A DNA stretch of 64,000 nt from NCBI GenBank assembly GCA_031292385.1, contig JARLHE010000037.1, positions 1 to 64,000 on the forward strand, written 5' to 3'. Below are positions 1 to 64,000 of this stretch, piece by piece. Numbering within the stretch: position 1 is the stretch's first letter; each line of letters opens with the position of its first letter. The stretch is from Oligoflexia bacterium. Its GTDB lineage: Bacteria > Bdellovibrionota > UBA1018. The notes beneath the pieces are model-generated. The model saw only the letters and a list, made by a program, of their open reading frames with translations, made no database searches and was not told the origin of the DNA. Made by a program: the position numbers and the translations under genes.

Positions 1-1
1 C

Positions 2-184
2 GCGGCCGTTTACATCGCCGCGAAAAAAAATTCGCCCGCGCGTTGGGGGTGGCTTTTCGCCGTTTTCGCGCTGATGAAACTTTACGGGTTCGATTTCTTG
101 GGCAAGGATTTCGGCGCCGTGTTCGAATCGGCCGGGCTCATGCTTTGGGCTTATCTGCTACTACCTGTCCCCTTTAAATGCTGA
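2..184 (+). CDS. C-terminal piece of a membrane protein, end replaced by IS sequence
   Basis: An open frame enters from the left edge and reads about 60 residues to a TGA at 182-184. It holds two hydrophobic stretches (around WGWLFAVFALMKLYGF and GLMLWAYLLL), so it is probably the last part of a multi-spanning inner-membrane protein. I do not recognise the family. The last seven or eight residues and the stop lie inside the left inverted repeat of the insertion sequence, so the native C-terminus was lost or changed. The start is outside the window. Confidence 0.5.
   Translation, partial: AAVYIAAKKNSPARWGWLFAVFALMKLYGFDFLGKDFGAVFESAGLMLWAYLLLPVPFKC
161..184 (+). repeat. Left terminal inverted repeat of the insertion sequence
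   Basis: The reverse complement of this stretch matches 1144-1167 at 21 of 24 positions; the shared core is TTAAAGGGG. It contains the stop codon of the interrupted upstream membrane-protein gene. Confidence 0.75.
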
Positions 185-248
185 TCCCGCAAAGTGGCGA
201 GGTTTGAATATTCAGTGATTCTGGCCTGATCCTTTCACTATTCGGGGC

Positions 249-1154
249 ATGAAAATCAACTGCCCACGTTCTGATTGCAGCTCTCACTCACGACCCGGTC
301 CTAATCCCGGACGCATCGTCCGAAACGGCACCTACTTAAGACGCTCGGACTCCAGGCGCATCCGTCGCTATTTATGCCGAAACTGTAAGACTTACTTCTC
401 GCTCGCGAGCTTTCGATCCGATCGGTATCAGAAAAAAAGGCGCATCAACGTTAAGGTCCATCAACTTTATAATTCGGGGATATCGCAGCGCCGACTTGCG
501 CTCGTTTTACGGGTCAATCGAAAGACCGTGGTCAGAAAAATTAGGTTCCTCGCCCAGGAAGAGCGAAAAAAGCAGGACGCCTTCTTAGACGCTCATTACA
601 GATCCCGACCGCTTGCTCGGGTTCAGTTTGATGATCTTGAAACGAGCGAGCACACGAAGTGTAAACCCTTAAGTGTCACTCTTGCGGTAGACCCGAAAAC
701 TCGCAAGATATTGAAGTTTCAGGTCTCTTCCATGCCCGCAAAAGGGCACTTGGCTGAAATCTCACGGAGAAAGTATGGACCGAGGGCTGACGGAAGGCCC
801 GCAGCTTGGGACAATCTCATGAGAGAATTCATCCCTTACGTGAGGGAGGATTGCCACTGGACGTCGGATGAGAATCCTCACTACCCGTACTATCTGAAGC
901 GCCATCACCCGTCCGCAACTCACACGCGAGTGAAAGGGGGACGAGGGGCGATTACGGGCCAGGGGGAATTAAAGAAGCTTCGGTTTGATCCGCTTTTTTC
1001 TCTCAATCACACGTGCGCGATGCTGCGGGCCAATCTCAATCGGCTTTTCCGGAGAACGTGGTGCACGACTAAAACCAAGCAAGGCCTGATTGACCACCTG
1101 AGCATGTATGTCTCGTATCACAACCGGGTGCTCACTCCGCCTATCAGCAGTTAA
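249..1154 (+). CDS. Transposase with N-terminal zinc ribbon
   Basis: This 301-residue protein would catalyse movement of the surrounding element. The N-terminus has a zinc-ribbon-like set of cysteines (CPRSDC near residue 5, CRNC near 44). A basic helix-turn-helix segment follows (GISQRRLALVLRVNRKTVVRK, roughly 77-97), then a catalytic core with acidic residues in VQFDDLET (about 124-131) and AVDPKTRK. This layout resembles IS1-type and related zinc-ribbon transposases, but I cannot name the family with certainty. The reading frame is intact and ends inside the right inverted repeat. Confidence 0.8.
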   Translation: MKINCPRSDCSSHSRPGPNPGRIVRNGTYLRRSDSRRIRRYLCRNCKTYFSLASFRSDRYQKKRRINVKVHQLYNSGISQRRLALVLRVNRKTVVRKIRFLAQEERKKQDAFLDAHYRSRPLARVQFDDLETSEHTKCKPLSVTLAVDPKTRKILKFQVSSMPAKGHLAEISRRKYGPRADGRPAAWDNLMREFIPYVREDCHWTSDENPHYPYYLKRHHPSATHTRVKGGRGAITGQGELKKLRFDPLFSLNHTCAMLRANLNRLFRRTWCTTKTKQGLIDHLSMYVSYHNRVLTPPISS

Positions 1155-1167
1155 AGGGGTCAGTTAG
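1144..1167 (-). repeat. Right terminal inverted repeat of the insertion sequence
   Basis: Partner of the repeat at 161-184, with 21 of 24 positions matching in inverted orientation. It overlaps the end of the transposase gene and contributes the last codon or two and the stop of mltG on the other strand. Confidence 0.75.
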
Positions 1168-2278
1168 AAATGCTCTTCGGATGAGCGCTTTCGCGTTTGG
1201 ATTCCGCGGGCGCCAGGTCGCGCCAGCTCTTGCCTTCGCGGGCAGCCGGGTCCAGCTGGAATTTCCGCACGGCGTTTTGATGATCCTCATAGCTATGGCT
1301 GAACTGGTGAGTGCCGTCGTTATGCGAGACGAAAAAAAGATAATCGCTTTGAGCCGGGTAAAGCGCGGCACGGATCGACTCGCGTCCGGGATTCGAGATC
1401 GGTCCGATCGGAAGGCCGGGGATGGTGTAGGTGTTATAAGGACTGTCGGCTAAAAGATCGGTCTTGTGGATTTTGCCGGTGAAGCGATCCCACATTCCGT
1501 AAATCGTCGTCGGATCGCTCTGCAGCCGCATATGAGCGGTCAGTCGATTGTGAAAAACGGAGCTGATCATTGGACGTTCGGACGCCGCGCCCGTTTCTTT
1601 TTCGATTATCGAAGCCAGCGTGATGGTTTGATGCCGGGTGAATCCGATTGCTTTAGCCCGCGCCGCCAGCTCGGCGGTCCACGCCGAGCTGAATTCCCGG
1701 TGCATCTGATGAAGCATGTCCTCAAGCGACATAGTCTTATTGAAGTAGTAAGTGTCCGGAAAGAGGTAACCCTCAACCGATTTCACTTCGGGCTCCAGAC
1801 CGAATGAGGCGGTGATTTTGGGATCGTGGCAAAGCTTGAGGAATGCTTCCTCTTGCCCCAGGCCCTCGGCCGCGACCGCTTTCGCGATCTCGTACATATT
1901 CTCGCCCTCGCGCACGGTGACCGGGTGAATGATGCTGATGCCGGAGACCAGGGCCGAAAAAATCTGCACGGGCGTGTTATTCTGAGTGATGCGGTATTCG
2001 CCCGCTTTGACCCGTCTCCAGTAGCGGCCGACCCTGCCTAAGATCCGAAACAGCCGCTCGTTCTCGGGCGCGATTGCCCCGTCTTTAACCAGAAGCCGGG
2101 ATATGTCTTTCGGACTTTGCCCTTTGAACACCTCTATAATGATGCCATCGGCCGGGATTTGCCTGAGCGGGGAAAGGGCGAACATCGCCAAACGGGCACT
2201 GGCGCCGGTCAGTCCAAGCACGACGAATAGGAAAATCAGCCCCACAATGGCCCTTTGGGGCCGGATTCCTGATGCCAT
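1160..2278 (-). CDS. mltG: Endolytic murein transglycosylase MltG
   Basis: MltG cleaves nascent glycan strands in the periplasm and helps set their length. The 372-residue protein has a single N-terminal membrane anchor (about residues 10-32), then a LysM-like region and the catalytic YceG domain. The family signature ASIIEKETG is at about 222-230 and carries the catalytic glutamate; a second block (SDPTTIYGMW, then SPYNTY and GLPIGPISNPG) follows near 255-295. The stop codon and the final residue come from the inserted element, so the extreme C-terminus may differ from the ancestral one, but all catalytic blocks are intact. It is divergent from rho. Confidence 0.93.
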   Translation of the reverse strand: MASGIRPQRAIVGLIFLFVVLGLTGASARLAMFALSPLRQIPADGIIIEVFKGQSPKDISRLLVKDGAIAPENERLFRILGRVGRYWRRVKAGEYRITQNNTPVQIFSALVSGISIIHPVTVREGENMYEIAKAVAAEGLGQEEAFLKLCHDPKITASFGLEPEVKSVEGYLFPDTYYFNKTMSLEDMLHQMHREFSSAWTAELAARAKAIGFTRHQTITLASIIEKETGAASERPMISSVFHNRLTAHMRLQSDPTTIYGMWDRFTGKIHKTDLLADSPYNTYTIPGLPIGPISNPGRESIRAALYPAQSDYLFFVSHNDGTHQFSHSYEDHQNAVRKFQLDPAAREGKSWRDLAPAESKRESAHPKSISN

Positions 2279-2448
2279 GCTTAGATTGTATCTTAGTTTT
2301 TGATTGATTCTATTGGGGGCTTTTCAAAAAATTCACGCTCGATTTTTGCTTTACTGTACCGCCAGAGTTTGCTACGCCCAAGCTTGTTGGGGGCACTCTT
2401 GGCCTTACCAATCATCTAAAATCCCCATCAAATTAATATTGGAAATTC

Positions 2449-3702
2449 ATGCATCTTCGCGAATTAAAAGAAAAGAAAATCGGCGATCTGGTTGAAATGG
2501 GCAAAGAGCTGGGGCTCGAAAATGCCGGCGGCATGCGAAAGCAGGACCTGATTTTCGCGGTCCTCCAGAAGAAAGCCGAAAAAGACGAACATATTTACGT
2601 AGACGGTGTTTTGGAATGCCTGCCGGATGGCTTCGGCTTCCTGCGCGCCCCTGATTACAATTACCTTCCGGGGCCGGACGACGTTTACGTTTCCCCTTCG
2701 CAGATCCGTCGTTTCGGATTGCGTACGGGCGATACCGTGAGCGGCTCGGTTCGCGCTCCCAAGGAAGGCGAACGTTACTTTGCGCTACTGAAGGTCGAGC
2801 AAGTCAATTTCCAGACGCCGGAGATGAACGCTGAAAAGGTTCTCTTCGACAACTTGACCCCGCTTTACCCGAATAAACGCATTAACCTTGAGTATCAGCC
2901 GACCAACTACAGCACCCGAATCATCGATATGATGGTTCCGCTCGGAAAAGGTCAGCGTTGCCTGATCGTTGCTCCTCCTCGCGCCGGCAAAACCGTGCTC
3001 ATGCAGGATATTGCCAACGCCATCACGGCCAACAATCCGGAAATCAAACTGATCGTTCTTTTGATCGACGAGCGTCCGGAAGAAGTCACCGACATGCAGC
3101 GCTCGGTGAAGGGCGAAGTGGTCAGCTCGACTTTCGATGAGCAAGCTTCCCGTCACGTCCAAGTGGCCGAAATGGTCATCGAAAAGGCCAAGCGCTTGGT
3201 TGAGAACAAATATGACGTGGTGATCTTGCTCGATTCGATCACCCGTTTGGCCCGTGCCTATAACTCGGTAGTCCCTCCCTCGGGCAAGATCCTGTCCGGC
3301 GGCGTGGACTCAAACGCGTTGCATAAGCCGAAACGCTTCTTCGGTGCCGCCCGTAACATCGAAGAAGGCGGGTCGTTGACGATTATCGCCACCGCGCTCG
3401 TTGAAACCGGCTCCCGCATGGACGAAGTCATTTTCGAAGAATTCAAGGGAACGGGTAATTCGGAAATCCATCTCGACCGTAAGTTGATGGAAAAACGCAT
3501 CTTCCCATGTCTGGACATCAATAAGTCCGCGACACGAAAGGAAGAAATGCTTCTTCCGAAAGAAGTCTTGAACCGGCTTTGGATCCTGCGCAAGGTCCTG
3601 CATCCGATGAATACCGTCGATGCCATGGAGTTTTTGCTCTCCAAAGTGGCTAATACGAAGACGAACGAAGACTTCGTTAAGAGCATGTCCGGCCCAGGTT
3701 GA
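2449..3702 (+). CDS. rho: Transcription termination factor Rho
   Basis: Rho is a hexameric RNA-dependent ATPase that ends transcription of untranslated RNA. The 417-residue protein has the N-terminal Rho helical domain from [10 protein letters not shown], a cold-shock-like RNA-binding domain (about 50-120, including [13 protein letters not shown]) and the ATPase core. Walker A is APPRAGKT at 176-183 and the [12 protein letters not shown] block follows near 211. Length is normal. It starts a housekeeping run continued by rpmE, the yqhQ-like gene, prfA, prmC and murA, an order I associate with Bdellovibrio-like bacteria. Confidence 0.97.
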
Positions 3703-3759
3703 CGCAAACCTGCGGATTTGCTACTAAGACAGCCCATTAGAATTTTTGAAGGGATTTTT

Positions 3760-3960
3760 ATGAAAGACGCTATTCATCCTCAATATAAGGAAACGACCAT
3801 TTCCTGCGCTTGCGGCAACGTGATTGAAACCCGCGCGACGAAAGAGGGCATCAAGGTCGAAGTTTGTTCTTCTTGCCATCCGTTTTTCACGGGCAAACAT
3901 AAGTTGCTCGATACGGAAGGCCGCGTTGAGCGATTCCTCAATAAATACAAGAAGAAGTAA
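3760..3960 (+). CDS. rpmE: Ribosomal protein bL31, zinc-binding form
   Basis: The 66-residue protein of the large ribosomal subunit starts MKDAIHPQYKE. I chose this ATG because it gives the normal bL31 N-terminus; the frame upstream of it is not conserved. The paired cysteines CAC near residue 15 and CSSC near 36 mark the zinc-containing (C+) type. A small stem (GCAAA/TTTGC, 3704-3721) lies between rho and this gene but has no T-tract and is not a convincing terminator. Confidence 0.95.
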   Translation: MKDAIHPQYKETTISCACGNVIETRATKEGIKVEVCSSCHPFFTGKHKLLDTEGRVERFLNKYKKK

Positions 3961-3990
3961 TTCATGCTCCAGCACGCTGGAGCAGCTGGA

Positions 3991-5010
3991 ATGAATCCTT
4001 CCCCTACTCAGTTCACTAGCATTGGTGGCCAGGCCGTGATTGAGGGCGTGATGATGCGTTCACCGCATTTCATCGCGGTGGCCGTGCGTCGTCCGGACGG
4101 CAAGATTGTCATTCGTCAGCAGCCGTTCGTAGGAGTCGCTAAGCGGTTTCCGATCCTGAGAAAGCCCGTAATCCGCGGTGTCGCGATTCTGATCGAATCG
4201 ATGCTCCAGGGAATGGAGGCGCTTAGCTATTCGGCCCGGATCGGGCTCAGCGACGAAGTGACTTTCGGAGTGACTCAAAAAACCGAAAAAATAGAAAAAA
4301 TGAGCGGTCTCGCCGTATTCGGCGCGGTCGTGATGGCATTCGTGGTCGGCGGCGGCCTTTTCGTGGCGCTTCCGCATTTTCTTGCCGCTTGCGTGGTGCG
4401 GGTCGGAAATCCGCTTTTTCATCTCCTCGATGGGATTTTGAAAATGGGCATTTTGCTCGGCTACGTCTATTTGATCGCGCAGATGAAAGATATCTACCGC
4501 GTGTTTCAATATCATGGCGCCGAACATAAATCGATTTACACCTTCGAGGCCGGGGAAGAGCTCTCGGTCGAGAATGCGCGCAAGTACACGACCCTGCATC
4601 CGAGGTGCGGGACGAGTTTTTTGTTTTTTCTGATCTTGATCAGCATTCTGGTCTTTAGCGCGATATTTCCTCTGCTCGGCCTCACGTCCCATTTCGTGAT
4701 CGTTCCGCTGAAACTGATTTTGATGTTGCCGGTCGCCGGACTCTCGTACGAGTTCATCAAATTATGCGCTTGCCGGATGGAGAGCCCGCTTTTTCGCGCG
4801 ATGATTTGGCCGGGAATGATTTTGCAGAAGCTCACCACGCGCGAGCCCACCGACGATCAGCTCGAAATCGCCTTGGCTTCGCTTAAACAAGTGCTGTTTC
4901 TCGAAAAAGGCGAGCTCGGAGAGGAAGCGGGCGCTGAAGAAACCATGTTCGGCAACTTGGCCGAAATCGGATGGGTAGCGGCAACGGCCGCCGAATTTCC
5001 CGAGGTTTAA
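3991..5010 (+). CDS. DUF1385 (YqhQ-like) membrane protein
   Basis: This 339-residue protein belongs to the DUF1385 family: the N-terminal block [14 protein letters not shown] is diagnostic. Three or more membrane segments follow (about 105-135, 145-165, 205-235). The family's biochemical role is not settled. It is conserved next to prfA and rpmE in several phyla. I prefer the ATG at 3991 because GGAG lies about 10 bases upstream; an in-frame ATG at 3964 would add nine residues. A hairpin (GCTCCAG/CTGGAGC, 3966-3983) overlaps the ribosome-binding region and could tune translation. Confidence 0.85.
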
Positions 5011-5015
5011 ACTCG

Positions 5016-6089
<1,074 letters not shown>

Positions 6090-6096
6090 GCAGCCC

Positions 6097-7053
6097 ATGG
6101 GAGCCTTCGGACAAGATCTTCCGACGAGCTTCGATTCAGCCTTAAGGTTGGCCGCCGCGATTCTTTCTCGAAATTCGGAGCTGATCAGTCGCGGCGTGAT
6201 CCAAGCTGAAGCCGAGCTCCTGGTCATCGAAGCCTACCGCCGTTCGGGGCATGCCTCGCTGACGCGAATGGAGCTCTATTCGCGGCTTGCCGATCGGTTT
6301 CCGGAAGCCGCCGGGGAAGCCTTGATCATCATGGCGGGCGCGCGGTCCGAGGGGAAGATTCTCCAGCACATCACCGGTAAACAGGTTTTTCTCGACCATG
6401 AGTACGAAGTCGGCCCCGACGTTTTGGTGCCGCGCCCGGAAACCGAGGCCATGGTTGCCCATGCCGTGAAAATACTCGCGGAGCAATTCGACGCGCCCCG
6501 GTCGGGCATCGAAATCGGCCTCGGAAGCGGGATCATATCGATCGAACTCCTTTCCCGTTTTCCTTCGTTGCGAATGATTTCGTCCGAATTGACCGAAGAA
6601 GCCGCCCGCCGGGCAGGCTCGAACGCCAATCGCATTTTAGGATCGGGCAGCCGTGGCCTGGGAAGGCTCCAGATTTTGCGCGCGCCGAATGCGCTCGATG
6701 TTTGGGGCGCGTTCCGCTCCCTGGCTTCCGAAGGGAAGCCGCGGGCGCAGTTCCTGGTCAGTAACCCGCCTTATCTTGCGCCGTCGGATCCCATCGACCG
6801 GGAGGTGCTCGAGCAAGAGCCCCGGACCGCGCTTTTTCCTCCGGGAACGGATCCATTGCATTTCTACCGTGAGATCGCCGGGGGCTTGGACGAATTTTTG
6901 GAGCCTACGGGCATTGTTTTCCTGGAAATCGCGCCGGAGCGATCGGTTGAGGCACGCGCGCTTTTTGCCCGGTATGACCGCGATGTTCGCGTTTATTCCG
7001 ATTTAAACGGACGTGATCGCTTCATTGAGGTGCGCATGGGTTTTGTGCCATAA
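6097..7053 (+). CDS. prmC: Release factor glutamine methyltransferase PrmC
   Basis: PrmC N5-methylates the glutamine of the GGQ motif in release factors using S-adenosylmethionine. The 318-residue protein has an N-terminal helical domain, the VPRPETE block (111-117), a SAM-binding loop EIGLGSGIISIE (139-150) and the catalytic NPPY motif at 223-226. It begins seven bases after prfA. The linker between the SAM loop and NPPY is somewhat longer than in E. coli. Identity is firm given the motifs and neighbour. Confidence 0.93.
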   Translation: MGAFGQDLPTSFDSALRLAAAILSRNSELISRGVIQAEAELLVIEAYRRSGHASLTRMELYSRLADRFPEAAGEALIIMAGARSEGKILQHITGKQVFLDHEYEVGPDVLVPRPETEAMVAHAVKILAEQFDAPRSGIEIGLGSGIISIELLSRFPSLRMISSELTEEAARRAGSNANRILGSGSRGLGRLQILRAPNALDVWGAFRSLASEGKPRAQFLVSNPPYLAPSDPIDREVLEQEPRTALFPPGTDPLHFYREIAGGLDEFLEPTGIVFLEIAPERSVEARALFARYDRDVRVYSDLNGRDRFIEVRMGFVP

Positions 7054-7060
7054 CCTCCTT

Positions 7061-8335
7061 ATGGACAAAATTCGCATTCGGGGCGGTAAGGCCCTTCGTG
7101 GCAAAGTCGAAATCAGCGGATCGAAAAACGCGGCTCTGCCTGTTTTGATCGCGAGCCTTCTTACGGAGAAAAAATGCCATTTTCGCCGGGTCCCGAATCT
7201 TCAGGATATTCGGACCACGCTCAAAGTGCTTTCGCATCTAGGCGTGAGTTTGGGATCCGAGTCTTCCTTGAATCAAAATCAGGTCGAATTGACCGCGGCG
7301 ATTCCGGCGTCGTCGGACGGCTTTCATGAGGCCCCCTACGATTTGGTGCGCACGATGCGCGCGAGCGTCCTGGTGCTTGGGCCTTTGCTGGCGCGTTTCG
7401 GCCGGGCGAAGGTGAGCCTTCCGGGGGGCTGTGCGATCGGCGCGCGTCCCATCAATTATCATCTTTTCGGGCTCGAGCGTCTGGGAGCGGAGATCGCCCT
7501 GGAGGGCGGCTACGTCATCGCGCGCGCGAAAAAACTTCAGGGCGCCAAGATCGTTTTCGAGTTTCCGAGCGTGGGTGCCACCGAGAACGTCATGATGGCC
7601 GCCGCATTGGCTCGCGGCGAATCGATCCTGGAAAACTGCGCTCGCGAACCCGAGATCGTGGATCTCGCTCGCGCGCTTCGGGCGATGGGCCTGCAGATCG
7701 AAGGCGAGGGGACTGAAACCATTCGCATTCAAGGCCGCGACTCCCTCAATGGCTGTACCCACGAAATCATCGGCGATCGGATCGAGGCCGGGACTTTCCT
7801 GGCGGCGGGCCTCGGAAGCGGCGGTTCGGTCGAGGTCATGGGGATCGCGCCGGAATTTTTGGAGGCCGTTCTCGTGAAGTTCGAAGAAGCGGGCGCGACC
7901 GTCGAGCGCAAGCCTGATTCGATCGTGATCACCGCGAATGGCCGCCCCAAAGCAACCGATATCATCACCCAGCCTTATCCCGGGTTTCCGACCGATATGC
8001 AGGCTCAGTTCATGACCGTGATGACGATCGCCGAGGGGACCTCGGTTATAACGGAGAATATTTTCGAGAACCGGTTCATGCACGTCCCGGAGCTTTCGCG
8101 CCTTGGCGCCGAGATCACGATTCGCGGCAATAATGCGATGGTGCGCGGGCAGGCCGGTCTTGTCGGCGCGCCGCTCATGGCGACGGATCTACGCGCGAGC
8201 GCTAGCCTGGTTCTGGGCGGGCTCTTTGCCCGCGGCGAAACGATCGTGAATCGCATTTATCACTTGGATCGCGGCTATGAGCGGATGGAAGAAAAGCTCG
8301 CGGGTTTAGGCGCGGATATTGAACGCATTCGATAA
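7061..8335 (+). CDS. murA: UDP-N-acetylglucosamine 1-carboxyvinyltransferase
   Basis: MurA transfers enolpyruvate from PEP to UDP-GlcNAc, the first committed step of peptidoglycan synthesis in the cytoplasm. The 424-residue protein starts at ATG 7061 (MDKIRIRGGK). Conserved K22-N23 lie in GSKNAALP, and the active-site cysteine, target of fosfomycin in other species, is C124 in PGGCAIGARP. It follows prmC by seven bases and is probably co-transcribed. Confidence 0.97.
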   Translation: MDKIRIRGGKALRGKVEISGSKNAALPVLIASLLTEKKCHFRRVPNLQDIRTTLKVLSHLGVSLGSESSLNQNQVELTAAIPASSDGFHEAPYDLVRTMRASVLVLGPLLARFGRAKVSLPGGCAIGARPINYHLFGLERLGAEIALEGGYVIARAKKLQGAKIVFEFPSVGATENVMMAAALARGESILENCAREPEIVDLARALRAMGLQIEGEGTETIRIQGRDSLNGCTHEIIGDRIEAGTFLAAGLGSGGSVEVMGIAPEFLEAVLVKFEEAGATVERKPDSIVITANGRPKATDIITQPYPGFPTDMQAQFMTVMTIAEGTSVITENIFENRFMHVPELSRLGAEITIRGNNAMVRGQAGLVGAPLMATDLRASASLVLGGLFARGETIVNRIYHLDRGYERMEEKLAGLGADIERIR

Positions 8336-8346
8336 CGGGGGACACT

Positions 8347-8706
8347 ATGAGTGCCGATTGTGTGTTTTGTAAGATTGTCGCGGGTACCATTCCGTCGCCC
8401 CGGCTCTACGAGGACGAGTCATTCATCGCGATTCGCGATATTCAGCCGCATGCGAAAAAGCATTTGCTCGTCATCCCCAAAAAGCATCTTGCGTCGTTGA
8501 ATGAAGCGTTTCCCGCGCAGGGCCCGGGCGAGGCTGAATTGATGGGAAAGATGCTTGAAGTCGGCGTCAAGATCGCCCGTCAGGAAGGCGTTGCCGAATC
8601 GGGCTTCCGCTCCGTGATCAATACCGGAAAAAACGGCACGCAGACCGTATTTCACATTCATCTTCATATTTTGGGCGGGGAGATGCTGCGAGCGACACTG
8701 AAGTAA
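8347..8706 (+). CDS. hinT: HIT-family nucleotide hydrolase, HinT-like
   Basis: HIT proteins hydrolyse nucleoside phosphoramidates and acyl-adenylates. The 119-residue protein opens with CVFCKI, typical of HinT, and carries the histidine triad HIHLH with H103, H105 and H107 near the C-terminus. Length and order of motifs match the HinT/PKCI branch. It sits 11 bases after murA and closes this run of genes. Confidence 0.93.
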   Translation: MSADCVFCKIVAGTIPSPRLYEDESFIAIRDIQPHAKKHLLVIPKKHLASLNEAFPAQGPGEAELMGKMLEVGVKIARQEGVAESGFRSVINTGKNGTQTVFHIHLHILGGEMLRATLK

Positions 8707-8873
8707 GGATTTTCTGATCGTTTCGGTCAAAGACGCCACCCTGCGCTATGGGTGCGTAGAACTATACCTAGACACAGTGCTTTTCGGTATTTTTTATAGG
8801 AACTTAAGTAAAAAATGCCGCGTAGCCAATATTTCTTTAGTATACAAATAAAATCAAGTACTTGGGGTTTTCG

Positions 8874-8902
8874 TTGACCATTCGAGGTATTGGATGATAT
8901 CA
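8874..8902 (+). promoter_or_regulatory. Possible sigma-70-type promoter before the serine palmitoyltransferase-like gene
   Basis: The 262-base gap 8707-8968 is clearly more AT-rich than its surroundings. It contains TTGACC at 8874-8879 and, 17 bases on, a weak ATATCA -10-like box. A perfect 10-bp palindrome CAAGTACTTG lies just upstream at 8855-8864. This is a plausible start for the SPT/YghO pair, but the -10 match is poor. Confidence 0.3.
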
Positions 8903-8968
8903 GTTGGTCTCTGTACAGAGGTGCGAAGTTGATTACACACTTAGGTATTAAGTGGGAACGGCAGTGAT

Positions 8969-10240
8969 ATGGCAGACAAGTTGATGAGTGATCTTTTCGA
9001 TAAATGCGTCGCTTTTGAAGACGCAAAGCGTGTTCAAGCTGCGGGCGTTTACCCGTTTTTCCGTCCCATTGAATCCACCTCTGGATCATCCGTTGTCACT
9101 CACGGTAAGCGCCGCGTGATGATCGGTTCCAATAACTATCTCGGGCTAACCCATCATCCCCGGGTTCAAGAAGCCGCAAAGCGCGCTATCGACGAATTTG
9201 GCACCGGCTGCACCGGCTCCCGGTTCTTGAACGGGAACTTGGCTCTTCATGAGCAGCTTGAGAAGGAGCTATGTAAGTTTTTAGGCAAAGAAGACTGCCT
9301 GATTTTCGCTACCGGCTTCCTTTCGAACCAAGGCGCCCTCTCGACTTTGATGGGGCGTGGCGATGTGATTTATAGCGATCGCGAGAATCACGCTTCTATC
9401 ATCGAAGGTCAGCGGTTGGCGATCGGCGATACCGTTAAGTTTCGCCACAACGACATGGAAGACCTCGAGCGTGTCTTGAAGCTCACGCGTAACAAGTTCC
9501 AGGGCGCATTGATTGTCGCCGACGGCATCTTTTCGATGTCGGGCGATATCTTCAATCTGCCCGCGGCGCGCGCTCTCGCGGACAAATACAATTGTCGCCT
9601 TTATATCGATGACGCTCATGCTTTGGGAGTTCTTGGCCCGAGAGGCGAGGGAACGGCGCACCACTTCAATATGCCGGATGCCGCCGATGTCGTCATGGGC
9701 ACGTTTTCAAAGTCGTTCGCGTCCATTGGCGGCGTGATCGCGGCGAACAAGGACGTGATTCATTACATCAAGCACAAGTCGCGCCCGTTCATTTTCAGCG
9801 CGGCGATGCCTCCCGCAGCGGCAGCGACCGTGCTGGAGTGCCTGCGTATCGTCCAGGAAGAGCCCCAGCATTTGGCTAACCTTTGGAAGAATGCGACCAA
9901 GATGTCGAATGAGCTTCAGCGGCTCGGCTTCAATACTTTGAATAGCCGCACGCCGGTTGTCCCGCTCCTGATCGGCGACGATTATAACGCGTTCTTGTTC
10001 GCTCAGAAGCTTTACGACCGCGGCGTTTTCGCGACTCCGGTCGTTCGTCCGGCGGTTCCGGAAGGCTGTGCATTGCTCCGCACGAGCTATATGGCTATCC
10101 ATACGGATGAGGAATTGGACTACGCGCTCAACGTGCTCGAGGATTTGGGCCGTGAATTCGGCATCATCGGAAACCAGGATCGGCAACAAGAGCTCGCCGC
10201 TTTGGCTCAAGCCCATTTCGGCGTTCAAGCATCCGCATAA
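8969..10240 (+). CDS. Alpha-oxoamine synthase, probably serine palmitoyltransferase
   Basis: These PLP enzymes condense an amino acid with an acyl-CoA and release CO2. The 423-residue protein has H141 in SDRENHAS (stacks on PLP), DDAHALG at 214-220, and the PLP-binding lysine K248 in GTFSKSFASIGG. Family members include serine palmitoyltransferase, glycine C-acetyltransferase and AONS. Length and the FRPIESTSG start favour the serine palmitoyltransferase-like group, the first step of sphingolipid synthesis. The next gene, a YghO-like acyltransferase six bases on, supports a lipid role; substrate choice is inference. Confidence 0.8.
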   Translation: MADKLMSDLFDKCVAFEDAKRVQAAGVYPFFRPIESTSGSSVVTHGKRRVMIGSNNYLGLTHHPRVQEAAKRAIDEFGTGCTGSRFLNGNLALHEQLEKELCKFLGKEDCLIFATGFLSNQGALSTLMGRGDVIYSDRENHASIIEGQRLAIGDTVKFRHNDMEDLERVLKLTRNKFQGALIVADGIFSMSGDIFNLPAARALADKYNCRLYIDDAHALGVLGPRGEGTAHHFNMPDAADVVMGTFSKSFASIGGVIAANKDVIHYIKHKSRPFIFSAAMPPAAAATVLECLRIVQEEPQHLANLWKNATKMSNELQRLGFNTLNSRTPVVPLLIGDDYNAFLFAQKLYDRGVFATPVVRPAVPEGCALLRTSYMAIHTDEELDYALNVLEDLGREFGIIGNQDRQQELAALAQAHFGVQASA

Positions 10241-10246
10241 GGCATT

Positions 10247-11389
10247 ATGAAGTACGAAATTTGGGACGTAGTGACTGAAAAGGACTGGGAAGCTTTTATC
10301 GACCTTCCTTGGAAGATCTACGCGGGCGATCCTAACTGGGTTCCCCCGCTGAGAGTCGCGGTTCGCGATATCCTGAACGTCGATAAGAATCCGTTTTTCA
10401 AGCATGCGCGGATGAAGCCGATGCTCGTGTTTCGCGGCGAAGAAGTCGTGGGACGGGTCGTAGGGGTGATCGATGATCGCCATAACGAATTTCATAACGA
10501 AAAAACGGTATTTTTCGGTTTCTATGAATCCATTGACGACCAAGAGGTTGCCGACGTCTTGCTGGACGCGGTCGTTCAATGGGCGAGATCATGCGGGATG
10601 AAGACGCTTCGCGGCCCGATGAATCCGAGCACGAACCATGAATGCGGTTTGCTGGTCGAAGGTTTCAACGACCCGCCGCAGGTCATGATGACGTATAATC
10701 CGGCCTATTATATTCGGCTTTTCGAGCGTTTCGGGCTGGCTAAATCCAAAGATCTGTTCGCTTATGAGATCGATACCCGCAAAAACAAATTTGCCGAGCG
10801 ACTGATCGCTCAAGCCGAGCGCGTGAAGCGCAAGAGCTCGGTGACCTTCCGAACCATCGACATGAAGCGCTTCGATCAAGAGATCGAGGGCATCCTGGGC
10901 GTTTATAACGACGCATGGGAAAAGAATTGGGGATTTGTTCCCATGGATCGCGAAGAGTTCATCCACATGGCCAAGGATCTGAAGCAGATTTTGGATCCGC
11001 GCTTGCTCATCATCGCTGAAAAAGACGACGAGATGATCGGATTCGCTTTGACGATCCCCGATGCGAACCAAGCCATTCATAAAGTCAAAGACGGCAAACT
11101 TATGCCGACCGGTTTGGTCAAGCTGTTGTGGAACCTAAAGGGACCGGGACGGCGCAAAACCGTGAATCGGATTCGCGTGATCACGCTGGGTATTAAGCGT
11201 GCCTACCAGCATCTGGGGCTTGGCCCGATGTTTTACATGGAATACTTTAAGCTTGCGCCCCAGCTCGGCTATCCGACGGGCGAGGCCTCTTGGATTCTCG
11301 AAGACAATAAGCCGATGAACAAAGCGCTTCAGCTCATGTGCGGGGAGCACTACAAGACCTACCGGATTTACGACAAGTCATTGGTTTAA
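10247..11389 (+). CDS. YghO-like GNAT-fold acyltransferase
   Basis: The 380-residue protein matches my memory of the YghO family: an N-terminal block with DWEAFIDLPWKIYAGDPNWVPPL, then RGPMNPSTNHECGLLV near 121-136, and a C-terminal GNAT-like domain. The reaction is not established for most members. Its tight linkage (six bases) to the serine palmitoyltransferase-like gene suggests it acylates the long-chain amine product, as a GNAT-type ceramide synthase does in Caulobacter. That link is inference; a general N-acyltransferase is the alternative. Confidence 0.7.
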   Translation: MKYEIWDVVTEKDWEAFIDLPWKIYAGDPNWVPPLRVAVRDILNVDKNPFFKHARMKPMLVFRGEEVVGRVVGVIDDRHNEFHNEKTVFFGFYESIDDQEVADVLLDAVVQWARSCGMKTLRGPMNPSTNHECGLLVEGFNDPPQVMMTYNPAYYIRLFERFGLAKSKDLFAYEIDTRKNKFAERLIAQAERVKRKSSVTFRTIDMKRFDQEIEGILGVYNDAWEKNWGFVPMDREEFIHMAKDLKQILDPRLLIIAEKDDEMIGFALTIPDANQAIHKVKDGKLMPTGLVKLLWNLKGPGRRKTVNRIRVITLGIKRAYQHLGLGPMFYMEYFKLAPQLGYPTGEASWILEDNKPMNKALQLMCGEHYKTYRIYDKSLV

Positions 11390-11416
11390 GCGTCTCTTCA
11401 GGCTAGACTTGTCAGT

Positions 11417-12052
11417 ATGAGGATTTTGGGGGTTGATCCCGGTTCGCGCCTGACCGGTTACGGATGCATCGAGACGGCGGGCGGGCGCCTGGTCTCGGTC
11501 ACGCACGGTGTGATCAAGCTGGCTCGAACGTCCGGCAAACAAGATACTCCTCTCGAGGTGCGCTTACTTTCCATTTATCACGGTCTTTCCGACGTCATCG
11601 AGGTCACGCGTCCGGACGTGCTCGTGATCGAGCGTGTTTTTTTCGCCAAGAACGCGGTGTCCGCGCTCAAGCTCGGGCAGGCGCGAGGCGCCGCGATCCT
11701 GACCGGAATGATTCACGGCCTGAAAATCGCGGAATACAGCCCGTCCGAGGTCAAGCAGGCGCTGGTGGGCCAAGGGCATGCCGATAAGGACCAGGTCGCC
11801 CGAATGGTCGAGCTGATCGTGGGCAAGCAAAGTTTTGATACTTCGGACGCATCCGACGGGATGGCGCTCGCCATTTGCCATGCGAATAACATGCGGAATC
11901 CCCATGCCGCGAATTCGGCCGCATATGCCCAGGCCTTGCGATCGGCGTCGGGGCAGCGTAAGAAAAAGGGATCTTCGCTTGCCGAAGCTCTGGGTCTGTC
12001 GGCGGAAAAAATCGCGGGCAAAAAACGAGTGACTCCCGATAAAATGAGATGA
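11417..12052 (+). CDS. ruvC: Holliday junction resolvase RuvC
   Basis: RuvC nicks four-way DNA junctions symmetrically. The protein begins MRILGVDPGSRLTGYG and shows the four metal-binding acids D7, E72, D144 and D147. At 211 residues it is about 35 longer than E. coli RuvC; the extra part is a basic C-terminal tail rich in Lys and Arg (from about 175) that could add DNA contacts. ruvA follows four bases on. Confidence 0.95.
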   Translation: MRILGVDPGSRLTGYGCIETAGGRLVSVTHGVIKLARTSGKQDTPLEVRLLSIYHGLSDVIEVTRPDVLVIERVFFAKNAVSALKLGQARGAAILTGMIHGLKIAEYSPSEVKQALVGQGHADKDQVARMVELIVGKQSFDTSDASDGMALAICHANNMRNPHAANSAAYAQALRSASGQRKKKGSSLAEALGLSAEKIAGKKRVTPDKMR

Positions 12053-12056
12053 TTTT

Positions 12057-12704
12057 ATGATTGGTTATATTCGCGGCGAAGTCCTGGAACATTCCGACGG
12101 CAAACTGGTCCTGCTTCTCGAAAGCGGGTTGGGTTACCTGCTTCACGTTCCCCAGAGCGCGGAGTACGGCGCGTTCGGGGTGGGTCAGAAGGCATCGTTT
12201 TATGTCCATACGCATGTGCGCGAAGACGCGCTGGATCTTTACGGCTTCGAAACGCGCGCGGAAAAAGAGCTTTTTCTCACCCTGACGGAAGTCAACGGAA
12301 TCGGACCGAAATTGGCGCTCGGGATTTTGAGCAAAGTCCGGCCCGCGATCCTGGTTCAAGCCATCCTCGAAGAAGACAAGAACTCGCTGACCGAGATACC
12401 CGGGATCGGTAAGAAGACCGCGGAACGCATCGTGCTCGAGCTCGGCGACAAAGTCCGCAAGAAGCTCGATTCCGGAACGCTTCATGGTATTCCGACGGGC
12501 GGAGCGTCCAAAAAGGCCTTGGGCGAATCCGCGTCCCATCGCTCGCCGGTATTTAACGATGCCCGGTCGGCGCTGGTCGGGTTGGGGTATCGCGAGCAGG
12601 ATGTGACGACTTTATTGAATCGCATGCTTGCGGATATGCCGTCGGACCGTCAGCCCAAGCAGGCTGAGGATCTGGTGCGAGCCGCCCTAAGGAATTTGCT
12701 GTGA
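12057..12704 (+). CDS. ruvA: Holliday junction branch migration protein RuvA
   Basis: RuvA binds the junction as a tetramer and loads RuvB. The 215-residue protein starts [11 protein letters not shown] (OB domain) and has two helix-hairpin-helix motifs, [12 protein letters not shown] and [17 protein letters not shown]-terminal domain III (from about 158) would contact RuvB. Length is typical. It lies inside the ruvCAB run. Confidence 0.95.
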
Positions 12705-12714
12705 GGAATCCGCT

Positions 12715-13746
12715 ATGAGCGACCAGGAATTGCTTCGTCCGGCTTTGGAGATCGACTCGGTGGAGCCGACCCTTGAAAAAAGCCTTAGGCCTTCTTTTCT
12801 CGGCGATTACATCGGCCAGGAAACCGTTAAGCAAAACCTGTCGCTTTGCATGGACGCGGCACGCGTGCGCGGCGATTCGCTCGACCATGTCCTGCTTTCG
12901 GGACCGCCCGGCTTGGGCAAGACGACGCTCGCTCATATCGTGGCGCACGAGATGGGCAGCAATCTCCACACCGTGACGGGTCCGAACGTGGAGAAAAAGG
13001 GCGATTTAGCCGCGATTCTGACCAATCTCCAGCCGCGCGACGTGCTTTTCATCGACGAGATCCATCGCCTGCAAAAGACCATCGAGGAGGTCCTCTACGG
13101 CGCGATGGAAGACTATAAACTGGATTTGATCATCGGGCAGGGGCCTTCGGCCCGCACGTTGAGGATCGACCTCCCCCGGTTCACTTTGGTGGGGGCGACC
13201 ACGCGATCGGGCCTTCTTTCGAGCCCGCTTCGCGATCGGTTCGGCGTTCAGCTCCGGTTGGATTTCTATCCGATTCCGGAATTGGAAAAGATCATTTTTC
13301 GCTCGGCTAAGCTGCTTGGCGTCGATCTCGATGCCGCTGCTTGCACCGAGATCGCCAAGCGCTCGCGCGGAACGCCTCGTATCGTGAATCGCCTTTTGAA
13401 GCGCGTTCGGGATTTCGCGCAGGTTCGTGCGGGATCCGCCGCGGGGACCAGGATTACGCGTGAGACGGCGCGCGCGGCGCTTGAGCTTTTCGAGGTCGAC
13501 GACCGCGGCCTCGACAAGATGGACCGGCGGCTTTTGCGCGTTTTGATCGAAAAGTTCGATGGCGGGCCCGCAGGGATCGAAACGCTTTCCAGCGCCCTGG
13601 GTGAAGAGAGCGATACAATCGAAGAAGTTTACGAGCCTTACCTGATTCAGGAGGGGTTCCTGCAGCGCACGCCCCGGGGCCGCATGGCAACGCGGATTTC
13701 GTACGAGCATCTCGGGTTTGCCTGGGAACCTTCGGTTGAGTCCTGA
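12715..13746 (+). CDS. ruvB: Holliday junction branch migration ATPase RuvB
   Basis: RuvB is the hexameric AAA+ motor of branch migration. The 343-residue protein has Walker A GPPGLGKT at 63-70, Walker B with DEIH at 114-117, a [17 protein letters not shown] sensor/arginine-finger block near 155-171 and a C-terminal winged helix. Length is normal, and it is the third gene of ruvCAB. Confidence 0.97.
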
Positions 13747-13914
13747 TTTGAGTGTGTCTTTAATCCCACATCCCGCTGTTCGCTCTATAGGCATCTGTGT
13801 GGATAAAAACACACACTCACCGATTCTTTCGTATATTGCCTGTGGTATATTTGAAAAAATCATTTAAATTCATATAGATATATCGGCCTCCTTTATTTTG
13901 AAAATCACCGCGGT

Positions 13915-13931
13915 TCGGCATACCCCTTGCT
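13915..13931 (+). promoter_or_regulatory. Sigma-54-type promoter before lpxC
   Basis: The sequence CGGCATACCCCTTGCT has GG at 13917-13918 and GC at 13929-13930 with ten bases between, as required for sigma-54 -24/-12 elements; the TTGCT half is a perfect match. Transcription would start near 13942, giving a leader of about 50 bases. The leader has a small hairpin (CCGGG/CCCGG) just before the lpxC start. No enhancer-binding site was identified. Confidence 0.5.
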
Positions 13932-13993
13932 CTGTTCCTGTCTTAGATAACCAAGAAGGTTGACGAGGAGATCCGGGATACCCGGTGTGATCA

Positions 13994-14917
13994 ATGACTA
14001 TGCAACATCAACAAACTCTTAAAAGCTCGGTCTCATTGAAGGGGATCGGCCTCCATACTGGAAAAATCGTAAATCTCGTCATTCACCCGGCCCGCCCCAA
14101 TGTCGGTATCCATTTTGTCCGCACGGATCTTCCCGGACGCCCGGAAATCGCGGCTCTCTACCGTAACGTGGTTTGTACCCGCCTGGCCACGACCCTGGGT
14201 CGCGGCGACGTGAAAATCAGCACCGTCGAGCACCTTCTCGCGGCCTTTCAAGGGTTGGGAATCGACAATGCGATCGTTGAAGTCGATGGCCCCGAGCTTC
14301 CGATTCTGGACGGAAGCTCCGCGCCTTTCGTGGAAGCGATTGATTCGATCGGCGTTTTCGGTCAAGCCGTGGTTCGTCCGGTCCTGGCGCTTCGCCGCAA
14401 GGTCGAGCTGAAGGTCGGCGAAAAGTGGGCGGTGGCCGAGCCTTCGTCGAGGCTTGAAGTTCATGGCTCGTTTGAGTGGGATCATCCGGCGATCGGTTAT
14501 CAGGAATTCTACTTCCGCGAAGGGCAGACGGATTTCCGCGAGATCGCGGCTGCACGCACTTTCTGCATGCTTCGCGACGTCGAAAATATGAAGAAAGTCG
14601 GGCTCGCCTTGGGTGGCTCGCTCGATAATGCGGTCGTGATGGACGAGTCGGGAGTGCTCAATCCGGGCGGCCTTCGCTACCCGAACGAGCTGGCTCGCCA
14701 CAAGGTCCTGGACGCTCTCGGGGATTTCAAGCTCGCTGGCATCGGCATGCGCGCGTTCATCCGCATGCATCGCTCAGGGCATGAGCTTCATGGCCAATTA
14801 GTCGAAGCGATTTTCAAGGACCCCAATAACTACGAAATCATCGGCGGGGTACGCGAAGAAGTCCGCACCGCGCCCATCGCGGCGCTGGCGCAAAGACTGG
14901 TGGCATCGGTTTCTTGA
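13994..14917 (+). CDS. lpxC: UDP-3-O-acyl-N-acetylglucosamine deacetylase LpxC
   Basis: LpxC is the zinc deacetylase that commits precursors to lipid A, so this cell makes an LPS-type outer membrane. The 307-residue protein shows GIGLHTGK at 17-24, zinc ligand H80 in STVEHLLAA, ligands H236 and D240 in ARHKVLDALGD, and the catalytic H263 in SGHELHG. Its stop TGA abuts the stop of the convergent secreted-protein gene within the palindrome TGATCA. Confidence 0.96.
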   Translation: MTMQHQQTLKSSVSLKGIGLHTGKIVNLVIHPARPNVGIHFVRTDLPGRPEIAALYRNVVCTRLATTLGRGDVKISTVEHLLAAFQGLGIDNAIVEVDGPELPILDGSSAPFVEAIDSIGVFGQAVVRPVLALRRKVELKVGEKWAVAEPSSRLEVHGSFEWDHPAIGYQEFYFREGQTDFREIAAARTFCMLRDVENMKKVGLALGGSLDNAVVMDESGVLNPGGLRYPNELARHKVLDALGDFKLAGIGMRAFIRMHRSGHELHGQLVEAIFKDPNNYEIIGGVREEVRTAPIAALAQRLVASVS

Positions 14918-15487
14918 TCACGGCGATTGCTCTTTGATCGCGAAAGAATCCAGAAATTTGTGAAGATCGATCCCCGGGTTTTTTCCCGCGGTTTCTGACG
15001 CGGTCAGCGTGTAGATCACGGCGGGGCTCACGTAGGTGCGCGCGATCGCCTGGGTCGTACGGCCGCCGTAGGTCCACTTCACCGTGTAGGCGAACTGGCA
15101 GCCTTTAAGGCCGCCGCTCGCGATTTCCGAGCGCTTGAGGTCGTGGAGCTCGGCTCCGTAACCGCTTTTCAGGTCCCTTTCCGTGCCGTCGCAGATGCCT
15201 TCGGCGGTGCCTTTGAAGGCCAGCTTTTTGTTCTTCAGGCGGAAGGCCGTGATCGCGAGAGTGACCGGATCGCCGTCTTTCCCGTCCTTGCCGAACTGGT
15301 AGGTAACGGCTTCGGTGGTGTCGTTCTCTTGTCGGGTGAAGAATGGGCTTCCCGGAAATTTGACCGTGAATTCGCCGTTTTCCGGGGAAAACAGTTCCCA
15401 TTTGTAGCGTTGAGCGGCCCAGGTCGGCGACATGAGCGAAGTCCAAGCGGATAGGGCCAGGGCTGGCCAGATGAGCGGGTGTTTCAT
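14918..15487 (-). CDS. Secreted protein of unknown function
   Basis: The 189-residue product has a signal peptide: Lys at position 2, a hydrophobic core (WPALALSAWTSLM) and likely cleavage after TWA near residue 24. The mature part opens KWELFSPENGEFTVKFPGSP, a pattern seen in small PsbP-like or DUF1795-like periplasmic proteins, and holds two cysteines (about 99 and 129) that could form a disulphide. I do not assign a function. It is divergent from the exported histidine phosphatase gene. Confidence 0.7.
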   Translation of the reverse strand: MKHPLIWPALALSAWTSLMSPTWAAQRYKWELFSPENGEFTVKFPGSPFFTRQENDTTEAVTYQFGKDGKDGDPVTLAITAFRLKNKKLAFKGTAEGICDGTERDLKSGYGAELHDLKRSEIASGGLKGCQFAYTVKWTYGGRTTQAIARTYVSPAVIYTLTASETAGKNPGIDLHKFLDSFAIKEQSP

Positions 15488-15513
15488 GAGCGCACCATTT
15501 ACCTCAAGATGTC

Positions 15514-15542
15514 TTGCATTGTCACGATTTTGTCAGTATAAG
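15514..15542 (+). promoter_or_regulatory. Sigma-70-type promoter for the histidine phosphatase gene
   Basis: TTGCAT at 15514-15519 and TATAAG at 15537-15542 are separated by exactly 17 bases. The start site would fall near 15549, just before the ATG at 15562. This placement argues against the longer in-frame start at 15514, which would put the promoter inside the coding region. Confidence 0.5.
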
Positions 15543-15561
15543 TCGCGGCGTGGGTTTTTAC

Positions 15562-16200
15562 ATGAAGATTAAAAAACAAATTCTTGCGGCTGTTGTTTTC
15601 GGCCTTCTCGCGTCCACCGCGGTCCTCGCGGCGCCGGCGCAAATCGTCCTCATCCGACATGGCGAAAAACCGCCTCAGGGAAACGAGCTCGATGCGCAGG
15701 GTTGGCAGCGCGCCAATGCGCTTCCGGGTTTTTTCAGCTCGAACCCGGTGGTGGATGCTTACGGTTCTCCGGTCGCGATCTACGCGATGAAGCCCGCCCA
15801 TATGAACGCGGACGGAACGAACCAGGAAAGTGACGCCAATCCGGAAGCCGGCTCGCTTCGGCCGATCGAGACGGTCACTCCGCTCGCGCAAGGCTTGGGC
15901 CTGACGATCAATGAGTCGTACTCCCGAAAGCAGATCCAGTCGCTGGTCAGTGATGTCATGGGCAATTCGAGCTACGAAGGCCGCATGGTGACGATTTGCT
16001 GGGAACACTCGATTATCCCGCAAATGGCCCAAGCGTTCGGGCTCACGAACGGCCCGACCCATTGGCCGGACAGCGTTTTCGATATCGCCTGGGTGCTGCA
16101 CTTCAACGGCGATCAGGTCGATGGTTTCCAGCTGGTGCCGGAAGCGTTGTTGCCGGGAGACGCGATGACCGCTGCCCAGGCCGCCGCGGAATTCCGCTGA
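15562..16200 (+). CDS. Exported histidine-phosphatase-superfamily protein
   Basis: The 212-residue protein begins with a signal peptide (MKIKKQILAAVVFGLLAST, cleavage near AAPA at about 24). The catalytic RHG motif is R32-H33-G34 in VLIRHGEK, a second arginine is R100 in LRPIETV, and the second histidine is H149 in CWEHS. These are the active-site residues of the phosphoglycerate-mutase-like fold. It should act as a phosphatase in the periplasm; the substrate cannot be read from sequence. Confidence 0.8.
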   Translation: MKIKKQILAAVVFGLLASTAVLAAPAQIVLIRHGEKPPQGNELDAQGWQRANALPGFFSSNPVVDAYGSPVAIYAMKPAHMNADGTNQESDANPEAGSLRPIETVTPLAQGLGLTINESYSRKQIQSLVSDVMGNSSYEGRMVTICWEHSIIPQMAQAFGLTNGPTHWPDSVFDIAWVLHFNGDQVDGFQLVPEALLPGDAMTAAQAAAEFR

Positions 16201-16270
16201 GCCCGTCGCGCCCCGTAAGCATCGCCCTTTTTCATTTTTATTTTTAAAAAGTAGTCGTACATTATCGAAA

Positions 16271-17083
16271 ATGAATCCTGCTGCGACTTCCGATCTGCCG
16301 AGTGGTCAAATTCTCTCCGTGCGTGATCTGAGTTTGTCGTTCCGCCTGCGCTATTACGAGCAGCGCACGATGCGGGGGGTCTTCGTGGAGATGGCCCGAA
16401 ATCCGTTAGGCGCGCTTTTGAAATCGAAAGATCGCCTCCATGTTCTTCATAACGTCAGTTTTAGTCTCAAAAAGGGCGATCGTCTTGCCGTGATGGGGGT
16501 GAATGGCTCGGGGAAAACAAGCCTCTGTCGTTGCATCGCCTCCATGCTTCATCCCGATTCGGGCCAGGTCCGAATTGCCGGGAGTTGTCGCGCGGTTTTC
16601 GATGCGGGAGTGGGGGTCATTCCGGAGCTGACAGGGCGGGAAAACGCAAGTCTCCTCGCGTCGCTTTTGTATCCCGGCGATTCGCCCGATGCCCTTCAGG
16701 CGCTTGTCGACGAGGCGACCCGGTTCAGTGAGCTGGATCATTTTCTCGACGTGCCTTATGAAACCTACAGCTTAGGCATGAAGGCCCGTCTTTTTCTTTC
16801 GGTTGTGACCGCGAAGCCGGCGGATTTGCTGATCTTGGACGAGGTCTACGACAATACGGACCGGTTTTTCCAGAAAAAGATGACTGAACGGCTGATGAAT
16901 TTCATCCAAAGCGCCAAGGCCGTGATTTTCGTCACGCATTCGGCCGATGTCATGCGCCAGGTCTGCAACCGCGCGCTCATTTTGCACCAATCCCGCGTCG
17001 CCTTCGATGGAGACATTCAAGACGCGATCGCGGCCTACGACTCGTTACAGGGGCGTTCGCTGTCGGGCGGGACCGGCGCATAA
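16271..17083 (+). CDS. ABC transporter ATPase, polysaccharide-export type
   Basis: The 270-residue ATPase has Walker A GVNGSGKT (76-83), the signature YSLGMKARL (166-174) in the YSxGM form typical of Wzt/TagH/KpsT-like exporters, Walker B LLILDE (186-191) and the H-loop H223. Such subunits drive an ABC-2 permease that exports glycans or lipid-linked products. No permease is adjacent. The only candidate in the window is at 53069-53833 on the far side of the radical SAM cluster. The following GT2 gene begins one base after the stop. Confidence 0.88.
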   Translation: MNPAATSDLPSGQILSVRDLSLSFRLRYYEQRTMRGVFVEMARNPLGALLKSKDRLHVLHNVSFSLKKGDRLAVMGVNGSGKTSLCRCIASMLHPDSGQVRIAGSCRAVFDAGVGVIPELTGRENASLLASLLYPGDSPDALQALVDEATRFSELDHFLDVPYETYSLGMKARLFLSVVTAKPADLLILDEVYDNTDRFFQKKMTERLMNFIQSAKAVIFVTHSADVMRQVCNRALILHQSRVAFDGDIQDAIAAYDSLQGRSLSGGTGA

Positions 17084-17084
17084 A

Positions 17085-18167
17085 ATGAGCTCGCCTGTCT
17101 CCGTATCCGCGCTGATCGTCAGTTATCAAAGGGACGAGTGGCTTGAGCGATGCGTGCGAAGCTTGGTTTTCGCCGCGGATTCCAACTCATTTTCGTTCGA
17201 GATAAGCGTGGTCATCAACGGGCCCGATCCGAAAAGTTGGGATAAGGCGCGCGCGCTTAGGGATAGTTTTCGCGGCTGCCCGATCGAGGTGATCCGTTTA
17301 GAGATGACGGAGACGCCGGCTCGGGCGAGAAATCTCGCCTTAAGCTCCCTTTCGCGCGTGAAAGCGGAAAAGTGGATCTTGTTCATCGATGACGACGCAT
17401 TCGTTGAGCCTGATTTTTTCGCCCGATTCACGGGCGTTTTGCTGGCCTTTCCGGACGCGGGGGCGATCGGAGGCCCGAACTTGACCCCTCCGGGCTCGTC
17501 CGTCTTTCAGCGAGCCACGGGCGAGGTTTTAAGCTCGCGTTTGGGATGCTTTGACTCCTACACGCGCTATCGACCGGTCGGGGCGGCTCGGCGCGCGACC
17601 GAGCGCGATTTGATCCTTTGCAATCTGTTTGTGCGCGGGGAACTTCTTTCAGGATCTTCATTTCCATGCGACTTCAAATGCGCCGAGGAAAATTGGCTCA
17701 TTCAGACGCTGGTTTCGCGCGGTTATCAAGTGATCTACGATCCGGTACTTCGCGTTTGGCATGAACGCCGGCCGGGCTTCATCACGCTCGGTCGCCAGGT
17801 TCTCAAGTATGGTTACGGTCGTGGGCAGAATGTTTTTCGACGTCCCAGGTCGGCGCGTGCGCCGCACTTGGTGCCCTCGGGCGCGGTGCTGGCGGGAATC
17901 GTCCTTTGCCTGCTAGCATCGCTTGTTCCTTCGGCGGCGCGATTGCTCGGCGTGCTCACGGTCCTCTATTTCGCGCTGATATTTTGCTGGGCAGGGCGGA
18001 ATACCGGCTCATTCTCCACATGGATGCTGAAGGCGTCCCTCTTTCCGGTAATCCACGTCTGCTATGGCATTGGCGTGCTCACGGGGTTATCGTGTGAGCT
18101 CTATGCGGCTTGTCTTCGATTTTTACGGCGTCTCGGTTTGCGTTCAGTCCGCGACGGCCGAATTTGA
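17085..18167 (+). CDS. GT2-family glycosyltransferase with C-terminal membrane segments
   Basis: The 360-residue protein opens SVSALIVSYQRDEWLERCVRSL, the nucleotide-sugar-binding start of GT-A enzymes, and has an acidic metal-binding triplet D102-D104 in LFIDDDAF. Hydrophobic segments near 270-340 should anchor it in the inner membrane. Linkage to an export ATPase suggests it builds a cell-surface or exported glycan. The donor and acceptor are unknown. Confidence 0.8.
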   Translation: MSSPVSVSALIVSYQRDEWLERCVRSLVFAADSNSFSFEISVVINGPDPKSWDKARALRDSFRGCPIEVIRLEMTETPARARNLALSSLSRVKAEKWILFIDDDAFVEPDFFARFTGVLLAFPDAGAIGGPNLTPPGSSVFQRATGEVLSSRLGCFDSYTRYRPVGAARRATERDLILCNLFVRGELLSGSSFPCDFKCAEENWLIQTLVSRGYQVIYDPVLRVWHERRPGFITLGRQVLKYGYGRGQNVFRRPRSARAPHLVPSGAVLAGIVLCLLASLVPSAARLLGVLTVLYFALIFCWAGRNTGSFSTWMLKASLFPVIHVCYGIGVLTGLSCELYAACLRFLRRLGLRSVRDGRI

Positions 18168-19131
18168 GCCGATTCTCGCCGATCTCCGCGCGGATTTTGA
18201 GTTCTTTCACCGGCCGGTGAAGAAGGTCGATGACTCTCCGATAAAAGTAAAAATTCTTCTCATGCCCAAGTCGAAGGCGGCCCGAGCATGTTTGGCCGCT
18301 CCATACGTCTTTAAAACGAGGGAATGCCGTGTTTACGGCTGGGGCCCCCTTCGCGCGTGCAATTTCCCTGACGGCTTGACCGTCATCACGAGATCCCGGT
18401 TTCGCCGCGGCCGCCGCCTGCGGACGTTCTGGGTTTTGGATCCGGGATCCTCATTGGTGTACGAGGCCGCGTATGTCGCGATTCTTTCGGCCGTGGGAGA
18501 GGAGCTGGATGCGCTGGGTTACCATCGAATTCATGCGCTCGCCTTTCGGCGCGCGGGCGTAGCCGCCGTTCTTCCGCTTCCGTCGCGGGGCGGAAAATCC
18601 TCGATCGCGTCCCTTATGATCGACGATCCGGAAACGCAGCTCTACTCCGACGAGATTCCTCTGCTCAAGAAAGGACGGCTTTATCCTTTTCCGGTGCGCA
18701 TCGCGCTTTTTCCGGACGTCGCGCGGAAGCTTGGACTCGAGGTTTCGACGACGCGGAGATTTCCGAGAAGGATTTATCCGGAGAAGATTCTCTTTCCGAT
18801 ACCCCAAAGCCGCGTGGCGCCGGCCGCGCCGCTGGGGCGGCTCTTTTATCCGGCGGGGACTTCGTTTTTCGCGGTCCGTTTCGTTTTCAACGTCGTTTTT
18901 GGACTCGGTACTCCGCAAATGGCTCAATACATGCTGAGGATCGATAATTTTCCGAGACTCGCTCGCATCGCTTTTTCCCGGTTCTGGACGGCAGTGTCGA
19001 TTATCGCGAGAAAAACCGAGTGCCGCCCGGTGCGTCTGACGGGCTCGGTGAGCCAGGACAAGGCTAGCTTGGACCGGTTTTCAGAACCACCAGCGAGCGA
19101 ACCAGATTCGCGCCATGAACGAAGGCCGTGA
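18103..19131 (+). CDS. HPr-kinase-like protein
   Basis: The 342-residue protein carries a P-loop variant LPLPSRGGKSSI (158-168) followed by YSDEIPLL (181-188), the arrangement of the HprK-like kinase fold. In lasso-peptide and related clusters such proteins phosphorylate the peptide; elsewhere they accompany capsule genes. I chose ATG 18103 because the fold starts there; an in-frame upstream start would overlap the GT2 gene more. It already overlaps that gene by 65 bases, so the two are probably translated together. The substrate is unknown. Confidence 0.6.
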   Translation: MRLVFDFYGVSVCVQSATAEFEPILADLRADFEFFHRPVKKVDDSPIKVKILLMPKSKAARACLAAPYVFKTRECRVYGWGPLRACNFPDGLTVITRSRFRRGRRLRTFWVLDPGSSLVYEAAYVAILSAVGEELDALGYHRIHALAFRRAGVAAVLPLPSRGGKSSIASLMIDDPETQLYSDEIPLLKKGRLYPFPVRIALFPDVARKLGLEVSTTRRFPRRIYPEKILFPIPQSRVAPAAPLGRLFYPAGTSFFAVRFVFNVVFGLGTPQMAQYMLRIDNFPRLARIAFSRFWTAVSIIARKTECRPVRLTGSVSQDKASLDRFSEPPASEPDSRHERRP

Positions 19132-20385
19132 CAGCGGAATGCCGCTCAGGAGCGGAAAGAAATAAATAAAGAATCCGGCCGCGACCCCTACGTAGAGAAT
19201 TTTTTTCCAAGGGGCGAGTCCTAGTCCTCTGGCCGCATAGATCAGCATGGGGCCCAGAAGGATCGACGCCGGGAGATAGTAATAAAGAAAGGTCGTGTGC
19301 CTTGGCACCAGGATCCAGAACATGAACAACGGGAAATAAAACATCATCAGGAACTGGGCGGCCGCTTCATAGCGCCTGCACGCGTGCCAGACGCAATAGC
19401 CAACCGCGGGAATGCTGGTCCAAAAAATAAACGGATTTCCCAGCAATACAATGCCGGAGAAGGTGGGATTGATCGGGCTCTCGTCGCGGGAAAACAGGTA
19501 CCAAATGGGCCGGAGCGTAAGAGGCCAGCTGTACCAGGGGCTGACGTAAGGCTGCGGGTTATCGTACTTGAATTGGGTCACGAACATCTGCAGCTGCATT
19601 TTTAGGATATCCCGCCACCCGTAGTAGTGACTGGAATCCAGGCCCAGGGCGTCGATGCTGTGAGCGGGAGTCTTCATGCCGAGAAACGGGATCAGGGTGA
19701 CCAGATAGACCAGGCACGCGGTCGCGAAAAGAATCAGCAGGCAATCCCGCAGTCGTGTCCATCGCCTTTCGGGCCTTTCCAGGACATAGAGAATCGCGGT
19801 CATAAAAAGCGGGATGATCGCGATCCATTTCGCCGCGACGGCGAGGCCGAAAAGCAGGCTTGGAAGGATCAGATCCTTTCTCGGTATCGGGCGATTTAAC
19901 GCGGCCGAGTCCATCCAGAGTTGGGCAAAAAGAGCGATTGCCGGCATGAACAGCCCGACGGCGAGAATATCGAGAGTGGCGATCCGGGCTTGGACGAAAA
20001 CCAATTGGTTGACGACGACGATGAGCGCGCCCAAAAGCGCATCGAACCGGTTCTTGAATAATGCCAAACCCAGCCAATAAACGCTCAGAATCGAGACGCC
20101 GCCAAAAAAGACTCCCATGATGCGCCAACCTAGCGCGCGGTCTCCGAAAAGCGCGATTCCGGTCGCGATGAGATATTTTCCGAAACCGGGATGCGACCAG
20201 TTTTCGTTGATGCCATTCATTAGAAATTGTCTAGCTGCCGAAACATATCGGGCTTCGTCAAAGTAGGTCGTGGCGGGCAGTTCGATCCGCCATAGAAAAA
20301 GATTGAGGGTGAGCAGGAAAAGAAGGGCAGGAATGCCCAGCTCTATTGGGTCGATTCCCTTAAAGTATTTTATGACACGTGTCAT
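19081..20385 (-). CDS. GT39-type (protein mannosyltransferase-like) membrane glycosyltransferase
   Basis: The protein of about 434 residues has ten or more hydrophobic segments and the luminal/periplasmic motifs of the PMT/ArnT fold: D43-E44 in TTYFDEARY and SHPGFGK at 64-70, matching the HPPLGK-type motif. These enzymes use polyprenyl-phosphate sugars to glycosylate proteins or lipids outside the membrane. The start at 20385 (MTRVIKYF) fits the family; another in-frame ATG at 20442 would add 19 residues. Its 3' end overlaps the convergent HprK-like gene by about 50 bases. Confidence 0.82.
   Translation of the reverse strand: MTRVIKYFKGIDPIELGIPALLFLLTLNLFLWRIELPATTYFDEARYVSAARQFLMNGINENWSHPGFGKYLIATGIALFGDRALGWRIMGVFFGGVSILSVYWLGLALFKNRFDALLGALIVVVNQLVFVQARIATLDILAVGLFMPAIALFAQLWMDSAALNRPIPRKDLILPSLLFGLAVAAKWIAIIPLFMTAILYVLERPERRWTRLRDCLLILFATACLVYLVTLIPFLGMKTPAHSIDALGLDSSHYYGWRDILKMQLQMFVTQFKYDNPQPYVSPWYSWPLTLRPIWYLFSRDESPINPTFSGIVLLGNPFIFWTSIPAVGYCVWHACRRYEAAAQFLMMFYFPLFMFWILVPRHTTFLYYYLPASILLGPMLIYAARGLGLAPWKKILYVGVAAGFFIYFFPLLSGIPLSRPSFMARIWFARWWF
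20372..20385. promoter_or_regulatory. 14-bp perfect palindrome over the GT39 start codon
   Basis: ATGACACGTGTCAT is a perfect palindrome and its minus-strand ATG is the probable start codon of the GT39 gene. The TGACA/TGTCA halves look like an operator. It could also be chance within coding sequence if translation begins at 20442. Confidence 0.3.
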
Positions 20386-20536
20386 TTTTAACACTGGCGG
20401 AACGCTCGGCGGGAAGTATGAGCGAGGAAGGTGTTTCGGCAAATTCCTATATAAGTTACAATAGAATAGACCACGATTTCACTATAAAAGGGGTCTGTCC
20501 ATCGTGCAAGAAGGGCTGTCAAAACGGATTCGTCCT

Positions 20537-21448
20537 ATGCGCTTTTTGGGCTCGCCATTTACGGGTTCAAATGCGGGGGCTTCGCTGGTTACCGTGATGA
20601 TCGCCGCGGGCCTTTTGGCCGCAGCCGCGGTTTTGATCACTCAGCTCGCGATCAGCAGCAAAAAAACGGCTGAACGAAGTGTCAGCGGCGTTGAATTCGA
20701 CGCCTTGATCGCGCAGCTTCATTCCATCGTCGCCAATGAAGTTTCCTGCCGGACCGCGATTGGCGGGCCTTCCGACTACGTGCCAGCCCAAATTTTTCCT
20801 TTTCCTTCTCGTGCGGAAAGTTTCACCCTCACCGCGTGGAAAAACCCGAGCCAGGGCGGAAGTTTCGTTAATTTCAAGACCACTGCGGGTCAATTCAACC
20901 CGATTGTACTTTACAGCCGTTTTTCCACGGCGGGGACGCCTGCTGTTTTTCTTGCTCCGTTCACCGGGGGCGGTCCCACCGCCGTCCAACCCAGCAACAT
21001 GATCGGCACTCTTTTGATCACGAAGCTGGGGTTGATCACCGGGGGCGTAGATTGCCCGCACAACAACCGTACGCCGGTACCCGCTTGCTCGAATCGAACT
21101 TACAGCACTTATCTTTATGTCGAGGCGGCAAGGCCGAACCTTTACGGCTGGTCCGCGGACATGCCCAACGGCACTACGATCAATAACGCGACGGGAGCCG
21201 GCACGACGACGATTCCTTTGAACGTGTACTTGGACTCGAGCTCCCAGTCGATCGTCTCTTGCAGCGGCTACGCGTTTTCGAACAGCACGGGCTCTTTGCC
21301 GGTTTGCTTGTCGGATGAGTCGCTGACTTATGCGCCCACCATTGCCGGCGGAGCTCCGATTGTTCAGTGTGTCCGGGTCGTTTGTCCGACAGGGACCTAT
21401 CGTAAAGGCTACAATGTGGACACCAGCGTTCAGTGTGGTGCACCATGA
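20537..21448 (+). CDS. Pseudopilin-like protein with atypical prepilin signal
   Basis: The N-terminus is a short leader followed by ASLVTVMIAAGLLAAAAVLITQ, the hydrophobic helix of type IV pilin-like proteins, but without the usual G-F-T-L-x-E sequence and without the conserved Glu5. The likely cleavage is after Gly in NAG. The rest (about 300 residues) is secreted in character, rich in Ser, Thr and Gly, with several cysteines near the C-terminus. A GTG at 20504 is an alternative start. It is first of three coupled pilin genes, so it may be a minor or tip subunit. Confidence 0.65.
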   Translation: MRFLGSPFTGSNAGASLVTVMIAAGLLAAAAVLITQLAISSKKTAERSVSGVEFDALIAQLHSIVANEVSCRTAIGGPSDYVPAQIFPFPSRAESFTLTAWKNPSQGGSFVNFKTTAGQFNPIVLYSRFSTAGTPAVFLAPFTGGGPTAVQPSNMIGTLLITKLGLITGGVDCPHNNRTPVPACSNRTYSTYLYVEAARPNLYGWSADMPNGTTINNATGAGTTTIPLNVYLDSSSQSIVSCSGYAFSNSTGSLPVCLSDESLTYAPTIAGGAPIVQCVRVVCPTGTYRKGYNVDTSVQCGAP

Positions 21449-22281
21449 GGCGAACCGTGCGTAAACAAGGATTACCGGGATTCACGCTCAACGAGATGAT
21501 GGTCGCGATCGCGGTTTCCTCTTTGGTTTTTTTAGGGGTTGCCAGCGTTTTCACGATGATCACCCGGCTGACGCAAAATGCGCGGGCGCTCGCGGATATG
21601 CATTCGCTCGAAGGCATGATCATCCAGCGTTTGGCGAATCCGCAAACCTGCGCAAGCTTGTTTAGCCCGAATCCGACTTTGGCCCCGGTTCAGTTTCCTG
21701 GCTATAGCGGCACCCCCCCCGTGCATTATGGGCAGACGTATAATCCGGCCACGGCTTACACCAGTGTCAACCTCGTGGGGGCAGGTTCCCACTTTTTCGC
21801 GCTTTATAACGCTGCTCCTTCAACGACGATGGCCTCCGTTTTGGTCGCGGATGTGCCGAGTAATAACCCGTCGCCAGGCGGGAATAATAATGTTTTCGGC
21901 TCCATCCAGGTCATGTCGCTTTCGCTCGATCTCTTGACGCACAATACGTCGATGGATACGACCTTCGCCGACGTCGTTCTCGGACAGCTTCATCTGCAGA
22001 TTTTGAAAACGCTCACCTCGGGACAATTCGGGGGCAACGCCCAGCGGCTCAACGGGACGACCGCTCCCGTTCCCACCGATATCTTTATTCCCGTAAGTTT
22101 GGAGATCGCCAATGCCTCCTCGCCCGGCATGCCCAGTTTTCAGCCGGTAACGACACTGGTCAGTTGCGCGGCCGCCGGCGCGTCCAATTTGAATCAGTTG
22201 ACGCCGCCGACATGCACGTCCGATCAGCACCTTTTTTTGGACCTCACGAATCCGACCGATCCTCTGTGGGGGTGTAAGTGA
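21445..22281 (+). CDS. Pseudopilin with canonical prepilin signal
   Basis: The start ATG overlaps the previous stop (ATGA). The 278-residue protein has the prepilin cleavage sequence G|FTLNEMM followed by a hydrophobic helix (AVSSLVFLGVAS) and conserved Glu5. A prepilin peptidase, not encoded here, should process it. The C-terminal part is Cys-bearing and ends LWGCK. It is probably a minor pilin or type II secretion-type pseudopilin working with its two neighbours. Confidence 0.75.
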   Translation: MRRTVRKQGLPGFTLNEMMVAIAVSSLVFLGVASVFTMITRLTQNARALADMHSLEGMIIQRLANPQTCASLFSPNPTLAPVQFPGYSGTPPVHYGQTYNPATAYTSVNLVGAGSHFFALYNAAPSTTMASVLVADVPSNNPSPGGNNNVFGSIQVMSLSLDLLTHNTSMDTTFADVVLGQLHLQILKTLTSGQFGGNAQRLNGTTAPVPTDIFIPVSLEIANASSPGMPSFQPVTTLVSCAAAGASNLNQLTPPTCTSDQHLFLDLTNPTDPLWGCK

Positions 22282-23054
22282 AAAAGAAAATCGGCTTTTT
22301 CCTGAACCAAAAAGGCCTGACGCTGATCGAAGTGATGGTCGGGCTTATGCTCTTGGCCTTTGTCATGGTGGCGCTCGGAAGCGTGCAACAAATGATTTCC
22401 AACTTTCACCGGACTTCGGAAGCCAGCTTGGATCTTTCTTTGCTCACGAGCAAGCTCAACGGTTATCTACAGAACTACGGTACTTGTCAGACCGCGCTTG
22501 GGTCGCAACCCTTTGCGGCGACCTGGCCCACGCCGACTTCGTCGTCGGCGCCGCCGGGGGTTGAGGTCAAAATTTTCGATCCGACTAGCCTCACTCCCGG
22601 AACCCCGCTTTTAACCCCGAATACGGCACCGCCTGGCTCTCCGTTCACTGCGTACTCCACGTTTAACAGCCTGGTCGTTCAGCATATTGTGATCGCCCCG
22701 CTGGGCACGTATCCGGCGGGCCAGCCGATTATTGCGAATTCCACTTTTCCGGCGACTTTGACCTTGAGCGTTTTTAGAAGTGATAATGCAGCGCAAAATG
22801 TCGCGCGATTCACGTCTGGCATCCATATGAATCTCACGTTGGCAGGGGGAAATATTTCGACGTGCAGTATCATTGATCTCGCGCTTGGTGCGCCACCGGC
22901 GCCGCTCGAGGCGGCTCCGAATCCCTGTGCCGTGGGATATTCGCTCACGACAAATGGGGACGGTACTACGATGAATTGTATTTTGACCCAATGTTCGCCC
23001 GGCCAGGGGCCGCTGCTCAATCCTTCGACCGGAGTGATCGCCTGCGGCCCTTAA
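22278..23054 (+). CDS. Pseudopilin with canonical prepilin signal
   Basis: The start is GTG overlapping the previous TGA. The 258-residue product has leader MKKKIGFFLNQKG, cleavage G|LTLIEVM and a hydrophobic helix. The C-terminal domain has several cysteines (for example CSIID and CILTQCSPG) that could form disulphides outside the cell. It is the third of the coupled pilin genes. A weak stem (CTTGA/TCAAG) with a short T-run follows the stop and may end the transcript before the radical SAM operon. Confidence 0.75.
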   Translation: MKKKIGFFLNQKGLTLIEVMVGLMLLAFVMVALGSVQQMISNFHRTSEASLDLSLLTSKLNGYLQNYGTCQTALGSQPFAATWPTPTSSSAPPGVEVKIFDPTSLTPGTPLLTPNTAPPGSPFTAYSTFNSLVVQHIVIAPLGTYPAGQPIIANSTFPATLTLSVFRSDNAAQNVARFTSGIHMNLTLAGGNISTCSIIDLALGAPPAPLEAAPNPCAVGYSLTTNGDGTTMNCILTQCSPGQGPLLNPSTGVIACGP

Positions 23055-23108
23055 GCTTGAAATAAGCTCAAGACTTTTTCTATCCGTGGGGATACCACTG
23101 ATCTTAGG

Positions 23109-24149
23109 ATGAGCGCGAGCCCAGGGCTAAGTGTCGATTTCCAACTCGAAATTCTTGAAGAATGTGGCTTCCACTGCCAAGCCTGCTATGTCGACAAAAC
23201 CGCTCGTTTGGAGTTCGGCGATAATCAAATCCGGAAAATGCATGCCTTGTTTTCCGAATTTCAGGCCAAAAGCTATGACCTCGATCATTTGATCGTGGGC
23301 CCGACGGACTTCACGACCTCTCCCAGCTTCGACCGGATCAGTGAAGAGAAGCATTTCGGCGAATTGACCTCGTTTTTCAACGCGACCAATTGGACAACGA
23401 CTTTGCTCGCGAGAAATTGGCAGGAAAAGGTCGAAAAACTTTCCCGGTTCAACCGTAGCCGTGAGGCGACGTTTTCCATCGTTTTGAACCCCCAAAAGTC
23501 CTTGGACCGGAGGTATCTCGATTTATTCGTCGAGCGATGCCGGCAATTGCGGGAAATTTATGCGAAGCCGATTCGCAGATTTTACATTGTTTTCAATGCT
23601 TATCCGCATCGCGCGCAAGAGAGGGTCGATTTCAAGCGGGACTATTTAACCGTTCATCGGCTGGTTCACGAGCTTTTCAAGGTCCCGTCCTTCGAGCATG
23701 GCTTTTCTTTCACGCGGGCTCCGTCGATCCAAGGCCATAAAGAACGGATCATGGGCTCCATGGATTGGTTGAACCAGGTCTATGATGAAGTGGCCGATGC
23801 GACGGAAATTCCCATTCAGTTTTTAATCGAAGGCGATTACTCCGCGAATCGATACGTTTTCAAGAACGACCGTTTTTATTTCGCCCCGCTATGGCATGAG
23901 CCGTTCGTGAATTTCGATCCGGCGCTCGAGGTGCCGGTACGGGAGTGGTCGGTCTCGGAGTTCGAGCGGTTCGAGCAAAAGATCGTGCTGCGGCAGTATG
24001 AGCGACTGGATCAACTGGTCTGCGGTCAGTGCACCTATAATCCGCTCTGTTTGAAGAGAGGCATTGTTCATCTGCTGGATGTACTGGGAGAGAACCGCTG
24101 CCTGGTGCCGCGGCAGGCGGTGGAGCAAAGGGGGCTTGCCTATGATTGA
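23109..24149 (+). CDS. Radical SAM protein, GPTD family member 1
   Basis: The 346-residue protein has the radical SAM cluster-binding motif C19-x3-C23-x2-C26 (ECGFHCQACYV), so it should bind a 4Fe-4S cluster and cleave S-adenosylmethionine. A GPTD motif sits at 64-67, and a C-terminal set C305-x2-C308-x5-C314-x16-C331 followed by LVP could bind a second cluster. This combination is shared by seven proteins in the window and I do not recognise it as a named family. It begins a five-gene plus operon and overlaps the next gene by eight bases. Substrate unknown; peptide modification is my inference. Confidence 0.82.
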   Translation: MSASPGLSVDFQLEILEECGFHCQACYVDKTARLEFGDNQIRKMHALFSEFQAKSYDLDHLIVGPTDFTTSPSFDRISEEKHFGELTSFFNATNWTTTLLARNWQEKVEKLSRFNRSREATFSIVLNPQKSLDRRYLDLFVERCRQLREIYAKPIRRFYIVFNAYPHRAQERVDFKRDYLTVHRLVHELFKVPSFEHGFSFTRAPSIQGHKERIMGSMDWLNQVYDEVADATEIPIQFLIEGDYSANRYVFKNDRFYFAPLWHEPFVNFDPALEVPVREWSVSEFERFEQKIVLRQYERLDQLVCGQCTYNPLCLKRGIVHLLDVLGENRCLVPRQAVEQRGLAYD

Positions 24150-24729
24150 GCATCGTTGGGCCACGCCGATCTCTTATCAGCCGGTGGCGGGCTGGGCGGA
24201 TCACGTTTTGGACCTCAAGGCCGCGATCATGGCCGAGCGGGCCCGCAGTGAGCAGGGAAATTTGGACGGCAACAGCCACAATGTCTGGGATTGGCCGCAT
24301 CCTTCGGTTACGTGGCTGCGTGAAGGGATGTCGGAGGCGGCCCGGCTTTATCTGGGAGAGCGGGGCGCCGCGATCGATTCCATTCCTTCGTACTGGGGCC
24401 GGGCCTGGGGAAACGTGTTGCAGTCGGGACGCGGCTTCTCTTATCACAGCCTGCATGCGCATCACGAAGCCGATTTCTTCGCGGTTTTCTACGTGGATGC
24501 GGGAGAGGCCGAGGAAGCTTCGGGAGCGCTGGCTTTGATGGACCCGCGCTTTTTGAACAATACCCATCTCATGAACCGGGAAAACCGGGTGCTGATCCAG
24601 CCGCGCACGGGTTGGCTGCTTCTGGCCCCTGGCTACGTTTGGCACGAGGTCCTGCACTATCATGGGCAGCAACCGCGAATCTCGATTGCCTGCAATTACC
24701 AGTATAGCTTGCTGAGGATTAAGGATTGA
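24142..24729 (+). CDS. 2OG-Fe(II) oxygenase-like protein 1
   Basis: The 195-residue protein has H105-x-H107 in LHAHHEADFFAVFYV, a distal H168 in APGYVWHEV and R179 in PRISIAC. This is the pattern of the small 2OG-Fe(II) oxygenases related to TIGR02466, which use iron and 2-oxoglutarate to hydroxylate substrates. It also has an HNVWDWPHP block near 46-54, seen again in the protein at 34602-35273. The ATG at 24142 overlaps the radical SAM stop, with a GGGGG upstream. It belongs to the YxWH subgroup of six such proteins in the window. Confidence 0.75.
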   Translation: MIEHRWATPISYQPVAGWADHVLDLKAAIMAERARSEQGNLDGNSHNVWDWPHPSVTWLREGMSEAARLYLGERGAAIDSIPSYWGRAWGNVLQSGRGFSYHSLHAHHEADFFAVFYVDAGEAEEASGALALMDPRFLNNTHLMNRENRVLIQPRTGWLLLAPGYVWHEVLHYHGQQPRISIACNYQYSLLRIKD

Positions 24730-25175
24730 GTCAGACCGAGCTGCCCGAATGGAAACTCAGACAGGCGCTTTCGCATCGGATTTTTCCGATCGAAGACGAG
24801 CTACAGCCCGGGGCGATCGAGCTGGTGAGTTCTCCCGAGCGGCGGCTTGAGCTTTGTATCGATTATTTCAAGTCCCCTCAGCCGGAACTTTACTACCCCT
24901 GCAAGTCTTATTGCGTCGCCGTCATTTATGCGCGGCTGCTGAATCGGTGCTTCGGCGTCGATTTTTTTGCCGTGTTGAATGACCCGGAGCTTTTGTTTGG
25001 CAACGATCCTTATTTCGTGAGGTATTCGGATGACCGGGCCTTTTACGACGCGATTCTCTCGAAAATAAGCTTGGACTTCGATGAATCGATTTATCAGGTC
25101 GAGAGAACCATTTCGTTTTTCAAGCGGGAATTTTTGATCGGGGAGGCTTATGAGCATTGGCTTTCTCGGGTTTAA
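24726..25175 (+). CDS. Unrecognised 149-residue protein
   Basis: Translation probably starts at TTG 24726, which overlaps the preceding stop. The product is soluble, acidic and rich in aromatic residues, with no signal peptide, membrane segment or motif I know. It is wedged between an oxygenase gene and a radical SAM gene and overlaps the latter by 26 bases, so it is very likely translated as part of this operon. It may be a partner or substrate-binding protein for the adjacent enzymes; that is a guess from position. Confidence 0.6.
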   Translation: MSQTELPEWKLRQALSHRIFPIEDELQPGAIELVSSPERRLELCIDYFKSPQPELYYPCKSYCVAVIYARLLNRCFGVDFFAVLNDPELLFGNDPYFVRYSDDRAFYDAILSKISLDFDESIYQVERTISFFKREFLIGEAYEHWLSRV

Positions 25176-26196
25176 TCTTTTCATCGAAGTGCTGAATCAA
25201 TGCCGGTGGAGTTGCCCGGGCTGCCATGTCGACAAGAAGAACAGCGAGCGCGGCTTCCTGGATGGCGATGCCCGCAGGCTGATCGCCTTGAGCGAGGAGT
25301 TCCGCGGTCAAGGCCATGCGCTGCAAAGATTCTTTGTCGGGCCGACAGATTTTCTGACCGCGGAAAACTGGGATCTGATCGCGGAATCGGAGACGTTTCG
25401 TGAGCTGGCTTCTTTATATTCCACCCTGGCCGTCTATTCGACATTGCTCGGCGACGATGAGGTCCTGGACCGGAGACTGACGCAGCTGAATCGAATTCAT
25501 CCTGCTATCAAGCTCGTTATTCCGATCATGCCTGCCGACGTTCTTCAGCGGCCCGAGTATTTGCGCCGGCTTCGGCGATCCGTCAACCGGGTCAAGTCCG
25601 GGTTCGGAATCCATGATTTTCAGATGGTGTTCAATGTCTTGCCTCGGGAGGGCGAGGATTTCCGTAAGGTGTCCGAAACGTTCATGCACGAATTCGGCGT
25701 GAAGCCGGAGTATAACTTGAGCTTCGCGCGATCGGCGGATTTGAAACGTGACCGCGCGGAGCTGGTGCGCCAATTGGATCATATTTATCGCCAGCTCGAT
25801 TTTCACATCGATCGCGACGGCTCGCAGGATGAGTCGGTCGAGGATTGGTTCGTGAAATGCGCGGTCTACCGGGAAGGCGAGCTTTATTCAATGCCTCTGT
25901 TGCTGGATCCTTTCGTGAATTATCACCCCGCGTTCCGATATTCCCAGGATTGGAGCTACGCCGGTCTTCAAAAGTTCGAGTCCGAGCGCATTTTGCGGGC
26001 CTATGCCGCCTGTGATGCGATGGAAGAGTGCGGTCCCTGTCCTTATCTCGGGCTCTGTTCCCATTTGGGTGTTTTAGATTTGATGAGCGAGATGGGGGAG
26101 CGGCGCTGTATCGCTCCGCGCTCTCATTTTCAGGACGCGAATGAGTTGAGCGGGTTTCGTCTTTGGCCGTGGGGGTATCGTGCTGAAAGTCCATAG
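25150..26196 (+). CDS. Radical SAM protein, GPTD family member 2
   Basis: The 348-residue protein repeats the family layout: C18-x3-C22-x2-C25 in QCRWSCPGCHV, GPTD at 64-67, and C294-x2-C297-x5-C303-x16-C320 followed by IAP. A strong ribosome-binding site GGGGAGG precedes ATG 25150, which lies inside the previous gene. The regular spacing of all eleven conserved positions relative to member 1 shows common descent. It should be a SAM-cleaving enzyme with a likely second iron-sulphur cluster; the substrate is unknown. Confidence 0.82.
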   Translation: MSIGFLGFNLFIEVLNQCRWSCPGCHVDKKNSERGFLDGDARRLIALSEEFRGQGHALQRFFVGPTDFLTAENWDLIAESETFRELASLYSTLAVYSTLLGDDEVLDRRLTQLNRIHPAIKLVIPIMPADVLQRPEYLRRLRRSVNRVKSGFGIHDFQMVFNVLPREGEDFRKVSETFMHEFGVKPEYNLSFARSADLKRDRAELVRQLDHIYRQLDFHIDRDGSQDESVEDWFVKCAVYREGELYSMPLLLDPFVNYHPAFRYSQDWSYAGLQKFESERILRAYAACDAMEECGPCPYLGLCSHLGVLDLMSEMGERRCIAPRSHFQDANELSGFRLWPWGYRAESP

Positions 26197-26779
26197 TTGG
26201 TCGGATAGTCACATCGTGTCCGCCGCGATCGCAAAAGATGAGGCGATCGACTGTAAGCTTTATTTCGAGAGCATCGCGTTCTTCAATCGGTTGCTCGCGG
26301 ATTCGCCCGGCGAATTCAGCCTTTGTGCCTACAATAACGATTTAGGGCGGGACTTCCGGTTTCCGGAAGCGGAGTTGCTTTTGGAGAAAATCAAATCAAA
26401 CGTGATCGAGTACGTCGATCGATTTTACGGGCTAAAGGCAGGGCAGGACGACCTGGTCCTTCTTCATCAGTTCATTTGCGCCGTTTTTCCTGGTTTTTCG
26501 CAGCCCCAATACGAGCCGCATGACCACCGCGCGAGCGATGTCGTCGCCACTTATTATCTCGGCATCGGCAGGAATGAAGGCCTGGTGCGTATTTGGAATC
26601 CGGAAAGCGCGGAAGGGGAGAATATCGTTCTCTCGCCCAAAAGCGGCGAACTGGTTCTCGTGCCCGGAAACCTGCCGCACGACATCCTGGAGTTCCGGCC
26701 GAGCGAGCCTTTTGTTTCGGTTGAAACGCACTTCTCCGTGCGCGGTTTTCCGCGTTTGGCTTTGCCGCTGGGGCGTTAG
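26180..26779 (+). CDS. 2OG-Fe(II) oxygenase-like protein 2, lacking the usual arginine
   Basis: The 199-residue protein starts at GTG 26180, overlapping the previous gene by 17 bases. It has H114-x-H116 in EPHDHRASD and a distal H167 in VPGNLPHDI, so the metal site is present. In the other five paralogues an Arg follows at about +11 from the distal histidine; here the position is Phe (EPFVSVET). That residue normally holds the 2OG carboxylate, so this member may use another cosubstrate, be non-catalytic, or have a shifted Arg. It closes the plus operon and converges with the next gene. Confidence 0.65.
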   Translation: MLKVHSWSDSHIVSAAIAKDEAIDCKLYFESIAFFNRLLADSPGEFSLCAYNNDLGRDFRFPEAELLLEKIKSNVIEYVDRFYGLKAGQDDLVLLHQFICAVFPGFSQPQYEPHDHRASDVVATYYLGIGRNEGLVRIWNPESAEGENIVLSPKSGELVLVPGNLPHDILEFRPSEPFVSVETHFSVRGFPRLALPLGR

Positions 26780-27411
26780 AGAAAGACCACGACCACCGTT
26801 CTGGCGATCTTATTGATGTACGCGCACTGGGAGGTTTCGTGGCACTGCGGGCACCGAAACGTCTTGTCGAAGCGGGCAAGTGATGCGACCGATAAAAGCT
26901 GGATTTTTCTTTTGCCTTTGATGATCTCGAGCAGCTGCGATGGAAGTTTCTGCGTTGAGGAGGGGCGGATCGAATTGTCGCCGAGGGCGACCCCGCAGTA
27001 TCCGCATGAAATATGAACCGCCTTCGCGGTGTCGAAATCGACAGCCGTGTCGTATTTTTCGTAAGCTCCGTACACGATCTTGCGCGGGGTGTATTTCCAC
27101 TGAAGACGTTTTGACCTCAGCCACCAAAGGGTCTTCTGAAAACCCTGCACGTTCTTGCCGGCATCCTTCCGATATCGTTTAACCCGGAGTCGATAGGCAT
27201 CCAGCCCTGCTTTCGAGACCAGCTGGCGAAGATCCGAGAAAACGTACTGGTTCAATGCTTCGAACTCGGTATTGGCTTCGACATGTCGCATGATTTTTTG
27301 TTTGAGGTCTTCGAGGTGCGTGATCCAGTAGCCCACCCAGACTCCGAGAGAATCCACCTCGGGTACTAAATGGGTCGGGTTTGCCGGGCGGAGTTTCTCG
27401 GGATTTGCCAT
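26776..27411 (-). CDS. Zinc-ribbon-containing protein of unknown function
   Basis: The 211-residue protein is basic in its middle part and has two CxxC pairs in the C-terminal half (CGYC near 136 and CPQC near 189), probably a split zinc ribbon. The N-terminal half is helical and Lys/Arg-rich, compatible with nucleic-acid binding. I do not recognise the family. It is not translationally coupled to the neighbouring operons and converges with the plus operon by a four-base overlap. Confidence 0.55.
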   Translation of the reverse strand: MANPEKLRPANPTHLVPEVDSLGVWVGYWITHLEDLKQKIMRHVEANTEFEALNQYVFSDLRQLVSKAGLDAYRLRVKRYRKDAGKNVQGFQKTLWWLRSKRLQWKYTPRKIVYGAYEKYDTAVDFDTAKAVHISCGYCGVALGDNSIRPSSTQKLPSQLLEIIKGKRKIQLLSVASLARFDKTFRCPQCHETSQCAYINKIARTVVVVFL

Positions 27412-27460
27412 GCTGGACGAGTTTATGCGGAAAAGGCTGTATTTTTCAATTAACTCTTGA

Positions 27461-27487
27461 GTAACTTCCGAGTCACTCTAAAGTTAC
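27461..27487. promoter_or_regulatory. Inverted repeat before the first long GT4 gene
   Basis: GTAACTT (27461-27467) and AAGTTAC (27481-27487) form a perfect 7-bp inverted repeat with 13 bases between. GAGTAACT and GAGTCACT are also near-direct repeats in the same stretch. It ends five bases before the start codon at 27492, in an AT-rich divergent gap, and has the look of an operator. Confidence 0.35.
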
Positions 27488-27491
27488 CGGT

Positions 27492-29879
27492 ATGAGGCGC
27501 GACAAAATTCTCATTCTTGTTTCCGAAGCCCAATCCAATTGGGGAAGTTGCCGCACGATCTCGTCCAATCTGATCGAGTCTTACCGGCGCCTGGAGGGTC
27601 AGTTCGATCTGCAGTGGCTGGAAATGCCCAAAAACCTGCATGAGAACTACGGCAAAAATTACCATCAGGTGACCTCGTTACACGGCTTGTATCGCGCGAT
27701 CCGGGAAGCGAGGCCCGATAGGATCGTTTTTGTCGATCATGCACCGCACTCGGGCGATATTCTGACCGCCCTGAATGCCGTCGGAGACGGTGCTATCGCG
27801 GCGCCGCTCATCATTCATCTTTACGGCGATTTCACCTGGCTCGCGGAGAAATGGATCAAGCTTGCCCGCGCGTTTCCGGACCATCCTTTGCAAATCGTCT
27901 GTGCATCGGAAAAACAGACCGAGTTCGTCAAGGGTTGCCTGGCGGAGGGAAGCCCACCGGACGCCGTGCATACGGTGCCGTTTTCTCTGGATCCGAAAGC
28001 CTTTTATTTTGATTCCGGTCTGCGAGAGAAAACCCGGGCGGCCTGGGGCATCGGGAGCGACGAAAAGATAGTTTTATATACCGGTCGTTTAAGTTTGCAG
28101 AAAAACATCACCCGCCTCATCCGCGAGTTCGCCCGGATCGTCGAAGAAGGCCTTGAAAAAAGTGATGACAAGAGCCGTCTGTACTTCGCTGGTAATTTCG
28201 ATGATATCGGCTCAGGTCCGCTTGGGATCACGACCTCGAGCGGCTACTACTACGGCCGTGTTCAGGGCTTGATCGCGAGCCTGCCGCCGACGGTGGCATC
28301 GCGTATCCGATTCTTGGGCATGCTGGATCCAGCCGAGCTTCATGCCGCCTATTGCGGGGCCGATGTTTTCGCGAGCCTGAGCCTCTATCATGACGAGGAT
28401 TTCGGCATGTCTGTCGCGGAAGCCCTGGCCTGCGGCTTGCCGTGCGTGATCAGCGACTGGGCCGGTTATACTTCGTTCGCGCGCCCGGGTCTGCCATGCC
28501 AACTCGTACCCGTGACGCTGCATAAGGATGGGGTGCTGCTTTCGTCTTCGGTTTTCCGGCGAGAGCTGCGGTCAGCGCTCGCCAGATCGGCCTCCAACGA
28601 GGATCGCGCTTCAGTCGGCGAACGGTTTTTGACTCATTTTTCAATCGAAGGCGTGGCCCGGCAGCTTGAGGCGTTATTGAGAAGAAACGTGGATCGCTTC
28701 GCCGGCTTTAATTGGAAGCTGGAGACTTTGCTTACCGTCGATCGCGAGCCGCCAAACGTCGCCATGCAGCCGATCAAGAATTCATTTTATGAGCAATTAT
28801 ACGCTCCTTATTTCACTGATCCCGATTCAGCGCGATCGGTGGAGTGGGAGCCAAAGCACGACCTCATCCATTGGGCCAGGGAATATCGGGAACTTGGCCC
28901 CGCCAGGGCTACAACCAAGGGAAAGCCCGAGATCCAAGAGTTGAAGTATTGCCTTTCCCCTTTTGCAATCGGGTACACCTCTCCGGCTCAGCCGGTCTTT
29001 CTGTTTGACGGATGGGATCGCGATCTCGTCACGAAAAAGCCGCGATGGCATGCGCGCGACGGCATCTTGCCGCTTTATTGGTTTTTCAGGCAAAGCGCGC
29101 CGGAGCGGTTTCCGGCGAGGCTGCTCGTCCACGAGGAGTTGCATTTTTTGGTCCCTTCAAGTTGGAAGGAGCACGTTGATTTTTATCGGGTAAGATCTTC
29201 CGTGCCGCATTTTGACTTTGATCAAGCGAAGGGGTTGCTTCTTTGCGGGCTGATGAGCCCCGCTTTCGCAAGCCCGCCCGAGCTTGAGAGGCATCTGGAG
29301 CGAATTGTCTCGATCGTCGGTTCCGAACGCCTCGCTCGAATGCGGATACAGGTCTTCATGCCTTATCGGGATTCCGGACGTGACTCATCCGTGTTTTGGG
29401 ACTCGGTTCACGAGCAGCTTTATTTGGATACGCCCGTCACCCTGTTGAGGAAAATGGGGCTGCACGTTCAGCCCATCGCCTGGAATCAGATTGAGTTCAG
29501 AAAATCCTTCGAGGGCGATCTCTACTACGAGCTGAATCATGGATGGGTAATTAAAGATACTTCGGTACGGCATCATGTTCTTGCCAAGGGGGCCGTGGCG
29601 CTCGAGTCGCTCCATAATTCCGAGGCGATCGCCCGCTCCCAAGACGAGGTGATCCCCCTTTCTCCTTTCCACGAGCTGGTGGTTTCGAAAAGCGGAGCTT
29701 CCGCCCCGTTCATGCTTCCGGAGGAGAAAACGGTCCTTGAGTATGCCGCGATCGGGAATTCGCTATTCAGCCACAAGCGATTCAACCATCCGTGGCCGGA
29801 ATGGTTCGAATCGCTTTGTAAATCATCGCTTGGGCGAGACATCACCGATTTTGAGCCGCGCACGGATCGCAATCCGTGA
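27492..29879 (+). CDS. GT4-type glycosyltransferase with a long unknown C-terminal domain
   Basis: The 795-residue protein has a GT-B fold: YTGRLSLQKN at 196-205 and the GT4 E-x7-E motif in DEDFGMSVAEA (E302, E310). Residues beyond about 400 form a second, unrecognised domain with blocks such as PVFLFDGWD, RWHARDG, LLLCGLMSP and YYELNHGWVIKD. The protein at 32291-34591 has the same two-part build, so this is a defined family. No membrane segments are evident; it should act in the cytoplasm. It is transcribed alone, preceded by an operator-like repeat. Confidence 0.8.
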   Translation: MRRDKILILVSEAQSNWGSCRTISSNLIESYRRLEGQFDLQWLEMPKNLHENYGKNYHQVTSLHGLYRAIREARPDRIVFVDHAPHSGDILTALNAVGDGAIAAPLIIHLYGDFTWLAEKWIKLARAFPDHPLQIVCASEKQTEFVKGCLAEGSPPDAVHTVPFSLDPKAFYFDSGLREKTRAAWGIGSDEKIVLYTGRLSLQKNITRLIREFARIVEEGLEKSDDKSRLYFAGNFDDIGSGPLGITTSSGYYYGRVQGLIASLPPTVASRIRFLGMLDPAELHAAYCGADVFASLSLYHDEDFGMSVAEALACGLPCVISDWAGYTSFARPGLPCQLVPVTLHKDGVLLSSSVFRRELRSALARSASNEDRASVGERFLTHFSIEGVARQLEALLRRNVDRFAGFNWKLETLLTVDREPPNVAMQPIKNSFYEQLYAPYFTDPDSARSVEWEPKHDLIHWAREYRELGPARATTKGKPEIQELKYCLSPFAIGYTSPAQPVFLFDGWDRDLVTKKPRWHARDGILPLYWFFRQSAPERFPARLLVHEELHFLVPSSWKEHVDFYRVRSSVPHFDFDQAKGLLLCGLMSPAFASPPELERHLERIVSIVGSERLARMRIQVFMPYRDSGRDSSVFWDSVHEQLYLDTPVTLLRKMGLHVQPIAWNQIEFRKSFEGDLYYELNHGWVIKDTSVRHHVLAKGAVALESLHNSEAIARSQDEVIPLSPFHELVVSKSGASAPFMLPEEKTVLEYAAIGNSLFSHKRFNHPWPEWFESLCKSSLGRDITDFEPRTDRNP

Positions 29880-29892
29880 TTTAAGACGAGAA

Positions 29893-30978
29893 TCAGTGGT
29901 TAGCGACTTGGAACGTCTGTCTTACGGTCGCTCCAATCGTGGATGTAGCGCTGAGGACGATGCGTTGGGGCGGGCCGGATTTGAGCCAAGCTGTCGTAGA
30001 ATAATTGCCGCCCACGATGGTCGTCGTTGTTATCCGAGTGGTGCAGTTCTTGTCGCCGTAAAAGGCGGCATTTCCGCTGGCGACCGAAAGACGGACCGGT
30101 AAACGGGTCACGACCGTGGCCGGTTTGCCCGAGGCATCGACTGAATAGAGGAAAATGGGGCCGCAGAAGTTCGGGCCGATGATCTGGTTCGAGTTTCCGG
30201 TCGTGAATTGGAGTTTGATCGCGGTCGGCGTGGCTCTGCCTTTGAGCAGCGCGGATAATGTGGTCGATGTAATGCCGTTATTGTAGCGAATGACGAGCGG
30301 CTCTTCCATTTCGGCGGTGGAGCTCACTTGCCGCGTGGGCGAAAAGGCGACGTAGATCAGGCAGTCCTTCAAGATCGTATCGCCGCAAGTACCGTTGTTT
30401 CCCGGGTATTTTCCGCCAAGAAAGGAAAACGGGGGCTTGAGCTCGGCGGAAAGGTTTGTTGCCCAGAAATCGCCGGTTTTTCTCACGACGAGCTTGAGCG
30501 GCACGGAGCTATTGGCTCTCACGACGTTAAAGTCGAAAACACTTGAAGGATCAAAGCTTAATAGCGCGGGCGCCTTCACATGGAACGCAAAAGGGCTGCC
30601 ATCAGCCGGGATGTCGCCGCCCAGGCTTTTGAAAACCAGGTTCGCGACGTAATCCTTGCCTGGCGTGAGAGTGCAATTGAACGTAATTTTCGTTTCGGGG
30701 GCGCTCACCGTGGCTTCAGCGCACGCGGAAGCTCCGCGAGAATCAAAGATCTCGGCGGCGAACTTTCCCGAACTCGCCTGGCTTTTCCAGTTCAAGGTGG
30801 GAATCGTCGTTCCCTCGAGCAGGTTGTCGGGAGTGGTGTCCGGGCCTCCGGTGACGCCGATGACCACGAATACGCCTGGCAGAGGTTTGGAAACGATCCC
30901 GGTGGGGTGAGTCTTGGAGTAAACGAAGTAAATCAGGCAAAGTACGGCGATTAATCCAAGTGTCGTAATCGTTTTCAT
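29893..30978 (-). CDS. Exported protein with Ig-like regions
   Basis: The 361-residue product starts with an N-terminal hydrophobic stretch (ITTLGLIAVLCLIYFVYS) that is a signal peptide or anchor. The rest is rich in Thr, Ser, Val and Gly with beta-sandwich-like spacing and a few paired cysteines, consistent with two or three Ig-like domains at the cell surface or in the periplasm. I do not recognise it. It converges with the GT4 gene and lies downstream of the seven-gene operon in the same orientation. Confidence 0.6.
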   Translation of the reverse strand: MKTITTLGLIAVLCLIYFVYSKTHPTGIVSKPLPGVFVVIGVTGGPDTTPDNLLEGTTIPTLNWKSQASSGKFAAEIFDSRGASACAEATVSAPETKITFNCTLTPGKDYVANLVFKSLGGDIPADGSPFAFHVKAPALLSFDPSSVFDFNVVRANSSVPLKLVVRKTGDFWATNLSAELKPPFSFLGGKYPGNNGTCGDTILKDCLIYVAFSPTRQVSSTAEMEEPLVIRYNNGITSTTLSALLKGRATPTAIKLQFTTGNSNQIIGPNFCGPIFLYSVDASGKPATVVTRLPVRLSVASGNAAFYGDKNCTTRITTTTIVGGNYSTTAWLKSGPPQRIVLSATSTIGATVRQTFQVANH

Positions 30979-31039
30979 CCCATCTTATCAGTAACCAGAG
31001 CCCTTCAAAGACTCAATGAAAAATCTTGGGTTTCGGCGA

Positions 31040-31648
31040 TTAGCATGATGCACGGTGGCTTTCCTGTTGACGCAAAGGCTGACAGCGGGCCCAGATTCCG
31101 CATTGGGCGGAACATTTCACGTCGAGCTCCTTGCGCTCGATGAGCCGGAATTCGGGCGAGAGCAATTCGTCGATCTCCTGGATGCTCCAGCGGTAGATCG
31201 GATGGCCCGCGAACTCGATGCTCTTTTGGTCGAAGCGATCGCAGATCGCCATGTAGTAGCCCGAGGGCGAAAGCGATTCGAGCAGATTTTTCTTGAATTC
31301 AAGCAGCTCAGCCGAGCTCAAATGATAGAGCACGTTGTGGGTGAGGAGCAGATCGATGCCGGTTTTGGCGATTTCCGGCAAGGCAACCGGGTAGATCGGG
31401 AAGCGGTGGGTCTTATCGGTGATCGTCCGGCTGATTTCCTGTCCGAAGATGTTCTTGAAGCCGCTGTCGAACAGCGCGTTCAAGACGATCGGGAACCCGC
31501 ATCCGGCATCGCCGATGAGCGAGTCGGGCGCGCGGTATTTTCGGATCAACGGCGTGATGATCGTGGTGCATTGATAATCTTTTTCGAAGCGCTCTCTGTA
31601 GTAGTCGTCGTAAAAGGCGCGAAAAGCGGAGAGCTTCTGCGGGTCCAT
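31040..31648 (-). CDS. SAM-dependent methyltransferase
   Basis: The 202-residue class I methyltransferase has motif I in LIGDAGCGFPIV (44-55), an acidic residue ending strand 2 (GQEIS, about 69-73) and LLLTHNVLYHLS near 100-111. It is the last gene of a minus operon of four oxygenases, a glycosyltransferase and an ENTY-family protein, so it probably methylates the same product. The C-terminal tail is Cys-rich (KCSAQCGIWARC), which is unusual. Confidence 0.75.
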   Translation of the reverse strand: MDPQKLSAFRAFYDDYYRERFEKDYQCTTIITPLIRKYRAPDSLIGDAGCGFPIVLNALFDSGFKNIFGQEISRTITDKTHRFPIYPVALPEIAKTGIDLLLTHNVLYHLSSAELLEFKKNLLESLSPSGYYMAICDRFDQKSIEFAGHPIYRWSIQEIDELLSPEFRLIERKELDVKCSAQCGIWARCQPLRQQESHRASC

Positions 31649-31653
31649 GGCTT

Positions 31654-32283
31654 CTAATATCTCTCGATCAATCCGTCGTGGTTTTGCTCATCCATAAAGC
31701 GGCCGCAAGGGGCCCCGAATAAAGGCATGTTTGCCACTTTGAATTGAGTCACGACGCAAACCCGGGGCTGCGTGTTTTGATGCGGCATCATGTTGTGCGG
31801 CACGTTGCCGGGCATGATCAGAGCCCGGAGATTTTTAGGCTCGTAAATAATCCCGTCGCCATCCCACGACCACGGGTTCCATATTTTCAGATCGCCTTCG
31901 TGCGGGACGAAGTTGGCGTAAAAGACGATCGTGAAGTGGACCGCACGATGATCATGAGGCCCGATATCCCGGTGCGAGGTTTCCGGGAAATACCCGAGGC
32001 TGAACGAAGTGACCACCGTGATGTCCTCACGGCGGTAATTCTTGCCGTAAAACTCGTGGAGGTATTGAAGCAGCACGTTCGACAGCTCGTCGACGATATT
32101 CTGGCTGAATCCTCCGGCGAGATTCGTGAACAACGTGTTGTTCAGCTCCCGGATATGGGAGACCTTCAGCTCGTTTCGCAGGGCGATGCTCCGGAAAAAA
32201 ATATCGCACGCCCAGTCTTGCGTGTGCGGCAGCTCCACGTCGGCGACGTGGACGTTCTTCCAGGTGATTAAATGGCGTATCAT
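31654..32283 (-). CDS. 2OG-Fe(II) oxygenase-like protein 3
   Basis: The 209-residue protein carries H110-x-H112 in GPHDHRAVHFTIVFY, distal H163 in MPGNVPHNM and R174 in QPRVCVV, the full metal and 2OG set of this family. It belongs to the N/ExPH subgroup with the proteins at 26180 and 36633. It lies seven bases after the long GT4 gene and five before the methyltransferase in one operon. Hydroxylation of a peptide or lipid side chain is likely; the target is unknown. Confidence 0.75.
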   Translation of the reverse strand: MIRHLITWKNVHVADVELPHTQDWACDIFFRSIALRNELKVSHIRELNNTLFTNLAGGFSQNIVDELSNVLLQYLHEFYGKNYRREDITVVTSFSLGYFPETSHRDIGPHDHRAVHFTIVFYANFVPHEGDLKIWNPWSWDGDGIIYEPKNLRALIMPGNVPHNMMPHQNTQPRVCVVTQFKVANMPLFGAPCGRFMDEQNHDGLIERY

Positions 32284-32290
32284 GATCGAC

Positions 32291-34591
32291 TCACTGATAC
32301 CTCTTGCAGAGCCCTTCCACCCATTCCGGCCAGACGTTGTTGAATCGGCTTGTTTTAAAGAAGAAATCGCCCATGTGGGCGTATTGATCGATGAGCTCCC
32401 CCGGAATCGACGGGCCGGCGTCCAGATTCTCCCGTTTGATCAGGACGAGGTCGTGAAAATCCGAAAGCGGAATCGTTTCGTAGCCGCGCGTCCGGGCTCG
32501 CTTCGTATCGAGGGCTTCGAGCATGATGGCGCCGCGGGACAACGCCAGATGTCTCGCCGCGCTGTCTTTGATCAGCAGGCCCTGATTCAACTCGTAGTAG
32601 AAGTATCCCCGCAAAGACCGGGTCGAATCGAGCGCGGAGTCCGAGAGCACTTGGATATGGGTTCCCAGCTTTTTCGTCAGCAAGAAGGGAAGGGTCGGCA
32701 GGACGGTTTCAAACTGCGGGTTTCGGAAGGCGGTGTTGTGTCGCAGGGGGAAGTACAGCTCGATTTTCATCGTCGCGAGCCGCTCCTTTCCGAGCGTCGC
32801 CACAAGCTGCTCCAGTTGCGTTTCAATTTGCTGAAAGTCGGTGAAAGACGGGGTCATTAAGCCGCAGAGAAAGAGCCCTTTGGTCTGGCTGAGATCCGTT
32901 TCGGAGGCGCGTGATTCGATGCGATAATACTCGACTTGGGCCTGCCAGGCCGGGGGCACCCAGCGATGAAAGTCTTCGTGCACGAGAAGGCGCGACGCGA
33001 ATTGCTTTGGCTCGAAATTGCGGAAGAACGAAACTAAGGGTACCAGACCGTCCCGCGCGTGCCACCGCCCTCCTTCGGCGACGAGGCGGCTGTCCCATCC
33101 GTCGAACAGAAAAATGGGCTGCGAGGGGGCGTGATACTCCTCGCTAAATGGCCAAAGGCTGGTCTTCAGCGCTTTGGACTCCGGCCTCTCCTCAAAGCCT
33201 GACCTGGGGTTCGCGTGGCGCAAATAATCGGTCCACCAGTTGATGAGATCGGTGTCCGGATTCCACTTGGCCTCGGCCAAAACTCCCGGGCTTTGGGTGA
33301 AATAGGGCGAATAGGCTTCTTCATGGAAGGAGTCGCGCACGGCCAGAAAAGTCGGTCGGGGAGTTTTTTTCCGGATGATTTCCAGGAGATTCGAAAGTTT
33401 CCAATTGAAGCCGCGGAAAGGGCTGGTTTCTTGAGCGAGTAGGCCCGGAATCCGCGCCGCCACGCAATCGATCGAAAAATTCTTCAAGAACCGCTCGCCG
33501 TCCGATTTCCTTGCTTCATCGGACAAGGGTTCGGCGAGAAGAGGCAGCAAATGATTTTGATAGGCGGAGGAGGAGACCAGGATTCCCTCTTCGTGAGGCG
33601 TAACCGGCACAAGCCGGCAGCCGAACGAGGCATAGCCGCCCCAGTCCGTCACGACCGATGGCAGGCCGCAGGCCATGGCTTCGGCCACCGCCATTCCGTA
33701 ATCCTCATCGTGATACAGGCTCAGGCTCGAAAAAACGTCGGCCCCGCAATAAGCGCCCAGCAGTTCTTTTCCCTCCAGTTGGCCGAGGAAACGAACGCGC
33801 CGCGCGACGCTCTCGGGGATCCCCGAAAGGATGCGATTGATTTGCTGAAAATAGTAGCCCTGGGGAGTCCGTATGCTGAGCAGCTTCGATCCGATATCGT
33901 CGTAGCCGCCCGCGAGATAAAGATAGTCGGTGCGTCCAGCGGTTTCCGGGATCCGGGCGAACTCTTGGATCAGCCGCGTGACGTTTTTCTGCAAACTTAA
34001 ACGCCCTGAATATAAAATAACCCGGTCATCCGGGCCCATGCTCCAGCGCTCGCGGGCCTTTTTGCGCAAGACCGGATCGAAGCGGAACTCCTCCGGGTTC
34101 ACCGGGAAAGGGAGGCTTTGCACGCATCCCCCCTCTTTGGAGAATCCTTGAATCAGCTGCTTTTGCTTGTCCGAAGCGCAAATGATCCGCAGCGTCGGCA
34201 GGCGCGGGCTGTTCTGAAGCTTGGACCACTTTTTCGCGTAATAGGTGAAGTCGCCGTAGATATGGATCGCGACGGGCGGAAGCACGAACGGGTCGTCGAT
34301 CGCGAGAAATCCCGCGACCAAATCGGCGGCGTGCGGGAGGTGGTCGATGAAAACGACCTGGTCGGGCTGGCTTGTTTTTATTTTCAGGTAAAGATCATGG
34401 ACGGGAGCGATCTGATCGTAAGTATCGAGGTCGCTCCCGAGGTTCCCCGGCAACGTGACCCACTGGACCTGGAAACTCCCGGGCAGTCGCTCATAGGCTT
34501 TTTTCAGGTTCGAGGAAATAGTCCGGCAGCTCCCCCAGTCGGAGGGGGTTCCGGAGGCGACGACGATGATTTTGTTCGTCTTGAGCGGCAT
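32291..34591 (-). CDS. GT4-type glycosyltransferase with a long unknown C-terminal domain, second copy
   Basis: The 766-residue protein is a paralogue of 27492-29879. It shares the N-terminal SDWGSCRTISSNL block, SGRLSLQKNVTRL, the E-x7-E motif in DEDYGMAVAEA, and the C-terminal blocks PIFLFDGWD, RWHARDG, LFLCGLMTP and YYELNQGLLIKD. Here it is embedded in an oxygenase/methyltransferase operon, which ties this glycosyltransferase family to the tailoring pathway. Sugar donor and acceptor are unknown. Confidence 0.8.
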   Translation of the reverse strand: MPLKTNKIIVVASGTPSDWGSCRTISSNLKKAYERLPGSFQVQWVTLPGNLGSDLDTYDQIAPVHDLYLKIKTSQPDQVVFIDHLPHAADLVAGFLAIDDPFVLPPVAIHIYGDFTYYAKKWSKLQNSPRLPTLRIICASDKQKQLIQGFSKEGGCVQSLPFPVNPEEFRFDPVLRKKARERWSMGPDDRVILYSGRLSLQKNVTRLIQEFARIPETAGRTDYLYLAGGYDDIGSKLLSIRTPQGYYFQQINRILSGIPESVARRVRFLGQLEGKELLGAYCGADVFSSLSLYHDEDYGMAVAEAMACGLPSVVTDWGGYASFGCRLVPVTPHEEGILVSSSAYQNHLLPLLAEPLSDEARKSDGERFLKNFSIDCVAARIPGLLAQETSPFRGFNWKLSNLLEIIRKKTPRPTFLAVRDSFHEEAYSPYFTQSPGVLAEAKWNPDTDLINWWTDYLRHANPRSGFEERPESKALKTSLWPFSEEYHAPSQPIFLFDGWDSRLVAEGGRWHARDGLVPLVSFFRNFEPKQFASRLLVHEDFHRWVPPAWQAQVEYYRIESRASETDLSQTKGLFLCGLMTPSFTDFQQIETQLEQLVATLGKERLATMKIELYFPLRHNTAFRNPQFETVLPTLPFLLTKKLGTHIQVLSDSALDSTRSLRGYFYYELNQGLLIKDSAARHLALSRGAIMLEALDTKRARTRGYETIPLSDFHDLVLIKRENLDAGPSIPGELIDQYAHMGDFFFKTSRFNNVWPEWVEGLCKRYQ

Positions 34592-34601
34592 TCTTCGGGG
34601 T

Positions 34602-35273
34602 TTATTGCCTGGAGGTCAAGGGAGCGCGCCCCGCACGTTCGAGCATTTTCCTCTCGTTCATGGCTACGCGATTGAAGATCGCCCATTCGAACATCCCGGC
34701 AAAACAAATGCGCGGAAAAGTTCCGGTATAAGGGGGAACCAGGTGCCAGACGTAGCCGGGGAAAATGAGCATGGTGCCGTCTTCGGGGTAGACGCAATGC
34801 TGGCTGTCGAAATCCTCGGCGTAGAGAAATTCATCGGGCATCCACCGGGGATCGCTGAGCTGGACATAGCCGCTGCCGTCGTTGCTGACTCCGGCGGATG
34901 AATAATAGACCGCCGTAAAATCGCCCAGCTGATGGGCATGGATGTTTCCGTAAGTGCCGTTCATGTAAATCTGGCACCAGGCGTCTTGGATGTATTTCTC
35001 GTTTTCCGGGCCCGTGAAATCCATGTCCTTCCCGTGCGCCTTCGCGTACCGGGTGTAGCTGTAGAGAAACATTTTCTTGAGCTGCTCGAAATCGGGTCCG
35101 CCCCAGTCCCAGATATTGTGGTTTTCGGGCGTGAGCCTGCCGAGCCGGCCTAGCTGTTCGAGCGCGAAAGCGGAAATTCGGTCATTGAATTCTTTGCCGA
35201 CATTGAAGCGGATTTGCATGATCTTCGTCGCCCAAAGATCATATTCGGTGACGTTTTTGATGTGCTGTTCCAT
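34602..35273 (-). CDS. 2OG-Fe(II) oxygenase-like protein 4
   Basis: The 223-residue protein has H112-x-H114 in NIHAHQLGDFTAVYY, distal H177 in FPGYVWHLV and R188 in FPRICFAG. The HNIWDWGGP block at 52-60 matches the one in the protein at 24142, so these two are the closest pair. It begins five bases after the preceding oxygenase gene. Its C-terminus extends past the core by about 25 residues with a basic tail. Confidence 0.75.
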   Translation of the reverse strand: MEQHIKNVTEYDLWATKIMQIRFNVGKEFNDRISAFALEQLGRLGRLTPENHNIWDWGGPDFEQLKKMFLYSYTRYAKAHGKDMDFTGPENEKYIQDAWCQIYMNGTYGNIHAHQLGDFTAVYYSSAGVSNDGSGYVQLSDPRWMPDEFLYAEDFDSQHCVYPEDGTMLIFPGYVWHLVPPYTGTFPRICFAGMFEWAIFNRVAMNERKMLERAGRAPLTSRQ

Positions 35274-35278
35274 TGAGC

Positions 35279-35974
35279 TTATCTTCTCCAGTTCGGAAAC
35301 TCTTGCATGTAATGCTTTTCGTCCGAGTGCTTCAGGTGATGCGGAAAATGCGCGCTCGGAAGCTTGATCGTCGTGACCATGCTGATTCGCGTGGATTTAT
35401 TCACCTGCGGGGCGACCTGGTGCCAGGTATAGCCGGGCGCGATCACCATTTTTCCGGGCTTCGCCTGGATGGTGTGCTGAATATAGCTCGTGTAGCGCAG
35501 GTTGTGATCCGGCCAGCGCGGGTCGAAAATCTCGAGATCGGCCCCGTCCTCGACGTTGACCCAGTAGACGGACGTGAAATCCGAGCCGCTGTGGTTGTGC
35601 AGCTTGCGCTCGTGGTGAAGCACCCCGGCCGGAATGCAGAAATACCAGATATCGATGATGTCTTTCATTTTCATTTCGGGAGCGTTGTCGAAGGCGCGAG
35701 GCAGCTCGCCCGGGCGGCATCCGATATCCGAGTCGTACATTTTCAGATGATCGCGAAAGGCTTCCAGGAGCCGCTCGGCGATTTGGTGCGCGGCCGGCGT
35801 ATCCAGGCTGAAGACATAGTGGGGCTGATCGCCGATTTGGTTCTTCAGTGCGTTGATCTGCTGCGTGCAATCGAAGTAGAGCTGCGCATTGAGGTCGGTG
35901 ACGTCACTGAATTCGTAAATGCCGACGTTGGTGGGCCAAAGCTTCAGTTCTTCTTTTTTTGAAAACAGGCTCAT
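35279..35974 (-). CDS. 2OG-Fe(II) oxygenase-like protein 5
   Basis: The 231-residue protein starts at ATG 35974, overlapping the previous stop (ATGA). It has H126-x-H128 in LHNHSGSDFTSVYWV, distal H185 in APGYTWHQV and R196 in TRISMVT. A motif near its N-terminus, DLNAQLYF, recurs as DMNAQLFF in the oxygenase at 36633-37247, suggesting a shared N-terminal element in these two. It belongs to the YxWH subgroup. Confidence 0.75.
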   Translation of the reverse strand: MSLFSKKEELKLWPTNVGIYEFSDVTDLNAQLYFDCTQQINALKNQIGDQPHYVFSLDTPAAHQIAERLLEAFRDHLKMYDSDIGCRPGELPRAFDNAPEMKMKDIIDIWYFCIPAGVLHHERKLHNHSGSDFTSVYWVNVEDGADLEIFDPRWPDHNLRYTSYIQHTIQAKPGKMVIAPGYTWHQVAPQVNKSTRISMVTTIKLPSAHFPHHLKHSDEKHYMQEFPNWRR

Positions 35975-36636
35975 ATTTTTTCTATATTCTCCAACCTTGG
36001 GTCTTTTGGGTACCAATATCGCTTGAGCTTTAATATACGCATATTCCGCGCTGATTCGTAAGTGACTCCGAAAAGTTTCTGCGTTCCCGCAGGCTCTTCC
36101 CCCAGCTCGGGGAGAGGGGTGGGCGAATTCTGACCAAAATGCGCGTACACTTGATTCAGGTCTTCGTGGAAGAAATAGAGATCACGGAAGTTCTCGTGGC
36201 GCGGGCTTCCGAAATGCCGGCCGATGCCGAATCGGTGGGCCAGCCGCCAGCCCGCGGGCATCGCGGGGAGCGGATAGCGCCAAAACTCGCTATCGTAGAT
36301 TTTGTAATAGCAATGCCCTGTTTTCAGCCCGATTTTAAGCGTGTAGCAATCAGTGCAATGGACTTCGTCCGGGACGCCGATCCGTTTTTTCAAATCGGAG
36401 TCGGGTACTCCTAGAAACGTAATGGACACGACGTCTTCAAAATAGGATCTTCCGTCTTGCTCGGTCAGACCAACGATATCGGCTTGGTTAAAGACGTCCG
36501 AGTCCAAAAGTTCGGGTCGCGTGCTCACCGCCAGTGAAATGAGGTAGCGCCCTCTCACGTGCCGGGCGGAATAAGTGTTTTCGCTGACGCCCTGCGCATC
36601 CAAACAGATTTCATTGGCTTCAAGGTCGAGCATCAA
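35971..36636 (-). CDS. ENTY-family protein, copy 1 (unrecognised)
   Basis: The 221-residue protein is a paralogue of 37843-38535: both share VSENTY near the start, FWRYPLP/WWKYPLP in the middle, RD(L/I)YFFH, and a C-terminal ILKLKRY/VIKLKRY followed by W/H-P. No catalytic motif is familiar. The conserved His and aromatic residues could hint at metal or substrate binding. It is coupled by ATGA overlaps to oxygenase genes on both sides, so it works with them. It could be a prolyl-hydroxylase-like fold too diverged to recognise. Confidence 0.6.
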   Translation of the reverse strand: MMLDLEANEICLDAQGVSENTYSARHVRGRYLISLAVSTRPELLDSDVFNQADIVGLTEQDGRSYFEDVVSITFLGVPDSDLKKRIGVPDEVHCTDCYTLKIGLKTGHCYYKIYDSEFWRYPLPAMPAGWRLAHRFGIGRHFGSPRHENFRDLYFFHEDLNQVYAHFGQNSPTPLPELGEEPAGTQKLFGVTYESARNMRILKLKRYWYPKDPRLENIEKI

Positions 36637-37247
36637 GTTTTCTCAGAGGGCCAATAAAATGCGAGTTTCGCGTTTCTTGCGACTTTAATGCCTTGAATCT
36701 TGCAGTTCGAGACGACGCAAAGACGGTCTTCGGTGGCGTGAAAAGCTTTCACGTCATGCGGGAATTCACCGGGAAGAATGACGAGGAGCCCTTGGTAAGG
36801 CTGGATTTCAATATTCTCCCGCCGGACGAGCTTTGGGTTCCAGAGCCGCAGCAGTCCTTGATTGGGTGACGTGTTGATGTAGTAGACCAGAGTAAAATTA
36901 ACGCCAAGGTGAATATGCGGATACAGAGGGCCCCGTCCCGGCGGCGGAACCAAAACATACGAGGTGTCTTCGTAATTGAGGTCACTCGCTATTACATCGG
37001 GTTTATAAAGACGCGCTATCGATAAAAAGGCCTCTTGGAAAAGATAGTGGAGCTTTTCGGTAGCCTCGTCGTTCCAATCCCAGAGTTTCCTGTCGAAACT
37101 CAGGTAATATTTGCGGGTCTCCTGCGCGTAGATTCGAGCCGAGAAAAAGAGCTGCGCATTCATGTCCTCGCAGTCGGTGACTTCGCCGAAGAGGCAGGTC
37201 TTCCCCCAATAGCGCTCGAATCGGTGGTTCAAGACAGGAGTTTTCAT
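36633..37247 (-). CDS. 2OG-Fe(II) oxygenase-like protein 6
   Basis: The 204-residue protein is first in the seven-gene minus operon. It has H111-x-H113 in YPHIHLGVNFTLVYY, distal H164 in LPGEFPHDV and R175 in EDRLCVVS. It belongs to the N/ExPH subgroup. Its start lies 30 bases from the GTG of a plus-strand gene, so a very short divergent promoter region serves both. Confidence 0.73.
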   Translation of the reverse strand: MKTPVLNHRFERYWGKTCLFGEVTDCEDMNAQLFFSARIYAQETRKYYLSFDRKLWDWNDEATEKLHYLFQEAFLSIARLYKPDVIASDLNYEDTSYVLVPPPGRGPLYPHIHLGVNFTLVYYINTSPNQGLLRLWNPKLVRRENIEIQPYQGLLVILPGEFPHDVKAFHATEDRLCVVSNCKIQGIKVARNAKLAFYWPSEKT

Positions 37248-37277
37248 TTGAGCTGACGCCAGGGTAAGCTAGAGCGC

Positions 37278-37853
37278 GTGACAAGACAAGGGCTTCAGCT
37301 CGACTTCCGGCAATTTATCCGGGATTCCGAACGATTTTTGGAAATTCGCACACCTCGGATTATTGATGGCGCGCTCATGCGGCGCTGGCCCGAGAGCATG
37401 CTGGTTCATGCGGACGGCGGGATCGTGCGGCCCGAGCCCACGAGCGAGCATCACCGGAGTTTTCTTCAGCGGATGCACGAAGACGCGGGTTATTTCTCGA
37501 AACCCTTCTACGCTTTTGAGATCGCCGACTGCGCTCGCAACTCGAATTGCTTCGAGGTGGATGTTTCCCGGCCCGTCCGCGAATACGAGCTGGCTTGCTT
37601 CAATTCCTATAACGCGTTGATGGAGCCGAACTTCGACGCGCTTTCGGCCTTTCTTTCGCGACTGGGTTTGACAATCGAGTATCACGAACTCCAGGGCACC
37701 GACGCCGAGTCGGATGTGGAGATCCTCGATGCGCGTATCGGCGTGATTTTCGGCCATTGGGAAGTACGGCCATTTTTGAGCCATCTCCATAGCGAGCTTC
37801 AATTGCGCCTCACAACCATCGAATATTGGATCGGCAAAAAAAATGCGGAATGA
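37278..37853 (+). CDS. Unrecognised 191-residue protein
   Basis: The GTG at 37278 is the most upstream start that does not run into the divergent gene. The protein is soluble, acidic and without familiar motifs. It overlaps the ENTY-family gene by 11 bases, so the two are co-translated. Pairing with an ENTY protein and an oxygenase operon on the other strand places it in the tailoring pathway, but no function can be assigned. Confidence 0.6.
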   Translation: MTRQGLQLDFRQFIRDSERFLEIRTPRIIDGALMRRWPESMLVHADGGIVRPEPTSEHHRSFLQRMHEDAGYFSKPFYAFEIADCARNSNCFEVDVSRPVREYELACFNSYNALMEPNFDALSAFLSRLGLTIEYHELQGTDAESDVEILDARIGVIFGHWEVRPFLSHLHSELQLRLTTIEYWIGKKNAE

Positions 37854-38535
37854 AATTCAAAATCCGGGAGTTTTCGATCCTGAAGCGAGCAGCGTGACCA
37901 TCGATGCCGGCGGAGTGAGCGAAAATACCTATCATCCGGTGCGCTCGTTCCGGCATCCGCCCGTGCAGATGATCCTGGCCGCCTTGTACGATGCGTTTCC
38001 GGAGACTCTTCGCGAAGATATCCAAACCTGGGAGATGGTCGGGATGACGCTCGCCAACGGCGATAATTATCGGGCCGACACCATCAGCGTCTTCTATGCC
38101 GGGGGACCGGCGTCGGAAACGCTCGATCGGTTCGAGACTCCCCAGGGCAATTATGTCAATGCTCACACGATTAAATACGAGCTCGCCACGCGGAAGAAGT
38201 ATCTCAAAGTTTTTGACGGTGATTGGTGGAAGTACCCCTTGCCGCCATTGCCCGTGGGCGCCCAGTTCGGCGAGCATGGCGGCATTGGCCTTCACTATAA
38301 GAACGCCGTGCTCGAATCCCGGCGGGATATTTATTTTTTCCATCGGGACGAAAACGCGGTGATCGAATGGTGCCGCGGGCAAGCGGTCGATTACCCACTC
38401 TACGCCGGCGATCCCGGAGGCCCGATCTTACGTCTTTACGGCCTGGCTTTTGATCAGCAAACTCTGCGGGTCATCAAGTTGAAGCGTTACGTGCATCCTT
38501 GGTCGCTGGATATCCAGCACGGAAGGCGGATGTAG
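37843..38535 (+). CDS. ENTY-family protein, copy 2 (unrecognised)
   Basis: The 230-residue protein shares VSENTYHPVRS, WWKYPLPPLP, RRDIYFFHRDEN and VIKLKRYVHP with the protein at 35971-36636. These blocks fall in the same order and at similar spacing, so the two are paralogues of one uncharacterised family. It ends inside the convergent radical SAM gene with a 62-base overlap. Confidence 0.6.
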   Translation: MRNEIQNPGVFDPEASSVTIDAGGVSENTYHPVRSFRHPPVQMILAALYDAFPETLREDIQTWEMVGMTLANGDNYRADTISVFYAGGPASETLDRFETPQGNYVNAHTIKYELATRKKYLKVFDGDWWKYPLPPLPVGAQFGEHGGIGLHYKNAVLESRRDIYFFHRDENAVIEWCRGQAVDYPLYAGDPGGPILRLYGLAFDQQTLRVIKLKRYVHPWSLDIQHGRRM

Positions 38536-39547
38536 CCGCGTTCCACCGGTGGAGCGCTTCCCTGGGCGCGATGCAGTTTTTTGTGTCCAAATAGTCCTGA
38601 AGCTTGAAGAGGCCGTTTTTTGCGCAGGCGCCGGTAAAAGCGCAATCCACGCAATCGGTTTTTTGGTCCAGTCCGAGATAGGACTCCATCATGACGGTCT
38701 TTTCCCAGGTTTCGAATTCCTCGACTTTCCAGTCCTTCACCGGAATATGAAAATCCTCGCAAAAGCTCACAAGCGGGCTGTACAAAATGGGCGGCCAATA
38801 CCATTGGCCATTGCGATAGGCGTAGTGACGGCTGAGGCCGTCGCGCTGCGAGCCGTAGTAGAAGTTCAGCGCTTTCGCGTCTTCGCCGTTTACGGCCCGG
38901 TCGAAATTTCGATTGAGGCGTTCGATCGCCTGCAATAAGCGCCGTTCGGAGACATGGGCGCCGCGAGCGACGCTGAACGTGTGATAGGGCTTGCGTCCGA
39001 GAATCCTGAAAACCGAATCGCTGACTTGCTTGAGGTCGAACTCCTGTCCGACGAATTCGGCGTTCAACAAGGGGTGGGGGAATGGATCATGCGGAAAGCG
39101 GCAAAGGCCGAGGAATCTATCCCGTTTTCGGCGAAGCAGCTCGAGCCGTTCGGGATCGCCCAGGGCGAACGGATCGATCACGTGAAAAAAATTGATCCGA
39201 CGATCCGCCATGGCCGAACTCAAATAATCCGCCCATTCCTCGGCCGAATCATCGAGAAACGTGGTGTTGAGCAGCGTGGAGCGGAACAGGCCTTGGAGCT
39301 CTTTGAACCTTCTCTGCTCGAAAACCTCGCGCGTGTTGCTTGCGGTCATGAAGTCGGTGGGACCGATCTCGAAATGATCGAGCACATAACCTTGGCGGCT
39401 GAATTCCTTCATCAAGGCAATCGTGCGATCGAGATCTTCCGGTGCCGCCCAGCCGAGCTGGGCGGTTTTCTCCACTCCGCAACCGCCGCAAGCCCAGCGG
39501 CAGCCGTGCAAGAGATCGAGGATGAGGTCGAGGTGAAACGGGCTCAT
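38474..39547 (-). CDS. Radical SAM protein, GPTD family member 3
   Basis: This is the last gene of the twelve-gene minus operon. The 357-residue protein, counted from ATG 39547 (MSPFHLDL, overlapping the previous stop as ATGA), has C16-x3-C20-x2-C23 in GCRWACGGCGV, GPTD at 62-65 and the C-terminal C-x2-C-x5-C-x16-C-I-A-P set in DCVDCAFTGAC...NCIAP. An open frame extends upstream but lies within the preceding gene and is not a real extension. Confidence 0.8.
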   Translation of the reverse strand: MSPFHLDLILDLLHGCRWACGGCGVEKTAQLGWAAPEDLDRTIALMKEFSRQGYVLDHFEIGPTDFMTASNTREVFEQRRFKELQGLFRSTLLNTTFLDDSAEEWADYLSSAMADRRINFFHVIDPFALGDPERLELLRRKRDRFLGLCRFPHDPFPHPLLNAEFVGQEFDLKQVSDSVFRILGRKPYHTFSVARGAHVSERRLLQAIERLNRNFDRAVNGEDAKALNFYYGSQRDGLSRHYAYRNGQWYWPPILYSPLVSFCEDFHIPVKDWKVEEFETWEKTVMMESYLGLDQKTDCVDCAFTGACAKNGLFKLQDYLDTKNCIAPREALHRWNAATSAFRAGYPATKDARNAST

Positions 39548-40626
39548 GGGTTTGCTCTCATGCCCCGCCCGCGGAGGCGGTACCCGTCGAAGGCTCTGCG
39601 TGGCGCGATGCACTCGCGGGTCTCCAGCGCTTGCGCAAGCTGCAAAATCCCCTGTTGCGCGCATTGGGAAAGATGATCGCAACTCGCGCAATCTTCTTGC
39701 CGCTCGGCGACCGCGTATTGGGAAACCAGGCTTTTGGCCTCGAACTCATCGATGGCCCGCGCGGTCAGCTCGCCCGGCAATTTGAATCGCTCGTCGTAAT
39801 TGACGAAATGACCATAGAGAACGGGAGGCCAGTACCAGCTGCCGCTGCGCCAGGCAAAGGCTTTGTTCGTGGGCTTGAGCTCGTTTCCGTACTGAAAATG
39901 CGGATCACAGTCGACACGGTCGTAGACCCAGTGATTGAAAATCGAATTGAGCCAGTGGATATCCTTGAGGATCAGCGCCGAATGGGCCGTTAGATCGTCC
40001 TTACGCGAGCTCGAGATCGCGTGCCACGGACGGGATTCGAAGCTCTTCACCATTTCAGCGGTGATATTCAGGATCTCCCTGAGCAGGCTGTTGTCTTTTT
40101 TGGCGCTGTTCGGCTGGCTGTTGAGCACCGGCTCAAAACGCGTGGGCAGCTCGAGCGTGTTTTTGAAGATCTCGACTCGCGCGAGGATTTCGGCCATTAA
40201 CTCCGGATTGTCGATCTTGGTGGGTTCGATCACGAGGTAGAAATATATTTTTTTCCGTCCGAACAGATCCCGAAGCGTCTTGGCCCATGCTTGATAATCA
40301 TCCCGGTTGCCGGCCCCGGTCAAAGTGGTGGTGAAATAAAGGATGTTGAATTGGCGGCTGAGCTCGGCAAATCCAGGAGACGCGAGCAGCTCCTTGGTAT
40401 TCACTGCGGTGGTGAAGTCGGTGGGACCGACCTCGAGGTGATCGAGGATAAATCCCGAATCCTCTTTCAAAGCATGGATGTTTGAGATGATCTTGGAGAA
40501 TTCGGCTTCGGTCGGGATCGACTGACCGGATTTGGTCACGCCGCAGCCCCGGCATTGGCCCTGGCAACCGTTGAGCACGTCGAAAATCAGGTCGAAATAA
40601 GGAGGGCTCCAGGTATGAATCGCCAT
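39544..40626 (-). CDS. Radical SAM protein, GPTD family member 4
   Basis: The 360-residue protein has C21-x3-C25-x2-C28 in GCQGQCRGCGV, GPTD at 67-70 and DCASCDHLSQC with the fourth cysteine 16 residues later in ECIAP. It starts one base after the preceding gene ends. Sequence around the first cluster (GCGVTK) is closest to member 3, so these two may be a recent duplication. Confidence 0.8.
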   Translation of the reverse strand: MAIHTWSPPYFDLIFDVLNGCQGQCRGCGVTKSGQSIPTEAEFSKIISNIHALKEDSGFILDHLEVGPTDFTTAVNTKELLASPGFAELSRQFNILYFTTTLTGAGNRDDYQAWAKTLRDLFGRKKIYFYLVIEPTKIDNPELMAEILARVEIFKNTLELPTRFEPVLNSQPNSAKKDNSLLREILNITAEMVKSFESRPWHAISSSRKDDLTAHSALILKDIHWLNSIFNHWVYDRVDCDPHFQYGNELKPTNKAFAWRSGSWYWPPVLYGHFVNYDERFKLPGELTARAIDEFEAKSLVSQYAVAERQEDCASCDHLSQCAQQGILQLAQALETRECIAPRRAFDGYRLRGRGMRANP

Positions 40627-40627
40627 A

Positions 40628-41638
40628 TCAATAGTTGGGAGGGGCGGCCTCGGCGTATCGAAGACATTCGATCATTTTCGTTTTTGGCGCTACACAGCGG
40701 GCACGGTTAAGGATTTTCATATAGGCCGGGATGAAGCGCAGGCTGCACAGCTTTTGAAACTCGCAGTTCACGCACTCGATTCCTTCCTGGTAGTATTGGC
40801 TCACGAAGAGCTGGTTGAAGCTTTCGAGAAGCTCCAGGTAGCTGTTAAACCGGATTTCCATGCGGGGATCGGTCGCGTTCGCGAATTCGTAATAAAGATT
40901 CGGCGCCCAGTGCCACTTTCCCTCGTGCCATAGAATGTTGAGAAAGCTGTTCTCGCATTCGATATTGTTGGCGTTGAACATCCGGGTAACGAGCCCGATT
41001 TGATTGACGACGTCGAAAGCGCGATTGACGAGCGCCGGGTCGGTTTCGGTTCGGCGGGTGAAGTTGATCGCCAGCTCCAGCTCGAGATCGGGCATCGCCT
41101 GTGCGGCGTAGCGGTGGACCCGGCTTAAATCCTCTTTGAGAAACTCTTCGCTCGGTTCGACGTTGATTCCCGGCGCGAATTTGACGGTGTTCCTGCTCAG
41201 CTTCCGGATGAGCTCGATGTTTTCGCTGATTTTTCCGAGATAGGCCGGATGGTCGATTTGCTTGTGATTCAGCACGACATTGAAATGGATGTAGTCCTTT
41301 TTGTAGTGCCGGTTGAGGATCTCGATGATCTCGGTGATCCGCCCCTCGTTTTCAAGCAACGAGGTGTTAAACGCCAGATCCGTTTGGGGCGACTTCGCCA
41401 AGTCGATGAAGCGCGGATCCAGGAGAAAGCTCGTCGCGTTGTCGGCCGAGAACACGTCGGTCGGGCCGACCCGGATGCAAGAGACGCGGAGTCCGTCCGC
41501 CTCGCATTCGGCGATCACTTTTTTAATTTTCTCGAATTCGTTGAAACTTTGATTCGCGTTACGGACATAGCAACCCCGGCAGTACCAGCCGCAGCCGCTC
41601 AGGGTGTCCAATACGATGTTCAAGAACCTGGGTTTCAT
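40628..41638 (-). CDS. Radical SAM protein, GPTD family member 5
   Basis: The 336-residue protein has C16-x3-C20-x2-C23 in GCGWYCRGCYV, GPTD at 58-61 continued as VFSADN, and ECVNCEFQKLC with the fourth cysteine 16 residues on in RCVAP. The VFS/VFA continuation and the LIPA/FIPA segment in the C-terminal region link it most closely to member 7 at 50611. Its ATG overlaps the previous stop. Confidence 0.8.
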   Translation of the reverse strand: MKPRFLNIVLDTLSGCGWYCRGCYVRNANQSFNEFEKIKKVIAECEADGLRVSCIRVGPTDVFSADNATSFLLDPRFIDLAKSPQTDLAFNTSLLENEGRITEIIEILNRHYKKDYIHFNVVLNHKQIDHPAYLGKISENIELIRKLSRNTVKFAPGINVEPSEEFLKEDLSRVHRYAAQAMPDLELELAINFTRRTETDPALVNRAFDVVNQIGLVTRMFNANNIECENSFLNILWHEGKWHWAPNLYYEFANATDPRMEIRFNSYLELLESFNQLFVSQYYQEGIECVNCEFQKLCSLRFIPAYMKILNRARCVAPKTKMIECLRYAEAAPPNY

Positions 41639-42555
41639 CTCACCGCCGCCGTTTGATACCAGTCGAGGAGCTGCTTCCCGCCGTTGCAGGAGTGTTCAAG
41701 GGATTGAACGTCACGAAGATGCTCCGTCAAACAGTGTCCCAGATACTCGCACTCGTTGCAAAAGGGGTTTTTACCGGCCTTCTCTTTCTCCTCGTAGCAC
41801 CAATGCATGTATTCGGCGATGTCGCGTAAGGGACGGAAATATTCGCGATCCTGCGAGTCAAAATCGAGCACCGCGAGCTCTCCCCGCGGCGTGATGTAAA
41901 GGTGGTCGTTAGAGTAGGCGTTGTATACGCCCGATAGGCATTCTCGGATATTGACTTCGTTCATGAAGAGAAAGTTTTTCCGGACCGAGCTTTCGATCCA
42001 GCGCTTCACCCAGTCCTCCTGATCGCTCCACCGCATTGGAAGCTGGTTCCATTGGTTTTTGGAATAAGGCTTGATTTCCACGCTTTCGAGCCGTTCAAAG
42101 GTATTGAGAAGCTCGATGAGGGAGTCCGGATTTTTCTCGATGAGGCGCGGGGAGCTCAGCATCAACACCCGGAACGGCCGCTTCAGTTGTCGCATGTTTT
42201 CTATGACTTGCTCGTGCTTTTCGCGCGCGTCCCCGTCGTAACTGACCGCGAGCGTGATCCGCTCGGAGTTGAAAAAATCCCGGACCACGCTCAGGTTGGT
42301 GGTCACATCGACCGGGCCTTCGTAGAACTCCGAAACCGTGGAGAGGAGCTCTTCGAAATAAGGCGCTTTCAGCAATCCGATTTCCCCGCCATATAGGTCG
42401 ACCCCGGTCAGCGCCTTGTACGACGAAATCTCCCTGAGGCGATCGCGCAGCCGGTCGATGCCGATACGGGCGGGGTCGGCCAAGGCGGCCGTGCCCAGAT
42501 AACAAAAAGAACAGCGGAAATTGCAGTAGTAGCTGGGATTGATGCTTACGCGCAA
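41635..42555 (-). CDS. Radical SAM protein with C-terminal cysteine set
   Basis: The 306-residue protein starts at TTG 42555, which overlaps the previous stop and follows a GGGGG; this puts translation directly before the core (MRVSINPSYYCNFRC). The cluster motif is C11-x3-C15-x2-C18, and LYGGEIGLL near 54-62 is the GGE motif of the fold. The C-terminus has CNECEYLGHC and a later C, like the GPTD set but with 14 residues before the last cysteine. It lacks a GPTD motif. Confidence 0.75.
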   Translation of the reverse strand: MRVSINPSYYCNFRCSFCYLGTAALADPARIGIDRLRDRLREISSYKALTGVDLYGGEIGLLKAPYFEELLSTVSEFYEGPVDVTTNLSVVRDFFNSERITLAVSYDGDAREKHEQVIENMRQLKRPFRVLMLSSPRLIEKNPDSLIELLNTFERLESVEIKPYSKNQWNQLPMRWSDQEDWVKRWIESSVRKNFLFMNEVNIRECLSGVYNAYSNDHLYITPRGELAVLDFDSQDREYFRPLRDIAEYMHWCYEEKEKAGKNPFCNECEYLGHCLTEHLRDVQSLEHSCNGGKQLLDWYQTAAVR

Positions 42556-43559
42556 GGATCCCCCAAGCCCATTTCGTGAAGTTCCGGCTTGAGCGCCTGC
42601 ATGCCCTGGCAATGCGCTTCCACCTGGTCGGCGCGCTGGATGTCGCGAATGGTCTTGCGGCAGCCGTTGCAAAGCTCGAAAAATTCGCAGCTGAAGCAAA
42701 CCGGCTTCAGGGATTGAAGCTCAGGATCGGTACTGAGGGGGCGCGCGACCGCAAGCGAACCCATCTCGACATCCCATTCGATGGCATGTTCGCGGTCGTC
42801 CGCGATGCTTCCGCAGGAGTAGTAATCGCCTTCCGGATTGATCGCCCGGATATGCTCATCGCAATTTCTGGCCCTGGGGCACGAGAGCGACTGAGCGTCT
42901 TGCGCTTTGGCCAGCAGCTGCTTGGTGTTGAATTCCCAAGGCGCGAGTCCCTCTTTCCAGACCTGATGATAGATTCGGTACATCTCGGATTGCGAAAAAT
43001 GCCGTCCCTGCCGTCCTGACGCCATGGCGGCGTTGAGCTTGCATTCGACATCCAGTTTTTTCGCGAGCCGCACGTTCTCGAGCGCGTAGGGCGCGGATTC
43101 CTCGTCCATGACCGAGATGAAGTCGGGACGATAGCCTACTTCCCGAAGCATGAGGTCCGACGTTTCGAGAAATAAATCAACCGTGAATACCTGGGTTGGC
43201 GTGACTCTTCTGGAGCTTCCGTACTGGAAGCTCGTGATGACGCCGACGCGTGGATGGCGAAAGAGATCCCGCCATTTCGCCGGGTTTTTGTAAAACGACC
43301 AGAGGTTTGTCGTGAGGCCCAGATTTGCCGGATAGCCGTGCTTTTCGACGTGCTCCAGGATCGCGAAATAATACTCGGGCTTCATCATGAGCGGATCGCC
43401 GCCGTTGACGACGATCGATCGGGTGCGCGGAAAACGCTTCAGAAAATCGAAAATCCGTTGAAGGTCCAGCGTGGTTTTGGATGATTCGGCGATCTCGTTG
43501 CTCGAGCAAAACGTACACGAAAAATTGCAGGCTTGCGTCGGCTTGATGATCAATTCCAT
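42546..43559 (-). CDS. Radical SAM protein with SPASM-like domain
   Basis: The 337-residue protein begins MELIIKPTQACNFSC with C11-x3-C15-x2-C18 and a GGDP motif in VVNGGDPLM. Its C-terminal region has CPRARNC, then CGS and CFSCEFFELCNGC followed by a final C, the cysteine pattern of SPASM domains that bind extra clusters in peptide-modifying enzymes. I chose ATG 43559, directly before the core and four bases after the preceding stop. Confidence 0.8.
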   Translation of the reverse strand: MELIIKPTQACNFSCTFCSSNEIAESSKTTLDLQRIFDFLKRFPRTRSIVVNGGDPLMMKPEYYFAILEHVEKHGYPANLGLTTNLWSFYKNPAKWRDLFRHPRVGVITSFQYGSSRRVTPTQVFTVDLFLETSDLMLREVGYRPDFISVMDEESAPYALENVRLAKKLDVECKLNAAMASGRQGRHFSQSEMYRIYHQVWKEGLAPWEFNTKQLLAKAQDAQSLSCPRARNCDEHIRAINPEGDYYSCGSIADDREHAIEWDVEMGSLAVARPLSTDPELQSLKPVCFSCEFFELCNGCRKTIRDIQRADQVEAHCQGMQALKPELHEMGLGDPCA

Positions 43560-43563
43560 GTCG

Positions 43564-44634
43564 TTACCACTTCTTGTACTGATCCTGATATTGCTGAAGC
43601 GGCGCAATGCAGCCGTCGTATCCGATCACGTCGAGGGTGTGCAGGATCTGGCGCTCCACGCACTTGCCGACATGCCCGCAATCACGGCAGCGTGGCTTTT
43701 CCGGCAGGCGGTTGAACTGGCTCACGATGAGTTCTTGCTCGCAGCGTTCGAACTCATCCACGCTCCACTCGCGCAGGGGGACTTTGAGCCCTTCGTCGAA
43801 ATTGACCAGACAGGCGACCAGAAACGGAACATAATAAAATTCCCCGTTGCGGTACGTGTAGCGCCGGTTGAGAAAATCATAGGCGGTGTAGCTGTCCTCG
43901 CCCAGCGCCTCGAGCCGGCTCGTCTGCTCGAGATCGTTGTCTTGCGGAACGTAAGTGGCGATCACCTCGTTGAGCCAATCGATGCTTTTAATGAAGTCGT
44001 CTTTGTATTTTCTCATCTCGGGCTTCCGGGCGAAGCTCATGACGTAGTCTTGATTGGCGCTGAAGTGATCACGGTACCATTTCGACGTGTTCACGTAGTC
44101 GCGGTGCGCGTTCATCACGCGCGGATCCGGGTACTCATACCAGTTGAAGATCACGAACTGGCGGAGGCTTCGCGTCTTGAGTCGGGAGATGAAGCGGTTC
44201 TTTTTCTCGACGATTCGCTGCATGTACTTCTCGTCCAAGACCTTCATCGGGTTCATGACGACGTAAAAATACAGGCTGGTATCGGCATAATCCCGGTTGA
44301 TGACGTCAATGATCTCTTCCTGGTGTTCATCAGGCTCGGCCAGAAAAGTCGAAGTCAGGTACCAGAAATCGAATTTGTGAATGAGCGCCCGAAGCCCGGG
44401 ATCTCGTAAAATATCGAGTGTGTTTCGCGCCACCATGAAGTCGGTGGGGGTGATGTTCAGGAAATTCAGGCGGTAGCCGCGCGATTTGAACTCATCGGCC
44501 AGGGCGTTGAGGCGCGCCAGGTCGCCGCCCGAGAAGCCGTCTTGCCCTTTCGTGGCGACGTGACATCCGCCGCACTGCCATTTGCAGTCATTCAAAAGCT
44601 CTAGGTTGAGATCCAGCAGCAGCGGCTTATCCAT
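43564..44634 (-). CDS. Radical SAM protein, GPTD family member 6 (TPTD variant)
   Basis: The 356-residue protein has C17-x3-C21-x2-C24 in DCKWQCGGCHV, TPTD at 62-65 in place of GPTD, and RCRDCGHVGKC with the fourth cysteine 16 residues on in GCIAP. It starts eight bases inside the previous gene. The Gly-to-Thr change is the only break in the GPTD block among the seven members. Confidence 0.8.
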   Translation of the reverse strand: MDKPLLLDLNLELLNDCKWQCGGCHVATKGQDGFSGGDLARLNALADEFKSRGYRLNFLNITPTDFMVARNTLDILRDPGLRALIHKFDFWYLTSTFLAEPDEHQEEIIDVINRDYADTSLYFYVVMNPMKVLDEKYMQRIVEKKNRFISRLKTRSLRQFVIFNWYEYPDPRVMNAHRDYVNTSKWYRDHFSANQDYVMSFARKPEMRKYKDDFIKSIDWLNEVIATYVPQDNDLEQTSRLEALGEDSYTAYDFLNRRYTYRNGEFYYVPFLVACLVNFDEGLKVPLREWSVDEFERCEQELIVSQFNRLPEKPRCRDCGHVGKCVERQILHTLDVIGYDGCIAPLQQYQDQYKKW

Positions 44635-45673
44635 GCAGGGCCTCGTCGAAAAACTCCTTGATGAAACACGATGCCTTCTGCTCGCGCCGGGCCCGATCCG
44701 CCTGCACGAAGCAGTGGAGGCCGCAACGATTGAAGTGAGAGCAGCTCAGGCACCCCTGCTCGTCGATGAACTTCAAGGCCATCTCGCTGATGGAAAAGCG
44801 GTCGAGCGGGGTTTTGAAGTCGGAGGGGCGGTACGGGAAATAGCGGCAAGACGAAATCGTATCGTTCGCGAGCACGGTCAGGCGGTTCAGCGAACAGCAC
44901 TTCACCTCGTTGAATTCCTGGTTCAGCCAGCGGCGGATCGGCTCGACGTTCGGGTAATTTTTCGCCAGAAACTTCCAGGCGCGGAGGTTATCCTCGTCGG
45001 ACGGCGAGAACAGATCCTGCTGTTTGAGATCGGGGATGTAATATTCGAAAACCACCGGAACCCGCTGGTAAAGCCAGTCAAAGAGAGAATCGCGCTGTTC
45101 GATCATCTTGTCGATGCTGAGCCGGTGAAGAACGACTCCAACCAGCCGGATACGCTCGCGCAAGCGCTCGACATTCGCTTTGAAGAGCTCGCGCTGCTGG
45201 GCATTCCAGTTGCGCCCCACGAAATCGAAGCTGGTCGCGAGCTGCGCGGGACCGAGCTCGGCGCTGATCCGGTCCAAAAGGCTCTCCACGCGCCCGTATT
45301 TCTCGAAAATCAGGTTCGTCGTGAACATGAAGCGAGCGGTTTTTCCGTGAGCGTCGCAATCCTCGCGGAGGCGGCGGGCCAGCGCGAAGAGGTTTTCGAA
45401 GTGCTCGTCCGAGAAATGGTCCTGGAAAATCTCGCCGCCCATCAGGTTGAATTTGAAGTCCTTGCCCGGATGGTCGCGCATATAGTCTTTGACCAGATCC
45501 GCCTTGTTCATGAGGCTTTTCAGGCTGGCTTGCTCGAGCGAGGCGCGGTGGTCCTGCGAGCAGAAGGCGCATCGCAGATTGCAGTTCTCGAAGAGCTGCA
45601 TTTCCACTTCGACAAGATCGTATTCTTTCTCTTTCAGGAGATGGGCTAAAATTCGATCTTTCTGCGTGAGCAT
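44627..45673 (-). CDS. Radical SAM/SPASM-like protein, paired with its neighbour
   Basis: The 348-residue protein has C31-x3-C35-x2-C38 in NCNLRCAFCSQ, an LMGGEIF motif near 77 and a C-terminal GCLSCSHFNRCGLHC set followed by KASC. It is a paralogue of the next upstream gene (45677-46810): both share MGGE(I/L)F, FDF.GR.N, a PSD.E block and the C-terminal cysteines. The tandem copies may act in succession or as a heterodimer. Confidence 0.8.
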   Translation of the reverse strand: MLTQKDRILAHLLKEKEYDLVEVEMQLFENCNLRCAFCSQDHRASLEQASLKSLMNKADLVKDYMRDHPGKDFKFNLMGGEIFQDHFSDEHFENLFALARRLREDCDAHGKTARFMFTTNLIFEKYGRVESLLDRISAELGPAQLATSFDFVGRNWNAQQRELFKANVERLRERIRLVGVVLHRLSIDKMIEQRDSLFDWLYQRVPVVFEYYIPDLKQQDLFSPSDEDNLRAWKFLAKNYPNVEPIRRWLNQEFNEVKCCSLNRLTVLANDTISSCRYFPYRPSDFKTPLDRFSISEMALKFIDEQGCLSCSHFNRCGLHCFVQADRARREQKASCFIKEFFDEALHG

Positions 45674-45676
45674 GGC

Positions 45677-46810
45677 TTACACACTCATTCCGTCGATTTT
45701 CTGATAAAGTTTCCGGAACAGGCAGGTGTCCATCTTGGGCCGCTTATCGTAATCGTGCAGCAGGAAGCACCCGAGCCCGCAGTTATCGAAGTACTCGCAT
45801 TGCAGGCATCCCATGTTCTCCACGAAGCGCCCCTGCATGTTCCCGTTGTCGAAGTTATAGGGCGTTCCGCCGAAATCGCCGAGCGTGCGCTTGTCGACCA
45901 GAATGCGGCAACGGCCCACCGTCCCGTCCGGCTGCACGATTTGATCGGCCCGGCAGGACATTTTTTGGGGTCTTAGGTCGAACATGTCCTGAACCGGGCC
46001 GCTTTTCGGGAAATGCTCGATGAGCCAGCTGAAGGCTTCGAAAAGCTCTTGGTCGGACGGGCTGTAGCTTTCGGCGTTGTGTTGGGGCGAGAAATAATCG
46101 AAGTAGCAATAGAGCCCTCGATTATAAAGGCTTTTGAGATAGTCGATGGTCGCGCTTTCTTCCGACCTTTTGCCGAGCATGATCTCGACATTTGGCTTCG
46201 TGAGCACGGTCGAGATCATCTTGATCGAGGGGAAGAACGTTTCCAGGTTTCTTTTGAAGACCTCGAGCGTCGCTTTGTTGAATCGGCCGGAAAAGTCGTA
46301 GCTCACGCAGATCGGGACCTCGTGGCCGTGGCGCTTGAGCTGTTCCAGTAGATTCGTTACGCGCTCGGTTTTTGAAAAGATCAGGTTCGTCACGAAGTGA
46401 AAATGCGCGTATTTCCCTCGTGCACGGATTCCTTCGGATACTTTGATCACGAATTCGAAGTATTTTTCGAAGACCTCGTCGGGCACTTCGTCCATGAACA
46501 GCTCGCCGCCCATCATATTTACCTGATAGCCGAGGTACTGCGAGCCCAGCCGGTCGACCTGCTTCAGCAGGCTATGTACCTTGCCTAAGATCCCGTCGAT
46601 CCCCGTCCAATCGTCGTGCTTTTGGTAGCAGAACCCGCACTGCAGGTTGCATCTTTCGAAGAAATTGATGAAAAACTCGCCCTCGTCGTTCATCTTCCGG
46701 CGCAAAGCGACTTCGGCGAACGAGCGGAAGCCGAGCTCCCGCTCATCGGGCTTCTTTTCATCCGTCCATCTTCGAGCGCTGAAATCATCGGGTCGGGTTC
46801 GTTTCGTCAT
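45677..46810 (-). CDS. Radical SAM/SPASM-like protein, paired with its neighbour
   Basis: The 377-residue protein has C54-x3-C58-x2-C61 in RCNLQCGFCYQ, MMGGELF near 90 and C-terminal GCLQCEYFDNCGLGC followed by DTC. An N-terminal segment of about 45 residues rich in charged residues precedes the core and could bind a peptide. Its ATG overlaps the previous stop, and three bases separate it from its paralogue downstream. Confidence 0.8.
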   Translation of the reverse strand: MTKRTRPDDFSARRWTDEKKPDERELGFRSFAEVALRRKMNDEGEFFINFFERCNLQCGFCYQKHDDWTGIDGILGKVHSLLKQVDRLGSQYLGYQVNMMGGELFMDEVPDEVFEKYFEFVIKVSEGIRARGKYAHFHFVTNLIFSKTERVTNLLEQLKRHGHEVPICVSYDFSGRFNKATLEVFKRNLETFFPSIKMISTVLTKPNVEIMLGKRSEESATIDYLKSLYNRGLYCYFDYFSPQHNAESYSPSDQELFEAFSWLIEHFPKSGPVQDMFDLRPQKMSCRADQIVQPDGTVGRCRILVDKRTLGDFGGTPYNFDNGNMQGRFVENMGCLQCEYFDNCGLGCFLLHDYDKRPKMDTCLFRKLYQKIDGMSV

Positions 46811-47547
46811 GAATCCATCCAGATCAGTTGCTTCAACACGTCATTTCGCCGCAGGCGATAGCAGTTATAGAAATAGGAGATCAAAAAAGGATTCACATCG
46901 CGGATTCGGTGAAAAATCTCCGAGCCTTGCGGAATCGCCATATCCAGGTCCAGGAGCTCCTGCAGGCCCATTTGCGGCCGGCTCGCGTAGTTCAGCTGAA
47001 ACCGGACGACGGGATTATGTCCGCTCGGGTCGCGCAGCCAGCCGATTTCGAAGAAGTAGCGATGTTTGAGCTTGAGGAGCTCGATCTTTTGGCCTGGGTC
47101 CACGGAGCTTTGCCAGGAAGGGTTCAGCGTCCAAACCCATTCGGGATCGATCACCTGCATCCTCACGTCGGGGGTGTCGACGTTTCCGTTCAGGAAGACG
47201 TTCTGCAAGTAGATGCGCCGAAGCTCCTGAAGCTCGTCCTCGATCATGGTTTGATCCAGGACGTTTTTGATGTGCGTCTCGAAGGCCTCGCGACCGGGCC
47301 ACCGCGGGTCGGCCAAAAAGCTTGAAAGCTGGAACTCCAGACGCGGCTCGGCGGGAATTTTGATGCCGGAGATCGGGGTTTCCCAATAGTCGTCAAACGC
47401 GGCTTGGCTGTCGAGCGCGGGTAGGTGCTCATTGAGCAGGTAAAGCCGGTACTGTTGGTTCAAGCAGGCGAGGTGGTAGGCCGTCGATTTTGATAAGCCC
47501 GGAAAGCCGGTTTTTAGGCTTTGAACGAATGCCTGATCAAACTTCAA
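46807..47547 (-). CDS. Unrecognised 246-residue protein
   Basis: The protein is soluble with no signal peptide or cysteine cluster. It has aromatic-rich blocks such as DPEWVWTLNPSW (about 124-135) and HRYFFEIGWLRDPSG. It overlaps its upstream neighbour by 11 bases and the downstream radical SAM gene by four, so it is a full member of the precursor operon. It might deliver the peptide to the enzymes or be a catalytic component of a new type; neither can be read from the sequence. Confidence 0.65.
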   Translation of the reverse strand: MKFDQAFVQSLKTGFPGLSKSTAYHLACLNQQYRLYLLNEHLPALDSQAAFDDYWETPISGIKIPAEPRLEFQLSSFLADPRWPGREAFETHIKNVLDQTMIEDELQELRRIYLQNVFLNGNVDTPDVRMQVIDPEWVWTLNPSWQSSVDPGQKIELLKLKHRYFFEIGWLRDPSGHNPVVRFQLNYASRPQMGLQELLDLDMAIPQGSEIFHRIRDVNPFLISYFYNCYRLRRNDVLKQLIWMDS

Positions 47548-48289
47548 GCCGCAAATCCTCTGGCCTGACTCGTTTTTCCATCAGGGCGACGAGCATTCCG
47601 AGCAGGCTGTTATTGGGATTGTAGAAAAAGTGGAAAAGATTCTTTCCGCGGAACATCTGCTCCCAGAACTGCCGCTTGAAAAAAGCCGGGGCGGATTTCG
47701 GAGCGGTCGAAAAATACGACTCGAAGAAGCCCGGGACGTAAAACAAGTCGACCACGTTCTGTCCGACGAAAAAAGGATCGTCGATGACCTCGGCCCCCTC
47801 TTGAGGGGCCTCTCCGAAAGCGCTGCGGTAGGCCTGGGTCGTGGTGATCGCGTAGAGCGGAAGGCTGTCGCAGAAGCGCTGCCAATTGCCGATCAAAGCC
47901 GGGTTTTTTTCGATGAACAGTTTGAGCTCTTCTTTGTTGAAAATAGTCGATTTGAACTCCAGGTCCGTTCGGTCCTGCTTCGAGAGAATCAGGGCGTCGG
48001 CTACCGAGAGCGTGAAGCTCGGCACGGAGAACATGTTTCGGCTCTCCATATAGCACTTCAACATCTCGAATTTTTCGTCGAGCGAAACATCGGGCGTAAA
48101 GCGAATCTCGCAAGGAATGTCGAGATTGGACAGGTAAATCAGCAACGACTTTCCTTTGAGCTGGCTCTCGGCGTAATTGATGACGAAAATCTTGGACTTA
48201 TCGAGAAAAAATTCTCGCATCACGTCCATTGAAAATGGCGCCATGACTTCCCGGACTTTGGAAGGATCGGTTTTCGATAAATCGAACAT
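47537..48289 (-). CDS. Unrecognised 250-residue protein next to the peptide gene
   Basis: The gene starts three bases after the candidate precursor stop. The product is soluble, mixed alpha/beta in character (MDVMREFFLDKSKIFVINYAES early on) and lacks motifs I know. Position immediately after the peptide suggests a leader-binding, chaperone or immunity role, but this is position-based inference only. It is not a radical SAM or oxygenase by motif. Confidence 0.65.
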   Translation of the reverse strand: MFDLSKTDPSKVREVMAPFSMDVMREFFLDKSKIFVINYAESQLKGKSLLIYLSNLDIPCEIRFTPDVSLDEKFEMLKCYMESRNMFSVPSFTLSVADALILSKQDRTDLEFKSTIFNKEELKLFIEKNPALIGNWQRFCDSLPLYAITTTQAYRSAFGEAPQEGAEVIDDPFFVGQNVVDLFYVPGFFESYFSTAPKSAPAFFKRQFWEQMFRGKNLFHFFYNPNNSLLGMLVALMEKRVRPEDLRLEV

Positions 48290-48292
48290 ATC

Positions 48293-48607
48293 TTATCTCC
48301 TCGACCGGCTCTTGGGAGGCGGAGTGTAGCAATTCGAATGGCAGATGAAATTTGAGTTGCAAACGAAACCCGTTATTGCCGCCGGGGCGTCGTTTTGCTC
48401 CGGCAGGCGGACTAGAGGTGAAAGGGGCGAGCCGCCCTGATGCGCCTGTCCCGCATAAGCCGCGAAGATCGCCGCAAAGCGATGTGCTGCCTTCAAAGAT
48501 TCTTGGGGAATATTGATCTCGTCCGCAACCGGCGCTTTCGCGCCACCGGTCAAATCGCTTACCAGTGTTTGCCACGGCGTAAGCTGATTCCTCTCTGGCT
48601 CGTTCAT
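48293..48607 (-). CDS. Candidate RiPP precursor peptide, 104 residues, Cys-rich tail
   Basis: The first 79 residues are a soluble, mildly amphipathic leader with no cysteine. The tail from G80 reads FVCNSNFICHSNCYTPPP and then KSRSRR, with all three cysteines at 83, 89 and 93 and two near-repeats of (V/I)-C-(N/H)-S-N. A good ribosome-binding site (AAGGA) lies about eight bases before ATG 48607. The gene follows the SPASM radical SAM gene by 15 bases and precedes two orphan genes and eight more radical SAM genes. Small, odd C-terminal tail and this context are the marks of a ribosomal peptide modified after translation. No homologue is known to me. Confidence 0.65.
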   Translation of the reverse strand: MNEPERNQLTPWQTLVSDLTGGAKAPVADEINIPQESLKAAHRFAAIFAAYAGQAHQGGSPLSPLVRLPEQNDAPAAITGFVCNSNFICHSNCYTPPPKSRSRR

Positions 48608-48622
48608 ACGGACTTTCCTTTT

Positions 48623-49738
48623 CTACTCGGTTCCAAAAAAATCACTTAGAACAGTTTTATATTCGTCGATATTTCTCTGTTCTTTGAGGTAGGTCATCAG
48701 CTTTTTAGGCGCGGCACAGATGTCTCCCTGCCATGCCAGCTGATTGCAGTCTCCGTTACAGACGTCGTAGACGGGGCAAGTGTAGCAAATCGGATTTCGA
48801 TTGGATTCGCATTGGATGTTTTTGATGCGCCCCGGGGAAAAAAGCAATTTGTGAATGCTGTCATCCAAAGTTCCGAAATGGTTATCGGGCGCGTGATTGG
48901 GGCAGCCGCCGATCGTACCGTCGGCATTGATGGTAAAGATCTTCTGCTCGCAGGCGCGGCAACGGCAGCCGCTATGCGTCGAATAAGTCAGGGAAGTCAA
49001 AATACTGTTCAAAAACAGGTTCTGCGGTCCCCATTCCCAAACCTTGTATTCAACCGTCTGCTGGTACATCCGGAAAAACCACTCATCCAGCTCCTGATTT
49101 GACGGCGTGATTGCGGGATTTAGCCGGGCATTTCCATTTGGAGTGATGCGCTCCAGGTGTAAATACGATGCGCCGACCTCCGCTGCCTTCCGAATGAGCT
49201 CAATGGGTTCGTTTTTGATGATGTCGCGGCCCAGGCTCACCATCATCGTCACGGTGAAGCCGAGCTCTTGGGTGAGCGTTTTTACGTTCTTGGTCCAAAG
49301 CTCTTCTTGCTTGGGGTTAGCAAAACGAATCCCGCGATCCCAGCTGGTGGCGATGTTTTTCTGGAAGCACTCGGTCATGAAATCGATCTTTTCTTGATCC
49401 AAGTTGTATACGAGATTTGTTGTGGTGCTCCAGGTGAGATTGGGCCAGAGGTCTTTGGTGTAAGTCCAAACCTCTCTCATCTTGGAAACCGGCGCCAGAA
49501 AGGGCTCGCCGCCATGAAAAACAATCTGGGCCTGCCGGAAGTGCGGGATCGCCGATTTCAGGCGGTGAAGCCAGTCGATGGTCTTAGTCGTGTCAAAAAT
49601 GTTCTTCTTGCCGGATGATCCGCTCGTGAAGCAATGAGCGCAGTTCAGCTGACAAGTGTCCGTTGTTTTCAGGTAGATCATCAGATCCGTCATCGGAGAG
49701 CGGGAATATGGAACTGATGGGTTCGACTGAGCGCTCAT
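48623..49738 (-). CDS. Radical SAM/SPASM maturase next to the candidate precursor
   Basis: The 371-residue protein has C29-x3-C33-x2-C36 in TCQLNCAHCFT, GGEP in VFHGGEPFL, and a SPASM domain: CRCRAC, GGCPNHAPD and CYTCPVYDVCNGDC. This pattern is typical of enzymes that modify ribosomal peptides. It is the first gene of the twelve-gene operon, divergent from the aminoacyl-tRNA-synthetase-like gene. I chose ATG 49738; the frame stays open upstream to 50548 but that part lies opposite the divergent gene and is not conserved-looking. Confidence 0.85.
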   Translation of the reverse strand: MSAQSNPSVPYSRSPMTDLMIYLKTTDTCQLNCAHCFTSGSSGKKNIFDTTKTIDWLHRLKSAIPHFRQAQIVFHGGEPFLAPVSKMREVWTYTKDLWPNLTWSTTTNLVYNLDQEKIDFMTECFQKNIATSWDRGIRFANPKQEELWTKNVKTLTQELGFTVTMMVSLGRDIIKNEPIELIRKAAEVGASYLHLERITPNGNARLNPAITPSNQELDEWFFRMYQQTVEYKVWEWGPQNLFLNSILTSLTYSTHSGCRCRACEQKIFTINADGTIGGCPNHAPDNHFGTLDDSIHKLLFSPGRIKNIQCESNRNPICYTCPVYDVCNGDCNQLAWQGDICAAPKKLMTYLKEQRNIDEYKTVLSDFFGTE

Positions 49739-49767
49739 ATGTATGATTTTTCCGTGAAAAAAACATA

Positions 49768-49804
49768 TATCCAATGATTGCCCATAGCAAGATTTTCTTG
49801 GATA
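49768..49804. promoter_or_regulatory. Spaced inverted repeat in the divergent control region
   Basis: TATCCAA at 49768-49774 and TTGGATA at 49798-49804 are perfect inverted copies 23 bases apart, in the AT-rich 90-base gap between the precursor operon and the synthetase-like operon. Centre-to-centre spacing is 30 bases, about three helical turns, so a dimeric regulator could bind both halves on one face and control both directions. Confidence 0.4.
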
Positions 49805-49828
49805 CTCGCTTTTAAGGGGACAATTTTC

Positions 49829-50614
49829 ATGAGCCTGACAGAGACGCGGCGGGATTCGATCATCCATTCGACGAAATCGGCGGGAAACAACCCTCCCGTT
49901 TATTTTTGGCCAGAGGGAAGTACGCTTCCCGTCTATTTTTGGAATGAAGAAGATCTGGAGATCCGCGAAAAAATTATCGCGCATATCACGGCCGAGACGC
50001 GCGCGTTGATCCAAGGCCTTCATTCGAGAATGAAAATTCGTCGAATCGAGTATCCGTCGATCGTGCCTTTTTCGGACCTGCGCGACCGGCCCCACGAGGC
50101 GTGGCGCCTTGCTGGAACCGATCTGGCCTTGAGCACGGGTGAAGGCGAGGGCGGTTGCGTCCCGTTTCTGCGGGAAGTGATGAAAGAATGGACGCCGGAA
50201 ACGCTTCCGGTTTCTTATCAATATCAGAGTAAAAACTTCCGGTCGGAAAACCCGCGCTATACGGGGCCGTTTCGCTCGCTCGAGTTCTGGCAGCTCGATT
50301 GGGATTGTTACTGGGTGGCCGATCAAGTTCGATTCGCTCCCGAGGAAACCCAGGTTTTTTCCACAATTCTTGAGCCCATCATCGGACCGACTTACATGAA
50401 GCCGGAGCCGGAGCAGACGAAGGATGGGGCCTGGAGGCTCAACTTCGACATCCTCTCCGATGTGACGGATCCCGCCGTGGAAGTGGCTGGATACAGTACG
50501 CGCAGCCAGCAGCCTCCTTTCGTCGAGTGGAAGGGGCCAGAGCTTCACGGTTTCAACATCAGTTATGGGATCGACCGCCTGGTGACCGCTTATAAGCTTC
50601 TGAATCGTCGATGA
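49829..50614 (+). CDS. Stand-alone class II aminoacyl-tRNA-synthetase-like protein
   Basis: The 261-residue protein has a class II motif 2-like segment, KNFRSENPRYTGPFR at about 135-149 followed by SLEFWQLD, and a motif 3-like GFNISYGIDRL (241-251), with R138, E140 and R250 in place to bind ATP. The motif 2 form resembles glycyl/prolyl-type synthetases. At this length there is no room for an anticodon-binding domain. Such paralogues can load amino acids on carrier proteins or peptides. The ATG at 49829 has GGGG about nine bases before it. The stop overlaps the next radical SAM gene as ATGA. Confidence 0.65.
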   Translation: MSLTETRRDSIIHSTKSAGNNPPVYFWPEGSTLPVYFWNEEDLEIREKIIAHITAETRALIQGLHSRMKIRRIEYPSIVPFSDLRDRPHEAWRLAGTDLALSTGEGEGGCVPFLREVMKEWTPETLPVSYQYQSKNFRSENPRYTGPFRSLEFWQLDWDCYWVADQVRFAPEETQVFSTILEPIIGPTYMKPEPEQTKDGAWRLNFDILSDVTDPAVEVAGYSTRSQQPPFVEWKGPELHGFNISYGIDRLVTAYKLLNRR

Positions 50615-51681
50615 ATTACGAAACCCAGGGCGTTCGAATCGTTATCGACTGTTTGCGCGATTGCGACTGGAAATGCCCAGGATGCTTCGTCGAGCGCTCG
50701 ATGAAAAAAGAGTTCGACGCTCATGACAAGATCATCTCGCTTTACGAAGAATGCAAAGCGCGGGGAACGGTCGAGCCCTATTCGTTGACGATCGGTCCCA
50801 CCGATGTCTTCGCTTCGACCAATAAAATCGCGTTTTTCGGCAATCCGAAAACACGCAAGATGTGCGGCTATGTTCCCGACCTGGCGATGACCACGACGCT
50901 CCTGGGCGAGGACGGGCGGTACGACGAGCTTTTGGAGATTTTGGACGATTACACGAACAAGCTCGTACTCGTGGTTCCTTTGAATCACCGTCAGATGCGG
51001 AATTCCAAATACGTCGAGGTCCTGCTGAAGCGGGGCGAGTACATCCGCAAAAGAACCCGCAGGGCGGTTTATTTCGATCCAATCTTCAATATCACGGATA
51101 ATAAAGAGTTCATGGATCTGGATGTCGACTATTGCATCAAGTTCCTCGACCGACTCCAGCCGAACGCCGACGTGGAGTTCGCTTTCGGTTTTACCCGGCA
51201 AACCGGCGTCAATAACCGCCTCGTCGCGGAACATCTGCAGGCTTTCGCGCGTTTCATCGACTCGAACCATCGTCAAGGAATCATGTTCCCGCAGTTCAGC
51301 GAGGCGACCCTGAAGCGGGACTGGAAGAACATTTATCTTTCGCTGCTTTGGCGCGAAGGCGAGTGGCATTGGTTGTCGATGATGTACGCCGATTTCCTGA
51401 TCAACTACGCCGAGACGACGAAAATCCAGTTCAACAACCTGGATGATCTCCAGAATATCTTCCTGCAGAAGGTGAATAGCCAGTACTCGCTCCAGCAGGA
51501 ATGCAATGAATGCGAGTTTTTCAAAAACTGCTCATGGAGCTTGATTCCCGCCTTCATGGACGTGTTAGGCGAAAAAAATTGCATCATTCCCCGCGAGCCC
51601 TACGTCGATTTCGTGAGGTATCACAAGTCGGCCTCGGCGATCGGCTTGTACGCCAAATCCGGCGAGCCGTTCTGGGATTGA
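50611..51681 (+). CDS. Radical SAM protein, GPTD family member 7
   Basis: The 356-residue protein has C18-x3-C22-x2-C25 in DCDWKCPGCFV, GPTD at 62-65 continued as VFAST, and ECNECEFFKNC with the fourth cysteine 16 residues on in NCIIP. It is most like member 5. It is translationally coupled to the synthetase-like gene (ATGA overlap), making a two-gene unit in which an amino-acid-activating protein and a radical enzyme are made together. Confidence 0.82.
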   Translation: MNYETQGVRIVIDCLRDCDWKCPGCFVERSMKKEFDAHDKIISLYEECKARGTVEPYSLTIGPTDVFASTNKIAFFGNPKTRKMCGYVPDLAMTTTLLGEDGRYDELLEILDDYTNKLVLVVPLNHRQMRNSKYVEVLLKRGEYIRKRTRRAVYFDPIFNITDNKEFMDLDVDYCIKFLDRLQPNADVEFAFGFTRQTGVNNRLVAEHLQAFARFIDSNHRQGIMFPQFSEATLKRDWKNIYLSLLWREGEWHWLSMMYADFLINYAETTKIQFNNLDDLQNIFLQKVNSQYSLQQECNECEFFKNCSWSLIPAFMDVLGEKNCIIPREPYVDFVRYHKSASAIGLYAKSGEPFWD

Positions 51682-51693
51682 GAGCGAGTCCGC

Positions 51694-52026
51694 CTATTTG
51701 TGGGGCCCGAAAGCGATGATGGCCATTCCCGCAAGCGTGACCGCCGCGCCGGCGACATCCCAGCGATCGGGAATTTGTTTTTCGACCAGCCAAAGCCAAA
51801 GCACCGCGGTCGCCACGTAGACGCCGCCGTAAGCTGCGTAGGTCCTTCCGGCTCCGGTCGGATGCAGCGTCAGAAGCCACGAAAATATCGCCAAGCTCAA
51901 GGCCGCCGGCGCGAGCAGCCAGGCGGACCCGCTTTTTCTCAACCAGAGATAGGGAAGAAAGCATCCGAGGATCTCGGCGCAAGCGGTTATCAAATAAATG
52001 CCGAAGGTTCGGGCAATGGGGGTCAT
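51694..52026 (-). CDS. ynfA: YnfA-family small membrane protein
   Basis: The 110-residue protein has four predicted membrane segments and the YnfA/UPF0060 pattern: [14 protein letters not shown] near 17-30, [23 protein letters not shown] in the middle and an ending [13 protein letters not shown]. The family is related to small multidrug transporters; its function is not firm. Its ATG overlaps the stop of the hydroxylase-like gene, so both are in one transcript with the ABC permease. Confidence 0.9.
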
Positions 52027-53060
52027 TTCGATTCTTTTTTCACGGACGCGGCTTTAAAGCGACTCGAAAATATGGAAATCGACCGCGAAAACGGGGAGAG
52101 TAGCGCGGAAATGACGTTTTGATACCTGGCCGAGTCGTCCGAAATGCCGAGCTTGAAGCGGCCGCCGCTCGCTTTCACGTCGGTTCCCGATAAGTAAGTG
52201 CCGAAAACATGGTCCCAGAGCGCGATATTATCGCCTAAATTGCGGTTGTGATGGGCCGGGTCGGCGGAGTGGTGGATCCAATGCGCCCTGGGTGAAATCA
52301 CCGCGAGTCCCAGCCAGCCCCAACCGCTTCGGCACTGGGAATGTTGCAGATGCCCGTGGACGAAGCGAAGCGCCATGACGACGAAAATCGAGCCCATTGA
52401 AAGCCCAAGGAGCGCGAGCAACGCGACCCGAATGGAATCTTGAACGACGTTCAAGAGCGGGTGTTCCCGGTAGGCATTGAGAATCGTCATTTCCTCGGCC
52501 GTGTGATGGACCTTATGGAACTCCCAAAATTCAGGAACGTTATGCGATAGCCAATGAGTCCAGTACTCGATGAAAGTCGTGGCGAAGTACGAGACGATGG
52601 CTAAGGTCCAGGGGCCGAGAGCGTGCTCGAAATAGGTCAGTTTCCAGGCTTGAATCCATCGGTTGCTTGCGATCCAGTAGGTGATGGTGCCGAGCCTCAA
52701 TACGGAAGACGAGGCGCTGTACAACCAGAACCAGATATCGGTTTCCGCGCTGGGCGAGCCCTTGATGAGCCGACCGAAGCTGGTTTCGCGATATTCCCGT
52801 TTCTTCAGGAAACGGAGCCAGGCGCCTTCTCCCAGCAGGAGCAAAATCGGGGAGGCCATCAGGACATCGAAAAGCGCCCAGCCGAAGGTCGGAGAAAATG
52901 GGGCTTTTCCGGGCCACTGGCTGATGATCCACTTCACATGGAGATTATTGAAAAAGAAATAGACGAGCGCGAAAAGAAGAAGTCCCGTCGCCAACGCGTG
53001 GCGCGCTCTGTGGGTTATGCTTTGGTTTTCGGGCAAAACCGCCAAAGTCGGCAAGAGCAC
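52023..53060 (-). CDS. Fatty acid hydroxylase/sterol desaturase-superfamily membrane protein
   Basis: The protein of about 345 residues has several membrane segments and the histidine boxes of the di-iron family: HWLSHN, HKVHH, and [15 protein letters not shown]. It should hydroxylate or desaturate a lipid chain in the membrane. AAGGAGG at 53064-53070 precedes GTG 53060 (close) and TTG 53054 (better spacing); I list the first. The frame stays open upstream over the permease gene, but that part is a shadow. A link to the sphingolipid-like genes at 8969-11389 is possible but not shown. Confidence 0.82.
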
Positions 53061-53068
53061 CGTCCTCC

Positions 53069-53833
53069 TTAGAGGTAATGATAAAACTCGTTCTTCCGCT
53101 TCTTCCAGTAGTAACTGGCGAGACCCAGCATCAATGATGCGACGATGATGCTTTTCGCGAAGGATGGGAAAAAGACACCGGGCGAAAACGCATAAATGCA
53201 CTCCCGGATCGGCTTGATCAGCAGATACAAGGGGTTCAGGTCGATGAGCCAGCGGATGTTTTCCGGAATCAGCTGGGGCGGATAAAAAATGGGCGTCAGA
53301 AAGAAGAGAACGTTGATGATGAAGTGGACGAGAAAGCGGACATCCCGGTAGAAAACGTTGAGGAGCGCAAGATAGCCCACGACCCCCGCCACCCCCGCCA
53401 AAAGAACGATCACCACGAAAGGGAGCAATAGAAGCCCAGGGGATACAACCCCGCTTAAGGCCAGCGTGGGAATCAAGACCAGCAAGAACGCGGCGAGAAA
53501 GTTGATCCAATTATCCAAGAGTGAGCTGCTCAAAACGACGACGGGTTGGACCTTGAAGGCGACCAGGAGTTGCCTCGAGTTGACCAAGGTCGGGATTCCC
53601 ATATCGAGTGAGGAGGTGATGAAAATCCAGGGAAGCAAGCCTCCGAGCAGGAAGATGGGGTAATTCGCCATGTTGATTTTCAAAATACTTTTAAAAACGA
53701 TGGCTTGAGCGCTGAACATGATGGTCGGATTCATGATGACCCAGAAAAAGCCGGCGAAGGTCCGGCGATATCGCGCTTTCATCTGAGAGAGGGTCAGCGT
53801 TCGGGTCATCGTCCAGTACGAGTGCAAGTTCAT
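53069..53833 (-). CDS. ABC-2-type export permease
   Basis: The 254-residue permease starts MNLHSYWTMTRTLTLSQMKARYRRT, with the FWVIMNPTIM block of Wzm/KpsM-like exporters, and has about six membrane segments ending in a basic tail. These proteins move glycans, lipids or lipopeptides across the inner membrane and need a Wzt-type ATPase. None is adjacent; the only one in the window is at 16271. It is first in an operon with the hydroxylase-like and ynfA genes and is divergent from the twitch-type radical SAM genes. Confidence 0.87.
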   Translation of the reverse strand: MNLHSYWTMTRTLTLSQMKARYRRTFAGFFWVIMNPTIMFSAQAIVFKSILKINMANYPIFLLGGLLPWIFITSSLDMGIPTLVNSRQLLVAFKVQPVVVLSSSLLDNWINFLAAFLLVLIPTLALSGVVSPGLLLLPFVVIVLLAGVAGVVGYLALLNVFYRDVRFLVHFIINVLFFLTPIFYPPQLIPENIRWLIDLNPLYLLIKPIRECIYAFSPGVFFPSFAKSIIVASLMLGLASYYWKKRKNEFYHYL

Positions 53834-53932
53834 TTCGTTTTCGAGTATGGCATGCTCCGAAGGGGGTCGCCTAGGGTCTCGTGGCAGGGAGCCGGAAAAT
53901 AACGCGCCTGGCTTTCATCACGTCGTGCGATA

Positions 53933-54949
53933 ATGAAACCCGACGTCGCCATGGAACGGAAGAAAATAGATCCCGATAACTTTTGTTACTATCCCTTCAT
54001 GCAGCTGCTTCTGCAGCCGACCGGGGTCGTCTCGCCCTGTTGCTGGAACCAGGAGATCACGCTCGGCAAAGTTCCGGAAAGCGATCTGTCGGAGATCTGG
54101 AACGGCCCGCGCATTCGCGAATTGCGCCGTGAGTTCTTGGAAGGAAATCCGAAAATGTGCGAGTCGCAGATTCGCAATATACGCTGCCATCTCTGGAGCG
54201 GGCGGGATTATTCCCATCGTCTCAGCCTCGATGAGGTGCAAAAGGGCGGGCCGAAGCGCCTTGACGTGCGCCTCAACGGAAAGTGCAATCTCCAATGCGT
54301 GATGTGCGATGTTTGGAAGCAGCCGAACGGTCTTTATGAGCAATCCGATTTTTGGAATAAAGGCCCGACCGAAATCTTCCCGAGCCTGCTCGAGCTGGAT
54401 GTTCTGGGGGGCGAGCCTTTCGTTCAATCGGATACTTTCCGGTTGATAGACGAGGTCTCGGCCGTGAATCCGGGCTGCACCTGGGCTTTCGTCACCAACG
54501 GCAATTACAAATTCTCCGATCCGATCGTTCGTCGCCTGGATAAGATCAAAATCCGCTGGATGCAGGTCAGTCTCGACAGTTTGCGCGAAGAAACTTACCG
54601 CAAGATCCGCCTGGGCGGAGATCTCCAGAAAGCGATCCGCACTCTCGACGGGATACTGGCGTATCAGAAGGAGCGCGAAAAAATCGGGCGCGGCTTCAGG
54701 GTTTTGATCACCATGTGCGTGCAGAAGCTGAATTGGGCCGAGGTTGGAGAATTCGTCGGTTATGCAAAAAAGTGCGGGATCGAGTTGGTTCTGCAGTTCG
54801 CGTTTCAACCCGACACGGTCAGCTTGCTTTCATTGTCGAATGACGAGCTCGTTCCAGTCGAAAAATACTTTTCATCGCTTTCCGGCGAATTCGGCGAGCA
54901 AATCCTTCATGCGGTCCTGCAGCCCGTTCGGGACCGGTTGGGCGCTTAA
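53933..54949 (+). CDS. Radical SAM protein with N-terminal twitch/SPASM-type region
   Basis: The 338-residue protein has an N-terminal region with FCYYPFMQL and SPCCWN (C18, C36, C37) and C76 and C85, typical of proteins where an auxiliary-cluster domain precedes the core. The radical SAM motif is C118-x3-C122-x2-C125 in KCNLQCVMCDV and the GGEP motif is in DVLGGEPFV. An in-frame ATG at 53951 is an alternative start. It is coupled to the next gene with a three-base gap. Confidence 0.8.
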   Translation: MKPDVAMERKKIDPDNFCYYPFMQLLLQPTGVVSPCCWNQEITLGKVPESDLSEIWNGPRIRELRREFLEGNPKMCESQIRNIRCHLWSGRDYSHRLSLDEVQKGGPKRLDVRLNGKCNLQCVMCDVWKQPNGLYEQSDFWNKGPTEIFPSLLELDVLGGEPFVQSDTFRLIDEVSAVNPGCTWAFVTNGNYKFSDPIVRRLDKIKIRWMQVSLDSLREETYRKIRLGGDLQKAIRTLDGILAYQKEREKIGRGFRVLITMCVQKLNWAEVGEFVGYAKKCGIELVLQFAFQPDTVSLLSLSNDELVPVEKYFSSLSGEFGEQILHAVLQPVRDRLGA

Positions 54950-54952
54950 ACT

Positions 54953-56251
54953 ATGGACGCGCCGAAGACCTTCTGTTCATTGGCCTGGGTTCATCGCTTC
55001 ACGAATATCGGCGGAGAGATCCAGGTTTGCTGCAGCAGCGAGGAAAAAGACAATAACATCCGCGCCGACGACGGCCGGCCGATGAGTATCGCCGAAACCG
55101 CTTCCGACGAGCAAATCATGAACTCCCGATACATGAAGGAAGTTCGGCTGAAAATGCTCAGCGGCGAATGGCCGGAATTCTGCCATCGCTGCGAGGTCAC
55201 CGAAAAAACGGGCGGAACCAGTCGCCGGAACAGCGAGAACTCTCGCTATTCCGGCATCATCGGGGACTTGATCCGCGAGACCGCCGAAGACGGCACGATC
55301 CCGGTCCGCATCCGTTCGGCCGATTATCGGCTCGGAAACCTTTGCAACCTGGCTTGCCGGATGTGCAATCCGCGCGCGTCCTCCCAATGGATCAAGAACT
55401 GGAACGACGTCGATCAGAATCTGTTCAAGCTCTCTCCGGAAAGAGCCCGGGAGTTCAGCGAATACGATTGGTATCAGAAGCCGAATTTGATGGAAAACAT
55501 CAAGACGCAGGTCCCGGTGCTCGAGCATCTTCATTTTGCCGGGGGGGAGCCCTTGATCGTCCCGGAAATGGCCAAGATCCTGGAATACTGCGTGGCGGAA
55601 GGGCACGCCGCGCATATTCGCCTGACTTACAACACGAATATCACGAAGATTCCGGAAAAGGTGAAGCGCCTCTGGCCCCGCTTCAACGGAGTTCAACTCC
55701 TTTGCAGCGTCGACGGCTACGGCGAGCTGAACGAGTTTATTCGTCACCCGTCTTCATGGAAAACCATCGATCAGAACCTTCGGGAGCTGGATCGGAGTTT
55801 CGACGAATACGGGCTCTCGGAAGTCCAGATCATGACGACCTCGCAGGTTTATAACATCCTCTCGTTGGACCCGCTTTTTGATTACCTCGCGGAGAATATG
55901 ACTCGGGTGTCGCAAATTCCCCATTTGATCGACCTTCATTACCCGCTCTATTACCGCACCCAGATTCTTCCGCCAGGGTTGAAGAAAATCGCCCGCGAGC
56001 GTCTGCGAAATATTTTGAAAAGGACACAAGAGAGGATCGAAGCCGGAAAGATTCCAAGAAGCCAGTCCTATCTTTTGGACCCCTTGGTCGGGGTATTGAA
56101 TTTCATCGATCTTGAAGATCATCGAGAAGCGATCCCTGAATTCGTTCGCGCCGCGAAATCAAAAGACCGCATGCGCGGACAAGACACGTTCAAGCTCTTG
56201 CCCGAGCTCGTCGAGCTCGAGGCGTCCCGGTTCATGAACGATGGCGATTAG
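54953..56251 (+). CDS. Radical SAM protein with N-terminal twitch-type region
   Basis: The 432-residue protein has FCSLAWVH, VCCSSE and FCHRCEV (C8, C26, C27, C77, C80) before the core, then C131-x3-C135-x2-C138 in LCNLACRMCNP and FAGGEPL near 190. This is the layout of twitch-domain radical SAM proteins that are frequent in Bdellovibrio-like genomes but little studied. It overlaps the next gene by 11 bases. Confidence 0.8.
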   Translation: MDAPKTFCSLAWVHRFTNIGGEIQVCCSSEEKDNNIRADDGRPMSIAETASDEQIMNSRYMKEVRLKMLSGEWPEFCHRCEVTEKTGGTSRRNSENSRYSGIIGDLIRETAEDGTIPVRIRSADYRLGNLCNLACRMCNPRASSQWIKNWNDVDQNLFKLSPERAREFSEYDWYQKPNLMENIKTQVPVLEHLHFAGGEPLIVPEMAKILEYCVAEGHAAHIRLTYNTNITKIPEKVKRLWPRFNGVQLLCSVDGYGELNEFIRHPSSWKTIDQNLRELDRSFDEYGLSEVQIMTTSQVYNILSLDPLFDYLAENMTRVSQIPHLIDLHYPLYYRTQILPPGLKKIARERLRNILKRTQERIEAGKIPRSQSYLLDPLVGVLNFIDLEDHREAIPEFVRAAKSKDRMRGQDTFKLLPELVELEASRFMNDGD

Positions 56252-57272
56252 CAATCCGGCTTTGGCAAAATTCCTGGAGCTGGCCTCGGGCGCCACGCGG
56301 TCCGGCCTGTTTTTGCCTTTCAACGAGGCAGTCCGTTGGGGCCATAGAAAATGGGTTATTCCCGTCATCGAGCGCAAGCTGCGGCGTGAATTGGCTCTTC
56401 CCGAGCTCCGCTTGATCAGCCGGAACTCGGTTCTCGAAAAGGGCGTCTTCAATTTGTTCGAGAGCGACGTCGACCTTTCCGTCATCCTGCCTTCGGGCCG
56501 CGCGGATGCAAGCGCTTGCGCTCGGGCAATCGCCGTCGTTTCAGGTCTTCGCGATTTTCTTCCCTTCGTCGGAGAGCTGGAAATTTACGAGGACTGGGAA
56601 GATCGACTCGCGGAAGTCATGTGGAGAAGAAATCCCGTTCTGCTCTCGCGTATTAAGTCACTTCGAAAGTGGAGGTGGCAGATCTCCGCTCTTTCCGCGG
56701 CGAATTCGGGTTATCACAGAAAAAAAGCGCTTAGATCCATACAAAGAATCCGGCGCTCGCTGGGGCTTGCGCCGGGACTGTCACAGCCGTCCTTTGACGA
56801 CGGCCGCGAGATCGCCAGGAGACTTGACGACGCGTTGAACGGATATTTTTCATGCCGTCCGGAAATTCCGGGTCATTTATCGCCGGGCCACAGCAATTAC
56901 TTGCAGTGGAGCCTGAGCGCGGACGTTCCCGCTCAGCCAATGGATTCGATTTTCGCGATCATCAATACCCCAGATTCGCTGCTCAGGTTGGCGGCCGTGC
57001 TTCCGGACGGGGTTTCGATTTTTCCGGAGCAGAAAGAATCGATTATCGCCTTGCGCGCGGATGCGGGCATTTCACGCTGTCTTTTCTGGGTGAGCTTGAA
57101 CGAATGGCTTTTGGCTCGATCCGTTTTGCGGCTCGATACCCAGGAGAAGCGCCCCGAGCTGCGTCCATGGCTTAACGTGCTTTCCAGCCAGATGCGGCCG
57201 GCTCTTCTCGCGGATGACGACTTGCTTGCGCCTCCGCTTCGAGAGCTTCTCTTATCGGCGCTATCGCCGTAA
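56241..57272 (+). CDS. Nucleotidyltransferase-like protein
   Basis: The 343-residue protein has SRNSVLEKGVFNLFESDVDLSVIL (59-82), in which D76-x-D78 on a strand resembles the catalytic acids of the nucleotidyltransferase fold; the usual GS/GG before it is replaced by NSV. The remainder is helical. Similar proteins accompany HprK-like kinases in some peptide clusters, and this window also has an HprK-like gene, far away at 18103. The call is tentative. It is translationally coupled to the twitch radical SAM gene. Confidence 0.45.
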   Translation: MAISNPALAKFLELASGATRSGLFLPFNEAVRWGHRKWVIPVIERKLRRELALPELRLISRNSVLEKGVFNLFESDVDLSVILPSGRADASACARAIAVVSGLRDFLPFVGELEIYEDWEDRLAEVMWRRNPVLLSRIKSLRKWRWQISALSAANSGYHRKKALRSIQRIRRSLGLAPGLSQPSFDDGREIARRLDDALNGYFSCRPEIPGHLSPGHSNYLQWSLSADVPAQPMDSIFAIINTPDSLLRLAAVLPDGVSIFPEQKESIIALRADAGISRCLFWVSLNEWLLARSVLRLDTQEKRPELRPWLNVLSSQMRPALLADDDLLAPPLRELLLSALSP

Positions 57273-57275
57273 AGA

Positions 57276-57290
57276 CGCCTGTCTCAGGCG
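57276..57290. terminator. Small hairpin between convergent genes
   Basis: CGCCTG-TCT-CAGGCG forms a perfect 6-bp stem with a 3-base loop at the junction of the nucleotidyltransferase-like gene and ahpF. It overlaps the ahpF stop and has no T-run, so any terminator role is weak. Confidence 0.3.
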
Positions 57291-58849
57291 CTCTTGTTGC
57301 GGAGCCGGTCTTCGAAAGCCGTGAGCGCGACCTTCGCGCCGTCGCCCATCGCGACGACGATCTGCTTGAATGGAGTCGTGGCAACGTCTCCGGCGGCATA
57401 GATTCCCGGGACGTTCGTTCTGCCCTTGGGGTCGACGACGATTTCCCCGTAGGGCGTGCATTCGACCGTGTCCTTGCAGAAATGCGAGTTGGGAAGCAGC
57501 CCGATTTGCACGAAAACGCCGTCGGTCTCCAAGACGCGGAGCTCTTTGCTCGCGAGATCTTGGTACTCCAGGCCCGTGACCTTTTTGCCATCCCCGATCA
57601 CGCGGGTTGATTTTGCCTGCGTGATGATCTTGGCGTTGGGCAGCGCCTGGAGCTTCGACACAAGAACATCATCGGCCTTGAGCTTGTCGCTGAACTCGAG
57701 CAACGTCACGTCGCTCGTGATATTGGCCAGATCGAGCGCGGCCTCAACGCCCGAGTTCCCGCCGCCGACAACGACGACTCGTTTGCCTTTGTAAAAGGGA
57801 CCGTCGCAGTGAGCGCAAAAGGCGACCCCTTGGCCGATATGCTCTTTTTCCCCGGGGATGCCAAGCTGGCGCCACCTTGCTCCGGTGGCGATGATCACGA
57901 CCGGCGTATCGAGATACTCCCCGCTTTCGAGCGTGACCCGTTTCGGGTTTTCTCCCGTGATCTGGCTCACTCGCCGGTGCTCCAGCACCTGGATCGGATA
58001 TTGCTGAATGTGGCGCGCCAGTTCGGCGGAAAGTTTCACGCCTTCGGTGTACGGCACGGAGATCATGTTCTCGATGCCCTTGGTTTCTTGAAGCTGGCCA
58101 CCCATGCGTTCAGCGACGATCGCCGTCTTGAGACCTTTGCGCGCGCTGTAGATGGCGGCCGAGGCGCCGGCGGGGCCGCCGCCGATCACGACCACGTCAA
58201 ACACGCCGAGATTTTCTTCCCGAACTCCTTCACCGGATTTTCCGAAAACTTCTTCAAGCTTCGAAAGCAGATCGATCAGTTGGGCTTTGCCCGAGTGAAT
58301 GAGGCTTCCGTCCGATATGACGCTGGGCACGCCTTGAATCCCGAGCGCTTCCACCTCGTCTTGGGCGATCGCACCGTCGATCGTCTCGTGTTGGAAGTCA
58401 GGATGAACGAGCGCCATGACGTTGAGCGCCTGCACGACTTCCGGGCAGTTTTCGCATGAAAGCGAGACATAAGTTTTCAGTCGGATCGGGCCTCGCAGCT
58501 GGTGGATACGCGCTTGAATGCCCGCGTCCGGGAGCTTGCCTTTTCCGTCAGAGTTGAGAATGGCAAGAACGAGCGAAGAGAACTCGTGTCCGCCCGGAAT
58601 GCCGCGAAACGCGATCGAGGCCTGTCCGCTGGAGCCGATCACCTCGAAGCGCGGGGCCTTGGACTCCGGGGACTCCGGCGCGGCCGCGAGCTCGAGGCGG
58701 ATCTTGTCAGACGTCGAAACGATATCTTTCAGCATCGAGAGGAGCTCTTCCTGATCGGCATGGGAACTCCGAGCGACTCGAAGAGTGACCGTACCGGTAA
58801 GTTTGCTGAAAACATCATGGAGCTGTTCTTTGAGCGTTTCGTCTAACAT
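57284..58849 (-). CDS. ahpF: Alkyl hydroperoxide reductase flavoprotein subunit
   Basis: AhpF passes electrons from NADH through FAD and two disulphides to AhpC. The 521-residue protein has the N-terminal tandem glutaredoxin-like domain with C132-x2-C135 (SCENCPEVV), the FAD loop GGGPAG (223-228), the second disulphide C345-x2-C348 (CAHCDG) and the NADH loop VGGGNSGVEAA near 366. Length matches E. coli AhpF. It follows ahpC on the same strand. Confidence 0.96.
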   Translation of the reverse strand: MLDETLKEQLHDVFSKLTGTVTLRVARSSHADQEELLSMLKDIVSTSDKIRLELAAAPESPESKAPRFEVIGSSGQASIAFRGIPGGHEFSSLVLAILNSDGKGKLPDAGIQARIHQLRGPIRLKTYVSLSCENCPEVVQALNVMALVHPDFQHETIDGAIAQDEVEALGIQGVPSVISDGSLIHSGKAQLIDLLSKLEEVFGKSGEGVREENLGVFDVVVIGGGPAGASAAIYSARKGLKTAIVAERMGGQLQETKGIENMISVPYTEGVKLSAELARHIQQYPIQVLEHRRVSQITGENPKRVTLESGEYLDTPVVIIATGARWRQLGIPGEKEHIGQGVAFCAHCDGPFYKGKRVVVVGGGNSGVEAALDLANITSDVTLLEFSDKLKADDVLVSKLQALPNAKIITQAKSTRVIGDGKKVTGLEYQDLASKELRVLETDGVFVQIGLLPNSHFCKDTVECTPYGEIVVDPKGRTNVPGIYAAGDVATTPFKQIVVAMGDGAKVALTAFEDRLRNKSA

Positions 58850-58876
58850 GGTGTCCTCCTCTCAAAATATCGGATT

Positions 58877-58918
58877 CGGGGTGCCGCTTGGGCATCTTGG
58901 CGCCGCCACGGCACCCCG
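58877..58918 (-). promoter_or_regulatory. Long stem-loop between ahpC and ahpF
   Basis: CGGGGTGCCG (58877-58886) and CGGCACCCCG (58909-58918) are perfect 10-bp inverted copies around a 22-base loop. It lies in the 96-base gap between the two genes and has no following T-run, so it more likely sets relative levels of the two subunits by partial termination or mRNA protection than ends transcription fully. Confidence 0.5.
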
Positions 58919-58945
58919 TGTATCGTGTAGGGTTGAATCCGCGGT

Positions 58946-59512
58946 TTAGATTTTTCCGACGAGATCCAATCCAGGCTTCAAGGTCTTGTCGCCTGGCCTC
59001 CACTTGGCCGGGCAGACTTCGTTCGGGTGCGAGGCGATGAACTGCGCGGCCTGCACCTTTCTCAGAAGTTCGTCGGCGTTGCGGCCGATGCCGTTGTCTT
59101 GGATTTCCGCGATCTTGATTAAACCCTCGGGGTTCACCACGAAGGTGCCGCGATAAGCGAGCCCGGCTTCTTCGATGTGAACGCCAAAGGCGCGGGACAG
59201 ATGGCCGGTCGGATCGGCGAGCATCGGATAACGGATCTTCTTGATCGTCTCGGAAGCGTCATGCCAGGCCTTGTGCACGAAATGGGTGTCCGTGCTGACG
59301 GAGTAAACTTCGACTCCCATTTTCTTGAAGGCGTCGTACTTGTCGGCCATGTCGCCAAGCTCGGTCGGGCAGACGAAAGTGAAATCAGCCGGGTAGAAGA
59401 AAAAGATCGACCATTTTCCCCGCAAGTCGTCTTGCGTGACCGTGGTGAATTTTCCGTCGACATAGGCTTCGACTTTGAAATTCGGAATGCGTGTATTGAT
59501 CAGTGTGTTCAT
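58946..59512 (-). CDS. ahpC: Alkyl hydroperoxide reductase peroxiredoxin subunit
   Basis: AhpC reduces hydrogen peroxide and organic peroxides in the cytoplasm. The 188-residue 2-Cys peroxiredoxin has the peroxidatic C48 in FTFVCPTE and the resolving C167 in NEVCPAKW. Length is normal. Its AT-rich upstream region (59513-59592) carries the palindrome ATAATTAT and a short hairpin GATAG/CTATC near 59585. Confidence 0.97.
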   Translation of the reverse strand: MNTLINTRIPNFKVEAYVDGKFTTVTQDDLRGKWSIFFFYPADFTFVCPTELGDMADKYDAFKKMGVEVYSVSTDTHFVHKAWHDASETIKKIRYPMLADPTGHLSRAFGVHIEEAGLAYRGTFVVNPEGLIKIAEIQDNGIGRNADELLRKVQAAQFIASHPNEVCPAKWRPGDKTLKPGLDLVGKI

Positions 59513-59592
59513 TTCTATGAATCCTCCTAGAAACGAACCTAACTCCTTTTTGGTAATAAGGAAAATTGATAATAATTATAATTAGATAGTTT

Positions 59593-60108
59593 TTATCTAT
59601 CGAGTTGCCCGGGGCCGCGGTTCCAAGGCATCCTGCAGAGAAGCTCGGCCATTCCGCAGAAGCCGGTCGCGCCAGCGAGGGTCAGGCCGGCTCCAAAGAA
59701 AGCCGCTAACCAAGCAAATGCCGGATGAACGTAGAGGCTGAGGAGAGCGAAAACCAGTACGCCCGGGCCCACCACGAGTTGAACCTGCCGCATGATGGGC
59801 AAGGGGGCTTTTCGCGTGATCTCGATAGGACGCCCTTGCTTCTTCCATTCGAGAATCCCGCCGGGGAAAACTTCGGTGCGGATCTGGCCCGAAAACCCCA
59901 TTTGCTCGATCTGCTTTTGGGCGATTTTAGCCCGGGATCCGGCCCTGCAAATCAGCAGCACCGGGTTCGTGTTCCCGGATTGCGCGATTTTTTCCAAAGC
60001 ACTGGGAGCTAGTTCCGCGAATTTCGAAAGCGGAACCAGGACTGCTCCAGGAATGTGTTCTGCCTTGAATTCGTCCGGTTCCCTGACGTCGATAATCACT
60101 TGGCTCAT
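59593..60108 (-). CDS. YgaP-like rhodanese with membrane tail
   Basis: The 171-residue protein joins an N-terminal rhodanese domain (DVREPDEF near 7-14, active-site C54 in LLICRAGSR) to a C-terminal DUF2892 part with two membrane segments (about 112-150). This is the build of E. coli YgaP, a membrane sulphurtransferase. The upstream ArsR-type gene corresponds to YgaV, which controls ygaP, so the pair is probably a persulphide-handling module. Confidence 0.87.
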   Translation of the reverse strand: MSQVIIDVREPDEFKAEHIPGAVLVPLSKFAELAPSALEKIAQSGNTNPVLLICRAGSRAKIAQKQIEQMGFSGQIRTEVFPGGILEWKKQGRPIEITRKAPLPIMRQVQLVVGPGVLVFALLSLYVHPAFAWLAAFFGAGLTLAGATGFCGMAELLCRMPWNRGPGQLDR

Positions 60109-60136
60109 ATTTTTCTCCAGGTTGTTGGCGGGCTGC

Positions 60137-60442
60137 TTAGGGGCAAAAAATCTTGTGAAGCGCGCGGATCAGTTGAAGGATCTGCCGGTTGCGGATCTCG
60201 TAGCGAACGAATTTGCCTTCACGATAATGGGTTACGAGGTCCTCGCTCTTCATTCTGGCCAAGAATTGCGAAATCAGCGATTGCGAGCAACCGCACAACC
60301 TCTGCAGTTCGCCCACGCTCTTGGAACCTTCGGACAAATAACACAGGATCATCAGCCGCTGGGGATGGGCCAGTAGCTTGATCGTGCGCGCCGCCAGATC
60401 GCATTGCTCAAGCAACGGGCTGAGCGTTTGGGCCTTTGACAT
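60137..60442 (-). CDS. ArsR-type regulator, likely persulphide sensor (YgaV/BigR-like)
   Basis: The 101-residue winged-helix protein has the recognition region CGCSQSLISQFLARMKSEDLV. Cysteines C34 (LMILCYL) and C100 (KIFCP) are at the positions of the redox pair in BigR/SqrR/YgaV, so it may sense persulphide by disulphide formation. It is co-oriented with the YgaP-like gene and divergent from the OsmC-like gene across an operator-like repeat. Confidence 0.85.
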   Translation of the reverse strand: MSKAQTLSPLLEQCDLAARTIKLLAHPQRLMILCYLSEGSKSVGELQRLCGCSQSLISQFLARMKSEDLVTHYREGKFVRYEIRNRQILQLIRALHKIFCP

Positions 60443-60446
60443 ATTA

Positions 60447-60470
60447 ACAAATTATAATATGATAATGTGT
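60447..60470. promoter_or_regulatory. Operator-like inverted repeat of the ArsR-type regulator
   Basis: ACAAATTAT and ATAATGTGT are inverted copies with one mismatch in nine, six bases apart, in the gap between the ArsR-type and OsmC-like genes. AT-rich repeats of this kind are bound by BigR-like repressors. Position supports autoregulation and control of the OsmC-like gene. Confidence 0.5.
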
Positions 60471-60511
60471 AAGTCAAGTTTCAAGGTTTGAGCTTATCGA
60501 GAGGAGTATTT

Positions 60512-60913
60512 GTGGAGATAAAAATCAGGTTTCCGGGGAACAAGAAGGTTTCGGCCGAATTCGACGGTTACACCGTTTTGACTGACCAGCCTAAAAGCGA
60601 GGGCGGCGACGGAAGCGCGCCGGCTCCTTTCGATCTGTTTTTGGCCTCAATCGGGACATGCGCCGGGTACGTCGTATCGGCCTTCTGCGAAAAGCGCGGA
60701 ATCCCCACGAAAGAAATCGAGCTGGTTCAAAAGATGGAATGGGACGAGACAAAGCATCTCTTTTCGAAGATCAGCATCGAGATCCTGCTTCCGAAGGACT
60801 TTCCGGAGAAATACCGAAGCAGTCTCATCAGTGCCGCGAACCTCTGCTCGGTCAAGAAGCACATCCTGAATCCGCCGCAGTTCGAGATCGAAACAAAAAG
60901 CCGCCCTGAATAG
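60512..60913 (+). CDS. OsmC-like protein
   Basis: The 133-residue protein belongs to the OsmC/Ohr superfamily: GGDGSAPAPFDLFLASIGTCAGYVV with a first cysteine in IGTCAG, and the second in NLCSVKKHI. These cysteines reduce organic peroxides or handle sulphur compounds. I chose GTG 60512 because GAGGAG lies five bases before it. Its position beside the sulphur sensor and rhodanese suggests the sulphur role. Confidence 0.85.
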   Translation: MEIKIRFPGNKKVSAEFDGYTVLTDQPKSEGGDGSAPAPFDLFLASIGTCAGYVVSAFCEKRGIPTKEIELVQKMEWDETKHLFSKISIEILLPKDFPEKYRSSLISAANLCSVKKHILNPPQFEIETKSRPE

Positions 60914-60922
60914 CCCGGGCAC

Positions 60923-61321
60923 TCATTTTGAATCGAAGTTAGACTGCGCTTTCTTTACATCTTCCCAGTTCGCCGAGACCCATCCAATAAGGCCTTCCAT
61001 TGGGCGTAGTAAGCTCTTCCCAAGAGCAGTCAGCTCATATTCAACTCGAGGAGGAACTTCCGGAAACACCTCTCTTGCAACTAGTCCATCCCGTTCCAGG
61101 TTTCGCAACGTCAGAGTCAACATTCGCTGGGAGATGCCCGGAACGGATTTCTCCAATTCCGAAAACCGAGCACGGCTGCCATGGATCTTCGCCAGAGACA
61201 GGACCAGGAAGATACTCCACTTGTCGCCAATCCTTGTAAGCAGCTCACGGACCGCCGCGGGATCTTTGTGACCACAGACGTAGGCTGGATCTAACTGTTT
61301 GGCCTTATTCGTATTTTTCAT
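60923..61321 (-). CDS. HxlR-family transcriptional regulator
   Basis: The 132-residue winged-helix protein shows the HxlR pattern: IGDKWSIFLVLSL near 31-43, FSELEKSVPGISQRMLTLTLRNLERDGLV and PRVEYELTALG. C16 near the N-terminus is where redox-sensing members such as YodB and HypR carry their reactive cysteine, so it may respond to quinones or electrophiles. It is divergent from a SnoaL-like/azoreductase pair. Confidence 0.9.
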   Translation of the reverse strand: MKNTNKAKQLDPAYVCGHKDPAAVRELLTRIGDKWSIFLVLSLAKIHGSRARFSELEKSVPGISQRMLTLTLRNLERDGLVAREVFPEVPPRVEYELTALGKSLLRPMEGLIGWVSANWEDVKKAQSNFDSK

Positions 61322-61386
61322 GGCTTACCTCCATGTTCGTAACCGAGTTCAATGTGCCTTCTTCTTTTTACGGAGCACGCGATTTA

Positions 61387-61404
61387 TAATGTAACTATAC
61401 ATTA
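61387..61404. promoter_or_regulatory. Perfect palindromic operator between HxlR and azoreductase genes
   Basis: TAATGTA-ACTA-TACATTA is a perfect 7-bp inverted repeat with a 4-base spacer, 42 bases before the SnoaL-like start. It overlaps the likely promoter (TATAAT at about 61385-61390). This fits a dimeric HxlR repressor blocking transcription of the adjacent pair and perhaps its own gene. Confidence 0.6.
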
Positions 61405-61445
61405 GTAAGCTTGGAAAAAGCGCTAAATACACCAAGGAGTTTTTA

Positions 61446-61877
61446 ATGAAGAAAAAAAAGTACGCGGAATATGAGGCCTCCAAGCCTTACTTCGATCTGG
61501 TTCGAGGGGCGCTAGGAGACCTCGTTGAAGGCGAGCACTTCTTCGACGCCGTTACCGACAATGTCATCTACGAAGTCCTCTACGACTTCCCCGGTTGGCC
61601 TCGCGTTATCCAAGGGCGCGCAGATTTGATGGACCAGTTCAGGGGGTATGGCGACTACATCAAGCTTCAGTCTGCCGATAACTTGATTACCCACAAGGCG
61701 GACAACGGTCGTGTTGTCGTCATCGAATACGAAGTCCATGGAACCATCCTCGCGACAGGCGTGAAGTACAACAATCGCTTTTGCTCGATCATAAAGATTG
61801 AGGGCCGGAAAATCGCGCACTGGAGAGACTATATGGACTCCCTTGCCGCCTGGAACGCCCTTAACGGTAATCATTAA
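61446..61877 (+). CDS. SnoaL-like (NTF2-fold) protein
   Basis: The 143-residue protein has the cone-shaped NTF2-fold pattern of SnoaL-like proteins, with conserved VIYEVLYDFPGWPRVIQGR and a C-terminal IKIEGRKIAHWRDYMD. Members bind small hydrophobic compounds; some are isomerases or cyclases. It is co-transcribed with the azoreductase gene 13 bases on, so a role in handling an electrophile is likely. Confidence 0.8.
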   Translation: MKKKKYAEYEASKPYFDLVRGALGDLVEGEHFFDAVTDNVIYEVLYDFPGWPRVIQGRADLMDQFRGYGDYIKLQSADNLITHKADNGRVVVIEYEVHGTILATGVKYNNRFCSIIKIEGRKIAHWRDYMDSLAAWNALNGNH

Positions 61878-61890
61878 AAGGAAACGCCCT

Positions 61891-62499
61891 ATGAAACAAA
61901 TTCTTATTATCGAGGTAAGCCCCCGCACAGGAGTGTCAGCCAGCCGCAAAGTGACCGAGAAACTATCCGCTCGACTCAGGGCTGAGTTTCCGGATGCCAA
62001 GCTAGTCTATCGAGACTTGGCGAAAGATAAAACGCCGCATCTGGATGACAGCACGTTAAAAGCGATTTCATCAAAAGACCCCGTCGAAATTCAGGCCAAC
62101 AGGGAGTCGGGGCGTCTCTCGGATCAGCTCATCGACGAGCTCTTGTCCTCGGATCTTTTGGTGATTGCAACGCCGATGTGGAACTTCGGAATACCTTCGT
62201 CGCTGAAAGCGTGGATCGACTTCGTCGTGCGTGCGGGCAAGACCTTTAGCTATACGGAGTCCGGCGTATCGGGATTAGCGAAGAACAAGAAAGCAATTTT
62301 GGTTATCGCTTCGGGTGGAGTTTTTAGCGATGGTCCTTGGAAGCCTTTCGACTTCGTGGAGCCCTACTTACGCCATATTTTGCGGTTCATCGGGATTGAA
62401 GACGTGCAGACAGTTCGAGTAGAAGGCTTGAATATTCCTTCGCTCGCTGGAGCGGCCGTACCAAACGCAGAGGCGGCTGTTGAGCGGCTTGTTTTATAG
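61891..62499 (+). CDS. azoR: FMN-dependent NADH-azoreductase
   Basis: AzoR-type flavodoxin-fold enzymes reduce quinones and azo compounds with NADH. The 202-residue protein begins MKQILIIEVSPRTGVSASRK (FMN phosphate loop) and has ATPMWNFGIPSSLKAWIDFV near 90-109, the family signature for flavin binding. AAAGGAA precedes ATG 61891. HxlR-type regulators control azoreductases in Bacillus, which supports the regulatory link here. Confidence 0.92.
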   Translation: MKQILIIEVSPRTGVSASRKVTEKLSARLRAEFPDAKLVYRDLAKDKTPHLDDSTLKAISSKDPVEIQANRESGRLSDQLIDELLSSDLLVIATPMWNFGIPSSLKAWIDFVVRAGKTFSYTESGVSGLAKNKKAILVIASGGVFSDGPWKPFDFVEPYLRHILRFIGIEDVQTVRVEGLNIPSLAGAAVPNAEAAVERLVL

Positions 62500-62558
62500 C
62501 CTGGCCAACAGAAGGATGACGCGGGTTTCAACCAAAAGGTACGGCCTACTTTTTTGAA

Positions 62559-62636
62559 TGGTCGGGGCGACTGGATTCGAACCAGCGACCCCTTGCACCC
62601 CATGCAAGTGCGCTAGCCAGACTGCGCTACGCCCCG
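62559..62636 (-). tRNA. tRNA-Pro (anticodon GGG)
   Basis: Read on the minus strand, a 7-bp acceptor stem CGGGGCG/CGCCCCG, a D arm GCGCAGTCTGGCTAGCGC, an anticodon stem CTTGC/GCAAG with loop ATGGGGT (GGG at the anticodon) and a T arm with TTCGAAT form a complete cloverleaf. The 3' CCA is encoded at 62559-62561. Confidence 0.95.
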
Positions 62637-62747
62637 ACCTATGTAAGGCAGTGATTCCATTTGGGGTTTTCTCATACTTCGGAATCACGACTGCTTTGTG
62701 ACAGTCAGAACCCCATAGGTACCGGACAATAGCGGCTTTTTCAATCG

Positions 62748-63365
62748 CTAAGCTGATTTTCGCTCTTCGGAGGGGCCTTCGCCGATTTGTCTGAGCTTTC
62801 GGTGAACATTTTTGAGGTCCGAAGAGAAGCCGATCAGGCTGGATCCATGGAATATGAAATCAATGCCCAGGAGAAGGCCTGGCACCCAGAGCGCTGAAAT
62901 CGGGAAGGTCGCGATCATGTATGCGCCCAGAATAAAGGATGCGATCGCGCTGGCGAGCGCCCACCCCCAGCCTGCAAGCGGACGCATTCCGAAGGCGATC
63001 ACGCCCTTCGCGGCGGCGCTGACAAAAAAATAAAATGTCATCGCGATCGCGATCCCCAGCATGCCGCTTGCCGGATACCTGAGTATCAAAAGGCCGGCCG
63101 CCAGGGCGGTGACCGCTTGGAGCACATGCCAGCCATTGCCGGTTTCCTTTCTTAGGCGGATCGATTGAATGATGTTTACGACCCCGCTCACGGTGAACAG
63201 CGCTCCCAAAGCGAAGGTTAAGCCGAGGGTTGAGGTGACCGGCCAGGTTAAAGCGGCGATCCCGAAAACAATGAAGCTGATCCCCGCGGCGAGGAACCAA
63301 CCCCAATTCTGGCCCAATCGGGAAAGCTGCTCAGGCATTGTCAATTCGGATGGACGTTCAAGCAT
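62748..63365 (-). CDS. HdeD/DUF308-family membrane protein
   Basis: The 205-residue protein has six membrane segments starting NWGWFLAAGISFIVFGIAALTWP, the typical opening of HdeD-like proteins linked to acid stress. The second half repeats the pattern (GWGWALASAIASFILGAYMI). A downstream ATG at 63338 (MPEQLSRLG) is an alternative start; neither has a clear ribosome-binding site. Confidence 0.85.
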   Translation of the reverse strand: MLERPSELTMPEQLSRLGQNWGWFLAAGISFIVFGIAALTWPVTSTLGLTFALGALFTVSGVVNIIQSIRLRKETGNGWHVLQAVTALAAGLLILRYPASGMLGIAIAMTFYFFVSAAAKGVIAFGMRPLAGWGWALASAIASFILGAYMIATFPISALWVPGLLLGIDFIFHGSSLIGFSSDLKNVHRKLRQIGEGPSEERKSA

Positions 63366-63425
63366 GACAAGAGGGGCTGCATCTTAAATGCCACTCCACA
63401 ACCAACTGTGGTATAGGAGCCCGAG

Positions 63426-64000
63426 ATGAAACCCGTTTGCAAGATGACTCAAGTGGCCGATTTGATTCCGGACGGAGCGACTGTCCTGATTGCTGGATTT
63501 CTGGGTGTAGGAGCTCCGCTACGAATCATCGATGCGCTCGTTGCCGCCGGGCGCAAGAACCTCACGCTGATTGTGAACGATACGGCGCGACCCGATCTCG
63601 GAGTAGGCAAACTAATCGCCGCTCGCGCGGTAAAAAAGCTCTATGCGTCGCATATCGGTACCAATCCTGAAACCCAACGCCAGATGCTGGCGGGCGAACT
63701 CGATGTCGAGTTGGTTCCCCAGGGGACATTGGTCGAGCGCATTCGCGCTCACGGGTTTGGGCTGGGTGGAGTTCTGACCAAGACCGGACTCGGGACTGTC
63801 GTCGCGGAAAAGAAGCGGATTATCGACATCAACGGTGAAAGCTGGCTTCTTGATCTCCCGCTAGGTGCCGATTTCGCCCTGATCCACGCTCATAAAGCGG
63901 ATTATGTCGGAAATCTCACGTATCAGTACACGGCCGATAATTTTAATACGATCATGGCCATGGCGGGGAAGAAAGTCATTGTCGAAGCCGATGAAATCGT
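63426..64000 (+). CDS. CoA-transferase subunit A (partial)
   Basis: The gene runs off the right edge after about 191 residues. It starts MKPVCKMTQVADLIPDGATVLIAGFLGVGAP, the N-terminal part of the AtoD/ScoA type, and continues with GTNPETQRQM and GVLTKTGLGTVVA, both typical. The subunit transfers CoA between acetate, acetoacetate or succinate when paired with a B subunit, expected just outside the window. GGAG lies about seven bases before the ATG. Confidence 0.88.
   Translation, partial: MKPVCKMTQVADLIPDGATVLIAGFLGVGAPLRIIDALVAAGRKNLTLIVNDTARPDLGVGKLIAARAVKKLYASHIGTNPETQRQMLAGELDVELVPQGTLVERIRAHGFGLGGVLTKTGLGTVVAEKKRIIDINGESWLLDLPLGADFALIHAHKADYVGNLTYQYTADNFNTIMAMAGKKVIVEADEI

What the first reader, a model, noticed from the sequence alone, without database searches (positions are those of the whole stretch)
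38474..49738. Twelve-gene operon with a candidate precursor peptide and nine radical SAM enzymes
The sequence shows a SPASM radical SAM gene, a 104-residue peptide gene with a Cys-rich tail, two orphan genes and eight more radical SAM genes in a single file, nearly all overlapping or within a few bases. Known radical SAM peptide systems usually have one or two such enzymes. Nine in one operon, and 14 across 34 kb, is far outside what I know. I infer a ribosomal peptide pathway with many radical-chemistry steps.
Basis: partly seen in the sequence, partly recalled or inferred. Interest (0 to 1): 0.95.

Follow-up and report, generated by a model that had tools for sequence, protein, structure and literature searches.

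The report
Radical-SAM array for a fibre-protein tail
A bacterial chromosome carries nine radical-SAM enzyme genes in one file with a small gene whose cysteine-rich end resembles the near-invariant end (Cys-His-x-Ser repeats, then Arg-x-Arg-Arg) of a protein encoded beside the same kinds of enzymes in giant phages and in likely relatives of the predatory Bdellovibrio; the enzymes are predicted to chemically cross-link that tail, which likely sits on a phage tail or a cell-surface fibre.

Summary
In detail: twelve tightly packed genes, nine with CxxxCxxC and C-terminal cluster cysteines, and 14 CxxxCxxC proteins in 33 kb. It is not an orphan system. "Orphan" 47537-48289 (A) is phage family phrog_20767. 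In six jumbo phages, 80 fetched IMG/VR contigs and 16 other genomes of the window's phylum (likely Bdellovibrionota) A marks a radical SAM gene cassette, in viruses usually ordered radical SAM, X, A, more radical SAM. X is the counterpart of the 104-residue peptide. The 68 distinct X from the first locus set share one tail, CHxSCHx[SNA]CHx[SNA]R[GS]RR. Bacterial variants (CHGNFPPPCHGSRGRR, CHTNVPTPPPCHASRGRR) bridge to the window's CHSNCYTPPPKSRSRR. No X-bearing viral contig that I checked lacked radical SAM genes. A phage X is modelled as a folded domain with a floppy tail; X lies near tail genes, and in Atu_ph07 at the edge of a virion cluster defined by mass spectrometry. Most bacterial copies lie within 13 kb of an S74 phage-fibre chaperone, mostly on prepilins. 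I infer that the array cross-links the tail, likely at His-x-[Ser/Asn], of a protein that stays on a fibre or phage tail. The chemistry is untested. The window's X matches by tail and position only, not by its body.

The parts
48623..49738 (-). radical SAM/SPASM enzyme, type spA; gene directly before X in most phage loci too
   Evidence: CxxxCxxC plus full SPASM cysteines; spA profile hits in 89 of 89 loci; gene order
48293..48607 (-). X: 104-residue predicted substrate, tail VCNSNFICHSNCYTPPPKSRSRR
   Evidence: Only 1 of 515 window ORFs ends in [SNA]R[GS]RR; best of 68 window proteins against the bacterial tail profile, E 0.002; with the mixed profile E 0.11; body does not match
47537..48289 (-). 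A: conserved partner, phrog_20767, predicted fold without a PDB match; possibly a substrate-handling protein
   Evidence: phrog_20767 E 5e-57; phages, IMG/VR, 17 of 368 genomes of the phylum; model pLDDT 89.8, no fold match
46807..47547 (-). B: orphan at the place of phage family C (340-420 aa); homology to C unproven
   Evidence: No phage match; weak match to C profile, E 0.005 in 68 proteins with filters off
45677..46810 (-). radical SAM/SPASM, type spB
   Evidence: Same 7 of 50,697 phage records as A
44627..45673 (-). radical SAM/SPASM, second spB paralogue
   Evidence: phmmer to 45677 E 3e-47
43564..44634 (-). radical SAM, GPTD family
   Evidence: relatives in 3 Burkholderia phage records
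42546..43607 (-). radical SAM/SPASM, type spC; true start probably at the internal ATG before ELIIKP
   Evidence: PF04055 6e-9; spC in 87 of 89 loci
41635..42699 (-). radical SAM, type spD; true start probably near the CNFRCSFC motif
   Evidence: spD in 75 of 89 loci; start inferred from relatives
40628..41638 (-). radical SAM, GPTD family
39544..40626 (-). radical SAM, GPTD family
38474..39691 (-). radical SAM, GPTD family; true start probably at MSPFHLD
50611..51681 (+). tenth nearby radical SAM, GPTD family, divergent to the operon
23109..24149 (+). radical SAM, GPTD family, in a second cassette part
24064..24729 (+). 2OG-Fe(II) oxygenase-like (same paralogue family as 34602, 35279, 36633, 26180)
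   Evidence: phmmer; not scanned itself; paralogues match PF13759
24726..25175 (+). phrog_20737 protein, a usual member of the phage cassette
   Evidence: E 5.7e-30; found in 69 of 89 loci
25150..26196 (+). radical SAM, GPTD family
26180..26779 (+). 2OG-Fe(II) oxygenase-like
   Evidence: PF13759 2e-4, below Pfam's cut-off; phrog_81 4e-4
20504..23054 (+). three prepilin-like genes (20504-21448, 21433-22281, 22278-23054), possible fibre; no S74 chaperone here
   Evidence: PF07963 above cut-off on 22278 and just below it on 21433; match to N-termini of cassette-linked prepilins, E 1e-8 to 1e-10, a general kind of sequence
34602..37247 (-). 2OG-Fe(II) oxygenase-like genes 34602, 35279, 36633 and gene 35971 (paralogue of 37843)
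   Evidence: PF13759 above cut-off on 34602, 35279, 36633

Best explanation
This operon is a bacterial relative of a gene cassette that also occurs in jumbo phages and in other members of its phylum, in which a row of radical SAM enzymes likely modifies the Cys/His-rich C-terminal tail of the protein encoded beside them (X). Shown by sequence: the recurring gene order, the near-invariant tail ending in R[GS]RR, and the linkage of tail, protein A and radical SAM genes wherever checked. Inferred: A, and perhaps the X body, holds X so that the enzymes reach the tail. The repeating unit H-x-[Ser/Asn] is then cross-linked, most likely from the His ring to the beta carbon of Ser/Asn, with Cys thioethers possible. 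2OG-Fe/JmjC-type enzymes may add hydroxyl groups. The modified tail stays attached and is displayed at a phage tail or a pilus-like fibre as a rigid or target-binding tip. In this genome the tail is longer and more varied (Cys, Asn, His, Tyr, Pro, Lys), which may be why the array has grown to nine.
For: A = phrog_20767, E 5e-57. A and spB occur in the same 7 of 50,697 phage records. Recurring order spA-X-A-...-spB-...-spC-spD in most viral loci; variants of it in bacterial ones. Of 73 distinct ORFs between spA and A, 68 share the tail; the 5 others are spurious frames in L005 or extra genes next to a tail-bearing X. Tail present in 4 of 4 annotated phages fetched; the [SNA]R[GS]RR end in X of 15 of 16 other bacterial loci. 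12 of 1,662 ORFs in the bacterial stretches end so and all 12 are X. Bridging tails with PPP. One phage X model: body mostly above pLDDT 90, last ten residues 52. In Atu_ph07 the structural cluster CDS 170-215, marked from ESI-MS/MS data, has gp170, which is X, as its edge (passages of PMC6102473). S74 domain within 3.7-12.9 kb of A in 13 of 16 bacterial loci, 12 of them with a prepilin-like start, S74 confirmed by Pfam in two scanned. Among the nearest named enzymes of spA and spC are the cross-linking maturases DynA, DarE, YhhB and AmcB.
Against: No modification has been seen; the chemistry is argued from motif and distant enzyme similarity only, every equivalog score being far below its cut-off, and matches to sulfatase maturases, PapB and others are of similar strength. 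The window's X body matches no X body, its tail reaches only E 0.11 with the mixed profile, and it has one H-x-[SN] where phages have three. gp170 of Atu_ph07 is not named in the text as a detected protein (supplements not readable). The window's prepilins lack S74 and lie more than 15 kb from the operon. A has no fold relative that would reveal its role. The S74 and 200-aa profiles were built from seven and six of the loci that they then matched.
Confidence: 0.66

Rival explanations
1. A classical RiPP: the tail is cut off after modification and released as a small molecule.
For: Short gene with Cys-rich C-terminus beside radical SAM/SPASM genes; the window's X is only 104 residues, and 44 of 176 other X are 111-150 residues.
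Against: Most X elsewhere are larger (128 of 176 over 150 residues), one modelled as a folded body. I recognised no separate peptidase or exporter as a constant member in the maps or among the neighbours scanned, apart from the self-cleaving S74 chaperone; not every neighbour was scanned. The setting is phage tail genes or prepilin genes.
Confidence: 0.12
2. The tail is an unmodified metal-binding site (like metal-bound phage spike tips, recalled) and the enzymes act on another protein, such as the large tail protein or the prepilin-S74 protein.
For: Three invariant Cys-His pairs; large virion genes directly upstream in phages.
Against: X lies between the enzyme genes and was found with them wherever checked. 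Tails with only one or two Cys but kept H-x-[SN] units exist, which fits enzyme substrates better than a fixed metal site.
Confidence: 0.15
3. The chemistry is Cys-based (sactipeptide or ranthipeptide thioethers), His and Ser being spectators.
For: All 68 tails of the first set have three Cys, and the window's tail has three Cys but one His; weak matches to PapB-type ranthipeptide maturases.
Against: The G167 tail has one Cys but four H-x-S units, and G106 has two Cys and four H-x-[SN].
Confidence: 0.3
4. The window's copy is decaying: X has lost its body and most of its motif, so this operon no longer does the ancestral job.
For: Body not matched and tail divergent; X has no relative in the protein set; no other genome of the order has A (1 of 55, own only).
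Against: All nine enzymes are open with intact motifs. A is 54-65% identical to four metagenome proteins that form a well-supported clade with it. The enzyme set has grown rather than shrunk.
Confidence: 0.1

Closest known systems
Radical SAM clusters in giant phages (332-Vera, FLC6, RP12/RP31, S13; PMC12390700, PMC8066314, PMC5468394, PMC11898562, passages seen)
   Same: Several radical SAM genes (with 2OG-Fe oxygenases and a cupin in FLC6 and S13); in 332-Vera they lie in a structural gene cluster. FLC6 and SURPRISE13 (S13) hold A.
   Different: The passages only list the genes; one calls eight of them 'highly unusual'. They name no substrate, tail motif or bacterial counterpart. I did not test 332-Vera or RP12 for X.
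His-Xaa-Ser system (HxsA, HxsB, HxsC, HxsD; TIGR03976-03979)
   Same: Works like: His-x-Ser repeats and a pair of radical SAM enzymes (partly recalled; PMC9062424, passage). One bacterial X ends WCHSSHSSHSSHSSRGRR; spA and spC give weak HxsB/HxsC matches.
   Different: All scores far below the curated cut-offs; protein A, the Cys-His pairs and the R[GS]RR end are not part of it as recalled.
Dynobactin/darobactin and three-residue cyclophane maturases (DynA, DarE, YhhB, AmcB)
   Same: Among the nearest named radical SAM/SPASM enzymes of spA and spC.
   Different: Far below cut-offs; those act on short precursors that are exported (recalled).
Mosaic adhesive trimer fibres of Bdellovibrio (PMC10769870, passages seen)
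   Same: S74 chaperone, phage-fibre-like surface proteins in a predator of the same wider group.
   Different: Those are large beta-helical fibres; here S74 is fused to prepilins, and the text holds neither 'radical SAM' nor 'pilin'.

Membership tests
Phage/bacterial phrog_20767 radical SAM cassette (defined here) | Protein A (phrog_20767) | tested here: met
   E 5.3e-57 over residues 3-246
Phage/bacterial phrog_20767 radical SAM cassette (defined here) | Gene order spA-X-A-...-spB-...-spC-spD | tested here: met
   Window order against maps
Phage/bacterial phrog_20767 radical SAM cassette (defined here) | X with CH-repeat tail and [SNA]R[GS]RR end | tested here: inconclusive
   End and Cys spacing fit, E 0.002 in 68 proteins with the bacterial tail profile, 0.11 with the mixed profile; only one H-x-[SN]; body unmatched
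Phage/bacterial phrog_20767 radical SAM cassette (defined here) | phrog_20737 protein nearby | tested here: met
   24726-25175, E 5.7e-30, about 13 kb from the operon's end
His-Xaa-Ser system | HxsA (TIGR03979) above cut-off | tested here: not met
   Window X: no match. G167 X: 16 bits, cut-off 121.65
His-Xaa-Ser system | HxsB (TIGR03978) and HxsC (TIGR03977) above cut-off | tested here: not met
   30.6 of 370 bits (48623) and 32.1 of 267.9 bits (42546)
His-Xaa-Ser system | HxsD | tested here: inconclusive
   A of G167 had no NCBIfam match; the window's A and B were not scanned against NCBIfam
Radical SAM-modified RiPP | Ribosomal substrate with conserved motif beside radical SAM/SPASM genes | tested here: met
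   modification itself not observed
Radical SAM-modified RiPP | Leader cleavage and export genes | tested here: inconclusive
   None recognised among the cassette neighbours that were scanned, apart from the self-cleaving S74 domain; not every neighbour was scanned
Radical SAM-modified RiPP | Modified residues in the mature product | not testable with these tools
   Needs mass spectrometry

The most novel reading that the evidence does not exclude
Jumbo phages and relatives of predatory bacteria share a new kind of structural maturation: an assembly line of four to nine radical SAM enzymes turns the (C-H-x-S)n-R-G-R-R tail of a fibre or tail protein into a cross-linked tip used to engage or pierce other bacteria.
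Probability: 0.45. Interest if true: 0.96.

Novelty: new variant of a known kind. Interest (0 to 1): 0.9.

Why it matters
If true, radical SAM chemistry, known for peptide natural products and cofactors, is also used to build the working ends of viral tails and bacterial surface fibres. It would explain why some giant phages carry otherwise unexplained runs of radical SAM genes inside structural clusters. It gives a precise, testable substrate: a 17-residue tail at an exact C-terminus. The same parts in phages and in likely relatives of predators of Gram-negative cells would point to a shared device for attacking such cells.

Tried and rejected
Pfam and NCBIfam on the operon enzymes give only general radical SAM or far-below-cut-off matches. 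The peptide has no homologue beyond itself; its body matches neither long nor short X bodies. Orphan B has no phage match and only a weak link to family C. PDB sequence search with the X family: best E 0.19, an engineered protein. Fold search: A, best E 0.076; X in PDB, best E 1.3; X in BFVD, four matches at E <= 0.001, uncharacterised or unnamed, one a 296-residue Atu_ph07 protein, the length of its X. No PF04984 tail sheath in the own genome or five related records (the control rang in 3 of 14 genomes), and no phage structural gene recognised by me in the window, so I think a prophage or tailocin in the window unlikely. L006 and L007 (filed as Rickettsiales and Euryarchaeota) fall inside the viral clade; I treat them as viral contigs and do not count them as cellular. 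The HXS system was rejected as a family but kept as an analogue. Literature: searches listed no paper that, by title, start of abstract or the passages I opened, describes the tail or the cassette as such; subscription papers are not held. For every paper named I saw only passages or listings, never the whole text.


Full report
What is there. The operon 49738-38474 (minus strand) holds, in order: a radical SAM/SPASM gene (48623-49738), a 104-codon gene (X), A (47537-48289), B (46807-47547) and eight radical SAM genes, with gaps or overlaps of a few bases in most cases. All nine enzymes have CxxxCxxC and auxiliary-cluster cysteines near the end. Four of the nine belong to one paralogous family, called GPTD here after a shared motif; three more members lie at 23109, 25150 and 50611. 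Pfam and NCBIfam do not see the four. Profile comparison aligns the family to the cassette types spD, spB, spA and spC with probabilities of 92, 88, 66 and 18%. With 53933 and 54953, 14 CxxxCxxC proteins lie in 33 kb. The same genome has 22 PF04055 matches at E <= 0.01, seven of them in this window.

Protein A opens the case. Its relatives in 5.77 billion proteins are seven metagenome proteins. A scan of GTDB contigs found five loci, a scan of IMG/VR 90, of which 80 were kept. PHROGs files A as phrog_20767 (E 5e-57; all 8 members of the first alignment match it). In annotated phages it is in 7 of 50,697 records (six phages: Atu_ph07 twice, Phosso, FLC6, FLC8, SURPRISE13, pPa_SNUABM_DT01), the same seven that hold spB. 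In the four that I opened it lies in runs of radical SAM genes, with annotated 2OG-Fe oxygenases in two, near virion genes.

The same cassette. Maps of 87 loci (two of 89 gave no A by the gene caller) give, in most viral ones: large structural gene, small gene, fibre-like gene, a gene of about 150-175 codons, spA, X, A, a gene of 340-420 codons (family C), spB, then spC, spD, the phrog_20737 gene and often a 2OG-Fe oxygenase. The window has spA-X-A-B-spB-spB-GPTD-spC-spD-GPTD-GPTD-GPTD. Its phrog_20737 gene (24726-25175) and oxygenases stand in other groups, at 24-27 kb and 31-37 kb.

The tail. Of 73 distinct ORFs between spA and A, 68 end in CHxSCHx[SNA]CHx[SNA]R[GS]RR; the other five are spurious frames in L005 or extra genes next to a tail-bearing X. 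X of 4 of 4 annotated phages fetched, and of L005 and L008, has it too. A DNA pattern for the tail gave 120 viral stretches (limit reached). In 119 of them it is the true end of an ORF, and 113 of those hold a radical SAM gene in the stretch. The remaining contigs, six plus L181, have 4-8 radical SAM matches each. Thus no counter-example to linkage was found in this capped set. X length varies: of 176 distinct X with the strict tail, 128 are over 150 residues, 44 are 111-150 and 4 are shorter (median 188). Twenty-three loci carry more than one X gene.

The window's X. It ends VCNSNFICHSNCYTPPPKSRSRR. It is the only one of 515 window ORFs that ends in [SNA]R[GS]RR. In the stretches L230-L255 from other genomes of the phylum 12 of 1,662 ORFs do, and all 12 are X. 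Bacterial variants close the gap: CHGNFPPPCHGSRGRR, CHTNVPTPPPCHASRGRR, CHSNHCSHSNHGSRGRR and CHSSHSSHSSHSSRGRR. Against a profile of bacterial tails the window's X is first of 68 proteins (E 0.002), but with a mixed phage-bacterial profile it reaches only E 0.11. Its body (the first 80 or so residues) matches no X body, long or short. I therefore file it as X by tail and position, not by body.

Bacterial relatives. In the window's phylum 17 of 368 genomes have A, the own one included; in its order none of 54 others does. One copy lies in a single-contig genome of 4.15 Mb (G164), and flanks of the three named ones hold ordinary chromosomal genes (my reading of the sequences). X with the [SNA]R[GS]RR end is in 15 of 16 of these loci; in the sixteenth, G226, the contig starts just upstream of A. 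In a tree of A the window's protein joins four metagenome proteins (100/100), next to six bacterial loci (86/86); most viral rows form their own clade (half of the IMG/VR rows used, several long branches, some bacterial rows elsewhere). A therefore looks old in both worlds rather than freshly moved.

A fibre in both worlds. Upstream genes in the phages scanned match tail, tail-fibre, virion or unnamed families of PHROGs. In Atu_ph07 the published text places most virion proteins found by ESI-MS/MS in three clusters, one of them CDS 170-215. The record's gp170 is X, gp169 is A, and gp171, gp168 and gp165 are radical SAM genes; the paper's numbering agrees with the record for tail sheath gp140 and lysozyme gp141. 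gp170 itself is not named in the text. In bacteria, 13 of 16 loci carry, 3.7-12.9 kb from A, a protein with a C-terminal S74 chaperone-like domain, 12 of them with a prepilin-like start, and 13 of 16 a conserved protein of about 200 residues. These profiles were built from seven and six of the same loci. Pfam confirms S74 in the two scanned (1.4e-17, 8e-13). The three loci without S74 are contigs of 9-12 kb. The window has three prepilin-like genes at 20504-23054 that match the same N-terminal profile but lack S74. S74 fibres serve prey recognition in Bdellovibrio (PMC10769870, passages).

What X and A look like. A phage X (L009, 190 residues) is modelled as a folded domain (mean pLDDT 87.6) with a floppy tail (last block 52). 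It resembles only uncharacterised or unnamed phage proteins at E <= 0.001 and nothing in the PDB. A is modelled with pLDDT 89.8 and matches nothing in the PDB. So this X is predicted to be a folded protein with a tail, not a leader with a core; the shorter X class was not modelled.

How it most likely works. The unit that survives in nearly all tails is H-x-[Ser/Asn]: three in most phage X (128 of 176 distinct tails have Ser at all three places), four in G106 and G167, two in G145 and G164, one in the window. H-x-S is the motif of the His-Xaa-Ser system, and an aromatic residue followed two places later by Ser or Asn is the pattern of three-residue cyclophane formers (recalled). Among the nearest named relatives of spA and spC are DynA, DarE, YhhB and AmcB, all far below cut-offs, with others of similar strength. 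I predict His-to-beta-carbon cross-links, with Cys thioethers as the main chemical rival. That the tail is the substrate follows from its invariance, its place between the enzyme genes and its linkage with them; it has not been shown. That the product stays on a fibre or phage tail follows from the predicted folded body and the gene setting.

Verdict. A real, conserved system, undescribed as far as the searches went. By enzyme grammar it is a new variant of radical SAM peptide modification; by use, on a phage tail or surface-fibre protein, it would be new.

Noticed in passing
L244:1019-2110 (G145), L003:6216-7253, G164, G106, G110, G166, G250: Prepilins with a C-terminal Peptidase_S74 (phage-fibre chaperone) domain, near a conserved protein of about 200 residues and the cassette, in likely Bdellovibrionota.
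   Followed up: partly
L093:2523-3286; 23 loci carry more than one X: Two X genes in tandem (126 and 127 residues in L093), each with the full tail.
   Followed up: no
window 27492-29879 and 32291-34591: Two long paralogues (795 and 766 aa, phmmer E 2e-230) with an N-terminal GT4 glycosyltransferase domain and an unnamed C-terminal half, between the oxygenase groups.
   Followed up: no
window 35971-36636 and 37843-38535: Paralogous pair of about 225 aa without a Pfam function; relatives lie beside the cassette in Sinorhizobium phage Phosso (L088) and in G250.
   Followed up: no
window 53933-54949 and 54953-56251: Two radical SAM proteins with the CxxxCxxC motif far from the N-terminus, next to a gene that looks like an ABC exporter membrane part (53069-53833, by eye); probably a separate surface-polysaccharide cluster.
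   Followed up: no
window 26776-27411 and L253:7818-8264: Small Cys-rich (zinc-ribbon-like) proteins that look similar by eye, beside the cassette in the window and in G167.
   Followed up: no
L006 and L007: GTDB contigs filed as Rickettsiales and Euryarchaeota whose A falls inside the viral clade; likely phage contigs in wrong bins.
   Followed up: partly
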